Positions 1 to 64,000 of a stretch of DNA of 64,000 bases are shown here, one piece after another. Source of the DNA: Methylobacillus gramineus (GTDB taxonomy: Bacteria > Pseudomonadota > Gammaproteobacteria > Burkholderiales > Methylophilaceae). Below the pieces are notes generated by a model that made no database searches, was not told the DNA's origin, and saw only the letters and a program-made list of their open reading frames with translations. A program made the position numbers and the translations under genes. The first letter of the stretch is position 1, and the number at the start of each line of letters is the position of its first letter. The stretch spans positions 806,001 to 870,000 of the forward strand of contig NZ_JAJAVE010000001.1 of assembly GCF_020532675.1 (NCBI RefSeq), written 5' to 3'.

Positions 1-457
1 GTTCGTCCCCACCGATTTCTCCATCCGCGATATTTTTGCCGCATTCAATGCCGGGCAGCAGACATATGAGGGCGTGACCGCAATGCAGATTTTCCCTCAA
101 CTCACTCGCTACTTGCTGAACATGCACGACAAAGGGGTGTTTTTCAGGGATCTGTCTGGCGGTAATATCCTGGTGACTAAACAGGCAAATGAGCTGTTGG
201 AGTTTTCATTGATCGATACTAACCGCGCCCATTTCTTCAATCACCCTACAGTGTTGGGAAAACGCCTGTCTGATCTGACCAGGGTGTGCGTCAAGCTGCC
301 TTGGGAAAGTCGCGAACAATTGGTCGGCATGTATTTACAAGCGCTTAATCAAAAGTTTACGTTCAAGCACCGGCTGCCTTTTCATATCTACGATCTTAAA
401 GTAGGCCTGAAAAAGAAATTCGGGCGTAAAGCGATTCGCCGTCTTTTCAAGAAATAA
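1..457 (+). CDS. Kdo/WaaP-type lipopolysaccharide kinase-like protein, 3' part
   Basis: The reading frame is open from base 2 to the stop at 457, so the 5' end lies outside the window. The segment RDLSGGNILV, preceded by H-DKGVFF, resembles the catalytic loop (HRDLxxxN) of eukaryotic-like kinases in the Kdo/WaaP lipopolysaccharide kinase family. LIDTNRAHF resembles the following metal-binding DxN/DFG-like segment. The C-terminus is very basic (LKKKFGRKAIRRLFKK), consistent with a membrane-surface enzyme acting on LPS core. The catalytic His is replaced by Arg-Asp context (FRDLS), which some WaaP-like families tolerate. Function is inferred from the motif only. The gene ends at a strong terminator. 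Confidence 0.6.
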   Translation, partial: FVPTDFSIRDIFAAFNAGQQTYEGVTAMQIFPQLTRYLLNMHDKGVFFRDLSGGNILVTKQANELLEFSLIDTNRAHFFNHPTVLGKRLSDLTRVCVKLPWESREQLVGMYLQALNQKFTFKHRLPFHIYDLKVGLKKKFGRKAIRRLFKK

Positions 458-471
458 AGCCTTTTAGTAGA

Positions 472-506
472 AATAAAGAAGCCCGCAGAAAGCGGGCTTC
501 TTTATT
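472..506. terminator. Bidirectional intrinsic terminator
   Basis: A perfect 15-bp inverted repeat (472-486 and 492-506) has a 5-base loop, a GC core (gaagcccgc) and A/T-rich arms that give a T tract on both strands. It ends the kinase-like gene on the plus strand and lies downstream of the tRNA-Glu gene transcribed on the minus strand, so it probably serves both. Confidence 0.9.
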
Positions 507-563
507 TGATTCGAACTACATCGAATGCATGCAATATTATTAATATCAATAACTTACATTTTC

Positions 564-639
564 TGGCGTCCCCACGGGGATTCGAACCCCGGTCGCCTCC
601 GTGAAAGGGAGGTGTCCTAGGCCTCTAGACGATGGGGAC
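564..639 (-). tRNA. tRNA-Glu (TTC)
   Basis: The minus strand folds as a 76-nt tRNA with acceptor stem GTCCCCA/TGGGGAC, anticodon stem CCTCC/GGAGG around loop CTTTCAC (anticodon TTC), T-loop GTTCGAATCC and an encoded CCA end. It is the second gene of a two-tRNA transcript after tRNA-Ala. Confidence 0.97.
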
Positions 640-647
640 TGATCGTC

Positions 648-675
648 GGGTGTTCGGTACATGTACTGAACACCC
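648..675. repeat. 28-bp palindrome between two tRNA genes
   Basis: The spacer between tRNA-Ala and tRNA-Glu holds an almost perfect palindrome (gggtgttc-N12-gaacaccc, with gtacatgtac at its centre and one mismatched pair). There is no T tract on the transcribed (minus) strand, so it is unlikely to stop tRNA transcription. It could be a processing hairpin in the dicistronic tRNA precursor. On the plus strand it is followed by five or more T, so it could block antisense readthrough. Confidence 0.6.
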
Positions 676-680
676 TTTTT

Positions 681-756
<76 letters not shown>

Positions 757-770
757 GAAAAAGAGCCGCT

Positions 771-799
771 ATATTAATGATGACGGCATAGCCTGTCAA
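771..799 (-). promoter_or_regulatory. Sigma-70 promoter of the tRNA-Ala/Glu operon
   Basis: On the minus strand there is a perfect -35 TTGACA (799-794), a 17-bp spacer and -10 TAATAT (776-771). The predicted transcript would start about 8 bases before tRNA-Ala, and the stretch after the -10 is GC-rich (AGCGGCTC), typical of stringently controlled stable-RNA promoters. Confidence 0.85.
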
Positions 800-899
800 T
801 GACCGAAGCTGAATTTATTTGGATAAGTGTATATTTTACTAAACACGTGATCACTCATCCAGTCGCAGACTGCTCTAAATAAAACATCTAAACCGTCCC

Positions 900-2078
900 T
901 CATCTTGAAATAGAGATACCTAAACGAATTTGCGTATCTCGATCCCGATTGTAATCAAGAAGGGTTTCTCCATAGCCGGAAAATAGCTGCAAATGGGCAA
1001 AGGTACCCATGCGCGAAAGGATTCTATCGCTCAAGGGATAAGACACATCGATCTGCCCTGTTGCATAGCCAGCATTACCCTGTCGATAGAGGCCATTAAT
1101 CATTAAACCGTCATCTCGACCATACCTTACCTGCCAGTCGACATAGCCGCGATACTTCTGAATATCAGGATTGTCATCTTTTTCAATGTATCCATATATT
1201 TTAGGAAACAGTGTCAGGCGCTTGCCATTGGCCAAGTCCAGATACCAGCTAGGGCGAACATAGGCGATGTTCAATGACCTGGAATCCACACCGCCCTGAC
1301 CATTTGACTCGTGTTCCACACCAACACGCCATTCGTCAGGAAAAATACCGCGTGACTCCCCTGCCCAGCGGTAAAACAGGCTGGGCCTGTAGCTTGTATC
1401 GCGAAACGGGCTGGAATCTCCGCCAATATCCCATAACGTCGTTTGCGTATAAGCAAAGTATAGATTGCTCAGGAACGGGGCAAATTGCGCGACAGAGCCT
1501 TGTGGTTCAAAGGGTCTGTATTTAAAGCTGATCTGAAAACGGGCATCGGCACCTTGATCATGGCTGGAACCAACCAGAAAATAGGTGGACTCATTAGGCG
1601 ATATTGCGGGCTCATCCTCTGGCTTTGCAATCAGCACCTGAGGCGCGGCAACATTGCTGCTTGGCGTGGCATCAGGGCTCTCCTTCACGGCCAATACAGG
1701 GCCCGTATCGTCATCATTGCTAGATAACAGCAGCACACGGTTTGATGATTGATCCACTAGTTCTGCCCGTACCAGCCCAACAAAATCCTGCCCCGGGGCA
1801 CCGCTGTAAACACGTCCGGGATAACTGCTTTCGGCGGTGTCTTCCAGCGTAACTTCAATGACCTCAGAGGCCGTGGGGCCTGATAGCTTGAGATGCAATA
1901 TAGCTGGCCAGCTGCCTGCAGCTTGAGGCTTGATCACTTGCAGGGAAAGTTTTTGACCGATATTGACTGACTCAGTCTGCGGTACGATCAACCACGCCTC
2001 ATTCGCCACGGCATGCAAGGACATTGCGACCCCCAGAGAGCCAAGTACCGTGTTGCTTACACCCTTAATAAAGCGCAT
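900..2078 (-). CDS. pldA: Outer membrane phospholipase A (OMPLA)
   Basis: This 392-residue protein belongs to the phospholipase A1 (OMPLA/PldA) family, which hydrolyses phospholipids that reach the outer leaflet of the outer membrane. A signal peptide covers roughly residues 1-26 (ending AVA-NEAW). The beta-barrel part starts near residue 165 and carries the catalytic segment HESNGQGG with His256 and Ser258, followed by Asn270 in SLNIAY. The His/Ser spacing of 2 and Ser/Asn spacing of 12 match the E. coli His142-Ser144-Asn156 triad. An N-terminal periplasmic extension of about 140 residues makes it longer than the 289-residue E. coli enzyme, as is usual in betaproteobacteria. It is monocistronic. 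Confidence 0.92.
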   Translation of the reverse strand: MRFIKGVSNTVLGSLGVAMSLHAVANEAWLIVPQTESVNIGQKLSLQVIKPQAAGSWPAILHLKLSGPTASEVIEVTLEDTAESSYPGRVYSGAPGQDFVGLVRAELVDQSSNRVLLLSSNDDDTGPVLAVKESPDATPSSNVAAPQVLIAKPEDEPAISPNESTYFLVGSSHDQGADARFQISFKYRPFEPQGSVAQFAPFLSNLYFAYTQTTLWDIGGDSSPFRDTSYRPSLFYRWAGESRGIFPDEWRVGVEHESNGQGGVDSRSLNIAYVRPSWYLDLANGKRLTLFPKIYGYIEKDDNPDIQKYRGYVDWQVRYGRDDGLMINGLYRQGNAGYATGQIDVSYPLSDRILSRMGTFAHLQLFSGYGETLLDYNRDRDTQIRLGISISR

Positions 2079-2350
2079 TTCAAAATCCTATGATCACCAA
2101 GTACGCCTACTATAACTGGTGGTGGCTGAAATGAAATCACTTCGCCTGCTATCGTGGCTTAATTAATGAGATACCGGAGGGTTGAGCTAATGACAGTGAT
2201 GCTTAGGCTGAACATATGAGCTCTGCTTCAACGCATACGGTGATCTCTTGATTGGTACTGGGCATTGGGTAATGCATGATGGGAATATCCAAGCTGAGGC
2301 TCACATGTCAGAGAGGCTACTGGCAGCTAAAATGCCGTTCAAGAATTGGT

Positions 2351-2878
2351 TCAGCTTGTCAGCTTAATGGCCGCAATGCGCTGTAATACTGCTGGTGTTG
2401 GCGTTTCTTGCAACAAGCCCTCCTCATACGCAATGACCGTTAACAATGGCTGGAATGTATCTAGCAACTCGTTGGAGTTTAATAAAAAATCTGGATTTTT
2501 CGGTGATCCGTAAGCCTCATTCCCCATCATGAATGTCTCGTAGATCAGCACTCCTCCAGCCACCAGGCTATGCACCAGCCATGGCAGTAAGGGCCGATGA
2601 AGATATCGGCAGACGACAATGGCATCAAATTGGCTATTTCCATACACCCACTCGCCATTTTCCATATCCAGATGGGTAAGGTTGATATTGCGCAGGCCTT
2701 GCATTGTTTGCAAAGCGGCATTATCGCGATCTACAGCTTCAACCAGGAAGCCTTGCGCAGCCAGCCAGCGCGCATTCCGCCCTGAACCTGCAGCAAGGTC
2801 GAGTATCTTTCCCTCAGGCTTAATGTGGGCGCTGTGCTGGATGACCCAGTGAGAAGGCTGCGGGCTATATTCATGCAT
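2351..2878 (-). CDS. Class I SAM-dependent methyltransferase
   Basis: A 175-residue Rossmann-fold methyltransferase. Motif I, ILDLAAGSGRNARWLA (about residues 25-40), binds S-adenosylmethionine, and the acidic residue after the next strand (VEAVDRD) would bind the ribose. The protein is short and ends soon after the core fold, so no substrate domain is visible and the substrate cannot be predicted. It resembles small TehB/UbiE-like stand-alone methyltransferases. It is preceded by infA on the same strand but separated from it by a terminator, so it is probably transcribed alone. Confidence 0.75.
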   Translation of the reverse strand: MHEYSPQPSHWVIQHSAHIKPEGKILDLAAGSGRNARWLAAQGFLVEAVDRDNAALQTMQGLRNINLTHLDMENGEWVYGNSQFDAIVVCRYLHRPLLPWLVHSLVAGGVLIYETFMMGNEAYGSPKNPDFLLNSNELLDTFQPLLTVIAYEEGLLQETPTPAVLQRIAAIKLTS

Positions 2879-2985
2879 GATTGAGTGTACAGATTTGCTG
2901 TGAGCAGGTGTGGTTCATTATTTCGAATGAGTGCTGCCATTACAAGATCCAGGGGAGGTCTTGAGAGTCTGTGGGAGGGGAAATA

Positions 2986-3014
2986 AATAAAGCCCTTCAT
3001 ACAAGGGCTTTATT
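2986..3014 (-). terminator. Intrinsic terminator of infA
   Basis: A 12-bp perfect stem (2986-2997 and 3003-3014, core AAGCCCTT/AAGGGCTT) lies 24 bases after the infA stop. On the minus strand it is followed by TTTATTTATTT. Confidence 0.85.
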
Positions 3015-3037
3015 GGACGCTTAAAATGCTTGCAACC

Positions 3038-3292
3038 CTATCGCCTTCTACGCATTGGAGCCGGACTGTTGGTGGCAAGATGGCGGAAAGTAATACGACC
3101 ATTATTGATATCATAAGGGGACAGCTCAAGTGTGACCTTGTCGCCTGCGAGGATGCGGATATGATTTTTTTTCATCTTCCCGCCTGTATAAGCCACCAGT
3201 GTGTGACCATTATCCAGTGTGACGCGATATCGTGAGTCTGGTAGGATTTCCATCACTACGCCGTGCATTTCAATGAGTTCTTCTTTAGCCAA
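3038..3292 (-). CDS. infA: Translation initiation factor IF-1
   Basis: IF-1 is a single OB-fold protein that binds the ribosomal A site during initiation. The 84-residue product reads (M)[19 protein letters not shown] and ends in a basic tail (APMRRRR) seen in the longer betaproteobacterial form. The start is chosen as TTG at 3292: similarity to IF-1 begins exactly there, and GGAG lies a few bases upstream on the minus strand. The nearest upstream in-frame ATG would add about 48 residues unlike IF-1. The gene is divergent from a cold-shock gene and closed by its own terminator. Confidence 0.93.
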
Positions 3293-3584
3293 ATGTGTCT
3301 CCAAGATTGTAGATAAAACTACTGTGCAGCAATAATCTTGGGGGGCTGGTGATTTTGCGAGGGAATAGTAATGATGTTCCTCATTAGTATAGAGGTTCCC
3401 ATATACCAAAAGCAAATTTAAGATATATTTATCCAATTATTTTAATTACTTCTTGACTTCACTAAAATTAATACGTAAAAAGACATCTAGGTGTTTGAAC
3501 TTTGATATTTTGATATTTTTTAAGATTTTGAAATACAAACTTTTGGGGTGCCTCCCCTTTAGAGAATTATGAATGGAATTGATT

Positions 3585-3791
3585 ATGGCAACAGGTGTAG
3601 TGAAGTGGTTTAATGATAGCAAGGGCTTTGGTTTCATCACTCCGGATGCAGGTGGTGCGGAGTTGTTTGCTCACTTCTCAGCAATTGTTAGTGATACTGG
3701 CTACAAGAGCCTCAAAGAAAACCAACGTGTTAGCTTTGACGTGATTGATGGTCCTAAAGGTAAGCAAGCTGGTAACATCAAGGCTGAATAG
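3585..3791 (+). CDS. CspA-family cold-shock protein
   Basis: A 68-residue single cold-shock domain. RNP1 is KGFGFIT and RNP2 is ELFAHFS; in most CspA proteins RNP2 is DVFVHFS, so Glu-Leu replaces Asp-Val here. It binds single-stranded RNA/DNA and acts as an RNA chaperone in the cytoplasm. The start at 3585 ([10 protein letters not shown]) is preferred over an upstream in-frame ATG at 3573 because family similarity starts there and GGAA lies 6 bases before it. The AT-rich leader upstream (about 3437-3584) includes a small GGGG/CCCC hairpin close to the ribosome-binding region. Confidence 0.93.
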
Positions 3792-3807
3792 TTTTAGGCT
3801 GTAAGTC

Positions 3808-3840
3808 AAAAAAACCTCGTATGTGATGCGAGGTTTTTTA
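3808..3840 (+). terminator. Intrinsic terminator of the cold-shock gene
   Basis: Stem CCTCG/CGAGG (3815-3819 and 3829-3833) is extended by an A tract pairing with TTTTTT, 17 bases after the stop codon. Confidence 0.85.
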
Positions 3841-4021
3841 TTGCCTGCTACATATGGAATAAGGTAAACAGCCTTACTTCTCAAGTATCCATCCCCTTCT
3901 GTAATTGACAGATATGGCGAATGATTACCATGCTGTTCATCAAATTAATCCCCTCAAGTCGTTGCTAAAGTGAATCCTGAAAAATGCTGTATTCACTAAA
4001 CCTCGAAAGAAGGGATACTCC

Positions 4022-4387
4022 ATGAACACATCCAGCTATCTCACAACCGTATTATCAAGCCTGAATACCTCCTCTTATACTTCTCAGAAAAATAATACCG
4101 CAGAATCGACAGAGGGCTCTGCATCTGCACCATCCGCATCCACGATAGTGTCGCTCTCCTCCAATAACAAAACTGGCTATGTACAATCCGAAGCGGCCAG
4201 GGAGCTAGAGGAGTATATGAATATGTCCGATAGTGAACGACTGCAATGGCATTGGCTGAACAGCCATGGCATCAGCAAGGAGGATTTTAATAATATGAGT
4301 GCCGAGGATAAGCAGAAAATTGTTGATCAGATGCGAGAAGAGCTCAAGCAAAAAATGAATGAGCTCCCGTCAAGCAAGTCCACCTGA
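4022..4387 (+). CDS. Small hydrophilic protein of unknown function
   Basis: A 121-residue protein I do not recognise. Residues 1-50 are rich in Ser, Thr and Asn, low in complexity and probably disordered. Residues 55-115 are charged and predicted helical (EEYMNMSDSERLQW, then GISKEDFNNMSAEDKQKIVD), with a repeated MS-x-E/S-D pattern that resembles small calcium-free helical modules. There is no signal peptide and no cysteine. A GAAGGG ribosome-binding site lies just upstream of ATG 4022. It stands alone between the cold-shock gene and the mntP riboswitch. Confidence 0.6.
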   Translation: MNTSSYLTTVLSSLNTSSYTSQKNNTAESTEGSASAPSASTIVSLSSNNKTGYVQSEAARELEEYMNMSDSERLQWHWLNSHGISKEDFNNMSAEDKQKIVDQMREELKQKMNELPSSKST

Positions 4388-4463
4388 TGTTTCCCCGTAC
4401 ATATCCTATGCTGGTCATCATTACAAGATAGTGCTCCTAGGCGATATATAGTAAAATCGCTCC

Positions 4464-4620
4464 ACCTTTAGGGAGTAGCCTGCTTCCATTCGAAGCGCCC
4501 GTATCAACATAATCGACGACTGTCGTGGTGCGGGTAGCCATTCTGGTTGGCGAGACTAATGGTTGTCAGTACGCTCGGTTGGGCGGTCTGACAGCCATTT
4601 GCACATGCCCAACCCAAGTC
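4464..4620 (+). promoter_or_regulatory. yybP-ykoY manganese riboswitch upstream of mntP
   Basis: The leader of mntP carries the conserved blocks of proteobacterial yybP-ykoY RNAs: CTTTAGGGAGTAGCC at the 5' side, GTATCAACATA in the middle and GGCGAGACTAATGG at the 3' side. An 8-bp stem GGTTGGGC/GCCCAACC (4577-4584 and 4607-4614) follows, a few bases before the start codon, and could form the expression platform by hiding the ribosome-binding region. The family binds Mn2+ and turns on Mn exporters, which agrees with the gene downstream. Confidence 0.88.
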
Positions 4621-4632
4621 TGAATCAGAATC

Positions 4633-5202
4633 ATGAGTATCGTATCCATATTTTTCCTCGCATTGGCCATGTCTGCTGATGCTTTTGCAGCGTCTATTGG
4701 CAAGGGCGCCATGCTGTATCGGCCGCGTTTGTTTGAAGCATTGCGCACTGGTCTTATTTTTGGTGTCATCGAGGCAATTACCCCATTAGTGGGATGGAGC
4801 TTGGGCCGCGTAGCCTCGGATTATGTCACTGCATGGGATCACTGGATTGCATTTAGCATTCTGGCAGCACTAGGCCTGCGCATGGTCTGGTCCGGTGTGA
4901 AGTCGGCCCCGGAGGCCACACAAAAGCAAAATAGCCACTCATTTATTTTGTTGGCGATGACGGCCTTTGCCACCAGCATTGATGCCATGAGCATAGGCGT
5001 TAGCCTGGCCTTTCTTGATGTGGATATTGTGCCTGTGGCCATTGCGATCGGTTGCGTCACATTTATCATGGTCACCATAGGCGTCATGTTGGGCCGCATG
5101 CTTGGTTCAGCATCTCGCAGAACGGTAGAAATTCTAGGGGGGGCCATCCTTATTACAATAGGCTGCCTGATTTTATATCAACATTTATCTGCCGCAGGCT
5201 GA
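4633..5202 (+). CDS. mntP: Manganese efflux pump MntP
   Basis: A 189-residue inner-membrane protein with about six transmembrane helices in two related halves. Asp16 in MSADAFAAS and Asp117 in TSIDAMSIG match the conserved membrane Asp pair (Asp16/Asp118 of E. coli MntP/YebN). It exports Mn2+ and is controlled by the riboswitch directly upstream. Length matches the family (about 188). The start at 4633 ([18 protein letters not shown]) fits the family N-terminus. No clear terminator follows, only the palindrome AGCTTAATTAAGCT. Confidence 0.95.
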
Positions 5203-5430
5203 GCTTAATTAAGCTGACTTGCTGCTAATCAATCAGCCCTGCTTTCTCATCAACTGCAGCATAGCCAGATGCGATGAATGCCCTGGCCTCTTTGCGCTCA
5301 AGCAATGGCTATACCCCTTTCCCTGTTCAAGGCAATCACTGGTGAAGGGCGGCATTCCAGGCATTGATATATCAACAAGCCCATAGATGCAATTTTCCCG
5401 GCGTTTCACCTCGCCCACCTTGGCAAACCC

Positions 5431-5446
5431 TGCTTTTCCATCAGCA
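5431..5446. promoter_or_regulatory. Candidate enhancer site (TGCT-N8-AGCA) upstream of the porin
   Basis: TGCTTTTCCATCAGCA has the same 16-bp TGCT-N8-AGCA frame found near the sigma-54 promoters of the organosulfur island. It lies 85 bases upstream of the porin's -24/-12 element, almost the same distance as in the msuE/sfnB region (86). Confidence 0.5.
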
Positions 5447-5530
5447 TGCATTCCTCATCTTGCTTTTTCAAAAGCAATGCCAAATGACAAAATTATCCAC
5501 AACATATTGATTATTATATAAAAAAATAAC

Positions 5531-5546
5531 TGGCATACTAAATGCC
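5531..5546 (+). promoter_or_regulatory. Candidate sigma-54 promoter of the porin gene
   Basis: TGGCATACTAAATGCC has GG and GC elements at the strict sigma-54 spacing (GG at 5532-5533, GC at 5544-5545). The -24 half TGGCA is good and the -12 half ATGC has one deviation from TTGC. Transcription would start near 5557, leaving a leader of about 95 bases before the porin start codon. Confidence 0.55.
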
Positions 5547-5653
5547 TATACACCCTGTAGCGTTTTCAAACTCTGGATTAAGTTACTGATTTTTATCAGG
5601 GCATAACCTGTAAACGCATCCAACCAATATTAATTATCAGGGTGTATATATAA

Positions 5654-6778
5654 ATGAATCATTCACATTTTCCCCGCCACTGGAGTCAAGCGTTTGTTTT
5701 GGTCAGCCTTGCATTGGCCGCGCTTCCTGCCAGTGCAGATCCCACTTTTTCCCGTAATGATGACCAGTTCATTAATATCGGGGTGGCAGCACGCGCCAGC
5801 TATAAGTCAGTCAAGGATGCAGCGCCTAATGGCAGTGACAGATCCAATGATTTTGATCTTGAAAGTGCGCGACTTTACACCAACGGAAAACTGCACAAAT
5901 ACGTTTCCTTTGAGTTGAACACCGAGAAAGATGCCGATGACCGCATTGGCATTCTGGATGCGCGTCTTGGACTGGAGTTTAACGAGTATTTTAATATCTT
6001 CATTGGACGCTTCCTGCCGCCTGCCAGCCGCGCCTCAGCCTCTGCCCCTTACTACCCTCCTACATTTGACTTCCCGTTCTCGGAACAGGCTCCTAACAGA
6101 CTGGGCGGCCGTGATAATGGCGCTTCCGTGTGGGGCGTTCTGCTCAACCAGAAACTTAAGTACCATATTGGTGCTTTTGAGGGACGCAGTGGCTCAGGCA
6201 CTTCAAACCAGTCTGATAACCTTTCATTTTCTGGCCGTTTATCCTATAACTTCTGGGATCCAGAACCTGGGTTCTACAACGTAGCCAGCTATGATGGTGC
6301 CAAGGATATCCTGGCGGTGGGCGCATCTTATCGTTACCAGAAAGATGGCGCAGGCACCGTTGCCAATGCTGGCAATTACAGTTACTGGAATGTGGATGGC
6401 CGGCTGGAAAAAGCCATCAGCGGAGGCGGTGTGGTCGGGGCCGAGGGTTCATATTACAAATACGACAATGACAACACGCAGGATCCTAATATTGCCAAGG
6501 GCAAGGGTTTCTTCGTCACTGGCAGCTATACCTTTCCGCAGGAAATCGGCATAGGCAAAATCCAGCCCAAGTTTGTCTATGAGCGCTTCGAGAATGATGA
6601 TACCAATGCGGTTGCATTAGCTGGCCTGGATAGAAAGCGCTATGACCTGGGCGCCAGCTACCTGATTAATGGCAGCAATATCCGCGTTGATGCTTACTAC
6701 TACAAAGAAAAACTCAATCAGGGGCTGCCTGATATTGATGGCATTGCTGTACGCTTCCATGTGGCGCACTTCTTTTAA
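5654..6778 (+). CDS. OprP/OprO-type (phosphate-selective family) porin
   Basis: A 374-residue outer-membrane porin of the Porin_O_P family. The signal peptide ends at PASA-DPTF (about residue 28). The mature protein consists of alternating amphipathic beta strands with many Tyr/Gly turns and ends in Phe (VRFHVAHFF), typical of BAM substrates. The N-terminal part (DDQFINIGVAARASYKS, FELNTEKDADDRIGILDARLGLEF) matches the family. The name phosphate-selective is inherited from Pseudomonas members; no substrate can be read from the sequence. A sigma-54-like promoter and an enhancer-like site shared with the organosulfur genes lie upstream, suggesting a role in sulfur compound entry (inference). 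Confidence 0.85.
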   Translation: MNHSHFPRHWSQAFVLVSLALAALPASADPTFSRNDDQFINIGVAARASYKSVKDAAPNGSDRSNDFDLESARLYTNGKLHKYVSFELNTEKDADDRIGILDARLGLEFNEYFNIFIGRFLPPASRASASAPYYPPTFDFPFSEQAPNRLGGRDNGASVWGVLLNQKLKYHIGAFEGRSGSGTSNQSDNLSFSGRLSYNFWDPEPGFYNVASYDGAKDILAVGASYRYQKDGAGTVANAGNYSYWNVDGRLEKAISGGGVVGAEGSYYKYDNDNTQDPNIAKGKGFFVTGSYTFPQEIGIGKIQPKFVYERFENDDTNAVALAGLDRKRYDLGASYLINGSNIRVDAYYYKEKLNQGLPDIDGIAVRFHVAHFF

Positions 6779-6847
6779 GCCAAGATTAGACGCTTAGAAA
6801 ACACACCGGCCAGTTTGAATGACGACCGGCCGGCGTTATTAATTGAA

Positions 6848-7765
6848 TTAATTGGTGACTTTGATTGGATTGGACCACTGATCGTCCAGCTGATTATATA
6901 ACCGATACTTTCCTTTTTGTATTTGCCAATATCGATCAATGCCTCCAGGCCAATGATGACGAGAGGGATGATTGACACAATCCGAGGCGATTTGACAGCG
7001 AATCGTACTTTTGTTGACATCCGGATATTCAGTGCTGAGATAAGAAATGATGTCTTTAGGAGAAAAGACAAAATCATGATTGTTGTGAGAAAGATGGCGC
7101 ACGGCATTCCAGATAATCTCCTTAACAGGAGTATCGCCATTCCAATTATTGGCATTTGACGCTGAATTTATATTAGAACTTTTGCCAGCCAATCTCTCGC
7201 CTCCCACGACCAAGCTTGAATCGACCAATAAACTCCCAGACTCTCCGCTGTGAGCCTCATAAATGACGCAAGAAATATCTAAGCCTAAATTTTGTCTGAG
7301 AAACCGACAGACCTCCGATAAGGTGGGAGGAATCTCCTCTGCAGCAATAAATAATCTTAAGCTACTACCCAACATAGGTACTTCATCTACCTCAAAATAC
7401 TCTTTGAATATGGCATAAACATCAGAATTTAAATTGATGTTTGCAATTTCTTTGATCTGATCTGCGGATAATTGTGATGCCCATGCGGCATATTCCAATA
7501 TTTGGGCAATCACCTCACGCGGTGCCTTACCTTTTTTAAGCTCAATTACAACAATATTTCCGTCTTTATCTAGCGCTAATAAATCAGGGTAACGGTTGTT
7601 TTCTGCGATATTTGCTTTAGTTTGACGGCCAATGATCAATAAATCTTCATTAGCAATAGCCCACGGACTATTATGTAACCACTCTTCGAGTTGTATTTCT
7701 CGCTCAAGTAAAACCCTTGGGGCCTCTATCAATTGATTTTGCGAATTTACAGTAAAAATTGTCAT
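6848..7765 (-). CDS. NucS/DUF91-like PD-(D/E)XK nuclease-domain protein
   Basis: A 305-residue protein. Residues 25-100 contain the nuclease signature of the NucS C-terminal domain: Asp61 (NRYPDLLALD), then Glu75-x-Lys77 (VVIELKKGK) and QILEYAAW. This is the D...ExK metal site of the PD-(D/E)XK fold. It lacks the N-terminal DNA-binding domain of archaeal NucS. The C-terminal part (about 215-305: EIIWNAVRHL, FSPKDIISYL, YWQIQKGKYRLY) looks like a winged-helix-type domain found in predicted restriction or defence proteins. The gene is more AT-rich than its neighbours, a sign of possible transfer. DNA cleavage or repair role is inferred; the biological target is unknown. Confidence 0.75.
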   Translation of the reverse strand: MTIFTVNSQNQLIEAPRVLLEREIQLEEWLHNSPWAIANEDLLIIGRQTKANIAENNRYPDLLALDKDGNIVVIELKKGKAPREVIAQILEYAAWASQLSADQIKEIANINLNSDVYAIFKEYFEVDEVPMLGSSLRLFIAAEEIPPTLSEVCRFLRQNLGLDISCVIYEAHSGESGSLLVDSSLVVGGERLAGKSSNINSASNANNWNGDTPVKEIIWNAVRHLSHNNHDFVFSPKDIISYLSTEYPDVNKSTIRCQIASDCVNHPSRHHWPGGIDRYWQIQKGKYRLYNQLDDQWSNPIKVTN

Positions 7766-7817
7766 ATTTGTCTCTAAGTTATGTCTTAAAACAAGCTAGA
7801 TCATGACATAAACTGAG

Positions 7818-8582
7818 TTATTTTCCGAAATACAAAGTATCCAGATTTCCGCTGCGTTTTACTTTTCAGATGTCACTTCCGCTGCTATCCTGCCGCTTTC
7901 AATAATATAGCCATGGTCAGCATATTGCAGGGCAATGATAGCGTTTTGTTCAGAAAGCAGGAAACTCACGTTTTCTTCCCGGTTCAGGGTATGCACGATC
8001 TCGAAAATCTCTTCCACAACCAGTGGCGCCAGCCCCATGGATGGCTCGTCCAGCAATACCAGTTTCGGGTTAGCCATCAATGCGCGACCTATGGCCACCA
8101 TTTGCTGTTCCCCACCGGAGGGTTATCCAGCTTGGTTCTTACGCAATTTACGCAGGCGCGGGAAGTAGTGGTAGATTTTTTCCAGCAACTGTTCAATCTG
8201 CTTTGCCGATGGCTTACGTACGAAAGCGCCGGTATGGAGGTTTTCCTCTATAGTCAGATGCGCGAAGCAATGGCGGCCGTCAAGTACTTGCACCAGCCCT
8301 TGCTGCACGAAATCTGAAGCGGGAGTGTTAGTGATATTCTGTCCTTGGTAATGGATACTTCCGTGCGCCACTTTGCCACGTTCGGCATTGACCAGTCCGG
8401 ATGGCCTTGAGCGTGGTGCTTTTGCCGGCGCCGTTGGCACCCAGCAAGGCCACAATGGCCCCCTCTTTTACCGTGAGTGAGACATTCCTTACAGCCAGGA
8501 TGACTTTCTCATAAATCACTTCTATTTGGTTGACTTGCAAGATATTGCAAGTTTTCGCTGATGCCTCAACCGCCATGGGCAT
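7818..8582 (-). pseudogene. livF: Broken livF (ABC transporter ATPase)
   Basis: A LivF-type ATPase that is no longer translatable in one piece. The N-terminal part (8582 down to about 8401) has an intact Walker A, GANGAGKSTTLKAI. A 2-base deletion at about 8400 (ATCTCCGG reduced to ATCCGG, compared with the intact livF at 15248-16021) shifts the frame. The middle part then runs to an in-frame TAA at about 8123, where the intact copy has TAT (Tyr) just before the SGGEQQ signature. The rest ([13 protein letters not shown], Walker B VLLLDEP) follows in the same frame to a stop at 7859. A further shift is needed to reach the normal LivF end (DTLYFGK, stop at 7818). Three lesions make sequencing error unlikely. 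Confidence 0.9.
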
Positions 8583-8600
8583 CAGCGAACACCAGATCGG

Positions 8601-8651
8601 GCCATGGTACTAATAAGCGTCAACTTCATAAACACTCATCAGTACCATGGC
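8601..8651. repeat. Inverted repeat between substrate-binding-protein gene and livF pseudogene
   Basis: Perfect 11-bp arms gccatggtact (8601-8611) and agtaccatggc (8641-8651) enclose 29 bases. It lies just after the stop of the substrate-binding-protein gene on the minus strand. Without a T tract it is more likely an mRNA-stabilising hairpin than a terminator. Such hairpins after binding-protein genes often keep their mRNA more abundant than the rest of the operon (inference). Confidence 0.55.
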
Positions 8652-8666
8652 TTAATGCCTGATTAA

Positions 8667-10004
8667 TTAAGACTCTTTGGAGCAATCACGCGGGGTAATG
8701 CCTTTTTCCTTGGCATACTTGTGGGATGACTCTTCGATGATAGGACGCAGCAGCTTGCGATCCGCCTGTACCCAATCCGAGATTACCTTCCACTGCTTGC
8801 CATCCCATTGCTGGAAGCGTACAGCACCGCCGCCTTCATGGTCAGAGCAAGAAAGCTTGAGAGGTTGTACCAGGCCATATGCGCCCAATTGCTTGAGTCT
8901 GGCATCATCCAGCTTGATGTTTTCAAAGCCCCAACGCACTTCCTCGCCGGTCAATGGACGCTTGCCGAACTTCGCCTGTGCAACACGCACTGCTTCCACG
9001 TTGAGGATGCCGTTCACTACTCCCAGATTGTAATAAACGGTACCAAAGCGTTTGCTATCCTGCAGGTTACCTTTGCCAGCCTTAAGCACTGTTTTGTCTA
9101 TATCCTGCAATACCGGGAAATTGGTCCCGGATGGATGCGTAGTAATGGAGATAAAGCCCTTGGCAGCAGCACCTGCTGGGGCTGCATCCTCCTCTGAATT
9201 GCTCCAGATATTGCCGATGATGTGATCAGCCGGGAAACCCGTCTTCTGGGCAGTTTTCAGTGCAACTGGGTTCATTACGCCCCAGCCACGCAAAATTACC
9301 CAATCAGGCTTGATGCGGCGGATATTCAACCATTGCGACTGTTGCTCGTTGCCTGGATGTGGAACTTCGATTAGGGTGACCTGAAAACCATATTTTTTGG
9401 CCAGCAACTCCAGGATAGGATTGGTTTCCTTGCCATAAGGCGAACCATGGAACAGCGTGACGATCTTCTTGCCCTTTAGCTTGTCGAGACCGCCAGACTT
9501 GTCGCCAATGTAATTAATAATGGCAGAGACTTCGCTGTAGGGGTTGAGCTGCAAAGGAAACACATAAGGGAACACGCTGCCATCGGTAGAGTCGGTACGA
9601 CCATGGTTGATGGTAATCAGCGGCAGCTTGTCGGTGGCAGAACGATCCAGCGTGGCATAGGCAATGCCTACTGACAGCGGATTTGTGGCCGCAGCAGGTG
9701 CACCATTCAAGCCTTTTTTCAGGCGTTCATAGCACTCCACGCCTTTTTCAACCACATATTCTGTTTCGCATTCGCTCCAGGTGAACTTGACGCCATTCAC
9801 CCCTCCCTCTTTGAGATTGACGTATTGCAGATAATCAATGAAGCCGCCAAAAAATCCAGTACCGCCTGCGGCATAAGGGCCGACACGATAGCTTTGTAGC
9901 GGAAAGTACTGTTCATTGGCTGCCTGTACTGTTCCGCTCAGCAGACTAAGGCCTAATGTAAGCGCGCCAATCAGGGCCGATGGCTTTTTAATGATAGACA
10001 ACAT
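8667..10004 (-). CDS. Liv-type ABC transporter substrate-binding protein (copy 1)
   Basis: A periplasmic binding protein of about 445 residues, Peripla_BP_6 (branched-chain amino acid type). The signal peptide ends near GTVQA-ANEQYF. The start ATG at 10004 has GAGGA 7 bases upstream; an in-frame TTG at 10022 has no such support. YRVGPYAAGGTGFFGGFIDY and KGKKIVTLFHGSPYGKET are shared with copy 2 (16124-17464), showing that the two derive from duplication. The binding pocket differs enough that the two may bind different ligands. The genomic setting among desulfonation enzymes suggests an organosulfur ligand rather than an amino acid (inference). Confidence 0.88.
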   Translation of the reverse strand: MLSIIKKPSALIGALTLGLSLLSGTVQAANEQYFPLQSYRVGPYAAGGTGFFGGFIDYLQYVNLKEGGVNGVKFTWSECETEYVVEKGVECYERLKKGLNGAPAAATNPLSVGIAYATLDRSATDKLPLITINHGRTDSTDGSVFPYVFPLQLNPYSEVSAIINYIGDKSGGLDKLKGKKIVTLFHGSPYGKETNPILELLAKKYGFQVTLIEVPHPGNEQQSQWLNIRRIKPDWVILRGWGVMNPVALKTAQKTGFPADHIIGNIWSNSEEDAAPAGAAAKGFISITTHPSGTNFPVLQDIDKTVLKAGKGNLQDSKRFGTVYYNLGVVNGILNVEAVRVAQAKFGKRPLTGEEVRWGFENIKLDDARLKQLGAYGLVQPLKLSCSDHEGGGAVRFQQWDGKQWKVISDWVQADRKLLRPIIEESSHKYAKEKGITPRDCSKES

Positions 10005-10111
10005 GGTGTATTCCTCAATCAATATTGAAATTTAAAGTATTTTATTAATTCGTTCATATTCAACACATTGAAACGATCTCCTGATAATAATGATCACTTG
10101 TTGTCAGGCTT

Positions 10112-11179
10112 TCAGAACCTTAATGGCCAGATACGGGCGCGTTCACGGAATAGCTGCCACAACCGTGCCAAGCCATTGGGCTCCTTGATCAGGAAGAAGA
10201 TGATGAGTGCACCAAAAATAATCTTCTGCAGGTTTTCCAGTTGTCCTGGATCAACCACGCCTGCAAGGAAGTTGGCTGAAAGATTGGAAAGCAGTATAGG
10301 CAGCAGCACGATGAAGGCTGCGCCCAGGAAATTCCCCAGAATGCTGCCCATGCCACCAATAATGATGATGAACAGGATCTGGAATGACCGGCTGAGATCA
10401 AAGCCGTGCGGCTCTACCGTTCCCAGGTAAGTAAAGGCCCAAAGCGCACCTGCAATGCCAAGCAGGAAAGAGCTGATGGCAAAAGCCAGCAATTTGGTTT
10501 TCAGGATGGGAATGCCAATGACAGCCGCAGCCGTGTCCATGTCACGTACGGCCATCCAGTGCCTCCCAAGCTCGCTGCGCACGATATTCCTGGCGAAGAA
10601 AGCCAGCACAGTCACCACGCCCAACGTCAGTAGATAGCGTCCTGCCGGGGAACTGAAGTCATGACCAAGGATAAGCAATGAAGGCGCTGAAATAACGCCG
10701 GACGCGTTGTAATTGGAAAACCAGCCAAATTGCGTCAGCACCCAGGTGACAAAAAACTGTGCGGCCAGCGTGGAAACCAGCAGATAAAACCCTTTGATCC
10801 GCAGGCTAGGCAGGCCAAATATCACGCCCACAATGGCAGCAGCCACACCGCCAAATACAAATCCGACAAGCAAGGGACTGCCCTCTATGCGCACCTGGAA
10901 GTTATACGCAGCAAATGCACCCACCGCCATGAACGCAGCAGAACCCAGAGATATCTGGCCGGCATAGCCGGTAAGCAGGTTAAGACCCAAGCCGGCTAAT
11001 GACAGCACCAGAAATGGGATCAGGATGGCACTAAACCAGTAATCGTTGCCGATAAACGGCACGATGACGAATGCAAAACCCAGCAAGGCATAAAAGGCCC
11101 AGCGCTGCTGATAAAGCTTGAATATTCGATGATCAGCCTGGTAAGAGGTGATGAATTGTCCGGATTCTCTGTAGATCAT
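10112..11179 (-). CDS. livM: Liv-type ABC transporter permease LivM (copy 1)
   Basis: A 355-residue inner-membrane permease with about ten hydrophobic helices. GLNLLTGYAGQISLGSAAFMAVGAF is the LivM signature and GGMGSILGNFLGAAFIVLLP is the cytoplasmic coupling region that contacts the ATPases. An N-terminal tail of about 25 residues precedes the first helix. It forms a unit with livH and livG (copy 1) upstream on the same strand and the binding-protein gene downstream. Confidence 0.92.
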   Translation of the reverse strand: MIYRESGQFITSYQADHRIFKLYQQRWAFYALLGFAFVIVPFIGNDYWFSAILIPFLVLSLAGLGLNLLTGYAGQISLGSAAFMAVGAFAAYNFQVRIEGSPLLVGFVFGGVAAAIVGVIFGLPSLRIKGFYLLVSTLAAQFFVTWVLTQFGWFSNYNASGVISAPSLLILGHDFSSPAGRYLLTLGVVTVLAFFARNIVRSELGRHWMAVRDMDTAAAVIGIPILKTKLLAFAISSFLLGIAGALWAFTYLGTVEPHGFDLSRSFQILFIIIIGGMGSILGNFLGAAFIVLLPILLSNLSANFLAGVVDPGQLENLQKIIFGALIIFFLIKEPNGLARLWQLFRERARIWPLRF

Positions 11180-11188
11180 GCTCTGTGC

Positions 11189-12070
11189 CTATACCCGTTC
11201 AATGGCGCGTTCGCCAAAAATGCCTGCTGGCCTGACCAGAAGAAACAGCAATGCCAGGACATAAGGAAACCAGTTTTCGATGCCGCCACCGATGATGGGA
11301 CCAAGATAGACTTCAGCAAGTTTTTCGGAAGCGCCGATAATCAAGCCGCCGACAATGGCACCACCAATGGAGGTGAAGCCGCCGATAATCAGTACCGGCA
11401 ACGCTTTCAGTACCACCAGGGACAAGGAGAACTGCACGCCAAGACGTGCGCCCCAGAGTAATCCGGCTACCAGCCCGACAAACCCGGCCACTGCCCAGAC
11501 AATCATCCATATCCTCTGCAGCTTGATGCCCACGGCAAGCGCCGCAAGCTGGTCATCCGCCACCGCACGCAATGAAATACCTATCCTGGTTTTGTTGAAC
11601 AACAGAGAGAGAAACAACACCAGAATGCCTGCCGTAGCCGCAGAGAACAGGTCAAATTGTGAAAGCAGCATGCCGCCGATTTCCAGTGGCGCATCACTGA
11701 TACCCAGCTCAAGCCCGTGTACCTGTGCGCCCCACATAGCCTGCGCTACGCCTTCGATGATGTAGCTGAGCCCCAATGTCGCCATAAACAGCGTGATTGG
11801 CGGCCTGTTGACCAAGGGCCGCAACACTACGCGTTCTATTGCCCAGGCCAAGGCAATCATGGTGAGCAAAGTAACGGCAAAACTTACCCAGAATGGCACG
11901 CCCCGCTCCAACAGGCTGACAAAGGTCAATGCAGAAAAAAGCACCATGGAGCCCTGAGCAAAATTGAATACGCCAGAGGCTTTGTAGATCAGTACAAACC
12001 CGATCGCAACCAGTGAGTACATAAGCCCAGCCAATAACCCGCCAGTCAACACCTCAAGGAAAAATTCCAT
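11189..12070 (-). CDS. livH: Liv-type ABC transporter permease LivH (copy 1)
   Basis: A 293-residue inner-membrane permease with about eight transmembrane helices. GGLLAGLMYSLVAIGFVLIYKASGVFNFAQG is typical of LivH (first helix and the following loop), and GGFTSIGGAIVGGLIIGASE is the coupling loop. AAGG-type ribosome-binding sequence lies upstream of the start. The gap to livM is only 9 bases, so translation is probably coupled. It is strongly similar to copy 2 at 18603-19484. Confidence 0.93.
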   Translation of the reverse strand: MEFFLEVLTGGLLAGLMYSLVAIGFVLIYKASGVFNFAQGSMVLFSALTFVSLLERGVPFWVSFAVTLLTMIALAWAIERVVLRPLVNRPPITLFMATLGLSYIIEGVAQAMWGAQVHGLELGISDAPLEIGGMLLSQFDLFSAATAGILVLFLSLLFNKTRIGISLRAVADDQLAALAVGIKLQRIWMIVWAVAGFVGLVAGLLWGARLGVQFSLSLVVLKALPVLIIGGFTSIGGAIVGGLIIGASEKLAEVYLGPIIGGGIENWFPYVLALLFLLVRPAGIFGERAIERV

Positions 12071-12095
12071 TATTTCATTTCCTTATGCATTATTT

Positions 12096-12872
12096 TTAAT
12101 GTGTTGTACCAAGATAGGCTGCGATCACCTCAGGGCTTTTCCGCACTTCATCCGGCGTGCCATCCCCTACTTTCTTGCCATAATCCAGCACCACCACGTG
12201 GTCGGATAAGCCCATCACAACGCCGATATCATGCTCAATCAGCACCACCGTGGTACCGAACTCGCGCTGGGTATCCAGAATGAAAGCGCTCATCTCGGAT
12301 TTTTCTTCACGATTCATGCCGGCCATGGGCTCATCCAGTAATAAAAGCCTGGGCTCAGATGCCAATGCCCGTGCCAGCTCCACCCGCTTCTGCAGACCAT
12401 AAGGCAAGGTGCCAACAATGCTGTTGCGCCACTGATTGATGCGCAGGAAATCAATGATTTCCTCGGCCTTCTGTCTTTGTTTGATTTCATCTGCCAAGGC
12501 ACGGCCGATATGAAATGCCTGCTCTATCCAGCTACTTTTCACTTTCAGGTTGCGCCCAGTCAATACGTTGTCGAGCACACTCATTCCCTTGAACAAGGCA
12601 ATATTCTGAAAAGTCCGGGCAATGCCCTGTACGGCGGCCTGGTGTGATTGCATCTTTTGATACCGTTGACCATTGAAGCCAATCAGGCCCTGATCAGGCT
12701 GGTAAACCCCGTTGATCACATTGAGCAATGAGCTCTTTCCCGCACCATTAGGCCCAATCAGCGCGCAAATTTCCCCTTGCTCTACCGTAAAGCTGATATC
12801 AGTGATCGCCTTGACGCCCTTGAAAGAGAGCGAAATACGCTGTAACTCAAGTAATGGAGTTGCACCCATCAT
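12096..12872 (-). CDS. livG: Liv-type ABC transporter ATPase LivG (copy 1)
   Basis: A 258-residue ATPase with Walker A GPNGAGKSS (about residues 37-45), Q-loop in ARTFQNIALF, LivG-type signature LPYGLQKRVELARAL, Walker B RLLLLDEP and switch His in LIEHDIGVV. The start overlaps the stop of the upstream AMP-binding-like gene (ATGA), indicating translational coupling. It would pair with a LivF partner. The adjacent livF is a pseudogene, so the intact livF at 15248-16021 is the only local candidate. Confidence 0.93.
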   Translation of the reverse strand: MMGATPLLELQRISLSFKGVKAITDISFTVEQGEICALIGPNGAGKSSLLNVINGVYQPDQGLIGFNGQRYQKMQSHQAAVQGIARTFQNIALFKGMSVLDNVLTGRNLKVKSSWIEQAFHIGRALADEIKQRQKAEEIIDFLRINQWRNSIVGTLPYGLQKRVELARALASEPRLLLLDEPMAGMNREEKSEMSAFILDTQREFGTTVVLIEHDIGVVMGLSDHVVVLDYGKKVGDGTPDEVRKSPEVIAAYLGTTH

Positions 12873-14020
12873 GATGCCTTCGTGATGTTGTCGGCTTCTA
12901 CATCCGTATCATGCACGGAGGGCAGTTGCCTGGAAGTGGTGGTAGACAAGGTGCGCCAGTTGGCGACTTTATCCCAGGTGCGGATGTGAATCCCCAGTGT
13001 CTTGAAAAACTGCAGCGAATCGACAGGCAAGGCTGGGCCAATCAGCAGTGGCACACGGATACGAGAGAAACCAATCACGTCACGTAATGGTCGCTTGACC
13101 AGCCAATACCCCAGAAAGCGCTGAAAAACATCACCATCAGCTCTCAAGGCATAGGTCACCAGCCGGCCTGTCAGGCTATTCGGTACTGGTAGCCGCTCCC
13201 TCACCAGGGACTCCAGCCGCTGATAGGTTTCACGCGTACCGGCCACCAGTGTCGGTCCCAGTTCACGTCGGTCTGCATCCCGGGTGGCAATATTTTCAGG
13301 AAAGTTGAGAGTGAACCCAGCGGTGAGCCAGGGCGACAAGAGATAACGCAAATGACCACTGGCGGCAAAGACCCTTGCCGCCAAGGCTTCCTCATGCTGG
13401 CTCAGACGCTCAGCAAATACCAGATGGCGCCCTTCCTCCAACAGCTCGTCATGGTGGAAATGCTCTACCTGCACATTGCGCTCGCCGTTCACACGATACA
13501 ACGCAAATGCTGATTGCCCTGCCTCGGCAACCGGGGCTCTGGAGGCAGCCGGGGTAATGCGCAATAACTCGGCGTAATGTTGCAGCGCGGTTTGGGGATA
13601 GGCAGACAGGCCGCGATCCTCCGCATAGATCACGTTGACATCCTGGCGGCTATTGGCCAGGGTCTGGTCTACTTGCCGCTGCCCCTCGGCAAAGACAAAT
13701 ACGGGATTCAGATACCTGAGCAGCAAGGCCACATGATCATCCTCCAGCGACGGGTCAAGCGGAGCGGCAATGCCGCCCAACCATTGCGCAGCAAGTGAAA
13801 GCAGTAAAGCCTCGCGCCTCGGGTGGGTCAGCAATACCAGCGTGTCGCCACGACCAAATCCCAGTTTGTCCAGGATATCTACCAACTGCCCGATCTCGCT
13901 ACGCAGGCTTTTCCAGCTTTGCTCATGCCAGATGCCCAAGTGCTTGTGGCGCAAGGCAACTCGCTTGGGTTGGATCGAGGCATGATGAATCAGCCAGTGC
14001 GGTAAGGTATCGTTTGCCAT
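12869..14020 (-). CDS. Degenerate AMP-binding (acyl-CoA synthetase-like) protein
   Basis: A 383-residue protein whose N-terminal half resembles long-chain acyl-CoA synthetases often found in Liv-type operons (ARLEP-like LPHWLIHHASIQPKRVALR, then FGRGDTLVLLTHPRREALLLSLAAQWLGGIAAPLDP). The enzyme motifs are missing. Where the P-loop T-S-G-T-T-G-x-P-K-G should be (about residues 172-181) the sequence is ALYRVNGERN. Where the YG-x-TE motif is expected, after GPALPVDSLQFFKTLGI, there is RTWDKV (about 348-352). The whole C-terminal domain with the catalytic Lys is absent; the family is usually near 600 residues. The frame is intact, so it is a probable pseudoenzyme rather than a simple decayed gene. 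It sits between sfnG and livG. Confidence 0.7.
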   Translation of the reverse strand: MANDTLPHWLIHHASIQPKRVALRHKHLGIWHEQSWKSLRSEIGQLVDILDKLGFGRGDTLVLLTHPRREALLLSLAAQWLGGIAAPLDPSLEDDHVALLLRYLNPVFVFAEGQRQVDQTLANSRQDVNVIYAEDRGLSAYPQTALQHYAELLRITPAASRAPVAEAGQSAFALYRVNGERNVQVEHFHHDELLEEGRHLVFAERLSQHEEALAARVFAASGHLRYLLSPWLTAGFTLNFPENIATRDADRRELGPTLVAGTRETYQRLESLVRERLPVPNSLTGRLVTYALRADGDVFQRFLGYWLVKRPLRDVIGFSRIRVPLLIGPALPVDSLQFFKTLGIHIRTWDKVANWRTLSTTTSRQLPSVHDTDVEADNITKAS

Positions 14021-14033
14021 ATCTTTCCTTGAT

Positions 14034-15131
14034 TTATGCCGCCAAGGCTACCTGCTTCTGTTCCAGCTCGCGTACCAGTGGCAGCACCTTCTCGCCGAAA
14101 TACACCACTTCCTCCTGGAAGTGCAGGAAGGCAGACAACACCAGATCCACCCCAACCGCCTTGAGAGCGACAATACGTTCAGCAATCTGCTGCGGAGTAC
14201 CAATCAAATTCGTCTTGAAGCCATCGTTGTACTGAACCAGGTCCTCAAAGCTGGATTTGGCCCAGTTACCTTCGCCTTCAGGGCTGGCCTTGCCTGCCTG
14301 CTTGGCCGCATCACCAAAGGCATTAACCGCTTCCGGGTCAGCCTTGTCGATGATTTCCTTCAATACCGCACGCGCTTCTTCTTCCGTATCGCGCGCAATG
14401 ATGAATGCATTCACGCCCACCTTGACCTTGTGATTGTTGGCAGCTGCCTTGGCTCGAATATCATCGACCTGCGCCTTGATACCCTCGACCGTATTACCGT
14501 TGGTAAAATACCAATCAGATACCCTGGAAGCCATGTCCCGTGCGGCTCTGGAGCTACCGCCCTGGAATATTTCCGGATGTGGATTGGTGTTGTATGGCTT
14601 GGGCTTCAGGGTGTAATCATGAAAACGATAGAAATCACCCTTGAACGTAAAGTTGTCCGTGGTCCAGATGCCCTTGAGTGCACGAATGAACTCTTCTGAA
14701 CGACGATAGCGCTCATCATGCTCCAGCCATGGCTCGCCGATGGCAGTAAACTCACCCTTGAACCAGCCGGATACAATATTGACCGCCACCCTGCCCTTGG
14801 TAAGCTGATCGATAGTTGCCAGTTGCTTGGCGGCAACGGCAGGATTCCACGGGCCAGGTAAAATCGCAGCAATCACCTTGAGCTTGGTGGTTGCTGCAAG
14901 CAAGGCGTGTGAAAATGCCACTGGCTCATGCTGAAACTCTGCCCCATAGCCCGCCGTAAAGCGGATCTGGCTCAATGCATACTCAAAGCCATTTTCTTCC
15001 GCCAGTTGTGCCAGCTTGATGTTGTAATCAATGTCCCAGCTGGTGCGCTGTTCAATCTTGCTGACCACCAGGCCACCACTCACATTCGGTACCCAGTAGG
15101 CAAACTTGATATCTTCCTTATTCGTGCTCAT
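14034..15131 (-). CDS. sfnG: FMNH2-dependent dimethylsulfone monooxygenase SfnG
   Basis: A 365-residue luciferase-like (LLM) monooxygenase. The N-terminus KFAYWVPNVSGGLVVSKIEQ and segments FTAGYGAEFQHEPVAFSHAL, VSGWFKGEF and GNWAKSSFEDLVQYNDGF are near-identical to what I recall of Pseudomonas SfnG. SfnG converts dimethyl sulfone to methanesulfinate with reduced FMN and O2. FMNH2 must come from a separate reductase, here MsuE at the head of the same gene run. Start ATG 15131 follows AAGGATG-type sequence. It lies between an intact livF and the AMP-binding-like gene. Confidence 0.95.
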   Translation of the reverse strand: MSTNKEDIKFAYWVPNVSGGLVVSKIEQRTSWDIDYNIKLAQLAEENGFEYALSQIRFTAGYGAEFQHEPVAFSHALLAATTKLKVIAAILPGPWNPAVAAKQLATIDQLTKGRVAVNIVSGWFKGEFTAIGEPWLEHDERYRRSEEFIRALKGIWTTDNFTFKGDFYRFHDYTLKPKPYNTNPHPEIFQGGSSRAARDMASRVSDWYFTNGNTVEGIKAQVDDIRAKAAANNHKVKVGVNAFIIARDTEEEARAVLKEIIDKADPEAVNAFGDAAKQAGKASPEGEGNWAKSSFEDLVQYNDGFKTNLIGTPQQIAERIVALKAVGVDLVLSAFLHFQEEVVYFGEKVLPLVRELEQKQVALAA

Positions 15132-15247
15132 TGTTCATCCTTTCAAAAAAATGTGAGAAAAACCTGTCACTCAGGCTTTGGTTCCATTCCAACTGCTTCT
15201 CTTGTATCTATCATCAAGCTCATCCTGCACCTCAGGCTGATGAATCC

Positions 15248-16021
15248 TTATTGTTTCTTGCCCAGATAGGCATCCTGCAAAGCCGTGTTCTGCAGTAACT
15301 CCTGCGCAGTACCAGACAGCACGATCTTGCCGGTCTCCAGCACATACCCGTAATGCGCGTGCTTGAGCGCAACCGGGATGTTTTGCTCAGCCAGCAGAAA
15401 ACTCACGCCTTCTTTTTCATTGAGCTGGCTCACGATCTCGAATATCTCCTGTACGATCAAAGGAGCCAGCCCCATCGAAGGTTCGTCGAGCAGCACCATG
15501 GATGGGTTGGTCATCAACGCCCGCCCAATCGCAACCATCTGCTGCTCACCGCCAGAGGTATATCCCGCTTGCACTTTGCGTTTTTCCTTCAGCCGTGGAA
15601 ACCAGGTGTAAATGCGCTCCAGCCCTGCCTGCAGGCTCTGCCTGCTGGGTCGCCGCACAAATCCTCCACTACGCAGGTTCTCTTCCACTGTCAGGTGAGC
15701 AAACACATGACGGCCTTCCAGCACGTGAACAATCCCTTGCTGCACCAGTACATGAGGCGGCGTATGAGTGCTCATCTGCCCCTGGAAATGAATACTGCCG
15801 CTGCTCACCTCTGCCCGGTCTGCGCGCACCAGTCCGGAGATGGCCTTGAGCGTGGTGCTTTTTCCGGCACCATTGGCACCCAGCAACGCAATGATCGCGC
15901 CCTTGGGCACGGTCAGCGATACGCCGCTGACCGCAAGTACCGCACTGTCGTAAATGACTTCAATGTCATCCACCCGCAGTAGCTCAACGGACTCGGCATA
16001 AGGGTTGGCAATGGCACTCAT
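15248..16021 (-). CDS. livF: Liv-type ABC transporter ATPase LivF (intact copy)
   Basis: A 257-residue ATPase with Walker A LLGANGAGKSTTLKAI, LivF signature [14 protein letters not shown], Walker [14 protein letters not shown] and H-region LLAEQNIPVALKHAHYG. It ends in the usual DAYLGKKQ. This is the reference used here to read the lesions in the livF pseudogene at 7818-8582, to which it is closely related. With only one intact livF and two sets of livGHM in the run, it may serve both transporters (inference). Confidence 0.93.
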   Translation of the reverse strand: MSAIANPYAESVELLRVDDIEVIYDSAVLAVSGVSLTVPKGAIIALLGANGAGKSTTLKAISGLVRADRAEVSSGSIHFQGQMSTHTPPHVLVQQGIVHVLEGRHVFAHLTVEENLRSGGFVRRPSRQSLQAGLERIYTWFPRLKEKRKVQAGYTSGGEQQMVAIGRALMTNPSMVLLDEPSMGLAPLIVQEIFEIVSQLNEKEGVSFLLAEQNIPVALKHAHYGYVLETGKIVLSGTAQELLQNTALQDAYLGKKQ

Positions 16022-16123
16022 TTCATCACTCCGGTTGGCACGGCTGATGCGGTCATCACGGGGGCTATCGTCATCGTTTTATGTCTCCCAATCTCAACAT
16101 CAAGCGGTCGTACTGCTTGAACA

Positions 16124-17464
16124 TTACTTTTCCTTGCTCGGATCACGACGGGTAATGCCTTTTTCCTTGGCGTAGGCGGCAGACTTCGCCTCAACCAATG
16201 GTCGCAGGAGTGTTCGGTCAGCCTGAATCCAGTCGGTTTTCAGCTGCCACTGCTTGCCATCCCATTGCTGGATGCGTGCAGCACCGCCGCCCTCATGATC
16301 TTCTGGTGTAATGCGCAGAGGCTGCAGCAGGCCGTAGAAACCAATCTTCTTCAAACGTGCATCGTCAATCACCAAGTGCTCGAACGCCCAGCGTCCTTCT
16401 TCCCCATTCAAGGGGCGGTTGCCAAACTTGTTGTATCCGGTGCGCAAGGCTTCCACTGCCAGCACCGCATTGACCAGGCCTATGTTGTAATACACGGCAC
16501 CAAAGAATTTCTTGTCGCGCAGGTCGCTCTTGCCCGTATCCAGGATGTGCTTCTTCAGCTTCTGGTGAATGTCAAAACTGGCACCACCAGGATAAGGAGC
16601 CAAGGCTTGATAGCCTTTCGCAGCAGTACCTGCTGGGATCACATCAGCTTCGGAGCCTGCCCATACATCGCCGATGATGTGGTCAACAGGTATGCCGAAC
16701 CGTGCAGCAGTCTTGATTGCGACTGGGGTGGATACGCCCCAGGTACGCAGGAATACCCAGTCAGGCTTGATTTCACGCACACGACGCCATTGTGGCGATT
16801 GTTCATTCCCAGGGTCTGCTACCGGAATCTGGATATTCTCAAAGCCATACTTTTCGGCCAGCAGCTTGATCGCAGCCTGGGTTTCACGCCCGTATGCAGA
16901 GTCGTGATACACCGTCACAATCTTCTTGCCTTTAAGCTTGTCGAGCCCGCCTTCTTTCTGCGCAATGTATTTGATACCGGTAGATGCCTGGCTGTAGTAA
17001 TTGAACAACAGCGGGAAGGCATAAGGAAACACAGTGCCATCAGTAGATTCTGTGCGGCCACCAGCCGGGTCGATCAAGGGAATCTTGTCGATGGCTGCCT
17101 TCTCGATCAAGGCATAAGAAGCAGGTGTGCTATGCGTAAAGAAGAATGCCAGCGGAGATCCATTTTTCCCTTTCTTGACCCGCTCATATACCTCTACAGT
17201 GCGGTCTGGACTCCATTCCGTTTCAAACTCTTCGTAGTTGATCTTGACGCCGTTAATACCGCCTTCAACCTCATTGATGTAGCGAAAATAGTCCAATGTC
17301 CCCGCCCACCACAAAGTGCCGCTGGAAGCGTATGGCCCAACCCGGTAAGTAGGCAGTGGCACATATTGATCCGCGGCCTGACTGATTGCCGCGGTGCCGA
17401 GGCCCAGCGTGGCGGTCACGGCCACTGCCAGCACTGTGTTAAGAAGAAGAGGACGCTGAAACAT
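16124..17464 (-). CDS. Liv-type ABC transporter substrate-binding protein (copy 2)
   Basis: A periplasmic binding protein of about 446 residues, same family as copy 1. The signal peptide ends at AISQA-ADQYV. ATG at 17464 is preferred because AAGGAG lies 6 bases upstream; an in-frame TTG at 17497 overlaps the livM stop and has no such site. Shared blocks with copy 1 are YRVGPYASSGT, KGKKIVTVYHDSAYGRET and the C-terminal YAKEKGITRRDPSKE. The ligand is unknown; neighbours suggest an organosulfur compound. Confidence 0.88.
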   Translation of the reverse strand: MFQRPLLLNTVLAVAVTATLGLGTAAISQAADQYVPLPTYRVGPYASSGTLWWAGTLDYFRYINEVEGGINGVKINYEEFETEWSPDRTVEVYERVKKGKNGSPLAFFFTHSTPASYALIEKAAIDKIPLIDPAGGRTESTDGTVFPYAFPLLFNYYSQASTGIKYIAQKEGGLDKLKGKKIVTVYHDSAYGRETQAAIKLLAEKYGFENIQIPVADPGNEQSPQWRRVREIKPDWVFLRTWGVSTPVAIKTAARFGIPVDHIIGDVWAGSEADVIPAGTAAKGYQALAPYPGGASFDIHQKLKKHILDTGKSDLRDKKFFGAVYYNIGLVNAVLAVEALRTGYNKFGNRPLNGEEGRWAFEHLVIDDARLKKIGFYGLLQPLRITPEDHEGGGAARIQQWDGKQWQLKTDWIQADRTLLRPLVEAKSAAYAKEKGITRRDPSKEK

Positions 17465-17493
17465 GGTTAACTCCTTGAAAATATATTTGTTAT

Positions 17494-18576
17494 TCAAAAA
17501 CGTAATGGCCAGACGGATAATCTGCTGCGTGCATTCGTCAGCAGCCGTGCAATCCCTTCTGGCTCCTTGATCAGGAACCAGATAATCAATGTGCCAAAGA
17601 TGAATTTCTGGATGTTCTGCAACACTCCCGCATCAACCATCCCGGCAAACAGGGTTTGTGAGACGAAGTCGAGGGCCAGTGGCAATAGCGTGATGAAGGC
17701 CGCCCCGATGAAATTCCCGCTGATACTGCCCAGCCCTCCGATGATGATGATGAACAGGATTTGGAATGAGCGCTGTAAACTGAAACTCTGCACACCTGCC
17801 GACCCAAGGTAGACGAAGACCCAAAGCGCTCCGGCCACCCCCAGATAAAAAGAGCTGACTGCGAACGCGAGTATCTTGCTGTGATTGACACGGATGCCGA
17901 TGACCGCAGCAGCGGTATCCATGTCACGGATCGCCATCCAGTTGCGCCCGGTCTGGCTGCGCGTGAGATTGATGGCAATCCAGGTCAGCAATACCACCAC
18001 CCCTAATATCCAATAGTATTTTCCCTGCGCGCTGGAAATATCCAGGCCGAACACTTCAATGGAGGGAGATGAAATGGTCGCTGAGGAACTGTAGTTGTAA
18101 AACCACGGGAACTTCACGAACACCCATTCGAGCAAGAATTGTGCCGCCAAGCTGCTCACCATGAGGTAAAAGCCCTTGATCTTGGCACTGGGCAGACCGA
18201 AGATTAGGCCAACCAGCGCCGCTATCAAGCCACCCAGGAAGATGGCAACCGGGAAAGACAGATGCAGGTGGGTGAGAAATGCATAAGTAGCAAAAGCCCC
18301 CACTGCCATAAATCCACCTGAGCCCAGCGAAGTCTGCCCTGCATAACCAGTCAGCAGATTAAGACCCATTCCCGCAAGTGCGAGGATCAAGAATGGAATG
18401 ATGATGGCATTAATCCAGTATTCACTGCCCACCCAGGGTATGGCAGCAAGCACCAGCAGCCATAGCCAGGCATAAAGGGATTTGCCATCCTTGATCACTA
18501 CGGGAGCCAAATGAGCATCCAGGCGACCAGTGCGCGGCAGTATCGTTGTGTCGTTCATAGTGTGGTGGGTGTCCAT
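17494..18576 (-). CDS. livM: Liv-type ABC transporter permease LivM (copy 2)
   Basis: A 360-residue LivM-type permease with the signature GMGLNLLTGYAGQTSLGSGGFMAVGAF and coupling region GGLGSISGNFIGAAFITLLP. About ten transmembrane helices follow a 30-residue polar N-terminus. The start is uncertain: ATG 18576 (MDTHHT) and ATG 18558 (MNDTTI) both lack a good ribosome-binding sequence. It is closely similar to copy 1 at 10112-11179. Confidence 0.92.
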   Translation of the reverse strand: MDTHHTMNDTTILPRTGRLDAHLAPVVIKDGKSLYAWLWLLVLAAIPWVGSEYWINAIIIPFLILALAGMGLNLLTGYAGQTSLGSGGFMAVGAFATYAFLTHLHLSFPVAIFLGGLIAALVGLIFGLPSAKIKGFYLMVSSLAAQFLLEWVFVKFPWFYNYSSSATISSPSIEVFGLDISSAQGKYYWILGVVVLLTWIAINLTRSQTGRNWMAIRDMDTAAAVIGIRVNHSKILAFAVSSFYLGVAGALWVFVYLGSAGVQSFSLQRSFQILFIIIIGGLGSISGNFIGAAFITLLPLALDFVSQTLFAGMVDAGVLQNIQKFIFGTLIIWFLIKEPEGIARLLTNARSRLSVWPLRF

Positions 18577-18602
18577 ATCATCATCTGGCTAATATTCATG
18601 CG

Positions 18603-19484
18603 CTATACCCGCTCAATGGCACGTTCGCCAAAGAGTCCAGCCGGACGTATAAACAGAAAAGCCAAGGCGAGAAAATAGGCAAACCACCCGGTAATCCCAC
18701 CGCCAATAGCCGGCCCGATATAGGCCTCGGCCAGGTTCTCGGATGCACCGACAATCAAGCCGCCGGCAATCGCCCCGCCAATGGAAGTGAATCCTCCAAT
18801 AATGAGTACCGGTAATGCCTTGAGCACCACCAGGGATAATGAGAACTGCACACCCTGACGGGCGCCCCAGAGTATCCCAGCGACCAGTCCTGTCATCCCG
18901 GCAACCGCCCAGACGATCTGCCAGATATGATTAAGATTGATCCCGATCGACAATGCGGCCCGGGTGTCATCTGCCACAGCACGCAAGGAAATACCTATCC
19001 TGGTCTGGTTGAATAGCAGCGCCAGCACAGTGACCAGGATCACGGCAGTCACCGCAGCCACCAGATCAAACTGACTGACCAGCAGATCACCGATGAATAT
19101 AGGCACATCATCAATGCCCAGATCCAGTTCATGAACCGTCGCCCCCATCACGCCTTGCGCGATGCCTTCTATGGCGTAGGAAAGTCCGAGCGTCGCCATG
19201 AATAAGGTCATTGGACTGCGATTGGTCAGGGGCCGCAATACGAGTTTTTCGATCAGTATGGCGAGCAGAACCAAGGCCAGAATGGTCAGCAGTATCGCAA
19301 CAACGAATGGCACTCCGGCTTCATGCAAGGTCACGAATAACAATGCAGAGAACAGCAGGATCGATCCCTGTGCAAAATTGAATACGCCGCTAGCCTTGTA
19401 GATCAGCACAAAGCCAATGGCAACCAATGAATACATAGTGCCTGCAAGCAATCCACCTATCAGGGTTTCAAGGAAAAGCATCAT
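18603..19484 (-). CDS. livH: Liv-type ABC transporter permease LivH (copy 2)
   Basis: A 293-residue permease, the same length as copy 1 and sharing the block GGLLAGTMYSLVAIGFVLIY and the end RPAGLFGERAIERV. The coupling loop is GGFTSIGGAIAGGLIVGASE. About eight transmembrane helices. It starts only 9 bases after livG (copy 2), so the two are probably translationally linked. The start is ATG 19484 or the next codon, also ATG. Confidence 0.93.
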   Translation of the reverse strand: MMLFLETLIGGLLAGTMYSLVAIGFVLIYKASGVFNFAQGSILLFSALLFVTLHEAGVPFVVAILLTILALVLLAILIEKLVLRPLTNRSPMTLFMATLGLSYAIEGIAQGVMGATVHELDLGIDDVPIFIGDLLVSQFDLVAAVTAVILVTVLALLFNQTRIGISLRAVADDTRAALSIGINLNHIWQIVWAVAGMTGLVAGILWGARQGVQFSLSLVVLKALPVLIIGGFTSIGGAIAGGLIVGASENLAEAYIGPAIGGGITGWFAYFLALAFLFIRPAGLFGERAIERV

Positions 19485-19493
19485 GCATCTCCC

Positions 19494-20297
19494 TTAATGC
19501 ACCGAGCCCGGTGTGATTGCCCCCAGATAGGCGGCGATCACATCGGGATTTGCTTGTACTTCTGCCGGGGTACCATCCCCCACTTTGCGTCCGTAATCGA
19601 GTACCACGACATGATCAGACAGATCCATGGTGACCCTCACATCATGTTCAATCAGCACCACCGTGATCCCAAGGTCACGATTGATATCCGCGATAAAACG
19701 ACTCATCTCCTGCTTTTCCTCGGCATTCATGCCCGCCATCGGCTCATCCAGCAACAGCAAACGCGGTGATGCGACCAATGCACGCGCCAGTTCCACGCGT
19801 TTTTGCAAGCCGTATGCCAAGTTCCCAACCATGGTGTAGCGATGAGACTGTAATTCCAGGAACTCAAGTACGGCTTCGCTTCTCTCGAGGAACTCAGCTG
19901 ATTCTCGACGTGCCCGCGGAAGTTTGAATGCATGTTCGATAAAGTTGGATCGTCCATGCCGTGACAGACCACTGAGCGTGTTGTCGATCACGCTCATCTT
20001 CTTGAAGAGCGCGATGTTCTGAAAAGTGCGTCCTATCCCGCGCTGCGCAGCCTGGAATGGATGCACCTTGTGGAAATGTTCACTCTCATAATGAATTTCA
20101 CCAGAATCAGGGGTGTAAACGCCATTAAGTACGTTGAGCAATGAACTCTTGCCCGCACCATTGGGCCCTATCAGCGCGCATATTTCACCGCGCTGCACGG
20201 AAAACGAAAGACTGGTGATAGCTTTCACACCTTGAAAAGACAAGGAGATATCCCTGACATCCAGGATAATGTTGCCTGCATGAGAGAGGGTCGTCAT
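19494..20297 (-). CDS. livG: Liv-type ABC transporter ATPase LivG (copy 2)
   Basis: A 267-residue ATPase with Walker A GPNGAGKSS, signature AYGLQKRVELARAL, Walker B RLLLLDEP and switch His LIEHDVRV. The start at 20297 (MTTLSHAG) is chosen over an in-frame ATG at 20321 because AGGAG lies 8 bases upstream and the ATG overlaps the stop of the upstream monooxygenase gene (ATGA). It belongs to the first transporter of the run. Confidence 0.92.
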   Translation of the reverse strand: MTTLSHAGNIILDVRDISLSFQGVKAITSLSFSVQRGEICALIGPNGAGKSSLLNVLNGVYTPDSGEIHYESEHFHKVHPFQAAQRGIGRTFQNIALFKKMSVIDNTLSGLSRHGRSNFIEHAFKLPRARRESAEFLERSEAVLEFLELQSHRYTMVGNLAYGLQKRVELARALVASPRLLLLDEPMAGMNAEEKQEMSRFIADINRDLGITVVLIEHDVRVTMDLSDHVVVLDYGRKVGDGTPAEVQANPDVIAAYLGAITPGSVH

Positions 20298-21703
20298 GCC
20301 GATTTCTCCTGGGCTTGCCATGCTTGCTGCTTGCGCTTGATGCGTTCAATGTCTCGATAGCGTGCGGCCGGATGTGTGGATGGCAGATAGGGGCCATCGC
20401 CAAACAGCTTTTCGCGCAGCGTGCCTTCTTTATACTCTGTGGCATAGACACCACGCCGCTGCAGTTCGGGTACCAAGTACTCAACCACATCCTCAAAGGT
20501 TTCGTGGGCGACTGCGTAGGCCAGATTGAAGCCATCCAGATCGGTTGCTTCCATCCACTGCTCCAGCTGGTCAGCTACCGTCGCTGGCGAGCCAACAAAC
20601 AGGGGGCCAAGACCGCCCACACTGGCCCATTTGGCCAGCTCTTCAATCGTCCAGGTCTTGCCGCCTTCAGCCAGATGCTCAACCGCGGAAATGATGGCAT
20701 TAGTCTCGACTTTGCGTACATTGTCGGTAGGGGCATAGCGACCGAAATCGATGCCTGTCCAGCCCGAAGTCAATACCAAGGCGCCATCATAAGACCCGTA
20801 GCTCTGATACTCCTTGAGCTTGGCATGGGCCTTGGCATCGGTTTCGTCGACCACAATAGTGACCAGTGCATAAATCAAGATCTTGCCAGGGTCACGTCCA
20901 GCTACCGCAGCACGGTTGCGGATATCTTCTACATAAGCCCGTGTGATGTCCTGCGTTGGTGTGGAAATGAACACCAGCTCTGCATTCTCAGCAGCAAAAT
21001 CTTTGCCAGCATTGGAGGCACCCGCCTGGAACAGTACTGGCGTACGTTGCGGCGAAGGTTCGCATAAGTGATATCCCGGCACTTCAAAGTATTGTCCTTT
21101 GTGCCCAATTTCATGGATCTTCTCTGGGATCGCAAAAATCCCGTTTTCACGATCCCTGACCACAGCACCTTCTTCCCAGCTGCCCTCGAACAGCTTGTAA
21201 AGCACTTCGAGGTATTCGTTAGCCACTTCATAGCGATTGTCGTGGCGCTTGAGTCCACCCTGACCAATGTTCTTGGCCCCACTTTCCAGATAGGACGTGA
21301 CGATATTCCAGCCTACTCGACCTTTGGTGTGATGGTCAGCCGTCGATAGACGGCGAGCAAAGGTATACGGATGCTCAAACGAAGTTGACGCGGTGATGCC
21401 TATTCCCAGGTGCTTGGTTGCCAATGCAATCGGATTGGCCAGTTGCAGGGGGTCATTGACCGGAATCTGTACGCCCTGCAAAAACGCATGGTCGTTATTG
21501 CCATGATAGACATCGTAATAACCAATTACATCAGCAATGAAAATGGCATCAAAAATACCTCGCTCCAATATCCTGGCCAAATCAGTCCAGTATTCGAGGT
21601 CTTTATACTGCCAGGCGCGATCACGCGGATGTCTCCATAAACCCGGCGACTGATGACCCACGCAATTCATCTCGAAAGCGTTAAATCGAATAGCTTTAGA
21701 CAT
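20294..21703 (-). CDS. NtaA/SnaA/DszA-family FMNH2-dependent monooxygenase, DmoA-like
   Basis: A 469-residue luciferase-like monooxygenase of the NtaA/SnaA/DszA (SoxA) family. The N-terminus RFNAFEMNCVGHQSPGLWRH and blocks IFIADVIGYYDVY, GRVGWNIVTSYL, CEPSPQRTPVLFQAGAS and WTGIDFGRY strongly resemble dimethylsulfide monooxygenase DmoA. Family members cleave C-S or C-N bonds using FMNH2 supplied by a separate reductase. The true substrate cannot be fixed from sequence: dimethylsulfide, a sulfone or an aminopolycarboxylate are all possible, and the setting favours a sulfur compound. It lies between msuE (28-base gap) and livG (4-base overlap). Confidence 0.85.
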   Translation of the reverse strand: MSKAIRFNAFEMNCVGHQSPGLWRHPRDRAWQYKDLEYWTDLARILERGIFDAIFIADVIGYYDVYHGNNDHAFLQGVQIPVNDPLQLANPIALATKHLGIGITASTSFEHPYTFARRLSTADHHTKGRVGWNIVTSYLESGAKNIGQGGLKRHDNRYEVANEYLEVLYKLFEGSWEEGAVVRDRENGIFAIPEKIHEIGHKGQYFEVPGYHLCEPSPQRTPVLFQAGASNAGKDFAAENAELVFISTPTQDITRAYVEDIRNRAAVAGRDPGKILIYALVTIVVDETDAKAHAKLKEYQSYGSYDGALVLTSGWTGIDFGRYAPTDNVRKVETNAIISAVEHLAEGGKTWTIEELAKWASVGGLGPLFVGSPATVADQLEQWMEATDLDGFNLAYAVAHETFEDVVEYLVPELQRRGVYATEYKEGTLREKLFGDGPYLPSTHPAARYRDIERIKRKQQAWQAQEKSA

Positions 21704-21731
21704 CAGTGACTCCAGCTGCTGAGGTTGATCA

Positions 21732-22304
21732 TCAAGCCTCCACCGACTCTTTGGTGGTGGCGGATGCGAGCTGGGTGAGGAATGGCAATGCCCTGCCTAC
21801 TGCCAAGGTAATGCGCGCCTGAAGCGCCTCACTGCTGATCTCGTATTCCTCAAAATCCGCTTCGCTGGCGTAGACACCCAGGGGCAATGTCAGGGCCTGG
21901 AAGAAGCTGAATAAGGGGCGCAATTGATGATCAATCACCAGTGCATGTCGCTCGCTCCCACCTGTGGCCGCAAGTAGAATCGGGGTGTTGATCAGCGATT
22001 CGTGATAGACAAAATCAAACAGGTGCTTGAACAATCCGGTGACAGAAGCACGGTAGACTGGAGTCGCCACGACCAGCAAGTCTGCTTCCTCAATCAGACT
22101 GATTTCATCCACTGCAGACTTGGGGAGATCAAGACGGCTCAAACTGCTACCGAGTACCGGCCCCAGTGTTTTCAACTCGATCACATGCAGCTCAATGGGC
22201 AAGTGCTGTTGCAGCTCATGCACAATGGCCCGCAGTAATACGGTAGTACGCGATGGATCACTGAGACTGCCGGAAACGGCAACCAGTTTCAGTTTTCTGC
22301 TCAT
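21732..22304 (-). CDS. msuE: NAD(P)H-dependent FMN reductase MsuE
   Basis: A 190-residue flavodoxin-fold reductase. AVSGSLSDPSRTTVLL binds FMN phosphate, and ATPVYRASVTGLFKHLFD is the second flavin/NADPH segment of the SsuE/MsuE family. It supplies free FMNH2 to the two-component monooxygenases encoded downstream (DmoA-like, SfnG) and elsewhere in the island (SsuD, SfnB and DszC types). It is the first gene after the sigma-54 promoter at 22371-22386 and is the only FMN reductase in the window. Confidence 0.92.
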   Translation of the reverse strand: MSRKLKLVAVSGSLSDPSRTTVLLRAIVHELQQHLPIELHVIELKTLGPVLGSSLSRLDLPKSAVDEISLIEEADLLVVATPVYRASVTGLFKHLFDFVYHESLINTPILLAATGGSERHALVIDHQLRPLFSFFQALTLPLGVYASEADFEEYEISSEALQARITLAVGRALPFLTQLASATTKESVEA

Positions 22305-22370
22305 AATGACTCCAGTCTACTTATTCTTTTTTGCAATGGTTTCAGCCCATGCAAATAACAATTAGTAGAT

Positions 22371-22386
22371 AGCAGCATCCGTGCCA
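22371..22386 (-). promoter_or_regulatory. Sigma-54 promoter of the msuE operon
   Basis: Minus strand TGGCACGGATGCTGCT: -24 half TGGCACG is perfect and -12 half CTGCT differs by one base from TTGCW. GG and GC are at the exact 12-base register. Transcription would start near 22360, about 55 bases before msuE. Confidence 0.8.
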
Positions 22387-22471
22387 GCATTAAAAATATA
22401 TAAAATTCAGACAGTTATATAAATTTCCTCATCCAAATGCATGTTGATATCCATGCTGAATGCTGAACAAC

Positions 22472-22487
22472 TGCTTGTATATCAGCA
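22472..22487. promoter_or_regulatory. Candidate SfnR enhancer site (msuE side)
   Basis: TGCTTGTATATCAGCA: its reverse complement is identical, base for base, to the site at 30927-30942. Sixteen identical bases in two separate control regions is unlikely to be chance. It lies 86 bases upstream of the msuE -24/-12 element. Confidence 0.65.
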
Positions 22488-22536
22488 GCACAATGAAGCA
22501 GATTTCTATTAAATACCCCGAATACCCCTACTAGTA

Positions 22537-22552
22537 TGCTGATTAATCAGCA
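22537..22552. promoter_or_regulatory. Candidate SfnR enhancer site (sfnB side)
   Basis: TGCTGATTAATCAGCA is a perfect 16-bp palindrome, 86 bases upstream of the sfnB -24/-12 element. It shares TGCT-N8-AGCA with the other sites. Confidence 0.65.
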
Positions 22553-22637
22553 CCCATAAAGCAACCTGCTGTTTGAATAGGTGCACACCGGACATAATTT
22601 ATAAATAATATTGTTAAGAATCAATCGGATGGATTCG

Positions 22638-22653
22638 TGGCACGTTAAATGCA
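22638..22653 (+). promoter_or_regulatory. Sigma-54 promoter of sfnB (first copy)
   Basis: TGGCACGTTAAATGCA: perfect -24 half and ATGCA in place of TTGCA at -12, in the exact register. Transcription would start near 22664, about 55 bases before the start codon. Confidence 0.8.
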
Positions 22654-22717
22654 GTGTGTAGTATCAGATAGTCACATCCCGTGTATATCGCCTTAACCAT
22701 TTTTTTGAGGGTTATCC

Positions 22718-23953
22718 ATGACTGATACATCGGTACTGCTGGAAGACGCAGACACTAAAGAAATCACCCGCCCGCAGGCGCATATCATTAAGAGTGATGC
22801 GGAAGCCATAGAAGTGGCTAAACGCGTTGCAGCAGAAATTTCCAAGGAAGCAGGCATTCGCGACGCAGAACGTCGCTTGCCACGTGCAGAGTTGGACCTG
22901 TTCTCGCAAAGCGGCCTCTGGGGCATTACTGTTCCCAAGGAATACGGTGGCGCGTTTGTTTCCAACACCACCCTGGCAGAAGTGATTGCCATTATTTCCG
23001 AGGCTGACCCTAGCATAGGCCAGATCCCGCAAAATCACCTATATATGGTGGAAGGCATACGCCTGGATGGCAGTGAATTCCAGAAGCAGTTTTTCTTTGC
23101 TCTGGTATTACAAGGCGTGCGCTTCGGCAATGCCTTCTCGGAAATTGGTACTAAATCCGTCAGCGACGTGCAGACGCGGATCAAACCAACAGAGGGTGGA
23201 TATCTGCTCTCCGGCAAAAAATTCTACTCATCCGGGGCTCTGCTTGCAGACTGGGTACCCGTAGTGGCAAAGAACGAGCACGATGACACTATCGTCGCCT
23301 TTGTCAAAAAAGGCGCCAAAGGCCTAACCATTATTGACGACTGGTCCAGCTTCGGCCAACGCACAACGGCAAGCGGCACCACCATTCTGGAAGAGATTTT
23401 TGTACCCACTGAATATGTGCTTCCACACCATCTGGCATTTGATCGTCCCACTACCATGGGGCCAATCGCGCAGATCATTCAAGCAGGCGTGGACACCGGC
23501 ATCGCACGGGCAGGCCTGCGTGACACCATCCAATTCGTACGTAATCATACGCGTCCATGGATAGATACCGATCTGGAGCACGGCTATGAAGATCCCCTGA
23601 CGATCAAGGATATAGGCGATACCCAGATCCGTGTGCACGCCACCGATGCCTTGCTCAAACGTGCCGGAGAGTTTATTGATATCGCCCAGCAGAACCCGAA
23701 TGAAGAAACGGTAGCAGCAGCCTCTATTGCGGTAGCAGAAGCCAAGGTACTAAGTACGGAAACTGCATTGCATGCTGGCAGCAAGCTATTTGAGCTAGCA
23801 GGCACACGGTCGACACTGGCGCAGTTCAATCTGGATCGACACTGGCGCAATGCCCGTACTCACACGCTGCATGACCCGGTACGCTGGAAATACTATGCCG
23901 TGGGTAATTACGCGCTGAATGGCGTCAATCCACCACGGCACCCTTGGATCTAG
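22718..23953 (+). CDS. sfnB: SfnB-family sulfur acquisition oxidoreductase (copy 1)
   Basis: A 411-residue acyl-CoA-dehydrogenase-fold flavoprotein of the SfnB/DszC subgroup. FSQSGLWGITVPKEYGG is the N-terminal domain signature. SSFGQRTTASGT lies in the beta domain near the flavin, and [37 protein letters not shown] closes the C-terminal domain as in SfnB. These proteins use FMNH2 as monooxygenases rather than oxidising CoA esters, and SfnB is linked to dimethylsulfone/sulfonate use in Pseudomonas; the exact reaction is not settled. A second copy lies at 25758-26978. Confidence 0.9.
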   Translation: MTDTSVLLEDADTKEITRPQAHIIKSDAEAIEVAKRVAAEISKEAGIRDAERRLPRAELDLFSQSGLWGITVPKEYGGAFVSNTTLAEVIAIISEADPSIGQIPQNHLYMVEGIRLDGSEFQKQFFFALVLQGVRFGNAFSEIGTKSVSDVQTRIKPTEGGYLLSGKKFYSSGALLADWVPVVAKNEHDDTIVAFVKKGAKGLTIIDDWSSFGQRTTASGTTILEEIFVPTEYVLPHHLAFDRPTTMGPIAQIIQAGVDTGIARAGLRDTIQFVRNHTRPWIDTDLEHGYEDPLTIKDIGDTQIRVHATDALLKRAGEFIDIAQQNPNEETVAAASIAVAEAKVLSTETALHAGSKLFELAGTRSTLAQFNLDRHWRNARTHTLHDPVRWKYYAVGNYALNGVNPPRHPWI

Positions 23954-23996
23954 CATTGTTTCAAGCGTGCTCTGATGCCATGACACACGCCATCTG

Positions 23997-24030
23997 GGCA
24001 TGCGCTAGCTACACGGCAATAGCGCATGCC
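23997..24030. repeat. Inverted repeat after sfnB
   Basis: Perfect 11-bp arms ggcatgcgcta and tagcgcatgcc with a 12-base loop, 43 bases after the sfnB stop. There is no T tract. It may stabilise or end the sfnB message by a factor-dependent route. The rest of the 279-base gap before the carbonic anhydrase gene shows no gene or clear promoter. Confidence 0.5.
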
Positions 24031-24232
24031 AACCTGGCTGGAGGTTACTGTAAGCACGCATCCCGCACCTGATCAAAGGCCCGGATTGGCGCGCACTGTA
24101 TACCCTGCAACGTTCGGCATCTGATGCACTGTTCTTGAGATGAATGACTCAGAATGCTTCTAGCTTGACGGCTGCAAAGGTACCCCCAAAACCACGTCAG
24201 CATATAGATGCTGCCAACAGGAGATTCGCGAT

Positions 24233-24814
24233 ATGAGTACCTTACTGAAAGAAGTGTTAGATGCGAACCAGCGTTATAGCCATGACTTTTCCAAAGGCGA
24301 TCTGGCCATGCCGCCAGCCCGCCAATTTGCCATACTGACGTGTATGGATGCGCGGTTGGACCCTGCGAAATACGCCGGACTGTCCGAAGGTGACGCGCAT
24401 GTCATCCGCAATGCTGGCGGCCGAGCCAGTGACGATGCCATCCGCTCACTGGTGATTTCTTACAAACTGCTGGGCACGCGTGAATGGTTTGTCATTCACC
24501 ACACCAATTGCGGCATGGAAACTTTCACTAATGACATCATCAGTGATTTGCTCAGCCAAAGCCTGGAAACCGCCAGTGTGGATAGCCAGGGCTGGCATGA
24601 CCATGGCAAAGGACCTGGGGCACCTGAAGGGAAATTTATCCACTGGCTGACCATTCAGGATCTGGCAGATAGCGTGCTGGAAGATGTGGTGCGTATCCGA
24701 TCTCACCCTCTGGTCCCGCATACCATTCCTATCCACGGCTATATCTATGATGTCAAAACCGGAAAACTGAATGAAGTACCTGCAGCCACAGCTGCAGGTA
24801 AGGTGGTCAATTAA
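24233..24814 (+). CDS. Beta-class carbonic anhydrase
   Basis: A 193-residue zinc enzyme that interconverts CO2 and bicarbonate. Zinc ligands are Cys37 in C-x-D-x-R (CMDARLDP) and His90-x-x-Cys93 (HHTNCG); Asp39-Arg41 is the catalytic dyad and [17 protein letters not shown] completes the family pattern. The start follows CAGGAG-type sequence. It lies between two sulfur gene groups but has its own terminator and no visible -24/-12 promoter, so membership in the sulfur regulon is not shown. Confidence 0.88.
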
Positions 24815-24896
24815 ACTCTGGGGGGCCACGCTTCCTAATGAAAATTGCAACCACATCAACTTTCCTGACTTAACGATAGCGCTGGCTTTGACTGAG

Positions 24897-24926
24897 CGGC
24901 ACCTTGCATAAAGGTGCCGTTTTTTA
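24897..24926 (+). terminator. Intrinsic terminator after carbonic anhydrase gene
   Basis: Stem CGGCACCTT/AAGGTGCCG with a 5-base loop followed by TTTTTT. Confidence 0.9.
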
Positions 24927-24933
24927 TTCACCA

Positions 24934-24979
24934 TACTTATATACAAGCACAATATCAGCAGGATGCTGATATATGAACG
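24934..24979. promoter_or_regulatory. Candidate SfnR enhancer region upstream of ompW
   Basis: Two related elements: TACTTATATACAAGCA (24934-24949), which matches 14 of 16 bases of the site at 30927, and TGCTGATATATGAACG (24964-24979), which matches its first ten bases. Between them lies an inverted repeat ATATCAGCA-GGA-TGCTGATAT (24952-24972). The elements end 73 and 43 bases before the -24/-12 promoter. Confidence 0.55.
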
Positions 24980-25021
24980 CCTGTAAAAATTAACATCTAT
25001 TAAAAATCATGATGTTAGCCA

Positions 25022-25037
25022 TGGCATGGAATCTGCA
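25022..25037 (+). promoter_or_regulatory. Sigma-54 promoter of ompW-sfnB-metY
   Basis: TGGCATGGAATCTGCA: -24 half TGGCATG and -12 half CTGCA each differ by one base from consensus; GG and GC are in exact register. Transcription would start near 25048. Confidence 0.7.
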
Positions 25038-25114
25038 CTACATCCTTACTTAGTGCAACACCATCACCATTGGCTGGCACTTTTGCAATTACTTCTCTAA
25101 TTACAAAAGGAATT

Positions 25115-25741
25115 ATGATGCCACAACTGCAATACTCCCGTTTTACCCTTCCTTTAATTCTGGCTTCGCTCACCATGAGCCAGGCTTATGCAGATCAAGC
25201 TGATCTGTCACCTTGGCAAGTACGGGCAGGAGTCTCGCTGATTGCCCCCAAATCAAATAATGGTGCCATTATTGATCATACGGCAGATGTCACCATCGAT
25301 AACCGTGCAGGGCCGACAGTCAATATTGCGTATTTCATTGCCCCCAACTGGGCAATCGATCTGTTTGGTGGGCTGGCATTCAAACACCAGATCAATGTCA
25401 ATGGTAATCGTGCTGGTGAAACCAAGCATTTGCCGCCTATCCTCAGTCTGCAATACCATTTCAGACCAGAAGCAACCCTGCGCCCTTATGTGGGCGTTGG
25501 TCTGAACTACACCGCCTTTACGGATGAAAAACTGGACAACGGCGCGCGGTTAAAGCTACGTGACTCGTGGGGCCCGGCCCTCCAAGTTGGGCTGGATTAT
25601 GCCTTTGATCAGCACTGGACCATAGGCGCTGATGTCCGCTATGCCCGCATTAATACCAAGACCAGCATCAATGGCACTGCGGTGGGTGATGTAGACATCA
25701 ACCCCACTGTGTACACCCTCAACGTCGGCTATCGTTTCTAA
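25115..25741 (+). CDS. ompW: OmpW-family outer membrane protein
   Basis: A 208-residue eight-stranded beta-barrel protein. The signal peptide ends at QAYA-DQADL. WQVRAGVSLIAPKSN, FIAPNWAIDLFGG and the terminal YTLNVGYRF are typical of OmpW, a small channel for hydrophobic or small amphipathic molecules. The start ATG 25115 (or the adjoining ATG at 25118) has AAAGGA upstream. It lies directly behind a sigma-54 promoter and 16 bases before sfnB copy 2, which suggests it admits the organosulfur substrates (inference). Confidence 0.9.
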   Translation: MMPQLQYSRFTLPLILASLTMSQAYADQADLSPWQVRAGVSLIAPKSNNGAIIDHTADVTIDNRAGPTVNIAYFIAPNWAIDLFGGLAFKHQINVNGNRAGETKHLPPILSLQYHFRPEATLRPYVGVGLNYTAFTDEKLDNGARLKLRDSWGPALQVGLDYAFDQHWTIGADVRYARINTKTSINGTAVGDVDINPTVYTLNVGYRF

Positions 25742-25757
25742 TAAAAAAGGAATCATC

Positions 25758-26978
25758 ATGAGTCAAGACACCATTGCCCTACCACGCTTTGAAACCATAG
25801 CCCACCGTATCAGCAGCGATGAGGAGGCCATCAGCGTCGCCCATCAACTGGCTGAACAATTCCGGAAAGAAGCCTCTGAACGGGATCGTGACAGGCGCCT
25901 GCCTGTTGCCGAGCTGGATGCATTTTCCCAAAGCGGTTTATGGGCGATTACCATCCCCAAAGCCTATGGCGGTGTAGGCGTTTCTTATCGCACACTGGGC
26001 GAAGTCATCCGCATTATTTCTGCCGTGGATCCTTCACTGGGCCAATTGCCCCAAAACCACCTGGTCGTAGTGGAACATCTCATCCTGGATGCCAGCGAAG
26101 CACAAAAGCAGTTTTTCTTTGAGCTGGTGCTCAAGGGAGCACGTTTCGGCAATGCCTTTTCTGAAAAAGGCAGCCGTACCGTGGCAGAGTTTGAGACCAA
26201 GATCAGCCCGGATGGCGCTGGCTATGTGGTAAATGGCACCAAGTTCTTTTCAACAGGTGCATTGCTAGCGCACTGGATTCCTATCGTGGTGGTAGATGAC
26301 GCAGGATTGCCACATCTGGCCTTGGCTGAGCAAGGCACTCCCGGGCTGCAGGTAGTCAATGATTGGTCCAGCTTTGGTCAGCGTACTACGGCGAGCGGGA
26401 CGGTCATTATCGATCAGGTCAAGGTACCGAGTGAGCATGTGGTGCCGATTTACCAGGCCTTTGCCCGCCCGACGATTGGCGGCCCTACCTCTCAGTTCAT
26501 CCAGGCTGCGGTCGATGCCGGTATTGCACAGGGAGCCGTTGAGGCGGCTATCAGCTATGTTCGCCAGCACGCCAGGCCATGGATAGATGACAAACACAGC
26601 CAGCGTGCCAGTGAAGACCCTTATACCATCCAGCAGATTGGTGATCTTGAGTTACGCCTGCATGCCGCAGAGGCCTTGCTGGATCGTGCCGCTGACAAGA
26701 TCAGCAGTGCCGCCGCCAACCCCAGCGAAGCAACAGTAGCGGCCGCCTCCATCGCCGTCGCAGAAGCCAAGATATTGACCACCGAGATTGCCCTGCTCGC
26801 CAGCAATAAACTGTTTGAGCTTTCCGGCACACGCTCCACCCTAGAGGAATACAACCTGGACCGCCATTGGCGCAATGCGCGTACCCATACGTTGCACGAC
26901 CCGGTCCGCTGGAAATTTCACGCGATCGGCAACTATTACCTTAACGAGATCAATCCGCCAAGGCATCCCTGGCTATAA
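25758..26978 (+). CDS. sfnB: SfnB-family sulfur acquisition oxidoreductase (copy 2)
   Basis: A 406-residue paralogue of the protein at 22718-23953, with the same FSQSGLWAITIPKAYGG, SSFGQRTTASGT and [21 protein letters not shown] blocks. It belongs to the FMN-dependent SfnB subgroup of the acyl-CoA dehydrogenase fold. An AAAAGGA ribosome-binding site precedes the start. It is co-transcribed with ompW and probably metY. The differences between the copies are spread over the substrate-facing parts, so they may act on different sulfur compounds (inference). Confidence 0.9.
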   Translation: MSQDTIALPRFETIAHRISSDEEAISVAHQLAEQFRKEASERDRDRRLPVAELDAFSQSGLWAITIPKAYGGVGVSYRTLGEVIRIISAVDPSLGQLPQNHLVVVEHLILDASEAQKQFFFELVLKGARFGNAFSEKGSRTVAEFETKISPDGAGYVVNGTKFFSTGALLAHWIPIVVVDDAGLPHLALAEQGTPGLQVVNDWSSFGQRTTASGTVIIDQVKVPSEHVVPIYQAFARPTIGGPTSQFIQAAVDAGIAQGAVEAAISYVRQHARPWIDDKHSQRASEDPYTIQQIGDLELRLHAAEALLDRAADKISSAAANPSEATVAAASIAVAEAKILTTEIALLASNKLFELSGTRSTLEEYNLDRHWRNARTHTLHDPVRWKFHAIGNYYLNEINPPRHPWL

Positions 26979-26991
26979 GCAAACAAGCAAT

Positions 26992-27026
26992 CAGTATAAA
27001 TGCGGTCTTGTACCGCATTTATACTG
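26992..27026 (+). repeat. Strong inverted repeat before metY
   Basis: Perfect 14-bp arms (26992-27005 and 27013-27026, cagtataaatgcgg) with a 7-base loop, between sfnB copy 2 and metY. No T tract follows (GTAGAAAAC), so it is not a standard terminator. It may attenuate or protect the downstream message. Confidence 0.6.
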
Positions 27027-27064
27027 TAGAAAACAACAACACTAAATTCTAATAGGAGGACATG

Positions 27065-28336
27065 ATGAAACCAGAGACCCTAGCCATTCACGCCGGTTAT
27101 CGCCCCGACCCGACAACCAAGGCGGTTGCGGTCCCCATTTACCAGACCTCATCCTACGCATTTGACAACACCCAGCATGGTGCTGACCTTTTTGATCTCA
27201 AGGTGCAGGGCAATATCTACACCCGTATCATGAACCCGACCAATGCGGTCCTGGAAGACCGCCTCACCCAGCTCGAAGGCGGTATAGGCGCACTGGTACT
27301 GGCTTCAGGCATGGCAGCTACCACCTATGCAATCCAGACGATTGCTGAAGCAGGAGACAATATTGTTTCCGTGTCCACTCTTTACGGTGGCACCTACAAC
27401 CTGTTCGCCCACACCTTGCCCAAGCAAGGGATTGAAGTACGTTTTTTCGACTATCGCGATCCAGAAAGCCTGGCCAAGTTGATCGACAGCCGCACCAAGC
27501 TAGTGTTTGCCGAGACCATAGGCAACCCACTAGGGAACGTCGTCGACCTGGAAGCGATTACCAAAGTGGCGCATGCTCACGGCGTGCCAGTGATTGTCGA
27601 CAATACGGTCGCTACCCCGCTGCTGTGCCGTCCTTTCGATTTTGGCGTGGATATTGTCGTACACTCGCTGACCAAATACATCGGGGGTCACGGTAACTCT
27701 ATAGGCGGCGCGATTGTAGATAGTGGCCGCTTTCCCTGGGGTGAGCACAAAGAGCGCTTTCCCACCCTCAATACCCCAGACCCCAGTTACCATGGCGTCA
27801 ACTATGTAGAGGCACTGGGCGCTGCTGCGTTCATTGCGAGAGCACGTGTCGTACCATTGCGTAACACCGGCGCTGCACTGAGCCCATTCAACACTTTCCT
27901 GTTCCTGCAAGGCCTGGAAACACTGGCTTTGCGCATAGAACGCCATAGCGACAATGCATTGAAGATTGCGCAGTACCTCAAGCAACATGCCAAGGTCAAA
28001 TGGGTGAAATATGCTGGCCTGCCAGACCATCCGGAGCATGGCTTGGTGCAACGCTACCTCAAGGGCAAGGCCTCCGGCATTCTGACCTTTGGCGTGCAAG
28101 ATGGCTTGTCTGGCGGCACACGCTTTATCGATGCATTGCAACTATTTACGCGGCTTGTGAATATTGGTGATGCCAAGAGCCTGGCTTGCCACCCAGCGAC
28201 CACCACTCATCGCCAACTGAACGAGACAGAACTTGCCGCCGCTGGCGTCAGTATCGACATGGTAAGGTTGTCCGTCGGTATTGAGCATGTAGATGATCTG
28301 ATTGCAGATCTTGAGCAGGCATTAGCCAAGGTATAA
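27065..28336 (+). CDS. metY: O-acetylhomoserine sulfhydrylase
   Basis: A 423-residue PLP enzyme of the Cys/Met metabolism family that makes homocysteine from O-acetylhomoserine and sulfide. The PLP Lys is Lys204 in VVHSLTKYIGGHG. MNPTNAVLEDRLTQLEGG and GDAKSLACHPATTTHRQL are MetY hallmarks. ATG 27065 is preferred over the adjoining ATG at 27062 because AGGAGG lies 5 bases upstream rather than 2. Within this island it would trap sulfide from desulfonation directly into homocysteine. Confidence 0.93.
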   Translation: MKPETLAIHAGYRPDPTTKAVAVPIYQTSSYAFDNTQHGADLFDLKVQGNIYTRIMNPTNAVLEDRLTQLEGGIGALVLASGMAATTYAIQTIAEAGDNIVSVSTLYGGTYNLFAHTLPKQGIEVRFFDYRDPESLAKLIDSRTKLVFAETIGNPLGNVVDLEAITKVAHAHGVPVIVDNTVATPLLCRPFDFGVDIVVHSLTKYIGGHGNSIGGAIVDSGRFPWGEHKERFPTLNTPDPSYHGVNYVEALGAAAFIARARVVPLRNTGAALSPFNTFLFLQGLETLALRIERHSDNALKIAQYLKQHAKVKWVKYAGLPDHPEHGLVQRYLKGKASGILTFGVQDGLSGGTRFIDALQLFTRLVNIGDAKSLACHPATTTHRQLNETELAAAGVSIDMVRLSVGIEHVDDLIADLEQALAKV

Positions 28337-28371
28337 ACCCAGACAAGTACACTTACAACTGCTAAATAGAC

Positions 28372-28405
28372 AATAAAAAAGCCCGGTTTCCCGGGCTTTT
28401 TTATT
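28372..28405. terminator. Bidirectional intrinsic terminator between metY and dszC-like gene
   Basis: A 15-bp stem aataaaaaagcccgg/ccgggcttttttatt with a 4-base loop gives T tracts on both strands. It lies between two converging genes. Confidence 0.92.
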
Positions 28406-28411
28406 GCATGC

Positions 28412-29617
28412 TCAGGAGTAAAACGAAGGCGCAGGATATTGCTGATTCAGCGCCCAATCGCCAAGCTCTTTCAGCTTGAAATCCACCGGGTCATGCAGGG
28501 TATACACGCGGAGGTTGCGCCAGAACCGGTCCAGCCGCAGTGCAGCCGTGGTGGCACGTGCACCAGTCACCTCAAACATGCGGTGGGTGATGTCCAAGCC
28601 AGCTTTGGTAGTGGCTACTTTGGCAGCCGTTACCGCAATCGCTACTTCACCACGTTCTTGCAGCGTTAATGATTCCGCTTTGTTCCATGCCGCATCCAGC
28701 AACTCGGCAGCGCGATTGGTCAGCAAGCGGGCGCCTTCAAGTGCTACCCAAAACTCGCCATAGTGCAGCAAGGTATAAGGTTCGGACTGAATTTCACTGG
28801 CCAGCGACCCAGACCAGACTCGCGACTGTTTGAGTGTATAGCGCCTGGCTTCTGCCAGTGCGCCTTCGGCAATGCCAAGGTAGATATTGGAAAATATCAA
28901 TTGCGCAATCAATGGGCGCAAGCATGCAAAAGGCGTACTGAGCGGGCCCGGGTCGGTTAGCAGCTCATCCGCCTCAACCCGCACATGCTCAAAATCCGCA
29001 CTGCCACTATCAGTCTGGCGCTGGCCAATATTGTCCCAGTCGTCATGCAGGGTGATACCGTCACGTGCAGTGGGAATGGCAGCAATCAACAGTTTGCCAG
29101 TTTCAGCATCTATGGCAGACGCAATCAGCATGTCTGAATCCGTAGCACCAGAGCAAAAGCTCTTGTTGCCATGGAATTCGCGTTGGCCCAGATGTACCTT
29201 GCTAGTAGTGCGCAAATCCAGCGGATTGAGGGCATTGCCCCAGAACCAGTTGTTTGCTGCTGTTTGGCGAAACCATGGCTGCCATTGAGACTCGGTGCCA
29301 AACAAGCGCACGGTAGCCAGCATCAGGTGTTGAAAGCCAAAGACCTGAGCAACAGAGCTATCGACGCGTGCAAACTCCCGCACGATTTCCAGGGTTGGTT
29401 GCCAGCCTTGTCCCAAGCCGCCCAAGGACTGCGGAATCAGCAGCGATAGCAGTCCACTTGCACGGATGGCATCGCGTTCTGCTTTGGGCGTGCCGCCTGC
29501 CTGATCGCGCTGCACTGCAGTCTTGGCAAATGCTGCTGCCAGCCTGCTTGCCTGTGCCTGTGGTGTTAAGACATCATGCTGATGGTGTGCTTGTGCTAAT
29601 AGCCCTGCTTCACTCAA
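28412..29617 (-). CDS. DszC/SfnC-type flavin-dependent monooxygenase (copy 1)
   Basis: A 401-residue acyl-CoA-dehydrogenase-fold protein of the DszC-like group. [27 protein letters not shown] and [15 protein letters not shown] are the conserved flavin/substrate segments, and LDRFWRNLRVYTLHDPVDFKLKELGDWAL closes the C-terminal domain. DszC oxygenates organic sulfides using FMNH2; the substrate here is unknown. It follows ssuD by 36 bases on the minus strand and would be transcribed from the sigma-54 promoter at 30860-30875. It shares its length and all main motifs with the gene at 31202-32410. Confidence 0.85.
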   Translation of the reverse strand: MSEAGLLAQAHHQHDVLTPQAQASRLAAAFAKTAVQRDQAGGTPKAERDAIRASGLLSLLIPQSLGGLGQGWQPTLEIVREFARVDSSVAQVFGFQHLMLATVRLFGTESQWQPWFRQTAANNWFWGNALNPLDLRTTSKVHLGQREFHGNKSFCSGATDSDMLIASAIDAETGKLLIAAIPTARDGITLHDDWDNIGQRQTDSGSADFEHVRVEADELLTDPGPLSTPFACLRPLIAQLIFSNIYLGIAEGALAEARRYTLKQSRVWSGSLASEIQSEPYTLLHYGEFWVALEGARLLTNRAAELLDAAWNKAESLTLQERGEVAIAVTAAKVATTKAGLDITHRMFEVTGARATTAALRLDRFWRNLRVYTLHDPVDFKLKELGDWALNQQYPAPSFYS

Positions 29618-29653
29618 TTGAATTACCTCTTATATATATGACACTGAATTAAC

Positions 29654-30817
29654 TTACTTGACGGCCTGCAGCTTGCCAGCAGAAGGCGGCGGCACAATAT
29701 CATTGGCGACCATTTCACCAAAAGGCCCCGTCAGGTTAGGCTTGACGGCAGATGTGCCGGATTGAAGCTCAATCGGCAACAAGGGGAACAATAGCTCTGC
29801 CACCCGATAAGACTCTTCCAGGTGTGGATAACCAGAGAAAATAAAGTACTCAATCCCCAAGGCCGCATATTCCTTGATACGTTCAGCAACCTCTTCTGGG
29901 CTGCCCACCAATGCAGTCCCTGCGCCCCCTCGTACCAGGCCGACACCAGCCCAGAGGTTAGGCGCCACCTCCAGCTGATCACGCCTGCCACCATGCAGGG
30001 CGGACATACGTCGCTGCCCTTCTGAATCAAAGCGGGAGAATGCCTTCTGGGCAGAAGCAATGGTTTCATCCGTCACATGGGAGATCAGCTCATCTGCCGC
30101 CTGCCAGGCCTGCTCGGAGGTTTCCCTAACTATCACATGCAGGCGTATGCCAAACTTGATCTCACGCCCGTAGGCTTTTGCCCGCTCCCTTACCACGGCA
30201 ATTTTCTCAGCCACGGCTTCCAGGGGCTCACCCCATGTCAGGTAAACATCAATCTGCTGCGCAGCCAGCTCAACTGCGGCTTCGGATGAACCGCCAAAAA
30301 ACAAGGGCGGATAAGGCTTTTGCACTGGTGGATACATGGTCTTGGCATTCTTGACCTTGATATATTGTCCCTCAAAGTTGACCGCTTCTCCAGCAGCAAC
30401 GCCACGCCATACCTTGAGGAACTCATCGGCTTCGGCATATCGCTCACCATGGCTGAGAAAATTACCGTCTCCATGCTGCTCGTCCGGATCGCCACCACTG
30501 ACGACATTGATCAACAGACGACCATCAGAAATACGATCCAGCGTTGCGGCCATGCGAGCGGATACGGTAGGCGAAATAATGCCAGGGCGAATCGCCACAA
30601 GAAACTTCAATTTTTCCGTGAAGTTAATCAGTGATGAAGCCACAACCCAGGAATCCTCGCAAGAACGACCAGTGGGAATCAACACGCCTTTAAATCCCAG
30701 CTGATCCGCAGCCTGTGCAATCTGCTTTAGATAATGATGCGTCACCGCCCTGCCGCCATGGCTGGTACCCAGGTAGCGACTATCTCCATGCGTAGGTAGA
30801 AACCAGAATATCTCCAT
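29654..30817 (-). CDS. ssuD: FMNH2-dependent alkanesulfonate monooxygenase
   Basis: A 387-residue luciferase-like monooxygenase that splits C1-C-n alkanesulfonates into aldehyde and sulfite. [66 protein letters not shown] and [20 protein letters not shown] match SsuD along its whole length. The start is set at ATG 30817, where AAGGA lies 7 bases upstream and the family N-terminus begins; the frame is open much further upstream without similarity. MsuD (methanesulfonate-specific) is closely related and cannot be excluded. Confidence 0.93.
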
Positions 30818-30859
30818 CATACTTTCCTTGTGCTTGAATGTTGCTTCAGCATTAAGTTC

Positions 30860-30875
30860 AGCAAAGAGCATGCCA
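30860..30875 (-). promoter_or_regulatory. Sigma-54 promoter of ssuD-dszC
   Basis: Minus strand TGGCATGCTCTTTGCT: -24 half TGGCATG and a perfect -12 half TTTGCT, in exact register. Transcription would start near 30849, about 30 bases before ssuD. Confidence 0.8.
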
Positions 30876-30926
30876 TTACATAACCATATGATTTTTAGTG
30901 GTTTAATAAAACCACCGTCTGTACAT

Positions 30927-30942
30927 TGCTGATATACAAGCA
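30927..30942. promoter_or_regulatory. Candidate SfnR enhancer site
   Basis: TGCTGATATACAAGCA, the exact reverse complement of the site at 22472-22487. It lies 52 bases behind the ssuD -24/-12 element. Confidence 0.65.
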
Positions 30943-30956
30943 CACAGGTGCTGCTC

Positions 30957-30972
30957 TGCTTCCATGGAAGCA
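30957..30972. promoter_or_regulatory. Candidate SfnR enhancer site (palindrome)
   Basis: TGCTTCCATGGAAGCA, a perfect 16-bp palindrome sharing TGCT-N8-AGCA. It lies 82 bases behind the ssuD promoter and 179 bases before the dszC promoter. Confidence 0.55.
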
Positions 30973-31150
30973 ATAATCCGCCACTCTATTTCCGGGATAT
31001 TTTCTTTTATTTCGCCGCAGATGGATTAGAGCCCAGCATCCCACAAGATAACGCAATCCATCTAAAGCCTGATAGCGCGGGCTTGGGCGCAATACGCACT
31101 GACATGCGAATGCAAAATCTGCCTTCCTAGCAGCAATCTTTCACCATGAC

Positions 31151-31166
31151 TGGCACGATAACTGCT
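31151..31166 (+). promoter_or_regulatory. Sigma-54 promoter of the second dszC-like gene and sfnR
   Basis: TGGCACGATAACTGCT: perfect -24 half and CTGCT for TTGCT at -12, exact register. Transcription would start near 31177, about 25 bases before the TTG start codon. Confidence 0.8.
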
Positions 31167-31201
31167 ACATAAATTATATAAGCGAGTAAGGAATATAACT
31201 T

Positions 31202-32410
31202 TTGGCTATTACAAAACCTAGACAACAAGACGACTACCCTGCGACTGAGGAGAGCACCCCAAAAGAAATCGCCGCGAAACTAGCCGCGGAATTTGCTGCC
31301 ACAGCAGCAGAGCGTGATTTGACTGGCGGCACCCCAAAGCTGGAGCGTGATGCATTGCGTGCAAGCGGCTTATTAGCGCTGTCTATTCCAAAAGAGCAAG
31401 GTGGATTGGGTGCCAACTGGCAGGAAACCTTGCAAGTGGTAAGAGCGCTGTCAAAAGCCGATAGCTCGATTGCCCATGTGTTTGCCTTCCATCACCTGAT
31501 GCTGGCGACGGTACGCTTATTTGCCAGGCCAGATCAATGGCGGCCATGGTTTGAACATACGGCGCGACTTAACTGGTTTTGGGGCAATGCATTAAACCCG
31601 CTGGATGAAAGAACGATCAGCCGCCAGGTCGGGCATTGGCATGAGTTTTCTGGTCAAAAGAGTTTTTGCTCTGGAGCCACAGATTCTGAGATGCTGATTG
31701 TTTCGGCTTATCATCAAGACAGCCGTAACCTGGTAGTTGCAGCAGTGCCCACAGGGCGGATCGGGATTTCGGTATTGCAGGACTGGGACAACATAGGTCA
31801 GCGTCAAACTGATAGTGGAAGCGTCAACTTTGAAAAAGTGCGAGTAGATGACAATGACATACTGTCTGACCCAGGGCCATTGAGCACACCTTTTTCCTGC
31901 TTGAGGCCACTGCTGGCACAACTGATTCTGACCAATATCTATCTCGGCATCGCCGAAGGAGCATTTGAAGATGCCAGGCATTACACCTTGAATGAAGCAC
32001 GGCCCTGGCATAGATCCGGAAGTCGGCAAACCGATGAAGATCCTTACATACTCGCTCACTATGGCGAATTCTGGGTCAGCCTGGAAAGCGCAAGAGCGCT
32101 GACGGATATTGCAGCAGCGCGCTTTGATGCCGCCTGGGAACAACAGAATCATCTGACAGAAGAGGAGCGCGGCCAAGTAGCGGTCAGTATCACATCCGCC
32201 AAAATCCTGACCACTAGGATAGGTCTGGATATTACCAGCCGCATGTTTGAGGTTGCCGGATCAAGGGCGACCCATGCTGGCTTGCGACTGGACAGGCACT
32301 GGCGTAATTTACGCACGCATACCCTGCACGATCCCGTCGATTACAAGATCAAGGAGCTTGGTGAATGGGCGCTGAAACAACAGTACCCAACACCATCATT
32401 TTACTCATGA
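31202..32410 (+). CDS. DszC/SfnC-type flavin-dependent monooxygenase (copy 2)
   Basis: A 402-residue paralogue of the protein at 28412-29617, with [45 protein letters not shown] and the C-terminal [40 protein letters not shown]. It belongs to the DszC-like FMNH2-dependent group. The start is TTG at 31202; AAGGA lies 9 bases upstream and no ATG fits. The two copies face away from each other around the control region, with sfnR following this one by 71 bases. Confidence 0.85.
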
Positions 32411-32481
32411 ATATATTGGATAACGATTACATGGGAATCGCCCGTCACGAATATGAGAGCATTTACTCGAAAGAGGAAGAA

Positions 32482-33531
32482 ATGAACCTGTTGACACTAC
32501 CTAACTCTCAAGCGCTCACGACTTCAATCCGGGCAACTGCCCAGGTGTTTGAAGATCCAAAATCCCTGGCATTGCTCGCCCGCATTCAAAAAATTGCGCC
32601 TAGCGATGCCAACGTCCTTATCATTGGCGAGACAGGTACCGGTAAAGAGCTGATTGCGCGTCATGTGCATGATCTCAGTCAACGCAAAGGCAAGCCATTT
32701 GTTGCCGTCAATTGCGGCGCTTTTTCTGAAACACTGGTGGAAAGCGAGCTGTTCGGTCATGAAAAAGGCGCCTTTACCGGAGCATTTTCTGCCAAGACTG
32801 GCTGGTTTGAGGCCGCCAATGGCGGCACCATTTTCCTTGATGAAATCGGGGACCTGCCATTAAGTATCCAGGTCAAGCTGTTACGGGTGCTTCAGGAGCG
32901 CGAGGTCGTCAGGCTGGGGGCGCGCAAGCCCACCGCAATTGACGTCAGGCTGGTAGCTGCCACTAATGTACGTCTCGAAGAAGCCGTATTGGCAGGGCAC
33001 TTCCGTGAGGATCTGTTTTACCGTTTGCGCGTAGCGCATCTGGAGCTGCCTACCCTGCGTGATCGTCCAGGGGATATTCAGCCATTGGCTGATTATTTTG
33101 TCAGTGAGTATCGCCGGCGCCTTGGCTATTCCGAGGTGCAGATTGATGAAGATGCCAAGCGTAAGCTGTTATCTCATCCATGGCCCGGCAATATCCGCGA
33201 GCTGGAAAATGCGATTCATCACGCCCTGTTGATATGCAAAGGCAATGTATTGCGCAGCGAAGACCTGCAGTTATCCTCTATACAACTGCATAGACAGCGC
33301 ACGGAAGGACAGGCAGGCCAGGGTTTTGGCGATCCACTGCAACAGGCGCTGCACTTGCTGTTTGAAGCCGGTCAGGAAGGCCTTTATGACCATATAGAAG
33401 ACACAGTGGTCAAGACCGCCTACCATTATTGCCATAACAATCAGGTACAAACCGCTCGCTTGCTTGGTGTCAGCCGAAATATAGTGCGCGCACGCCTGAT
33501 CAAGATGGGCGCCATTACCGCATTGAAATAA
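32482..33531 (+). CDS. sfnR: Sigma-54-dependent transcriptional activator SfnR
   Basis: A 349-residue enhancer-binding protein with no N-terminal sensor domain. It has Walker [15 protein letters not shown] loop (sigma-54 contact), Walker [12 protein letters not shown], arginine-finger region [11 protein letters not shown] and a C-terminal Fis-type helix-turn-helix ([25 protein letters not shown]). This layout matches SfnR of Pseudomonas, which activates dimethylsulfone genes with sigma-54. ATG 32482 is chosen because GAGGA lies upstream and similarity starts there; in-frame ATGs at 32407 and 32431 are alternatives. Lying behind a sigma-54 promoter, it probably activates its own transcription. 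Confidence 0.9.
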
Positions 33532-33542
33532 ACTGGCATAGT

Positions 33543-33570
33543 AAGCAGATTTAATTTAATCTGCTTCTTT
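33543..33570 (+). repeat. Weak hairpin between sfnR and ribA
   Basis: AAGCAGATT/AATCTGCTT arms (33543-33551 and 33558-33566) with a 6-base loop, then CTTT. It could act as a leaky terminator, allowing some readthrough from sfnR into ribA. Confidence 0.4.
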
Positions 33571-33613
33571 GCGCCTGACAGCCAAGCATTTCAGAACAAC
33601 AGTAACATCCTAT

Positions 33614-34240
33614 ATGAGCACGATCAGCAGAATATCCTCCTCCACCCTGCCTACGAAATACGGTCAATTCATCATTCATGTATACCAGGATCAGTCCAGC
33701 GGACAGGAGCACGTTGCCCTGGTGGCTGGACAGGTGCTCAGCAATGACAATGTGCTGGTGCGCGTACACTCGGAATGCCTCACAGGTGATATTTTTTCTT
33801 CCAATCGCTGTGATTGCGGAGAACAACTGGTGCTAGCGCAAAGCATGATTGCCGAGCTTGGTCAGGGTGTGCTGCTCTACCTCAAGGGACACGAAGGGCG
33901 CGGCATTGGTTTGGCCAACAAGATACACGCCTATGCCTTGCAGGATCAGGGGCTGGACACGGTAGATGCCAATTTGCACTTAGGCTTACCGATTGATCAA
34001 CGCAGCTATGACGCGGCGGCAGACATATTGCGCGACCTGGGGGTGAATTCACTACGCCTGCTGACTAACAACCCGGAAAAAGTCACCAGCCTGCAACAGG
34101 CAGGTTTGCAGGTTAATGAGCGTATCCCCCTAGTGATTCAGCCGAATCAGGACAATCTGCAATACATACTCACCAAGCGCGACAAACTGGGCCATTTTTT
34201 CGCCCATAATGAACCCGGCCCTGACTTCGGTGAACTATAA
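33614..34240 (+). CDS. ribA: GTP cyclohydrolase II
   Basis: A 208-residue stand-alone RibA, the first enzyme of riboflavin synthesis from GTP. Zinc ligands are Cys55, Cys66 and Cys68 (ECLTGDIFSSNRCDCGEQL) and the GTP-binding/catalytic segment is GHEGRGIGLANKI (from about residue 92). The DHBP-synthase (RibB) half of fused RibAB is absent. The start ATG 33614 lacks a clear ribosome-binding site. It follows sfnR by 82 bases on the same strand, so it may share its transcript and raise flavin supply for the FMNH2-dependent enzymes (inference). Confidence 0.92.
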   Translation: MSTISRISSSTLPTKYGQFIIHVYQDQSSGQEHVALVAGQVLSNDNVLVRVHSECLTGDIFSSNRCDCGEQLVLAQSMIAELGQGVLLYLKGHEGRGIGLANKIHAYALQDQGLDTVDANLHLGLPIDQRSYDAAADILRDLGVNSLRLLTNNPEKVTSLQQAGLQVNERIPLVIQPNQDNLQYILTKRDKLGHFFAHNEPGPDFGEL

Positions 34241-34268
34241 CTCCGAGAATTCCTAGCAAGCAGAATAA

Positions 34269-34295
34269 AAAAAGAGCGGTTGTTCCGCTCTTTTT
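34269..34295. terminator. Intrinsic terminator after ribA
   Basis: Stem GAGCGG/CCGCTC extended by AAAAA/TTTTT. It lies between the converging ribA and a small minus-strand gene and can serve both. Confidence 0.9.
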
Positions 34296-34308
34296 ACTTA
34301 CTCATTTG

Positions 34309-34548
34309 TTAACTGAATACATGCTTGACGTGATGCAGATGATATCCATGCTGCTTGATATCCTTGATAATCACACTGGAATCATACCCCGGCTGATGGA
34401 CATCTCCCGTCACCTCAACATCGGAGGTTTGCCGGATCAGCTTGGCATAATCAGGATCCTTCACCTTAAGTTGTGAAACATCCGAGCCAGCTTGAACCGA
34501 TAGGTATTTATTGCTGCTGGTCACACTTTTATAAATATCCACTTTCAT
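34309..34548 (-). CDS. Small conserved protein, MKVDIY-type (possibly DUF6139)
   Basis: A 79-residue protein beginning MKVDIYKSVTSSNKYLSV. Short proteins with an MKVDIY start are common in betaproteobacteria and I believe correspond to DUF6139, but I cannot confirm this. It is predicted soluble, alternating beta strands, with a His-rich C-terminus (KQHGYHLHHVKHVFS) that might bind metal. ATG 34548 is chosen because GGAGA lies just upstream; an in-frame start 12 bases earlier is less likely. Function unknown. Confidence 0.65.
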   Translation of the reverse strand: MKVDIYKSVTSSNKYLSVQAGSDVSQLKVKDPDYAKLIRQTSDVEVTGDVHQPGYDSSVIIKDIKQHGYHLHHVKHVFS

Positions 34549-34647
34549 GATTGTCTCCATCCTTGGTTGAGTAGGGCTTCAATCTTCCGCTTTATTTACA
34601 TAGCTGTTAGTAACTGACCTTATTTTCCGCCAAAAGTGCCCAAGTTG

Positions 34648-37600
34648 TCATGAGCCGGTATTCTTTTGAGTTCCCAAGTCCAGTTTCATGTTAACCGCTT
34701 GGCCATCACCGGACTGCTTGACTGGCGCAGAAACATTCAAGTGATCGGCTGAAAGTCCTGCATTTTCCAATAAATAGGCTTTCACAGATGCTGCACGCGC
34801 TGTCGCCAATGCGGTGAGCCAGGGTTCCTGAACCACAGTGTTTTTGACCAACTGCTCCTGTAACTTGGCATACAGCACTGTTTCATCTTTTTCAGAGGAA
34901 GCAACGCTATCTCGGATTGCAGACACCTGTTCACTCTTGAGTTGCTCCTTCGCCAGCTTATCCAGCGCAGCACGTACTTTCTTATTACTCAGGTCTATGG
35001 GCCCTGGCCTTTCTCCCGGCATGAGCTTGAGGCCCATTTTTGCCGCAACCTGGTTACGCACAAACTGTTCCTGCAAGGCAGCGCCATCCACCTTGTCATC
35101 CACTACTGGTGCTATTGATAGCGTCAATGCCGGCCGCTTTGTCAGAGCCTGGGCGATGGTCTTGAGTTTCTCCTGCTCAGGTGGGGCAAGCTCTGCACTA
35201 CCACCATCAAACACAACAGACTCCAGCTTGTCAGAGCTGATGCCTAACAAATTACCCAGGGCACGGAATGGTGAGGTGACGATCTTGCCTAGCACGTTGA
35301 CAACCGCCTTCCAGACGATTTTCCCGTAACTGAACTCAGGATCATCCAGGCTGCCCGAAACGGGTAGATCCATATCAATCACACCATCACTATCCTCCAG
35401 TAAGGCTATTGCCAGATCCAGCGGAAGATTGACTGCGTCCTTGCTATCTACCTTTTCTCCCAGCCTCAATTTATTCAGGACAAACTTGTTTTCGCCTGCT
35501 AACTGGCGATGCTTGATTTTATATTCGAGGTTAACCGACAACTTGCCGGAATCTATGCGCCGCCCGGCAAACTTACCTGAATAAGGGGTAAGCCGATTCA
35601 TCTCCAGATTCTGGAATACGAGCTTGAGATCAGTAAACTCCGTTGCCTGGAATGGCTGCAAAGAACCACGGATACGCGCAGAGCCGTAATCATCCACCTT
35701 GCCATCCAACTCCACTTGGGCAGTCGTGCTGGGATTGGTCGACAAGCCATTGATCACACCAGATAAAGAGTTGATATAAGTACCAAACTGCGGTGTTAAC
35801 GAAAGATCGGCAAACTCCAGATTGGCTTTATCCACCCGGATACGATCCACTGTCACAGGAAATGACTCCGGCTCTGCAGTGGGCTGAGTTGCTGGCACAG
35901 AACGGGCGCGATTAGCGGCAGGTTTAATCCCAGCGTTGCTGGTGGTTTTCGCCTCAGGGACTGTCGAAGCCTGAGCACTCTGGTCGCGCAATATACGTGT
36001 CACATTGAGGCTGCGATCTTCATAGATAATAAACTTGCTGATTGGCTGATCAATCCTCAGTTCGCCAATATGCAGCTTGTTTGGTGACAGCGTCAGCTCC
36101 AGATTGTCAGTGGCAAGGCTATTCCAGCCGAGGAAAGCCTGCCCACCCTCTTCCTCCACAATGTCCAGCTTGTTGACACTAAATCCACCCTTGTAAGCTA
36201 CAGCAAGGGCTTTGCCCTGATGCAATTTGAGTGTTCCAGCGCTATTCACAACGCCATGATTAAGCTTGAGCAAAGCTGCCTGATTGACATAAGGTGCCAA
36301 TGGCTGCAGAGAAAGGCCCGCAAGTTTAAGCTTGAAGTCCGCCTGCATGGGCTCCGGTGTGAACGTGCCTTTGGCCTCAAACTGCCCCCCCTGCTTTACC
36401 TGAAACGCCAACTGCAATGGCAGGGGACGCTTGCTATTCAGCGTGACATCCTGAACCTCCAGAGAGGTACCTTGAATATCCATACGCACAGGCGTTGGAG
36501 TACTGCTGTCTTCAATATGGACGGCACCATTCTCCAGGGCCAATCGCTTGAGTGCAAGTTCCCACGCAGAGGCATCCTGATTGCTCACAGGCGCTGGCGC
36601 AGATTGAATCCTGCCAGCCTTGATAGCAGGCTCCAGCATCGCTTGCCAGTTGAGGATCTGATCCCGCTTGAGCACCTGGGCTTGCAGCCCGCTGAATACT
36701 ATCGAATCTAATGTTGCCTTGCGCTCGGCAACATCAATCTTGCCGCCCTGCACTGCCAGTTTGGTCAATACCGCGGCTGGCTCTTTGTACAAAGCGGAGC
36801 TCAGGGTCACCGGGCCAATATGGCTGTTAAGCCCACCCACACTGAGGTTGCCTGCATTGCTGGCCAGATTCAGATCAAGATTAATATCCTGAACCTTGAG
36901 CGCCAGCGCTTGTTTGAATGATTGATCCAGATAGTCAGCCTGCCAACCCTGAATATTGATATTGGCAAGTTCAACATTAAAAGGCTGATCGCTGTTGTCA
37001 GATGCTGGTACTGAAGACTCATTAGAATGAGGCTTGTTCTGTACGGCCGCTTGTAAATGTTGCCAGTCAAACCGACCATCTTGAGTACGTACCGCATGCA
37101 TCTTGCCTTGCGCCAGTGTCAGATCCGCTACTTTTAACTGATGTTGCAACAGGTCGAAACCGATATCTGTAGCACTCAGTTGCGGCAGCTCCAATAGAGC
37201 CTTGCCATCCTGCGCCAATGAAACCTGCTTGAGCGCTAGGCTAGCACCCTGAAAAACCACTTGAGGTTGTGGCTGTGAGGTAAATTCCAGCGCAGGTAAA
37301 TCCAGTTGTAGCTGCTGCAGGCCAACATGACCTTTTTGATCCCTTGAGTCCAGCAATGTGCCACCAAGATCACTCAGTATCAGCTTAATTTTTTTCAGGC
37401 TAGCCTGAGGCTTATCTTGCACCATGGCAAACTGGTAATCGAGGCTGGTGTTGAGCAATCCGCTATCCAGCCTTACAGGCAACGCATCAGGCGGCAGCAC
37501 TTTTAACAGGCTGGGTAATTTGAGCCCATTCAGCTCCACTTTTCCGCTCGATAACACAGGATTAAGCCCCAGCTCTCCCTTCCATTTCAGGGTACCACCC

Positions 37601-38229
37601 TGCTCCGGCAGTTTGGCCAGAATGGTGTAATCTCCCAGATCTTCCGGCAAGGTGGAGAAGCCATCCAGTTCCAGCCCTAGTGGCTCCAGCACTGCCCGGA
37701 AAGTTTCGGCGCGATTACGGTCTATGTATTCGACATCGCCACGCTCAATCAGGATATGGTCGATAAGTAACCGCGCCATGCCTTCTGAAGGCTCTTCATC
37801 CGAGTTTTCATTCAACTTGGCAATCAGTTGAGACCAATTAGAGATGCCGCCAGGGGCCACATCAAATGTCACATGAGGTGCACTGAGCTTGATGTCCTTA
37901 AGGCGCCATGCGAAGCGAAATAACCCCCTCAGTTCAAGATCAGCATGTAATTGTTCAAAGCCTGCAAGGCTGGAATTTTCAGGCGTAGTCAGACGCAGCT
38001 TATCCACCGTCACCGCCAGCCGTAAAGGATCAAAGCTCACGCGCTCTACATTGAGGCGGCTAGCCAGTTTGTTTTCAGCAACCCAGGGCAAGATTTTCTG
38101 CGCCAGCGGATTCACTGCGTAATACCCGAATAGTAGGTATGAAACAAAAAATCCCACCGCCATCATAAATGGCAGGCTGCTGATGATCTTCCTGACTTTT
38201 CTTGTTATTGTTCTGGCCTTGCTTGGCAT
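34648..38229 (-). CDS. Large AsmA-like DUF748 envelope protein
   Basis: An 1193-residue protein with one N-terminal membrane helix (about residues 20-42, LPFMMAVGFFVSYLLFGYYAV), followed by a long periplasmic region of repeated beta-rich segments typical of AsmA/DUF748 proteins. Such proteins are thought to form hydrophobic grooves that carry phospholipids between the membranes. The C-terminal 250 residues are charged and partly helical (KLKTIAQALTKRPALTLSIAPVVDDKVD), as is common in the family. The start at 38229 has AAGGAG 5 bases upstream. The lipid transport role is inferred from the family. Confidence 0.85.
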   Translation of the reverse strand: MPSKARTITRKVRKIISSLPFMMAVGFFVSYLLFGYYAVNPLAQKILPWVAENKLASRLNVERVSFDPLRLAVTVDKLRLTTPENSSLAGFEQLHADLELRGLFRFAWRLKDIKLSAPHVTFDVAPGGISNWSQLIAKLNENSDEEPSEGMARLLIDHILIERGDVEYIDRNRAETFRAVLEPLGLELDGFSTLPEDLGDYTILAKLPEQGGTLKWKGELGLNPVLSSGKVELNGLKLPSLLKVLPPDALPVRLDSGLLNTSLDYQFAMVQDKPQASLKKIKLILSDLGGTLLDSRDQKGHVGLQQLQLDLPALEFTSQPQPQVVFQGASLALKQVSLAQDGKALLELPQLSATDIGFDLLQHQLKVADLTLAQGKMHAVRTQDGRFDWQHLQAAVQNKPHSNESSVPASDNSDQPFNVELANINIQGWQADYLDQSFKQALALKVQDINLDLNLASNAGNLSVGGLNSHIGPVTLSSALYKEPAAVLTKLAVQGGKIDVAERKATLDSIVFSGLQAQVLKRDQILNWQAMLEPAIKAGRIQSAPAPVSNQDASAWELALKRLALENGAVHIEDSSTPTPVRMDIQGTSLEVQDVTLNSKRPLPLQLAFQVKQGGQFEAKGTFTPEPMQADFKLKLAGLSLQPLAPYVNQAALLKLNHGVVNSAGTLKLHQGKALAVAYKGGFSVNKLDIVEEEGGQAFLGWNSLATDNLELTLSPNKLHIGELRIDQPISKFIIYEDRSLNVTRILRDQSAQASTVPEAKTTSNAGIKPAANRARSVPATQPTAEPESFPVTVDRIRVDKANLEFADLSLTPQFGTYINSLSGVINGLSTNPSTTAQVELDGKVDDYGSARIRGSLQPFQATEFTDLKLVFQNLEMNRLTPYSGKFAGRRIDSGKLSVNLEYKIKHRQLAGENKFVLNKLRLGEKVDSKDAVNLPLDLAIALLEDSDGVIDMDLPVSGSLDDPEFSYGKIVWKAVVNVLGKIVTSPFRALGNLLGISSDKLESVVFDGGSAELAPPEQEKLKTIAQALTKRPALTLSIAPVVDDKVDGAALQEQFVRNQVAAKMGLKLMPGERPGPIDLSNKKVRAALDKLAKEQLKSEQVSAIRDSVASSEKDETVLYAKLQEQLVKNTVVQEPWLTALATARAASVKAYLLENAGLSADHLNVSAPVKQSGDGQAVNMKLDLGTQKNTGS

Positions 38230-38326
38230 AAGCTCTCCTTTATTGCCCATGCTCACTCACAGCAGCCTGATGACCTGGCAATGAGTGATAACAACACGCA
38301 GGGTTGATGATCTCCTGCGGTATGCT

Positions 38327-38917
38327 TTATTGCTGATCAAACACCAGATTCAGCGTGACAGGCACCACGGTACTGATAGAGGGTAGCTGGGCAATATCAC
38401 GTAACTTGTCTAGGCCTTCGCCATAGCCCAACGCAGCCGCATCCAGCAGCAAAGGCTCAATTGTGGTCACAAGTAGCCCTTGCTTGCCAAGACCCACCAC
38501 GCGCAGCTTGGTTTCCAGCTCTATTTTTTTACCATTGATGGCAAGCTGCAACTTCACAGATTCTGTTTTTGCCTCACCGGCATTAGGCGCTTTGAATGGA
38601 TTAACTGTATTGCCACTGATTTCTGCCTTGGGAAAAGCGGCCGTATCAAACAGCATGCTATTCATGCGCTCGTCACGAATCGCCACTTTTGTATCTACGC
38701 TGGCAAGACTGATGCTGGTATTGAATTCACCTTTTGCATTGATCGTACCCGCCAGCTGCTTGAACCTATGCACTTCTCCTATCGTGTTTTTCTTGATGGA
38801 AACGAAGTTAAGACTGGAGGCTTCATTATTCAATTTCCAGTCTGCATATACGCCATTTGAAAGCAGCAGCAGGCTTGAAGCCAATAATGACATAGTGATT
38901 TTTTTAGATAAATTCAT
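38327..38917 (-). CDS. YceI-family periplasmic protein
   Basis: A 196-residue exported protein; the signal peptide ends near GVYA-DWKL. The mature part is the YceI lipocalin-like barrel: SSLNFVSIKKNTIGEVHRF, then NTSISLASVDTKVAIRDERMNSMLFDTAAFPKAEISG. YceI proteins bind isoprenoid-type lipids in the periplasm; many respond to base or osmotic stress. The gap to the DUF748 gene downstream is about 100 bases, so the two may share a transcript. Confidence 0.9.
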   Translation of the reverse strand: MNLSKKITMSLLASSLLLLSNGVYADWKLNNEASSLNFVSIKKNTIGEVHRFKQLAGTINAKGEFNTSISLASVDTKVAIRDERMNSMLFDTAAFPKAEISGNTVNPFKAPNAGEAKTESVKLQLAINGKKIELETKLRVVGLGKQGLLVTTIEPLLLDAAALGYGEGLDKLRDIAQLPSISTVVPVTLNLVFDQQ

Positions 38918-38956
38918 TTAAGTATCCTTTGTAAATTTTTGATTATTATATCAATA

Positions 38957-39928
38957 TCAAACTCTGGAAGTCGATTTTGCCAGATAAAACCATTCATTTC
39001 CCGGCTCTGCATTTGGGTTAGGGAACACGATGTATCCAGCCTCTTGTGCAAGCAATTGTTCCCCATTGGCTCTGGTACCAATCAGCTCACCAGCCTGCAA
39101 CTGATCAAAGCTGGCCCAATTTTTCGCCAAGCGGTCGCCTGCATCAATACGGTCCACCACTTCAAACAAGCGCAATGTCTCACGCTCTGGTACCTCATCC
39201 GGTGTAGGCGCATCAATACATCCAAGCCAAGCCAATGTATTTAGAATCGCCTGATAGGCAATCTCGGGAGCAGCAGGGTCTTCATGCTGGCCGCATTCCA
39301 GGGTCAAGCCATACCCCCCCTGGCTACGCATATATTCGGTGGTGCCAATGCCATAGCAGGCATCACTATTGGAAGAATTTCCTACCGGTTGCTCAACAGC
39401 TTGCTGCAGACGCCGCTTAACGCCAATCGCATACGTATCAAGCCAGCCATCCACAAAGCGATTGACACCCAGGCGCCGGGCCAGGGACTCCTCTTCCGCA
39501 TCGAATTTGAAGGGCTCCAGGGCACCCTGGTTGTTTTTCGGCCCCAGCATGGCAAAAGGCTGGCCATCGGTGTGAAAGGAATGCAAATCGAGCAATACCT
39601 CATGCGCACTCAACAGCGGGCAAAGCCAGTTGGCAACATGGTCTTCAAATTCAGCGGGGTCTGCTGTCGGCTGTAAATGTCGGTTGAGATTGCGATCACC
39701 ACTACGCCGGTAATAGTGGGCAGCTTTGGGATTGGTGACCGGGACAAAAGTCACAGTGCCATGGCTGATCGCGATGTCACCATCCTCCAGTTGCTTCACA
39801 ATCCGGCGTATAGCCTGGGTGCCACAAGGCTCATTTCCATGCACTCCACCGAGTACGATCAGGCGCTTTCCTGACTGCAGGCCGGAGAAACTAATGGATT
39901 GAAAATGATATCGTTCAGCATGGCTCAT
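38957..39928 (-). CDS. Succinylglutamate desuccinylase/aspartoacylase-family hydrolase
   Basis: A 323-residue zinc carboxypeptidase-fold enzyme. GGVHGNEPCG carries the zinc ligands His and Glu of the H-x-x-E motif, VLLDLHSFHTDG supplies the third His ligand, and LTLECGQHED supplies the catalytic Glu region. The family removes acyl groups from amino acids (AstE, AspA) or acts on similar amides. No arginine-succinyltransferase genes are near, so the substrate is open. Confidence 0.8.
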   Translation of the reverse strand: MSHAERYHFQSISFSGLQSGKRLIVLGGVHGNEPCGTQAIRRIVKQLEDGDIAISHGTVTFVPVTNPKAAHYYRRSGDRNLNRHLQPTADPAEFEDHVANWLCPLLSAHEVLLDLHSFHTDGQPFAMLGPKNNQGALEPFKFDAEEESLARRLGVNRFVDGWLDTYAIGVKRRLQQAVEQPVGNSSNSDACYGIGTTEYMRSQGGYGLTLECGQHEDPAAPEIAYQAILNTLAWLGCIDAPTPDEVPERETLRLFEVVDRIDAGDRLAKNWASFDQLQAGELIGTRANGEQLLAQEAGYIVFPNPNAEPGNEWFYLAKSTSRV

Positions 39929-40109
39929 ACCCGATTATCCCCGCTTAATTGTCGTTTGTGCAATCGATTGCGAATATAGCGCTATCTGACCACGCCGCCC
40001 CTGGCATCGCTTCCAGCTTGATTTGGCTTGCAAACGAGTAGGAAAATTTAGCTGGTACCAGGCTTGGAAATTGACAACTGATCATTGATTAAGGCGGCAA
40101 TAGATAGCA

Positions 40110-40133
40110 AAAAGCCGGGAAATCCCGGCTTTT
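40110..40133 (-). terminator. Intrinsic terminator
   Basis: Stem AAAAGCCGGGA/TCCCGGCTTTT, followed on the minus strand by a T run. It ends the small gene at 40151-40525. Confidence 0.88.
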
Positions 40134-40150
40134 CAGATTGAGCATCAGCG

Positions 40151-40525
40151 TTATCGGTTATTGAAAAATGCGATATTGACACAGCGATCATTCACAAAAG
40201 TCAGCTCAATGGTTTTATAGGTTCTCTTGGCGTCGTATTTCACCAGATCCTTGTAGTACCACATCTCAACCTGGTCTTGCTTGCCGCCTTTTTCAGTGGG
40301 GCGTCCCAGCACATTGGAGGCATTGGTGGGCTTGACTGACTGCTCTTTCTTCAGCGGCTGGCCTAATTCCTTGGCTACCACCTCTGTCGTTTTGTTACCG
40401 AAGCTGTTCAGAAATTCCTGTTCGGTATAACTGGATTTTTTGGGTTCAGCCATGACAGGCGCAGAAACCATGATACATGCCAACAATGCTGCCGCTGCTA
40501 ACGAACACTTTTTGCTTAACACCAT
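40151..40525 (-). CDS. Small exported protein of unknown function
   Basis: A 124-residue protein with a signal peptide (KKCSLAAAALLACIMVSAPVMA-EPKK). The mature part contains LGQPLKKEQ and WYYKDLV...KTIELTFVNDRCVNIAFFNN, a pattern reminiscent of SmpA/OmlA-like beta modules, but I do not recognise the family. There is one Cys in the mature part, not in lipobox position. ATG 40525 is chosen, with AAGGAG 6 bases upstream. It is separated from the genes on both sides by terminators or gaps. Confidence 0.7.
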   Translation of the reverse strand: MVLSKKCSLAAAALLACIMVSAPVMAEPKKSSYTEQEFLNSFGNKTTEVVAKELGQPLKKEQSVKPTNASNVLGRPTEKGGKQDQVEMWYYKDLVKYDAKRTYKTIELTFVNDRCVNIAFFNNR

Positions 40526-40572
40526 TACCAACTCCTTATTCCTCGATCAAATAGACTTATTATGTTGCAGGA

Positions 40573-41343
40573 CTAGGCGCCCGCTATCTCCATCCTGAGG
40601 CCATCATACCCTACCTGTACTGACGGTGGGAGCATTTTAGTCACTGCCTCGTACTCCATTTCATGCGTCATATGAATCAGATAGGTCTGCTTTGCACCAA
40701 TAAGGGCCGCTTGCTCCAGACTTTGCTCAAGGCAGAAATGCGTATAGTGCGGCGTATACCTCAGGCAATCCAGCAGCAACACATCCAGATCATGCAATAA
40801 GTCTAATGATGAAGCTGGAATGGCTGAAGCATCTGTCAGATAGGCCAGCTTTCCTATGCGATACCCATACATCTCAAGCCGCCCATGCAAGATAGGGATA
40901 GGCACTACATCAACATCAAACAGGTTGAAAGTATCCACCACCGGATTCACGCTCAATATAGGCAGATCCCAGAAATCACTGGGCTCACGGATGGCATAGC
41001 CAAACTTGCTGACAATATGCGCCATGGCATCAGGCTTGCCATAGAGAGGAATCTGCTGCCGTTGCCTCTGGCAGAAAGCCCGCATATCATCTATGCCATG
41101 CAAATGATCTGCGTGAGTGTGGGTATAGAGCACCGCATCTATGTGATCTACGCTCTCCCGCAGGGCTTGCTGTCGCAGATCGGGGCCAGTGTCGATCAGG
41201 ATATTCTTGCCATTGGCCAGCGTGAGCAAGGAGGAGCAGCGTGTGCGTTTGTTTCGGGGATTGTCTGACATGCAAGTGGCACAACGGCAGCCAATCACTG
41301 GCGTACCAGCACTTGAGCCGACACCGAGCATGGTTAATTGCAC
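40573..41343 (-). CDS. MBL-fold metal-dependent hydrolase (PhnP-like)
   Basis: A 256-residue metallo-beta-lactamase-fold protein. The metal site is THTHADHLHGIDDMR, with later ligands in ILHGRLE and LTDAS. A Cys-rich N-terminal segment GCRCATCMSDNPRNKRTRCS is typical of the PhnP-like cyclic phosphodiesterase group, where it binds an extra zinc. It is the last gene of the pabC-to-tatD run, with a 10-base overlap with tatD. Substrate unknown. Confidence 0.85.
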   Translation of the reverse strand: MQLTMLGVGSSAGTPVIGCRCATCMSDNPRNKRTRCSSLLTLANGKNILIDTGPDLRQQALRESVDHIDAVLYTHTHADHLHGIDDMRAFCQRQRQQIPLYGKPDAMAHIVSKFGYAIREPSDFWDLPILSVNPVVDTFNLFDVDVVPIPILHGRLEMYGYRIGKLAYLTDASAIPASSLDLLHDLDVLLLDCLRYTPHYTHFCLEQSLEQAALIGAKQTYLIHMTHEMEYEAVTKMLPPSVQVGYDGLRMEIAGA

Positions 41344-42110
41344 GGGAGCGCCTGTTTAAATAAGCGGAAGAAATTCTCGGTAGTCGCTTGTTCAATATCT
41401 TGATAACTAATTCCGCGCAATATGGCCAGTTCTTCCGCCACGTATCTCACATAGGCAGGCTGATTGGTCTTGCCACGGAACGGGACAGGAGCCAGGTAGG
41501 GGGAATCAGTTTCCACCAGAATACGATCCAGCGGCAAGGCCTTGGCGACCTCTTTCAAGGACAAGGCATTCTTGAAGGTCAGGATGCCTGAAAACGAAAT
41601 ATAAAAGCCGAGCTCTATCGCCTGCAAGGCCACTTCCAGGCTTTCCGTAAAACAATGCATGACGCCGCCAATCTGCTCTGCATGCTCTTCGCGCATAATA
41701 CGCAATGTATCTTCTGCCGCAGAGCGAGTGTGTATGATTAATGGCTTTTGCGCGCGGATCGCAGCACGAATGTGCGTACGGAATCGATCGCGCTGCCACT
41801 CCAGATCACCGGTGAGGCGAAAATAATCAAGTCCAGTTTCGCCAATAGCAATCACCTTGGGGTGCGATGCCAGGGCTACCAGCTCATCCTCGGTAAATGC
41901 AGGCTCGTCCTCATAATCAGGATGCACGCCAACTGAGGCATAAAAATTATCGTGCGCTTCTGCAATAGCAAGCACCTGCGGAAAGTCTGGCAAGGTCACA
42001 GAAATGCACAGGGCATGGCCGACACGCTGATCCGTCATGGACTGACGCAAAGCCTGCATATTGTTCACAAGTTCAGGGAAATTCAGATGACAGTGGGAAT
42101 CGACCAGCAT
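41334..42110 (-). CDS. TatD-family metal-dependent deoxyribonuclease
   Basis: A 258-residue TIM-barrel hydrolase. The first metal ligands are in DSHCHLNFPEL (H-x-H), followed by GETGLDYF, IIHTRSAAEDTLRIM, GVMHCFTES and VETDSPYLAPVPFRGKTNQPAYV, all conserved in TatD. It acts on DNA (3'-5' exonuclease/AP-type repair). It lies downstream of holB and a PilZ gene in a conserved order. Confidence 0.93.
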   Translation of the reverse strand: MLVDSHCHLNFPELVNNMQALRQSMTDQRVGHALCISVTLPDFPQVLAIAEAHDNFYASVGVHPDYEDEPAFTEDELVALASHPKVIAIGETGLDYFRLTGDLEWQRDRFRTHIRAAIRAQKPLIIHTRSAAEDTLRIMREEHAEQIGGVMHCFTESLEVALQAIELGFYISFSGILTFKNALSLKEVAKALPLDRILVETDSPYLAPVPFRGKTNQPAYVRYVAEELAILRGISYQDIEQATTENFFRLFKQALPCN

Positions 42111-42150
42111 AGTGTTACTTTTAAACCGTTGAAATAATGAGGGGTACTAC

Positions 42151-42522
42151 TTACATCGTATGTGTGGGGCGTTGTGATTTAAGCACATTGGCCAGCAAAC
42201 CTTCAATCTTGTTGCGAGCTTCCAAACCACCTTCCTTCTCGCTCAATTGAATGCCTATTCCTTGCGGCCGGTTACCATGTGCGACAGGAGTCACCCAAAT
42301 GACATGCCCTGCCACTTTAAGCTTATCCGGTTCATCCAGTAAGCTGAGCAACATGAACACCTCATCGCCGATCTTGAATGATTTATTGGTGGGGATAAAC
42401 AAGCCTCCGCCTTTAACAAAAGGCATATAGGCCGCGTATAGTGCAGCTTTTTCCTTGATCGCAAGCGACATTACACTGGGCTTGGGCGCCAACTGCTGGT
42501 CTGTAGTGTCCGGTTGGGTCAC
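42151..42522 (-). CDS. pilZ: PilZ-domain protein
   Basis: A 123-residue PilZ protein: YAAYMPFVKGGGLFIPTNKSFKIGDEVFMLLSLLDEPDKLKVAGHVIWVTPVAHGNRPQGIGIQLSEKEGG. The usual cyclic-di-GMP motif (RxxxR and D/NxSxxG) is missing, as in Pseudomonas PilZ itself, which works in type IV pilus assembly without binding c-di-GMP. It is placed between holB and tatD as in many betaproteobacteria. Confidence 0.9.
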   Translation of the reverse strand: MTQPDTTDQQLAPKPSVMSLAIKEKAALYAAYMPFVKGGGLFIPTNKSFKIGDEVFMLLSLLDEPDKLKVAGHVIWVTPVAHGNRPQGIGIQLSEKEGGLEARNKIEGLLANVLKSQRPTHTM

Positions 42523-42531
42523 GGTTCGGGC

Positions 42532-43545
42532 TCAGGAAAATAATCGGGTATATTGCAACAGCAAATGCTCCAGCTGCAATTCATTATTCAAAGGATGGTT
42601 GGCTGCGCGCCTTGCTTCATCCACTTGACGCTGGAAAACCAGCAATGCGCTCAAGTCTACGCTTTTGCTCAGGGCTTGCAAAGCTGCCACATGCTGATTG
42701 TGATATCGCACCACACCAGTCAGCCGCACAGCCAGCAAATCATATAGCCACTTCTGCAGCGCAGTCATCGCCTGCTCCATTCCGTAAGCCGCAAATTGAG
42801 TGGCAGAAATAAAGGGATCCAGCTTTTTAGCTTGCGCCAGACTATGAAAGAGCTGGTCTAGCTGTGGCCCCGTTTGACTGGCATCTTGCCTGGCTGCCAT
42901 GGGTGAACCACCATGATAGGCAAGCCACTGTGATGCATTTTCCACACCTTGCTGCTGCAGCCACCCCAGCGCCTCGTCAAACTCTGGCGCAGGCATTTCA
43001 ACCTGCTGGCAACGGCTGATGATAGTCGGCAACAAACGCTGAGGATGACTAGTGACCAGGATAAATACCACATCGGCAGGAGGCTCTTCGAGCAGCTTGA
43101 GCAAGGCATTGGCGGCAATCTGGTTGAGCGCATCCGCCGGGTGGATGACAATGACACGCATCCCATTGGTCTGATGGCTAGACAGTTCGAGAAAGCCCGC
43201 CAGCTCACGTACCTGGGTAACTGAAATCTGGCTACTCTTGCGGATCGGCTTTTTACTGCTTGCAGCCGTCTCTCCGTTTTCTGCAGGCACGTCCTGTTCT
43301 GGCGTCAACAAGCGATAATCAGGATGCCCCTCCTGCAAGAACCAGCTACAACTCACACATTGTCCGCATGCCATCCCCTCCTGATCAGGAGAGCGGCACA
43401 GCAGGGACTGTGCAAACGCCACGGCAAAATCCAGCTTACCAGTGCCATTACGTCCCTTGAGCAGCAAGGCATGATGCCTGCGTTCTCTGGACTGCACCAA
43501 GCGCTGCCAGACAGAAGACTGCCAGGGATACTTACTGGTGATCAT
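42532..43545 (-). CDS. holB: DNA polymerase III subunit delta prime
   Basis: A 337-residue clamp-loader subunit. GRNGTGKLDFA is the P-loop, CRSPDQEGMACGQCVSCSWF is the zinc-binding Cys cluster, and VIHPADALNQIAANALLKLLEEPPADVVFILVTSHPQRLLPTIISRCQ covers the sensor region of DnaX-like AAA+ proteins. The start overlaps the tmk stop by 4 bases (ATGA), so translation is coupled. Confidence 0.95.
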   Translation of the reverse strand: MITSKYPWQSSVWQRLVQSRERRHHALLLKGRNGTGKLDFAVAFAQSLLCRSPDQEGMACGQCVSCSWFLQEGHPDYRLLTPEQDVPAENGETAASSKKPIRKSSQISVTQVRELAGFLELSSHQTNGMRVIVIHPADALNQIAANALLKLLEEPPADVVFILVTSHPQRLLPTIISRCQQVEMPAPEFDEALGWLQQQGVENASQWLAYHGGSPMAARQDASQTGPQLDQLFHSLAQAKKLDPFISATQFAAYGMEQAMTALQKWLYDLLAVRLTGVVRYHNQHVAALQALSKSVDLSALLVFQRQVDEARRAANHPLNNELQLEHLLLQYTRLFS

Positions 43546-44153
43546 TCGGCGAAGGTACTCATGATTTCCACCACATCCGCCCTGACTAGATCCAATGCAC
43601 GGTTGCCATCTAGCAGGCGGAATCTATTGGGAAACGCTTCCGCCCGTGCAAGATAGGCATGACGGATTTTGCTAAAAAACTCATGGCTTTCACGCTCAAA
43701 CTTGTCTGGACTGCGCGCCGCTGCCAGCCGTTGAACACTGACCTCTACCGGCACATCAAACAACAGAGTCAGATCAGGCTGCAGCGCTTGCTGCACCCAT
43801 TGTTCAAGTATGCCCATCTTGTGAGTATCAACGCCGCGCCCACCACACTGGTAGGCAAACGAAGCATCAGTAAAACGGTCAGAGACGACCCAGGCACCGC
43901 GTTCCAGCGCAGGCTCGATCACCAGTGCAATATGTTCTCGTCTGGCAGCAAACATCAACAAGGTTTCAGTTTCAGCATGCATGGGCTCGTGCAACAATAG
44001 CTCACGCAATTTTTCACCTAGCCCTGTACCGCCTGGCTCGCGTGTCGACACAACCTCAATCTCACGGTGTTCCAGGGTGCTGATAATCGTATCGATATGC
44101 GAACTCTTGCCCGCTCCATCCATCCCCTCGAGACTGATAAATTTACCGCGCAT
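43542..44153 (-). CDS. tmk: Thymidylate kinase
   Basis: A 203-residue kinase that makes dTDP from dTMP. P-loop SLEGMDGAGKSSH, DR(F/Y) motif VVSDRFTDASFAYQ and lid TREPGGTGLGEKLR are clear. Overlaps mltG by 11 bases and holB by 4. Confidence 0.96.
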   Translation of the reverse strand: MRGKFISLEGMDGAGKSSHIDTIISTLEHREIEVVSTREPGGTGLGEKLRELLLHEPMHAETETLLMFAARREHIALVIEPALERGAWVVSDRFTDASFAYQCGGRGVDTHKMGILEQWVQQALQPDLTLLFDVPVEVSVQRLAAARSPDKFERESHEFFSKIRHAYLARAEAFPNRFRLLDGNRALDLVRADVVEIMSTFAE

Positions 44154-45147
44154 TTCTGCCTTTCAACTGGTAGCGCACCACAGCGCGATTATGCTCGCCC
44201 AAGGTGCGGGAAAATTCGTGGCTACCATCGCCTTTACCGACAAAGTAAATGGCATCGGTCTTGGCCGGATGCAGGGCTGCTTGTATGGCAGCCAAGCCTG
44301 GCATGGCGATCGGTGTAGGTGGCAGACCGCCACGGGTATATGTATTGAAGGGGGTGTCTTTGATCAGATCGCGTTTACGCAAATTGCCATCAAACAACTC
44401 GCCCATCCCGTAAATCACCGTTGGATCCGTCTGCAAGCGCATACCAATACGCAATCGGTTAAGAAACACCCCGGCAATCAGGGGCCGTTCACTGGCTTTC
44501 CCGGTTTCCTTTTCCACTATCGAGGCCATAATCAGAACCTCGTATGCCGACGCATAGGGCAAACCTTGCCCACGCTCCTGCCAGGCAGCTTCCAGCCTAT
44601 TTTGCATCGCGATGTAGGCACGCTTGAGAATATCCTGATCACTCATGCCGCGACTGAAATAATAGGTATCAGGAAAAAACAGGCCTTCTGGATAGGCATT
44701 GCCTGCGCCGATATTCCGCATGATTTCTTCATCGGTATAGGCCATGGTCAGATGCCGCACTGACTCATGGCTATTCAATGCCTGACGCATCTGAGCAAAC
44801 GTCCAGCCCTCGATAAACGTAATGCTGTCCTGAGTAACATTGCCATTACTCAGGGTAATGAATAATTGATAAGGGGTCTGACCAGACTCAAGCAAATAGT
44901 TGCCAGCCTTGATACCACCAGCCATGCGCATGGCACGCACCAGCAATATGAAGCTCCACGGCTCTTGCAGCATCTCTTTATCCACCATTTGCTGAGAAAT
45001 ACTGCGCAGGCTGCTACCGGCCCTAATCTCAAACTCCTGGGTCGCATTAGGAAATTGCAGAGGAGTAGAGACAAAATAGGCCATCCATCCACAAAAGCCA
45101 ATGACACCTAGCATCAACAAAAAAACCAGAAACCTCAATAAACGCAT
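44143..45147 (-). CDS. mltG: Endolytic murein transglycosylase MltG
   Basis: A 334-residue YceG-like enzyme anchored by an N-terminal membrane helix (LLRFLVFLLMLGVIGFCGWMAYFVS). Catalytic Glu is in IMASIVEKETGKASERPLIAGVFLNRL, then LQTDPTVIYGM and YNTYTRGGLPPTPIAMPG. It cleaves nascent glycan strands and sets their length. Located between pabC and tmk, as is usual. Confidence 0.95.
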   Translation of the reverse strand: MRLLRFLVFLLMLGVIGFCGWMAYFVSTPLQFPNATQEFEIRAGSSLRSISQQMVDKEMLQEPWSFILLVRAMRMAGGIKAGNYLLESGQTPYQLFITLSNGNVTQDSITFIEGWTFAQMRQALNSHESVRHLTMAYTDEEIMRNIGAGNAYPEGLFFPDTYYFSRGMSDQDILKRAYIAMQNRLEAAWQERGQGLPYASAYEVLIMASIVEKETGKASERPLIAGVFLNRLRIGMRLQTDPTVIYGMGELFDGNLRKRDLIKDTPFNTYTRGGLPPTPIAMPGLAAIQAALHPAKTDAIYFVGKGDGSHEFSRTLGEHNRAVVRYQLKGRNAR

Positions 45148-45148
45148 G

Positions 45149-45967
45149 CTAATCCTGCAAAATTTGACGTAAATTGGCTGCTAGCCCCAACACTGGCCAG
45201 GTTCTGCCATTGAATTTCACCACCTGCCACGCACCATAGAGACTATTGCACATGATGAACTCGTCTGCAGCCATCAACCCCGATAACGACAACTCGCCGA
45301 TCTTAAGCTCATAGCCTAGTTCTGGAGCTGAATCAATAATACGCTGGCGTGTGATGCCAGCCACCCCACAATGGCTCAGATCAGGTGTAGCAAGCATTTT
45401 ACCGGAACGGGCCACAATATTACTCATGACCCCTTCTATTACCCAACCATTTTCATCCAGTAGCACGCCCTCACTGATCTCTGGATCAGTCCACTCCTGC
45501 CTCGCCAATACATTCTCCAGGCGATTAAGATGCTTCACGCCAGCAAGCAGTGGCTGATGAGACAATCGTGTCCTGCATAAATGCGCGGTGATTCCCAGAT
45601 CAAAATTGCGCGCTGGATACTCAGGTAACTGAGTACGCATGACAATGCGGGTTGGTGCTTGTTCAGGGTTGACCATATATCCACGCTCGCCCTGACCTCG
45701 CGTAATCGTTATCTTGGCTACCCCATCCCCGGCATCGGCAAACAACTCCCTGACTTCTGCCAACAAAATAGACTCAGCAGGACAACCAATCCCCAGCCTG
45801 ACACAATCTGATCGCAGCTTGGCATAATGCAATGCCCAGGCATCAGGCCGACCGGCCTTCACCCGTATGGTGCGAAAAATACCATCGCCATAGGCAAACC
45901 CACGATCCATTGGAGAAATCGTCTGGCCAGGTTGTCCATTAATCAGAAATGATGGGGCTAAGCTCAT
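45149..45967 (-). CDS. pabC: Aminodeoxychorismate lyase
   Basis: A 272-residue class IV PLP enzyme that forms p-aminobenzoate for folate. FAYGDGIFRTIRVKAGRP, the PLP Lys in LAGVKHLNRLENVLAR and DENGWVIEGVMSNI match PabC. First gene of the run pabC-mltG-tmk-holB-pilZ-tatD-MBL, with a single-base gap to mltG. Confidence 0.93.
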   Translation of the reverse strand: MSLAPSFLINGQPGQTISPMDRGFAYGDGIFRTIRVKAGRPDAWALHYAKLRSDCVRLGIGCPAESILLAEVRELFADAGDGVAKITITRGQGERGYMVNPEQAPTRIVMRTQLPEYPARNFDLGITAHLCRTRLSHQPLLAGVKHLNRLENVLARQEWTDPEISEGVLLDENGWVIEGVMSNIVARSGKMLATPDLSHCGVAGITRQRIIDSAPELGYELKIGELSLSGLMAADEFIMCNSLYGAWQVVKFNGRTWPVLGLAANLRQILQD

Positions 45968-46307
45968 AAAAACATCACGGCGAATACACAGCTATCCATC
46001 GTAAAGCATATACCTGAGCGAAGAAAGCAGAAGCTCAGCCATTAGCCCACAGAAGCTGTGGATAATTTTGTGGATGTCTTCCGGAAAGGCGGGCTAAATC
46101 ACCGCTGGCATTGGAGTTTTGTGCTATTGCCCAGTTTTTAGGCAAAAAATTATCCCATTAAAAATCAATGGGATAACAAAACCTCTATAGAAACAATGAT
46201 TAAAGCTTACATCTTACTGTCATGTGCAAGAAAACTGTGCATAAAGCGCGCGTGCATTAAGTGTTTAACACACACGCCCCGGTTGTCTGCAACACTCAGC
46301 ACTGATT
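45968..46307. other. Intergenic region between the fab operon end and pabC
   Basis: 340 bases without a gene. It holds the fab-operon terminator (46150-46176). It must also carry the promoter of the pabC run, though no clear -35/-10 pair stands out. A CCACAG-AAG-CTGTGG hairpin lies near 46044-46060. No ORF is convincing. Confidence 0.6.
46150..46176 (-). terminator. Intrinsic terminator of the fatty-acid operon
   Basis: Perfect 10-bp stem ttatcccatt/aatgggataa with a 7-base loop, followed on the minus strand by ATTTTTTG. It is about 130 bases after the fabF stop. Confidence 0.8.
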
Positions 46308-47540
46308 TTAAATCTTACGGAAGACCAGAGTCCCGTTAGTGCCGCCAAAACCAAAGTTGTTTTTGACGCCCACATCGATCTTCATATCCCTGGCCTCATT
46401 GGCGCAGAAATCCAGATCGCACTCAGGATCCTGATTAAAGATATTGATGGTAGGAGGTGAAATCTGATTATGAATGGAAAGCACAGTAAAGACTGATTCC
46501 AGACCACCAGCACCACCCAGCAAATGCCCCGTCATAGACTTGGTCGAGTTCACCACCAACTTGCTGGCATGATCCCCAAATGCTGCCTTGATGGCATTGG
46601 TTTCATTGGCATCGCCCAGAGGGGTCGAGGTACCGTGCGCATTGATGAACTGAACCTGATCAACATTGAGTCCAGCATTGTTCAATGCATTACGCATGGA
46701 ACGACGCGGGCCATCCATATTGGGAGCAGTCATGTGGTAGGCATCAGCACTCATTCCATAGCCTACCAGCTCTGCATATATCTTGGCGCCGCGCTTCTTG
46801 GCAGACTCATACTCCTCAAGCACCATGACGCCAGCACCCTCACCAATGACGAAGCCATCCCGATCAGCATCCCAAGGGCGGCTGGCAGTTGCTGGATCAT
46901 CATTGCGTGTGGAGAGTGCTCTTGCTGCAGCAAAACCGCCTACAGCCAGCTGGGTGATTGGAGCTTCTGCCCCGCCAGCCACCATCATATCGGCATCACC
47001 ATATTCAATCATGCGTGCTGCATCACCAATCGAGTGCGTGCCCGTAGTACAGGCAGTCACGATAGCGACATTCGGCCCCTTGAATCCATACATGATGGAA
47101 AGGTTGCCGGAAATCATGTTGATAATGGTGCCGGGTATGAAAAATGGCGAAATCTTGCGCGGACCGGACTCTTGATAAATTGCGTCCGTGTCTTCAATCA
47201 ATTGCAGCCCACCAATGCCGGAACCGATAGAAACGCCAATACGCTCAGCGTTCTCTTCAGTCACGACAATACCCGAATCCTTAACCGCTTCAATCGCCGC
47301 AGCCATGCCATACTGGATAAAAATATCCATACGGCGCGCTTCCTTGGCAGGAAGATATTGCGACACATCGAAGCCTTTGACTTCGCCCGCAACGCGCGAA
47401 GCAAATGCACTGGCATCGAATTTGGTGATATTGGTGATACCGGACTGACCGGCAACTAGGTTGGTCCAGGACGACTGCACACCAATACCTACTGGTGACA
47501 CTACGCCGAGGCCAGTCACTACTACCCTACGCTTGGACAA
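46308..47540 (-). CDS. fabF: 3-oxoacyl-ACP synthase II
   Basis: A 410-residue condensing enzyme (KAS II). The active Cys is in [15 protein letters not shown], with His residues in [11 protein letters not shown] and [11 protein letters not shown]. It extends acyl-ACP with malonyl-ACP and elongates C16:1. Last gene of the operon, 41 bases after acpP. Confidence 0.96.
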
Positions 47541-47581
47541 GGCGACTCCAAGAAAAAAAACAGAATTTAAAGAGAGAAAGC

Positions 47582-47818
47582 TTACTTCAGGTTGGAATTG
47601 ACGTAGTCAATCGCTTGCTGAACAGTCGTGATCTTCTCGGCTTCTTCGTCAGGAATTTCACAGTCAAATTCTTCTTCCAGCGCCATGACCAATTCTACGG
47701 TGTCGAGAGAATCAGCACCCAGATCGTCAACAAAGGAGGACTCGTTTTTCACATCAGCCTCATTTGCACCCAGTTGCTCGGATACGATCTTTTTAACGCG
47801 TTGTTCGATGTCAGACAT
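47582..47818 (-). CDS. acpP: Acyl carrier protein
   Basis: A 78-residue acidic helical protein. Ser37 in [13 protein letters not shown] receives 4'-phosphopantetheine. It carries growing acyl chains for fatty acid, lipid A and phospholipid synthesis. Between fabG and fabF in the standard order. Confidence 0.97.
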
Positions 47819-47922
47819 CTAAAATATTCCTTTCAAGTTTTAGGTCGCTTAAAAAAGCTCGGGCTATTCTATCAAAAGTCCCGAAGAATTCAAAAAACAG
47901 AATTACTTAGTTGTATATGGCC

Positions 47923-48657
47923 TCAAGCCATGTACATCCCGCCATTAATATGTAATGTTTCACCCGTAATGTAACCCGCTGATGGAGAAGACAAAAACAC
48001 CACAGCTGCCGCAATGTCTGCCACATCACCAAAGCGGTTCACTGGCACACGCTTTAGCAGCTCTTCACGTACATTATCCGGTAATTCACGGGTCATGTCG
48101 GTATCTATAAAGCCAGGAGCAATGCAATTAACCGTAATACCCCGACTCCCAACTTCAGCAGCGAGCGAGCGACTAAAGCCTGCCATGCCTGCCTTGGCGG
48201 CGGCATAATTGGCCTGACCTGCATTTCCCATGTGACCCACCACGGAGGAAATATTAATAATCCTGCCAGTACGTGCCTTCATCATCGGGCGGAGCACTGC
48301 CTGAGACATACGGTAGACCGAAGTCAGATTGGTGGAAATCACCGCATCCCAGTCAGCATCCTTCATCCGCATCAGCAAGGTATCTCGTGTAATACCGGCA
48401 TTATTGACCAGGATGCTCACATCGCCAAACTGATCAGCAATCGACTTCAGTACAGCTTGAATCTGTGCTGCATCATTCACGTCCAGCGCCAGACCCAAGC
48501 CACCAACGTCTGCCAGCGCCTGTGAAATCTGCGCAGCACCAGACTCAGTGGTCGCGGTGCCTATCACTGTAGCGCCCTGTTTCGCCAGTTCCAGCGCAAT
48601 TGCAGCACCAATGCCACGACTTGCCCCTGTCACCAGCGCAATTTGGCCCTTAAGCAT
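47923..48657 (-). CDS. fabG: 3-oxoacyl-ACP reductase
   Basis: A 244-residue short-chain dehydrogenase. NADPH motif VTGASRGIGAAIA, active Ser/Tyr/Lys in INISSVVGHMGNAGQANYAAAKAG, then VNCIAPGFIDTDM. Reduces 3-oxoacyl-ACP. Follows fabD by 9 bases. Confidence 0.96.
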   Translation of the reverse strand: MLKGQIALVTGASRGIGAAIALELAKQGATVIGTATTESGAAQISQALADVGGLGLALDVNDAAQIQAVLKSIADQFGDVSILVNNAGITRDTLLMRMKDADWDAVISTNLTSVYRMSQAVLRPMMKARTGRIINISSVVGHMGNAGQANYAAAKAGMAGFSRSLAAEVGSRGITVNCIAPGFIDTDMTRELPDNVREELLKRVPVNRFGDVADIAAAVVFLSSPSAGYITGETLHINGGMYMA

Positions 48658-48666
48658 AACGTTCTC

Positions 48667-49596
48667 CTAACTATTAAATTGTGCGTGCGCTTCCGCCAGC
48701 GCTTCCTGGCTGATCAATGCCAGGCAAGATAGCTCAACACCTGAGCGCTTCACCAGGCCAGCCAATACTTTTCCTGGGCCACACTCAGCACTTGCCGTCA
48801 CACCTGAGGCATGAACTGCCTGTACAGTTTCCACCCAGCGCACTGGATTGTAGAGCTGGCGCACTAGTGCATCCTTGATCTTGTCTGCATCATCATAAGC
48901 CGCGACATCGGCATTATGCAGCACTGGGATTTGGCCTGCAGCAAAGGAAAGATCGCGTAAATACCCTTGCAGCTCAACGGCAGCTGGCTTCATGAGCGCA
49001 CAATGCGATGGCACGCTGACCGGCAGCAGCAAGGCGCGTTTCGCGCCCTTTGCCTTGGCAACCTCAATACCACGTTCAACTGCAGCCCTATGGCCTGCAA
49101 TCACCACTTGTCCGGGAGAGTTCAGATTCACAGCTTCAAGCACATCGCCCTGCGCCGCTTCGACACAGGCCGCGCGCACCATATCATCATCAAGGCCCAA
49201 TACAGCCGCCATTGCACCAACACCCTCACCCACAGCGCCCTGCATCACTTCTGCGCGATACCGCACCAAAGGCAACGCAACGTCATAAGATATAATGCCT
49301 GCCGCTACCAGTGCAGTATATTCACCCAGACTGTGTCCAGCCAGCACGGTGGGAATTGCCCCCCCTTGAGCCTGCCATGCACGCCAAGTAGCAACACCGG
49401 CTGCCAGCATCAAAGGTTGTGTATTGGTTGTCAGATTGAGCACTTCATTGGGCTCGGTGGCCATATGCCAGAAATCGACGCCAAGAATATCAGACGCCTC
49501 AACAAAGGTATCCTTGATAACCGCAAGGTCACCAAACCCCTGCATCATGCCTACAGACTGAGATCCCTGACCGGGAAAGAAGAATGCAAAATTCAT
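48667..49596 (-). CDS. fabD: Malonyl-CoA:ACP transacylase
   Basis: A 309-residue enzyme with the nucleophile Ser in VLAGHSLGEYTALVAAG and N-terminal FFPGQGSQSVGMMQG. Transfers malonyl from CoA to ACP. A short gap (about 24 bases) separates it from fabH. Confidence 0.96.
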   Translation of the reverse strand: MNFAFFFPGQGSQSVGMMQGFGDLAVIKDTFVEASDILGVDFWHMATEPNEVLNLTTNTQPLMLAAGVATWRAWQAQGGAIPTVLAGHSLGEYTALVAAGIISYDVALPLVRYRAEVMQGAVGEGVGAMAAVLGLDDDMVRAACVEAAQGDVLEAVNLNSPGQVVIAGHRAAVERGIEVAKAKGAKRALLLPVSVPSHCALMKPAAVELQGYLRDLSFAAGQIPVLHNADVAAYDDADKIKDALVRQLYNPVRWVETVQAVHASGVTASAECGPGKVLAGLVKRSGVELSCLALISQEALAEAHAQFNS

Positions 49597-49620
49597 AGAA
49601 GGTCTTCTTTATGAAAGAAA

Positions 49621-50574
49621 TTAATATTTGAGCAGCACGGAGCCCCAGGTGAACCCACCACCAAATGCTTCCATCAATACGGTTTCACCACGCTTGATAC
49701 GACCGTCGCGCACCGCAACATCCAGCGCCAATGGCACCGAGGCAGCAGAGGTGTTCCCATGTTTATCCACGGTTACCACCACCCGATTCATATCCATACC
49801 CAATTTCTTCGCGGTGGACTGCAAGATACGAATATTGGCCTGGTGTGGCACCAGCCAGTCTATATCTGACTTTTCCATCCCATTGGCCGCCAGGGTTTCG
49901 TCTACGATTGCATCTAGGGTGTTCACCGCAATCTTGAAGACTGCGTTACCTTCCATATAAATGGTTTTCTCGCCATCCCGTTCGGACACACCACTGGGGA
50001 CGTTGAGCAATTTGGCATAACTACCATCGGCATGCAGATGCGTAGAAATAATGCCCTGCTCTTCACTGGCTTGCAGCACAACAGCACCGGCACCATCCCC
50101 CCAGAGAATACAGTTTCCGCGATCGGTCCAGTCGGTGATGCGGGACATGGTTTCGGCACCAACTACCAAGACATTACGGGCCGCGCCATTGCGAATAAAA
50201 TTATCTGCGGTAGCAATTGCATAAATAAAGCCACTGCATACGGCTTGTATATCAAAGGCAGGCGCTCCAGAGTTGCCGAGTTTTTTCTGCAGCAAACAGG
50301 CTGTACTCGGGAACACACGATCTGGCGTTGTCGTCGCAACAATAATCAGATCCAGATCAGTTGCTGCAATGCCTGCTGCCTGCAATGCATGCTGAGAGGC
50401 ATGCAATGCAAGATCACTGGTAAATTCATTGTCCGCTGCAATATGACGCTCACGGATGCCAGTACGCGTGAATATCCATTCGTCTGTAGTATCGACCATG
50501 CGCTCCAGATCGGCATTGGTCAGGATTTTTTCTGGCAGGTAACTTCCAGTACCAGCGATACGTGAATAGGTCAT
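49621..50574 (-). CDS. fabH: 3-oxoacyl-ACP synthase III
   Basis: A 317-residue KAS III that starts fatty acid synthesis from acetyl-CoA and malonyl-ACP. Active Cys is in [14 protein letters not shown], His in [11 protein letters not shown] and Asn in [12 protein letters not shown]. The start overlaps the plsX stop (ATGA). Confidence 0.96.
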
Positions 50575-51656
50575 AAGCTTTCTTTCACTGCCACGTCAGC
50601 TGTCGCGCTATCAGCCACAATAGTTGCATGCTCCACCGGTGGTTTCAGATGTTCAATTTCCAGTTGCTTGGTAATACGGCCCAAAACACCGCTACGCGAC
50701 TCTTCAGAGGCAGCGGAGATGGCGTATTGAAAAGCCAGGTTGTCTGCACCGCCATGACTCTTGACGACCACACCGCGCAAGCCAAGGAAAGTGGCACCAT
50801 TGTAACGGCGCGGATCCAGCCTGCGCTTGAAAGCCTTCAGCACTGGCATCGCAAACAGGGCCATCAACTTTGTTAACCAGCTACGCTTGAATTCCTGGGT
50901 CAGAAAGCGATTAACCATCTGCGCCAGACCTTCAGAGGTCTTGAGCGCAACATTACCGACAAAACCATCACACACCACGACATCCGTCGTACCCTTGTAG
51001 ATATCGTTACCCTCGACGTTACCGTAGAAGTTGAGGTGACTGGCACGTAATAACTCACCCGCCTGCTTGACCACCTCATTACCCTTGATATCTTCAGATC
51101 CGATATTCAACAGACCTACGGTGGGACGTTCTTTATGCTCGACACAAGACACCAGCATGGCCCCCATAATGGCAAACTGTAATAGCTGCTCGGGGGTGCA
51201 ATCTGCATTTGCCCCAAGGTCCAGCATATAGGTAGTGCCCTTCTGGGTCGGCAATATGCCGGCAATAGCGGGACGGTCAATCCCTGGCAGGGTTTTCAGC
51301 ACGAATCTGGCTGTGGCCATCAGGGCGCCAGTATTACCGGCACTGACACAGGCGTTGGCTTCACCACTCTTGACAAGATTGATGGCAACACGCATGGAGG
51401 AATCTTTTTTGTTCTTGAGTGCGCTTTGCGGTGATTCATCCATGGAAACGACTTCACTCGCATGATGGATACGCAGGCGCGGGCTGACGGAAGCATCGTT
51501 AGCGGCAAGCTCTGCCTCTATCACGTCCTTCAATCCAACCAGAACAATGTTTAATTGGCTATCTTGCTTGATAGCGTTGAGCGCAGCGGGAACGGTGACA
51601 TGAGGACCATGATCTCCACCCATCGCGTCAATAGCAACAGTTATATCCATGCTCAC
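50571..51656 (-). CDS. plsX: Phosphate acyltransferase PlsX
   Basis: A 361-residue enzyme making acyl-phosphate from acyl-ACP for phospholipid synthesis. [20 protein letters not shown] at the N-terminus, [12 protein letters not shown] and [19 protein letters not shown] are conserved. It follows rpmF across a hairpin. Confidence 0.96.
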
Positions 51657-51677
51657 AATCGGACGTTAAATACAAAA

Positions 51678-51700
51678 GCGCCAGCCATAAAGGCTGGCGC
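51678..51700 (-). terminator. Hairpin between rpmF and plsX
   Basis: Perfect 9-bp stem gcgccagcc/ggctggcgc with a 5-base loop, followed on the minus strand by TTTTGTATTT. It looks like a weak intrinsic terminator or attenuator that would lower plsX-fab expression relative to rpmF. Confidence 0.6.
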
Positions 51701-51723
51701 ATATGCCTGCAACAACAGGGGAA

Positions 51724-51903
51724 TTACTCACCCTTGGCTGGTAATACCTTACGACCACGGTAGTAGCCATTTGGGCTAATGTGGTGACGCAGGTGAGTTT
51801 CGCCTGTAGTAGGCTCAACAGCCAGTGCTGGGTTAGTCAGAAAATCGTGTGAACGATGCATGCCACGCTTGGATGGTGACTTTTTATTTTGTTGAACGGC
51901 CAT
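51724..51903 (-). CDS. rpmF: Large ribosomal subunit protein bL32
   Basis: A 59-residue protein read directly from the minus strand: [20 protein letters not shown] at the start, then [20 protein letters not shown] and a terminal [23 protein letters not shown] lies 7 bases upstream of ATG 51903. It lacks the Cys zinc motif of some L32 forms. It is the second gene of the yceD-rpmF-plsX-fab operon, a conserved order linking ribosome and membrane synthesis. Confidence 0.96.
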
Positions 51904-51920
51904 AATTTACTCCTAATGAA

Positions 51921-52445
51921 CTAATCGTTTTGGCTTTTGCCAGTTTTAAGACCTTTTAAAACAGCAAAAGGGCTCGGTTTCTTTAATTCAACCCTGCCCG
52001 TTCCTCCACAAACACTTTCTTCATGCTTGGGGGCCAGAGGCAAAGCTAGCAATATCTCGTCTTCTACCAGGTCTATGATCTGTAGTTGCGCTTCCGCAAC
52101 CAGATAGTCCACCTCGTCGTCATACTCTTCTGAATCTGGCGACTGAATCGCGTTCTCGTTGCTGACTATAATAAAATCAACATCAAGATCAAGCGCATAC
52201 TCAAATGAATCCAGGCAACGCTGACACGTCAGCGTCAATACCGATCGCACATTAAGATGTAACGTCGGCCTGCCCTGCGCATCGACCTTGCCGATCAAGT
52301 CAATATCTACCGCACCATCAGAGGACGCCAGATATTCACCCAAGCGAGAAAATCGCAAGAGCGGGAGTATATCATGAAACTCGAGTGCTTTTCTCGCAAA
52401 CTCGAGGCTATTAATAACGGGTACGTTGATTGCTTGTGCAGTCAT
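51921..52445 (-). CDS. yceD: YceD/DUF177-family protein (23S rRNA accumulation protein)
   Basis: A 174-residue DUF177 protein. VRSVLTLTCQRCLDSFEYALDLDVDF is the signature with its Cys pair, followed by an acidic stretch (SPDSEEYDDEVDYL) and IIDLVEDEILLALPLAPKHEE. E. coli YceD affects 23S rRNA levels; bacterial homologues resemble a plant plastid factor. The start is set at ATG 52445, where the family N-terminus fits. A frame extension to 52496 crosses the promoter and is unlikely. Confidence 0.9.
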   Translation of the reverse strand: MTAQAINVPVINSLEFARKALEFHDILPLLRFSRLGEYLASSDGAVDIDLIGKVDAQGRPTLHLNVRSVLTLTCQRCLDSFEYALDLDVDFIIVSNENAIQSPDSEEYDDEVDYLVAEAQLQIIDLVEDEILLALPLAPKHEESVCGGTGRVELKKPSPFAVLKGLKTGKSQND

Positions 52446-52454
52446 AAGGCGCGC

Positions 52455-52483
52455 ATGATATAATTTATGGGTTTCCGTGTCAA
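52455..52483 (-). promoter_or_regulatory. Sigma-70 promoter of the yceD-rpmF-fab operon
   Basis: Minus strand -35 TTGACA (52483-52478), 17-bp spacer and -10 TATCAT (52460-52455). Transcription would start near 52448, so the yceD message would have a leader of only a few bases before ATG 52445. Confidence 0.75.
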
Positions 52484-52519
52484 AAATCAGCATCATTTTT
52501 TCAGGTTTAGGTTTACTCC

Positions 52520-53938
52520 GTGATCAAAAAAATTCTAATTGCCAATCGTGGCGAAATCGCCGTGCGTATTGTCCGCGCCTGCTCCGAGATGGGCATCAAG
52601 TCGGTGGCAATATATGCGGATGCAGATCGCCATGCATTGCACGTCAAAAAAGCTGATGAAGCTTACAACATAGGTTCAGACCCTGTATTGGGATACCTAA
52701 ATGCACACAATATAGTCAATCTTGCGGTTGCCTCGGGCTGTGATGCACTACATCCGGGCTATGGATTTCTGTCAGAGAATCCAGAGCTGGCAGAAATTTG
52801 TGCCCGTCGAGGCATCAAATTCATAGGTCCTGATGCCAAAGTCATCCGCCAGATGGGAGATAAAATCCAGGCACGTACTGCCATGATCAAGGCGGGCATT
52901 CCATGCGTGCCTGGCAGTGAAGGCAACTTGGCCGACCTGGAAGAAGCACGCAAGTTGGCTGGCAAGATCGGCTACCCGGTGATGCTGAAAGCAACCAATG
53001 GTGGTGGTGGCCGCGGCATACGCCGCTGTAACGATGAAAAAGAATTGCTCGGCAATTATGACCGCGTGATTTCCGAAGCCAGCAAGGCATTTGGCAAACC
53101 AGAAGTATTTCTCGAAAAATGCGTGGTTAACCCACGCCATATAGAAGTACAAATTCTGGCCGACAGCCATGGCAATGTGATTCACCTGTTTGAGCGCGAC
53201 TGCTCCATCCAGCGCCGTAACCAGAAACTGATTGAGATTGCCCCATCACCTCAGCTGAGCAAGGCACAGCGTGAATATATAGGCAATCTGGCAGTCAAGG
53301 CGGCCAAGGCGGTTGGTTACAAGAATGCTGGCACCGTCGAATTCCTGCTGGATTCGGACAATAACTTCTATTTCATGGAAATGAATACCCGTCTCCAGGT
53401 CGAACATACCGTGACCGAGTCTATTACCGGGATTGATATCGTCCAGGAACAGATTCGTGTTGCTGATGGTCAACGTCTGCAATACAAGCAGGCCGAGGTG
53501 CAGTATCGTGGATTTGCCATGGAATTCCGCATTAATGCAGAAGATCCCAAGAATGACTTCCTGCCTAGTTTCGGTAAGATTACGCGTTACTATTCCCCTG
53601 GCGGCCCCGGGGTTCGTATGGACGCCGCCATGTATAGCGGTTACGTCATTCCACCTTACTATGATTCCATGTGCGCCAAGCTGACCGTTTGGGCCTTGAA
53701 CTGGGAAAGCGTGGTTGAGCGTGGTCGACGCGCACTGAACGACACGGTCGTCTATGGTGTAAAAACCACCATCCCTTATTATCAGGAAATTCTTAAGCAT
53801 CCGGATTTCCGTGCCGCAAAGTTTGATACAAGCTTTGTAGAGGCACACCCTGAGCTTGCCAACTATGCAACAGAATTCCCCCGGGAACTGATTGCTGCGG
53901 CAATTTCTGCTGCAATAGCTGCCCACGAGGGTATCTGA
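52520..53938 (+). CDS. pycA: Pyruvate carboxylase subunit A (biotin carboxylase)
   Basis: A 472-residue ATP-grasp biotin carboxylase. KKILIANRGEIAVRIVRA, MLKATNGGGGRGIRRC (ATP binding), HIEVQILADSHGNVIHLFERDCSIQRRNQK and FMEMNTRLQVEHTVTE are conserved. With subunit B downstream it forms a two-subunit pyruvate carboxylase giving oxaloacetate. An acetyl-CoA carboxylase AccC is closely similar; the neighbour decides the call. Start is GTG 52520, with a weak ribosome-binding site. Confidence 0.88.
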   Translation: MIKKILIANRGEIAVRIVRACSEMGIKSVAIYADADRHALHVKKADEAYNIGSDPVLGYLNAHNIVNLAVASGCDALHPGYGFLSENPELAEICARRGIKFIGPDAKVIRQMGDKIQARTAMIKAGIPCVPGSEGNLADLEEARKLAGKIGYPVMLKATNGGGGRGIRRCNDEKELLGNYDRVISEASKAFGKPEVFLEKCVVNPRHIEVQILADSHGNVIHLFERDCSIQRRNQKLIEIAPSPQLSKAQREYIGNLAVKAAKAVGYKNAGTVEFLLDSDNNFYFMEMNTRLQVEHTVTESITGIDIVQEQIRVADGQRLQYKQAEVQYRGFAMEFRINAEDPKNDFLPSFGKITRYYSPGGPGVRMDAAMYSGYVIPPYYDSMCAKLTVWALNWESVVERGRRALNDTVVYGVKTTIPYYQEILKHPDFRAAKFDTSFVEAHPELANYATEFPRELIAAAISAAIAAHEGI

Positions 53939-53973
53939 GGCTTACATTAACACCTTGAAGTGGTAAAAAGATT

Positions 53974-55824
53974 ATGGCAAAAGTACATGTAACAGACGTA
54001 GTTCTTCGTGATGGTCACCAGTCGCTGATTGCGACACGCATGCGCACTGACGATATGCTGCCCATTTGCTCCCAACTTGATTCCGTTGGTTTCTGGTCGC
54101 TTGAAGCCTGGGGTGGTGCCACCTTTGATGCCTGCGTGCGCTATCTGCGTGAAGATCCCTGGGAACGCCTGAAAAAGCTGCGCAAGGCCTTGCCTAACAG
54201 TCGCATTCAGATGTTGCTACGTGGACAAAACCTGCTTGGCTATCGTCATTACTCTGATGATGTCGTTCGTGCCTTTGTGCAGAAGTCAGCCGACAACGGC
54301 ATAGACGTTTTCCGCATTTTTGACGCCATGAATGACATGCGCAACCTCAAGGTTTCGATTGAGGCGGTCAAAGCGGTTGGCAAGCATGCAGAAGGCACCA
54401 TTAGCTATACCACCAGCCCTGTGCATGACATTCCTTACTTCGTTAACCTAGCGAAGGAACTGGAAAGCTTCGGCTGTGACACGATTGCCATCAAGGACAT
54501 GGCCAGCCTGCTGACACCGCAGGTGACAGGCGATCTGGTCAAGGCGATACGCGCTGAAACCAGCCTGCCGATCCACCTGCATGCGCATGCAACCTCAGGC
54601 CTGGCAAGCATGTCCATCCTACGTGCCGTAGACAATGGTGTATCCATTGTCGATGGTTGCATTTCCTCGTTTGCCGAAGGTGCGAGCCTGCCTACTACAG
54701 AAAGCATTGTGGCGGCACTCAAAGGTACCGAGTACGACACCGGCCTGGATATCGCCCTGCTACAGGAAATCTCTGCTTATTTCCGTGAAGTACGCAAAAA
54801 GTATTGGCAATTTGAAAGTGATTTCACTGGTGTCGATACCCGCGTCTTAGTGAATCAGGTGCCAGGCGGCATGATCTCAAACCTGTCCAACCAGCTCAAG
54901 GAGCAAGGTGCTCTTGACCGCATGGATGAAGTACTGGATGAAATTCCACGTGTTCGTGAAGACTTGGGCTTTCCTCCACTGGTGACGCCCACTTCCCAGA
55001 TCGTCGGCACTCAGGCGGTACTCAATGTCATGACGGGGGCCCGTTACAAATCGGTCACCAATGAAGTGAAGAACTACTTGCTGGGTCATTATGGCAAGTC
55101 GCCTTCAACAGTCAACGCTGATGTACGCAGTCTTGCAGTAGGCAATGCCAATGTGATTGATTGCCGCCCTGCCGATTTGCTACACGCTGAACTGGACAAG
55201 TTGCGCAATGAAGTTGAGGGTCTGGCCAAGAGTGAAGAGGACGTGTTGACGTATGCCATGTTCCCCGACCTTGCCAAGACCTTCCTGCAAGAGCGCAATG
55301 CAGGCAGCCTGAAGCCTGAAGCCTTGTTAAGCAAGGATGCGGTCACGACCAGTGCATCTCGTTACGCGCCTAGCGAATTCAATGTCACATTGCATGGTGA
55401 AACATTCCATATCAAGCTCACTGGCAGTGGTCACCATGGTGAAGAACAACGTCCTTTCTATGTGTCCGTAGATGGCGTTGCCGAAGAAGTGGTTGTCGAA
55501 ACCCTGAGTGAAATTGAAGTGTCTGGTGCCCAAAATGGTAATAGCGAAAGCAAGAAAAAGTCCAGCAGTTCCAGCAATGGCAGCGGTCGCCCCCGCCCTT
55601 CCCACCCTGGCTGCGTTACAACCGCCATGCCAGGCACTATTGTCGATGTGAAGGTGAATGTCGGGGATAAGGTAAGTGCTGGAGATGCCGTACTGGTGAT
55701 TGAAGCCATGAAGATGGAAAACGAAATCCAGGCCTCAAAAACAGGGGTTGTGGTTGCCATCCACGTCAAGAAGGGTGATACCGTCACCCCTGATGAAGCG
55801 CTACTGGAAATTCAACCTGACTAA
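53974..55824 (+). CDS. pycB: Pyruvate carboxylase subunit B / oxaloacetate decarboxylase alpha-type
   Basis: A 616-residue protein. Residues 1-450 are the carboxyltransferase TIM barrel (VLRDGHQSLIATRMRTDDMLP, with metal-binding Asp in RDGHQS and His pair in LHAHATSG). A Ser-rich linker near 530-545 (KKKSSSSSNGSG) leads to the biotin domain with biotinylated Lys580 in EAMKMENEI. No sodium-pump subunits follow, which favours pyruvate carboxylation over the sodium-pumping oxaloacetate decarboxylase. Confidence 0.88.
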   Translation: MAKVHVTDVVLRDGHQSLIATRMRTDDMLPICSQLDSVGFWSLEAWGGATFDACVRYLREDPWERLKKLRKALPNSRIQMLLRGQNLLGYRHYSDDVVRAFVQKSADNGIDVFRIFDAMNDMRNLKVSIEAVKAVGKHAEGTISYTTSPVHDIPYFVNLAKELESFGCDTIAIKDMASLLTPQVTGDLVKAIRAETSLPIHLHAHATSGLASMSILRAVDNGVSIVDGCISSFAEGASLPTTESIVAALKGTEYDTGLDIALLQEISAYFREVRKKYWQFESDFTGVDTRVLVNQVPGGMISNLSNQLKEQGALDRMDEVLDEIPRVREDLGFPPLVTPTSQIVGTQAVLNVMTGARYKSVTNEVKNYLLGHYGKSPSTVNADVRSLAVGNANVIDCRPADLLHAELDKLRNEVEGLAKSEEDVLTYAMFPDLAKTFLQERNAGSLKPEALLSKDAVTTSASRYAPSEFNVTLHGETFHIKLTGSGHHGEEQRPFYVSVDGVAEEVVVETLSEIEVSGAQNGNSESKKKSSSSSNGSGRPRPSHPGCVTTAMPGTIVDVKVNVGDKVSAGDAVLVIEAMKMENEIQASKTGVVVAIHVKKGDTVTPDEALLEIQPD

Positions 55825-55847
55825 ACCACCCCTCGTGCTTTAATCAA

Positions 55848-55879
55848 GATAAAAAGCCGGCCTCGTCCGGCTTTTTATC
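55848..55879 (+). terminator. Intrinsic terminator after pycB
   Basis: Stem ATAAAAAGCCGG/CCGGCTTTTTAT (55849-55860 and 55867-55878) with a 6-base loop, 24 bases after the pycB stop. Confidence 0.9.
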
Positions 55880-55932
55880 GTTTACGATGACGTTAACTCC
55901 CTACGTTTCACTCAGCATTCTAGAACTCAGCC

Positions 55933-56517
55933 ATGGACAACTACCGCCTTATTCTTGCTTCATCTTCGACCTATCGAAGTGAGTTGCTGCATAGATTACA
56001 ACTGCCATTTACCAGCATCTCACCCGAAGTGGATGAAACGCCACTCTCGAATGAGCGACCGGAACAAACCGCCCTGCGTCTGGCACAAGTCAAAGCCAGA
56101 AAAGTCGGTGAAACAAATCCCGACAGCCTGACCATAGGCTGCGACCAGGTAGCGACCATCGATGGCCAGCAACTTGGCAAACCGATGACGCATGACAATG
56201 CGGTACGCCAGCTACAGCTCATGCGTGGACGTAGCGTGATCTTTCATAGTGCGCTCTGCCTCTACAATACAGCGACTGCTAATATGCAGGCAGAAGTTGT
56301 CCCTTATACTGTGAACTTTCGTCAGCTCAGCGATCAACAAATTGAGAACTATCTGCAGCGAGAACAGCCTTATGACTGCGCAGGTAGCGCAAAGTCTGAA
56401 GGACTGGGTATTGCCATCATTGCTTCCATGCATGGCGATGACCCCAATGCACTGATAGGCCTGCCGCTGATCCGTTTGGTCAGCATGCTGGAAAATGAAG
56501 GAATTAGCGTGCTTTAA
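55933..56517 (+). CDS. Maf-family nucleotide pyrophosphatase
   Basis: A 194-residue Maf protein: [41 protein letters not shown] and [27 protein letters not shown]. YhdE-type Maf hydrolyses dTTP/UTP and YceF-type m7GTP; the SSSTYR start and CDQ segment are closer to YceF (m7GTP), but this is a tentative split. ATG 55933 starts shortly after the terminator of pycB. Confidence 0.88.
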
Positions 56518-56546
56518 CAAGGCGCCAATCATAAAGGAAATCAACC

Positions 56547-57983
56547 ATGTTCAAGCGTACCGCTCTTGCTTGTAGCTTAATCGCCGTATTCAACCAGCCC
56601 TTGCAGGCCGCTGAAACAGAGGAAATCCGCAGCACATTGCAAGACCAGCAGAGCATTGCAGTCACCATCTATAATGGCGATCTGGCGCTAGTCAAGGATC
56701 AACGCAAGGTGCAACTGAAAGCAGGACTCAACAGCCTGGCCCTGCGCGATGTCAGTGCACAGATCATGCCTGAGACCGCCTTGTTGCGCAGCCTGAATGG
56801 CTCCCTGCAAACGCTGGAACAGAACTTTGATTACGATTTACTGAGCCCCGACAAGCTGCTAGAAAAATACGTAGGACAAACCGTGGAGGTGATTAAGGTG
56901 AATCCTGCCACCGGTGCGGAGAGCAGCGAACAGGCACAGGTGCTGGCAGCCAACAATGGCACCGTACTCAAGATAGGCAATCGTATAGAAACCGGCATCC
57001 CTGGCCGTATTGCCTATCCTGATGTGCCCGCCAATTTGCGTGATCGTCCCACCCTGGTCGTACAGCTGCAGAACAAGAGCACAGGCACACAGAATATAGA
57101 ACTGAGCTACCTCACTGGTGGCCTGGGCTGGAAGGCAGACTATGTGGCTGAACTTAACCCGGCTGAAGACAAACTGGACTTATCAGGCTGGGTCACGCTG
57201 TCTAACACTAGTGGCACCAGCTACCGCAATGCCAAGCTCCAATTGGTGGCTGGCGATGTTAACCGCGTACAAGCGCCTCGCACTATACCCATGGCAGCCA
57301 TGCGCAAAAATGAGTTGATGATGACAGATGCAGCCCCCATGGCTGAAGAGTCCCTGCTGGAGTATCACTTATATAGTCTGGACAGACCCACCACCATAGC
57401 CGAGAACCAGAGCAAACAAGTAACCTTGCTTTCTGCCACAGCGGTGCCTGTACGCAAAGAGTTGGTGTTGCGTGGAGCCAATTATTACTACCAGTCCAGC
57501 CAAGGTGACCTCGGTCAAAAGCTGAAAGTGGGCGTATTCATTGAGTTCGATAACAAGGAAAGTGCCAAACTAGGGTTGCCGCTACCCAAGGGCATCATGC
57601 GGGTCTATAAGAAAGACAGCCAAGGCAATGCCCAGTTTGTCGGCGAGGACAATATCGACCACACAGCGAAAAATGAAACCGTCAGGCTTAAACTGGGGGA
57701 GGCGTTTGACGTCACTGCTGACAAAAAGCAGACTGACTTCAAAAAGCTGCCGAATCCGGCCAAAGGTAACAGCCAATTTGAAAGCGCTTATGAAATTGTG
57801 CTGAAAAATGCCAAGAAAGAAGCGGTCACTGTCAATGTGCTAGAGCCCATCCCCGGCGATTGGAAAATTCTCCAGCAAAGCCATCAAAGCAAAAAAGCCA
57901 GCAGCAATACAGCCAGCTGGAGTATCAGCATTCCAGCAGAAAGTACCACAACGTTAACTTACAGGGTGCAGGTGAAATATTGA
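56547..57983 (+). CDS. DUF4139-domain exported protein
   Basis: A 478-residue exported protein (signal peptide ending PLQAAE at about residue 23). YNGDLALVKDQRKVQLKAGLNSLALRDVSAQIMPET is the N-terminal domain and LSYLTGGLGWKADYVAELNPAEDKLDLSGWVTLSNTSGTSYRNAKLQLVAGDVNRV the core of DUF4139. Family function is unknown; it is probably periplasmic or outer-membrane associated. The stop overlaps the start of the next gene. Confidence 0.85.
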   Translation: MFKRTALACSLIAVFNQPLQAAETEEIRSTLQDQQSIAVTIYNGDLALVKDQRKVQLKAGLNSLALRDVSAQIMPETALLRSLNGSLQTLEQNFDYDLLSPDKLLEKYVGQTVEVIKVNPATGAESSEQAQVLAANNGTVLKIGNRIETGIPGRIAYPDVPANLRDRPTLVVQLQNKSTGTQNIELSYLTGGLGWKADYVAELNPAEDKLDLSGWVTLSNTSGTSYRNAKLQLVAGDVNRVQAPRTIPMAAMRKNELMMTDAAPMAEESLLEYHLYSLDRPTTIAENQSKQVTLLSATAVPVRKELVLRGANYYYQSSQGDLGQKLKVGVFIEFDNKESAKLGLPLPKGIMRVYKKDSQGNAQFVGEDNIDHTAKNETVRLKLGEAFDVTADKKQTDFKKLPNPAKGNSQFESAYEIVLKNAKKEAVTVNVLEPIPGDWKILQQSHQSKKASSNTASWSISIPAESTTTLTYRVQVKY

Positions 57984-58690
57984 GCTACGGTACTTTATAC
58001 CTGATTCCGGTCACACTGGGCGCAGACAATATTAATCAGGTGATACCTCCTGATGTAGTTGCGCTGGCGCAGAAACTCGACACTTTTGTGGTGGAAAACG
58101 AGAAAACCGCCAGGCACTTCCTCAGTACGATCAAACCGCTCAAACCGATACGTGAGCTGGAATTACTGTTGCTGAACGAACATACCACCGATAAAGACCT
58201 ACCCGCCTTGCTACAACCTTTACTGGCAGGCAAGGATGTTGGCTTGATGTCAGAAGCAGGTTGCCCGGGCATTGCAGACCCCGGTGCAAAGCTCGCAGCA
58301 CTGGCACACAGGCATCAGGTGCGAGTGGCGCCTTTGGTAGGCCCCTCTTCCATTCTGCTGGCACTGATGGGATCAGGCTTCAACGGCCAGCGCTTTGCAT
58401 TCCTGGGTTACATCCCTAGTGACAAGCAAGCTCGAGTACTCAGGTTGAAAGAAATAGAACGCCACTCACAGAAACAGGGTGAAACACAGATTTTCATAGA
58501 AACGCCCTATCGCAACCAGCATTTACTGGAAGATATCCTGGCACAATGCCAGCCGGAGACACGGCTGTGCATCGCGCGCAATATCAGCCTGCCATCGGAA
58601 TTGATTGTGAGTAAAAGCATCAAGGATTGGAAAAAATCCGAGCTCCCAGAGCTGCATAAACAGCCCACGGTTTTTCTATTGCAGGCCTAA
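57980..58690 (+). CDS. Tetrapyrrole-methylase-fold SAM-dependent methyltransferase (RsmI-like)
   Basis: A 236-residue protein: YGTLYLIPVTLGADNINQVIPPDVVALAQKLDTFVVENEKTARHFL, GLMSEAGCPGIADPGAKLAALAHRHQVRVAPLVGPSSILLALMGSGFNGQRFAFLGY and TQIFIETPYRN. It resembles RsmI (16S rRNA 2'-O-methyltransferase) but is shorter and lacks the C-terminal part, so it may be a separate subgroup. The start is TTG 57980, whose TG is shared with the upstream stop (TTGA), with AGGTGA upstream. No nearer ATG fits. Confidence 0.85.
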   Translation: MSYGTLYLIPVTLGADNINQVIPPDVVALAQKLDTFVVENEKTARHFLSTIKPLKPIRELELLLLNEHTTDKDLPALLQPLLAGKDVGLMSEAGCPGIADPGAKLAALAHRHQVRVAPLVGPSSILLALMGSGFNGQRFAFLGYIPSDKQARVLRLKEIERHSQKQGETQIFIETPYRNQHLLEDILAQCQPETRLCIARNISLPSELIVSKSIKDWKKSELPELHKQPTVFLLQA

Positions 58691-58740
58691 ATCAAGCCCA
58701 ATGCAAAAAGATAAGCTGGCATAAAACAAAGCACGCTGCG

Positions 58741-59316
58741 CTATAAACCAAGTACTCGCCTCACCGGCGCATAACTGCGCCTGTGTATCTCGGATGCCCC
58801 ATGTTCAGCCAGCAATTTAAGATGTTGGGCGGTAGGGTAGCCTTTGTGTTTGGCAAAGTCGTATTGTGGATACATGGCATGCATCTGATACATTTCATGA
58901 TCACGTGCGGTTTTGGCTAGAATGGAAGCAGCAGAAATTTCCTTCACCTTGCTATCCCCTTTCACTATCCCCTGGGCTGGAATACTGATGTTAGGACAAT
59001 GCAGCCCATCCACGAGCACCTGGCCTGGTACTATGCTTAATTGCTCGATCGCGCGCTTCATCGCCAATAGACTGGCTTGCAGGATATTGATCTCATCAAT
59101 TTCAACAGCGCTACACGAGGCAATCGCCCAGGCCAGCGCATTTTCCTTGATCTGAATCGCCAAGTGCTCCCGCTTTTTCTCTGATATCACTTTGGAGTCA
59201 GCCAGGCCAAGAATAGGCTTAGATGGATTCAATATTACAGCCGCAGCATAGACAGCACCAGCCAGAGGGCCGCGCCCTGCCTCATCCACGCCACAGATGA
59301 TCAGCGTTGTGCTCAT
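58741..59316 (-). CDS. rnhB: Ribonuclease HII
   Basis: A 191-residue enzyme with [21 protein letters not shown] (DEAGRG) and [16 protein letters not shown]; it cuts RNA in RNA/DNA hybrids and single ribonucleotides in DNA. It overlaps lpxB by 4 bases (ATGA) and is the last gene of the lipid A operon. Confidence 0.96.
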
Positions 59317-60449
59317 CGTATGAAAGACAGGACGGCTTGTGCCGCTTTTTCTTCCGTATTCTGGCGCAGACTTTCATGAATGCGCGTAAATTCAGCGCGT
59401 ATATCCGCCATCATGGTTTTGTCATTGACCATTTTGAGTGTGGTAGCCGCCAGATTTTCCGGAATGGCGTCATGCTGCAGTAACTCCGGCACGACGAAAC
59501 GACCAGCCAGTACATTGGGCAAGCCGACATAGGGCAAATAATTCATACGCTTCATTATCTGCCAGCTCAAATTGGGCATCCGGTAAGTAATCACCATCGG
59601 GCGCTTGAGCAGGGCCGCTTCCAGGGTCGCGGTGCCCGAGGCAACAACGACTGCGTCCGCAGCCTCCATCGCCAGATGCGCATGCCCGAACAATATCTTC
59701 AGAGGCAGCTCATAGGCGTGATTGGCATAGATCGCTTTTTCAAATATCTCGCGGGTTTCTCGGGTGATGAGTGGTACCAGAAACTGTACATCTGGCCTTT
59801 CCTCGGCAATAAGCTGGGCAGATTTTACGTAAAGATCCGCCAACTGCTGCACTTCACTCTGGCGACTTCCTGGCAGCATGGCAATCACCAGGGTGTCCGG
59901 CTTGATCTTGAGATGTTCGCGCGCACCTATGGTATCTGGTTCCATTGGCAGTATATCCGCCAATGGATGCCCGACATAAGACACGGAAACGCCAGCATCC
60001 TGGTATAACTCGGGCTCAAAAGGAAATAATGCCAGCATGTGCGACACGGCCTGCTGAATCTTCTTCATGCGCCCCCTACGCCAGGCCCAGATCGATGGGC
60101 TGACATAATGTATGGTGCGGATCCCGTTCTTTTTGAGCTTACGCTCCAGGGCAAAGTTGAAGTCTGGCGCATCGATGCCAATGAAGACATCGGGCGGATT
60201 TTTCAGGAAATGCTGTAGTACCTGCTTTCGTATTTTCAACAGGCCGGGCAAATGACGCAGCACTTCAACATAGCCGCGTACAGAAAGCCGCTCCATCGGG
60301 AACAGGGACTCAGCACCTTCAGAGATCATTTTGGGGCCGGCGATACCGACAAACTTCAGATCAGGGCGCTGCTTCTTGAGCGCCCGAATCAAATGGCTAC
60401 CGAGTAAATCGCCCGAGGCTTCGCCCGCGACAATGCCTATGGTTGGCAT
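59313..60449 (-). CDS. lpxB: Lipid-A-disaccharide synthase
   Basis: A 378-residue glycosyltransferase (GT19): [42 protein letters not shown] and [25 protein letters not shown]. Joins UDP-diacylglucosamine and lipid X. It follows lpxA by 14 bases. Confidence 0.96.
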
Positions 60450-60463
60450 ATTGCAACCGCGCG

Positions 60464-61252
60464 CTAGCGGACTATGCCGCGAGTGGAATGGTTGAGGAAT
60501 TCAACCAGAATATCGAGCTCTGGCGCATTTTTTTGCTGCTCTGCCAGCTTAGCCTTGGCTTCTTCCAGCGTCAGGCCATTGCGATACAAGGTCTTATAGG
60601 CACGCTTAATCTGCAGGATATTGTCTGCAGTGAATCCACGGCGTTTAAGGCCTTCAGAATTGATGCCGTGTGGCTTGGCGTCATATCCGGCCGCAGTAAC
60701 ATAAGGCGGGATATCCTTGAATACCACGGAGCCCACTGCCGTAATGACATGCGAGCCTATCTGACAGAACTGGTGTATCAGTGTAAATCCACCCAGAATG
60801 GCATGATCGTGCACATCCACGTGCCCGGCCAATGAAGAGTTATTGGCAAAAATCGTGTGATTGCCTACCTGACAGTCATGGGCAATGTGTACATAGGCCA
60901 TGATCCAGTTATGATTGCCTATCTTGGTCGTGCCTTTATCCTGCACGGTACCGCGATTGAAGGTACAGAACTCACGAATGGTGTTGCCATCGCCAATCTC
61001 CAGCAGCGTAGGCTCGTCCTTGAATTTTTTATCCTGCGGCACTTCTCCCAGCGATGAATACTGGAATATCTGATTATTCTTGCCTATGGTGGTGGGGCCC
61101 TTGATCACCACATGACTGGCTACACGGGTTCCCGCATCAATGCGCACACCAGGGCCAATGATGGTGAAAGGCCCGACTTCTACGCTGGAATCCAGCTCTG
61201 CCTTGGCATCTACAATGGCGCTAGGATGAATCTTTGGTTCTGCCATGCTCAA
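60464..61252 (-). CDS. lpxA: UDP-N-acetylglucosamine acyltransferase
   Basis: A 262-residue left-handed beta-helix acyltransferase with repeated hexapeptides ([29 protein letters not shown]); the catalytic His lies in [16 protein letters not shown]. First step of lipid A synthesis. Overlaps fabZ by 4 bases. Confidence 0.96.
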
Positions 61253-61710
61253 TCAATCGCCTTCAAGATACACATCATCTCTGCCTCAGCGACGATAACA
61301 TCGTCCACCAATGCTTGCCCCTTATATTTCCAGATACCGCGCAAAACGCGATCTATACTGACCTTGAGAATAAGCTGATCACCAGGAGACACAGGCTTCT
61401 TGAAACGTACATTGTCCATACCGGCAAAATAGTAGACGGATTTGTCATTGGGCTTGGTATCCATGGTCTTGAAAGACAGGATAGCCGCTGCCTGCGCCAT
61501 CGCTTCCACAATCAGCACACCAGGCATGACTGGATGGTAAGGAAAATGGCCTGGAAAAAATGGTTCATTGATGGTGACGTTCTTGACTGCCACAATCTCT
61601 TTATTCAACTCCAGCGAAAGCACACGATCCACCAATACAAAAGGATAGCGGTGTGGCAGGTAATTCAGTATTTCATGAATATCCATGCTCGTAGAGGCTT
61701 GTTCAGTCAT
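61249..61710 (-). CDS. fabZ: 3-hydroxyacyl-ACP dehydratase FabZ
   Basis: A 153-residue hot-dog-fold enzyme with [14 protein letters not shown] and active His/Glu in [28 protein letters not shown]. It balances fatty acid and lipid A synthesis, in line with its place between lpxD and lpxA. Confidence 0.96.
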
Positions 61711-61735
61711 GGCTTTTCTCGTTTCTCAACATCAA

Positions 61736-62809
61736 TTATTGTTTGCTTGCTTGATCTGCTAGCTTGCTATCCAGTAAAACCGGTTGCAGTGTGGACAGCT
61801 GTTTTTCCAGCTGCTTGACACGGTCTGCCAAATCTCCCAATCGACGAATTCCGGCTGCCGTTTTCAGCCAGTCGTCATGCGCCTGGAATGGCATTAGGGC
61901 AGTATAGGTATCTGCCTTGTTCAGGGAGCGTGTAATCATACTCCCTGGAGATACCGTCACGCCATCAGCGATTTCCAGATGCCCCAGTATCATGGCTGCA
62001 CCGCCAATACGGCAGTGCTTGCCCAATATGGCACTTCCTGCAATACCAACACAGCCTGCGATGACGCTATGCGCCCCTATGCGGCAGTTATGTCCTATCT
62101 GCACCAGGTTATCAATCTTGGTACCTTGCTCAATGATGGTGTCATCCAGCGCACCACGATCTATGCTGGTGTTAGCGCCAATATCCACATCATCTTCAAT
62201 GATGACACGTCCCACCTGGGGTATCTTGACCCAGCGCCCATTATCCGGGGCATAGCCAAAACCATCTCCACCGATCACGCTACCGGAAAATATATTACAG
62301 CGATTGCCTATCTGGCAGTGATGATAGATGGTGACATTGGCCTGCAATACGCAGTGGTCGCCAATCTGTACGCCCTCACCGATAACGGTGCCCGCGTGTA
62401 CCACCACTTTCTCGCCCAATACCACACCTGCGGCAATGACGACATTCGCCATAATCGTGCAGCTCGCGGGAATCTTGGCACTCGCATCAATTACAGCAGA
62501 AGCGTTTATCCCTGGCTGATAGGCTGGTACTGGATTCAATAACTCGGATACCCTGGCAAAGTACGCATAGGGATTATCCGTCATGATACAGGGCAAATCA
62601 GTACCAGCACGATGCTCCTGCTTGAGAATCACCGCGCTGGCCTTGGTCACTGCCAATACTGACTGGTATTTGGAATCGGTAAGAAAACTGATATGTCCAG
62701 CTTGGGCATTAGCCAGCGAGGCGACACGGCTAATCAGGACATCATCCGGACCAGCCACTTCCCCTCCTAGCTTGCCCACGATCTCCCGCAGGGAATAGGT
62801 CATGCTCAT
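61736..62809 (-). CDS. lpxD: UDP-3-O-acylglucosamine N-acyltransferase
   Basis: A 357-residue beta-helix acyltransferase. The N-terminal uridine domain (VASLANAQAGHISFLTDSKYQ) precedes hexapeptide repeats; the catalytic His lies in NLVQIGHNCRIGAHS. A C-terminal helix (LADRVKQLEKQLSTL) completes it. It follows ompH by 22 bases. Confidence 0.96.
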   Translation of the reverse strand: MSMTYSLREIVGKLGGEVAGPDDVLISRVASLANAQAGHISFLTDSKYQSVLAVTKASAVILKQEHRAGTDLPCIMTDNPYAYFARVSELLNPVPAYQPGINASAVIDASAKIPASCTIMANVVIAAGVVLGEKVVVHAGTVIGEGVQIGDHCVLQANVTIYHHCQIGNRCNIFSGSVIGGDGFGYAPDNGRWVKIPQVGRVIIEDDVDIGANTSIDRGALDDTIIEQGTKIDNLVQIGHNCRIGAHSVIAGCVGIAGSAILGKHCRIGGAAMILGHLEIADGVTVSPGSMITRSLNKADTYTALMPFQAHDDWLKTAAGIRRLGDLADRVKQLEKQLSTLQPVLLDSKLADQASKQ

Positions 62810-62831
62810 GAAACCAGCTTAACTTTACAGC

Positions 62832-63356
62832 TTACTTCTTGCCCAGAGACTTCAATACCTTGTCGGTGATATCAATTTTCTTGTTGGCATAAGCCACACC
62901 ACCGTACACCACCAAATCATAGCCTTCTGCTTCAGACACTGTCGTCACGGCCTTGTTGATCCTGTCCTGCAACACGCCAAGTTCTTCGTTCTTACGCAGA
63001 TTTACGTCTTCACGCAGCTCACGCTGTTTGCGCTGAAACTCAATCTTGAGATTGGACGCATCGCGCTCCTTGTTGCGGCGATCAGTTTCCGAGATGGTCA
63101 GGCTATCCTTGTCCAGTGCGGTTTCCAGATCCTTGATCTGCTTCTGCAGACGATCAAGTTCTGTTGTGCGTGGACCAAACTCCCTTTCCAGCTTCTTGCC
63201 GCTTTCAGCCGTTTGTGGTGCTTCCTGCAAGATCTTGTCAACCTGCACATAGCCGATCTTCAGTTCAGCTGCCTGGGTATTTGCAGCCAATGACAACACA
63301 CTTGCTACCAACAGACTCTTTAACAACTTATTCAATTGACTTCTCCTGACATTCAC
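62832..63356 (-). CDS. skp: OmpH/Skp-family periplasmic chaperone
   Basis: A 174-residue exported coiled-coil protein (signal peptide ending NTQA-AELK). Long charged helices (KKLEREFGPRTTELDRLQKQIKDLETAL and RRNKERDASNLKIEFQRKQRELREDVNLRKNEE) form the tentacles of the Skp trimer that holds unfolded outer-membrane proteins. Downstream of bamA as usual. Confidence 0.93.
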   Translation of the reverse strand: MNVRRSQLNKLLKSLLVASVLSLAANTQAAELKIGYVQVDKILQEAPQTAESGKKLEREFGPRTTELDRLQKQIKDLETALDKDSLTISETDRRNKERDASNLKIEFQRKQRELREDVNLRKNEELGVLQDRINKAVTTVSEAEGYDLVVYGGVAYANKKIDITDKVLKSLGKK

Positions 63357-63397
63357 TCAATGCTGCTTAGATATAAATTACTTAATAGAACAAATAT

Positions 63398-64000
63398 TTA
63401 GAACTGGGAACCCATCTGGAATTGCAGAACCTGAGTCCTATCCTCTTCTTGCTTGTTCAGCGGCTTGGCTAACACCAGCTTAATCGGGCCAAAAGGTGAG
63501 AGCCAGCTTACGCCCAGACCTGTTGAATAGCGAATATCGCTCAAGCTAGTAGAGTAAGGTTGACCCAACTCATTGATACCATCACCCGCAATCGAGCCTG
63601 CATCCACAAACGCACTTAAACGCAGTGCGTTGTTATCCTTCATGCCTGGAATAGGGAAATACAACTCGGCATTCCCCAGAAGACGCTTGGTACCGCCGGC
63701 AGCAAAATCTCGATATCCACTACCGGTTGTATCATAAATCCGTGGGCCAATCGAACTTTGCTCGTAGCCACGTACCGAGTTTACGCCACCTGCGTAGAAA
63801 TTCTTGAAGAATGGGTAATCTTTATCGCCATAGGTATTGCCATAGCCAATTTCCCCATTCAGCATAAAGGTCACATTCTTGCTGATGTCCTTATACCATG
63901 AGTGCTTATATTCCAGCTTATAGTATTGCAAATCCAGCCCTGGGAGACCGACCTCTGTACTGATGCGCTGGAACACGCCCTTATTGGGGAACATGATATT
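63398..64000 (-). CDS. bamA: Outer membrane protein assembly factor BamA, 3' part
   Basis: The C-terminal part (about 200 residues) of the BamA beta barrel; the gene continues past the window edge. FPFFKNFYAGGVNSVRGYEQSSIGPR carries the conserved loop-6 VRGY motif, and the protein ends in LQFQMGSQF with the terminal Phe beta-signal. BamA inserts outer membrane proteins; skp follows by about 40 bases. Confidence 0.95.
   Translation of the reverse strand, partial: NIMFPNKGVFQRISTEVGLPGLDLQYYKLEYKHSWYKDISKNVTFMLNGEIGYGNTYGDKDYPFFKNFYAGGVNSVRGYEQSSIGPRIYDTTGSGYRDFAAGGTKRLLGNAELYFPIPGMKDNNALRLSAFVDAGSIAGDGINELGQPYSTSLSDIRYSTGLGVSWLSPFGPIKLVLAKPLNKQEEDRTQVLQFQMGSQF

Follow-up and report, generated by a model that had tools for sequence, protein, structure and literature searches.

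The msuE/sfnB control region of Methylobacillus gramineus probably consists of two autonomous SfnR/sigma-54-type promoters placed back to back

SfnR acting with sigma-54 is an already known system. In Pseudomonas it reportedly controls sfnFG, sfnA and related genes, and the sfnR operon of P. putida is itself said to be activated by CysB and repressed by SfnR; in that species CysB sets the SfnR level. NifA/IHF-type sigma-54 promoters such as nifH have a comparable build, with upstream dyads (TGT-N10-ACA in the case of NifA), a -24/-12 element and an IHF-type site between them. Bacteria also have divergent promoters whose enhancers are shared or paired, and enhancer-dependent bacterial promoters are usually thought tolerant of variable enhancer distance.

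In P. aeruginosa, SfnG, SfnR1 and MsuCDE are among the proteins raised under sulfur starvation, according to an excerpt of PMC12581299. In Ralstonia solanacearum, rpoN mutants grew normally on aliphatic sulfur sources according to an excerpt of PMC4676750, an observation that counts against the sigma-54 role being universal. Here, we present an analysis of 64,000 nt of the Methylobacillus gramineus genome (GCF_020532675.1, contig NZ_JAJAVE010000001.1, positions 806,001 to 870,000; hereafter the window), centred on the region between the divergent genes msuE and sfnB. We consider it highly probable, from the arrangement of its sites, that this region represents two autonomous SfnR/sigma-54 promoters lying back to back, and neither one coupled switch nor the control of a whole organosulfur run.

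Gene setting and sites of the divergent region

The genes on which the analysis depends are the following.

21732-22304, minus strand: msuE (FMN reductase), head of a co-directional run down to 8667
14034-15131: sfnG, within the msuE-headed run (profile match)
22718-23953, plus strand: sfnB, an SfnB-family sulfur acquisition oxidoreductase (profile match)
32365-33531, plus strand: sfnR, a sigma-54 activator with a GAFTGA motif, an AAA+ domain and a weak C-terminal Fis-type helix-turn-helix (HTH)

The leftward run headed by msuE also holds an NtaA/DmoA-type monooxygenase gene and ABC transport genes, and the rightward order is sfnB, a carbonic anhydrase-like gene, a hairpin, ompW, a second sfnB (sfnB2) and a metY-like gene, the last named by inspection. 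The models of sfnG, msuE, sfnB and ssuD, which are genes of dimethyl sulfone and sulfonate use, all score above their cut-offs. A domain search of the window SfnR found no receiver domain and an HTH_8 match slightly below the 22-bit cut-off (20.7 bits, E 3.5e-4); the true start of sfnR may lie further in than 32365. After sfnR stands ribA (GTP cyclohydrolase II, 33569-34240), which would fit the flavin demand of two-component monooxygenases.

Elsewhere the genome carries rpoN (one match, PF04552, E 1.4e-67), ihfA (TIGR00987, above cut-off) and a second sfnR (L020:4472-5608, with L020 denoting G000:C1:918000-930000) beside a second msuE (5666-6217). The product of this second gene, SfnR2, is 61% identical to the window SfnR in the activator part, and the recognition-helix stretch is nearly alike in the two proteins (SRNILRARL vs SRNIVRARL). 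Eight other activator-type matches in the genome, and one marginal match, have lower scores.

Between msuE and sfnB, the sites are arranged as two outward arms.

22371-22386, minus strand: -24/-12 (sigma-54-like) element of the msuE arm, TGGCACGGATGCTGCT (motif scan; in relatives likewise before msuE, gap 84-86)
22405-22417, minus strand: degenerate IHF-like site of the msuE arm, two mismatches (found by eye; register as in the msuE arms of relatives)
22442-22457, minus strand: degenerate second dyad AGCATGGATATCAACA, +30 of the msuE arm (inverted-repeat search)
22461-22464, minus strand: AGCA half-site, +23 of the msuE arm (arm alignment)
22472-22487, no strand: primary dyad of the msuE arm, TGCTTGTATATCAGCA, of the form TGCT-N8-AGCA
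22537-22552, no strand: primary dyad of the sfnB arm, TGCTGATTAATCAGCA, a perfect palindrome
22560-22563, plus strand: AGCA half-site, +23 of the sfnB arm (arm alignment)
22567-22582, plus strand: degenerate second dyad TGCTGTTTGAATAGGT, +30 of the sfnB arm (from the sequence)
22619-22631, plus strand: IHF-like site AATCAATCGGATG, one mismatch, 6 nt before the -24 element of the sfnB arm
22638-22653, plus strand: -24/-12 element of the sfnB arm, TGGCACGTTAAATGCA (motif scan)

The -24/-12 consensus is TGGCACGNNNNTTGCW, and both TGGCACGGATGCTGCT and TGGCACGTTAAATGCA differ from it by a single mismatch in the -12 part, with GG and GC at the fixed spacing. An earlier sequence-only reading of this DNA had described the two outward elements and two TGCT-N8-AGCA repeats exactly 86 bases from them; elements and repeats are there, and the 86 is correct as a coordinate difference, the gap from dyad to element being 85 nt on the msuE and on the sfnB side alike. 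The 16-mer TGCTGATTAATCAGCA recurs, identical, upstream of the second msuE at L020, 95 nt from TGGCACTTTTATTGCT. With up to one mismatch allowed, the msuE arm of the window gave no IHF-like match, and it is counted as a miss in the 43-arm survey described below. Both window spacers contain outward-pointing sigma-70-like matches (9/12; 22423-22395 on the minus strand and 22582-22609 on the plus strand), given which an ordinary promoter may be present there; over 8500-28450 such matches are fewer than in shuffled sequence (12 vs 17.5).

Taken singly, the motifs are frequent. The window holds nine TGCT-N8-AGCA dyads against 2.3 expected (0/100 shuffles reach nine) and 28 elements with up to two mismatches against 17.8 expected (1/100 shuffles reaches 28), so that a dyad or an element alone is weak evidence and their combination is strong. 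The pattern dyad-N76-106-TGGCAY-N6-TGC occurs at five places in the whole 3.05-Mb genome, namely before a porin-like ORF, msuE, sfnB and ssuD in the window and before the second msuE elsewhere, and the reversed-pattern control gave none; a looser pattern, dyad-N70-100-TGGCAC, likewise has five places.

Spacing in relatives and association with SfnR

The spacing is conserved in relatives. In eight genomes with divergent msuE and sfnB both arms were recognised, all 16 gaps are 83-86 nt, and the first gene behind the element was confirmed as msuE or sfnB in 16/16 arms. Three of the elements (G003 msuE, G026 msuE and G029 sfnB) score under the scan threshold and were first located by inspection at the expected place. 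The gaps (msuE arm/sfnB arm, in nt) and the dyad-to-dyad start distances are given below.

Window: 85/85, distance 65
G003: 85/84, distance 62
G001: 84/84, distance 65
Methylophilus sp. 13: 86/84, distance 65
G026: 84/83, distance 86
G029: 85/83, distance 138
G407: 85/86, distance 50
G209: 85/85, distance 62

Because the arm gaps stay at 83-86 nt while the dyad-to-dyad distance ranges from 50 to 138 over the eight genomes, each dyad appears to be tied to its own promoter, and the 85/85 mirror symmetry of the window would be a consequence of two copies of one geometric rule. In five further genomes (G004, G283, G395, G312 and G223) the msuE arm lacks a mirrored partner and its gap is still 85; an outward element is absent within 700 nt in three of these and lies much further off in G283, and the gene opposite the lone arm of G004 is of the ompW type. 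These cases share ancestry, as the eight two-arm genomes fall into two families (f1, to which Methylophilus presumably belongs, and f5) and G283, G395, G312 and G223 belong to one genus. When the spacers were compared with those of the window (12 comparisons), five were within 0.08 identity of shuffled copies and all were within 0.19, with length unchanged.

Across the order, two motif-only scans of 399 Burkholderiales genomes returned 79 and 60 rows, 139 in total, whose gaps peak at 84 (9 rows) and 85 (14 rows), with any other gap represented by at most seven. Searching with the 70-residue C-terminus of the window SfnR (E <= 1e-6) found the SfnR HTH in 30/399 genomes. A total of 76 rows fall in 23 of these 30 genomes and 63 rows in 57 of the 369 others. 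Among the former, 24/76 rows lie at gaps of 83-86 (4.9 expected if uniform) and 12 at 51-54, compared with 5/63 (4.1 expected) and four in the genomes without the SfnR HTH. Counted by genome, a row at 83-86 is present in 12/30 carriers of the HTH vs 5/369 non-carriers (Fisher 1.5e-11), and in 9/27 vs 5/369 with the own genus left out (1.3e-8), P values that are optimistic in that genomes and rows share ancestry. The remaining 18/30 carriers gave no match at 83-86. Rows at the remaining gaps are also enriched in SfnR genomes (21/30 vs 52/369), and for this reason only the shape of the gap distribution singles out 83-86.

What lies downstream is consistent with this association. In 16 fetched regions, 26/36 dyad-element pairs are followed by a homologue of a protein from the window or the second locus (msuE, sfnB, ssuD, DszC-like, sfnR-linked or porin); the other 10 are not, and some of these are spurious ORF picks, e.g. 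at the ssuD element of G407. Five genomes match at 83-86 without the SfnR HTH (G057, G083, G121, G135 and G356), and in G057, G135 and G356 the first downstream ORF was never a homologue of a window protein (0/3). Three carriers of the HTH, G093 (L213), G268 (L216) and G021 (L220), have a dyad and element at gaps of 83-85 with a next ORF matching no window protein, at L213 possibly a large membrane transporter; all three pairs were kept in the 399-genome counts, and L213 and L216 also among the 43 arms. Of 37 named genomes searched, 14 had a row, which in 10 of them (5/18 Pseudomonas, 4/9 Burkholderia-type and one Lonsdalea) precedes a sulfur gene.

SfnB homologues were tried as a proxy for the module and rejected: 77/80 named loci had no dyad-plus-element pair within 700 nt upstream, leaving 3/80 with one (L063, L064 and L127), and TGCT ranks 8th of 256 arm sequences at N8. 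As the SfnB-homologue loci are mostly without the module, our claim is limited to SfnR carriers. A composite pattern including the +23 half-site matched 1/369 class-level genomes, the own one only, at three places. A DszC-like/SfnR fusion protein, to which long open frames in G209 and Burkholderia sp. D-99 seemed to point, was likewise rejected; its N-terminal half matches no window protein, is arginine-rich and reads as out-of-frame sequence.

The arms share additional features. We surveyed 43 arms with gaps of 82-87 or 93-97 from 29/33 chosen loci, and since arms were selected for dyad and element at set gaps, only the extra features (AGCA and TGCT positions and IHF-like sites) are independent of the selection. 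Counted from the dyad start, AGCA at +23 is present in 27/43 arms (shuffle mean 0.15, max 3), TGCT at +30/31 in 17/43 (0.27, max 4) and AGCA at +42/43 in 18/43 (0.32, max 4); among 25 arms from outside the family, 12, 11 and 12 carry them, respectively. Many arms therefore have tandem dyads 30-31 bp apart, about three helical turns. IHF-like sites with up to one mismatch occur in 25/43 spacers (mean 4.3 and max 10 in 500 shuffles), and in 9/25 arms outside the family against 0.76 expected; they cluster 17-18 nt (14 hits, one orientation) or 5-6 nt (7 hits, the other orientation) ahead of the -24 element. A Rayleigh test on the gaps at 10.5 bp gave R 0.41 (p ~3e-6) for genomes with SfnR vs R 0.08 for those without; periods of 10 and 11 scored nearly as high, and the rows depend on one another through tandem dyads 30 bp apart and kinship between genomes.

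Further modules and competing readings

The window has two further modules (ssuD/DszC-like-sfnR and porin) and probably a third (ompW).

30860-30875, minus strand: -24/-12 element of ssuD, TGGCATGCTCTTTGCT, gaps of 51 to the near and 81 to the far dyad
30927-30942, no strand: dyad TGCTGATATACAAGCA, exact reverse complement of the msuE-arm dyad at 22472-22487
30957-30972, no strand: dyad TGCTTCCATGGAAGCA, perfect palindrome, 30 bp from the preceding dyad
31151-31166, plus strand: -24/-12 element TGGCACGATAACTGCT before the DszC-like gene and sfnR, gaps of 178/208 to the two dyads
5431-5476, plus strand: two dyads 30 bp apart, TGCTTTTCCATCAGCA and TGCTTTTTCAAAAGCA, of the porin module (motif scan)
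5531-5546, plus strand: weak -24/-12 element TGGCATACTAAATGCC before the porin-like ORF, gaps of 84 and 54
5654-6778: porin-like ORF, named by inspection
24934-24949, plus strand: one-mismatch dyad TACTTATATACAAGCA of the ompW module, gap of 72 to the ompW element
25022-25037, plus strand: -24/-12-like element TGGCATGGAATCTGCA, two mismatches, before ompW and sfnB2 (motif scan)
25070-25741: ompW

The first of these modules is a second divergent sulfur control region (30818-31201) with two -24/-12 elements, which separates ssuD from the DszC-like gene and sfnR and is not symmetric, its gaps being 51/81 on one side and 178/208 on the other. The near dyad stands at 51-52 from the ssuD element in six genomes. 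On the DszC-like/sfnR side, for which seven genomes were examined, the other gap pairs are 176/206, 154/184, 154/184, 144/175 and 196/227; G001 and G004 carry extra dyads near 30 and 110, and in G209 two dyads stand at 53/84. The DszC-like gene has an apparent TTG start at 31202, and the surrounding AAGGAATATAACTTTTGGCTAT is conserved in G003 and G001 and almost fully in G004.

The porin module is conserved in G003 with gaps of 83 and 53, and a Pfam search of the ORF behind it gave no match. At ompW, a probable separate element would serve ompW-sfnB2-metY. With up to two core mismatches allowed, no ompW dyad at a gap of 72 was found in G004 or G029, and in G029 a dyad lies at a gap of 43 instead. 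In the pair scan, 20 block shuffles gave no pairs, a result that we do not take as a P value. A terminator-like hairpin of 12 pairs (24894-24922) precedes ompW; such hairpins are overall not commoner than in shuffles (21 vs 18.6).

These modules bear directly on the claim of the sequence-only reading that the region is a paired switch opening the whole organosulfur run in both directions at once. The sequence does not support that scope: separate elements stand before ssuD, before the DszC-like gene with sfnR, before the porin and probably before ompW-sfnB2-metY, and the hairpin precedes ompW. That the two dyads cooperate as a unit to open both promoters together is also unlikely. The exact symmetry of the window and G209 (85/85) and of G001 (84/84) would suit such coupling, as would a dyad spacing of 65 bp, near six helical turns, in three genomes, but the full series of spacings (50, 62, 62, 65, 65, 65, 86 and 138) accompanies arm gaps that stay at 83-86, the five lone msuE arms keep their 85 nt with no mirrored partner, single arms occur at the second msuE and at the porin, and the other divergent region is asymmetric. 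The symmetry as a chance arrangement of common motifs has next to no probability: each motif is frequent alone, yet the arrangement is conserved in eight genomes and the gap peak appears in SfnR genomes.

Two other readings concern the protein that would bind the dyads. T-N11-A is the box of the LysR family and is, by inspection, contained in TGCT-N8-AGCA, so that the dyads could serve CysB or another LysR-type regulator as operators at ordinary promoters, for which the two outward sigma-70-like matches in the spacers are candidates. We nevertheless hold this to be very unlikely: the dyads lie at locked distances from the -24/-12 elements, and the distribution of the module follows that of the SfnR HTH (30/399 genomes), CysB presumably being far more widespread. 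In favour of CysB, an excerpt of PMC12581299 names it as a putative regulator of msu and sfn. It is possible, if rather doubtful, that the paralogue SfnR2 is the main regulator of these genes or that both SfnRs share the regulon. The similarity of the two proteins in activator part and recognition helix, and the identical palindrome TGCTGATTAATCAGCA at the msuE of the SfnR2 locus, point that way; against it, the module carriers G283, G395, G312 and G223 show one SfnR HTH match each (E <= 1e-6), 62% identical to the window SfnR.

We thus retain two autonomous promoters back to back as the best explanation. The combination of sigma-54-like promoters, a distant enhancer site and an SfnR-type activator, already proposed in the sequence-only reading, is supported by sequence, with rpoN and two sfnR genes present and a module that follows the SfnR HTH over 399 genomes. 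From the sites, their fixed gaps, their conservation and their co-occurrence with SfnR, we infer SfnR binding, IHF bending, sigma-54 dependence and a response to sulfur limitation. SfnR-type dimers (SfnR and/or SfnR2) would bind TGCT-N8-AGCA on each side, probably joined by the neighbouring AGCA half-site (+23) and the second dyad (+30), the latter degenerate in the window. The bound dimers would form an AAA+ ring and contact the sigma-54 polymerase 85 nt downstream, across a short loop of fixed length between dyad and promoter that is probably bent by IHF. Once sulfate is exhausted and SfnR is produced, transcription would proceed leftward through msuE and its run, sfnG among it, and rightward through sfnB, and the common activator would open both arms together, yet as separate units. 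The lack of a receiver domain in SfnR suggests that the signal may be the SfnR level.

An extension of this model, which we offer tentatively and expect to fail sooner than to hold, is a ruler in which dyads stand only on rungs about one helical turn apart (~52, 63, 72, 84-85, 95 and 101-103 nt), with IHF in one of two registers and sfnR itself behind such a promoter. With priming by the second SfnR, SfnR would then turn on its own operon and all arms in an all-or-none manner.

Comparison with known systems

The locus resembles the Pseudomonas SfnR system in its SfnR-type activator without a receiver domain, its sigma-54-like elements and its overlapping gene content (msuE, sfnG and sfnB). Within the named Pseudomonas genomes, 5/18 have a dyad and element, either before sfnG (gaps 94, 103 and 103; thus 3/18 genomes with a dyad in the sfnG arm) or before an SsuA-like binding protein (94 and 63). 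The gaps of 83-86 in the msuE/sfnB arms described here therefore differ from the 94-103 of the Pseudomonas sfnG arms, and sfnR stands behind a -24/-12-like element, unlike the CysB-activated sfnR operon of P. putida. Among the listed records of a literature search, the primary P. putida operator papers aside, we recognised no description of an SfnR operator; the conserved gap ruler together with the layout of tandem dyads plus IHF-like site across families may be new.

With nifH-type promoters the arms share upstream dyads, a putative intervening IHF-type site, a -24/-12 element and an expected dependence on helical face; the dyad, the signal and the genes are different, and the gap appears more rigid here. 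With divergent promoters that use paired enhancers they have in common two outward promoters in one intergenic region, but in the present case either promoter is paired with an enhancer of its own, whose distance is conserved, and it is the dyad-to-dyad distance that varies. The distance is kept within 4 nt across 16 arms in eight genomes, though much of the intervening DNA has changed, and a simple pattern suffices to find the module. The arms thereby lend themselves to testing how activation depends on enhancer distance, helical face and IHF bending, and they help to annotate the organosulfur regulon and sulfur-starvation genes from sequence in Methylobacillus and other beta-proteobacteria.
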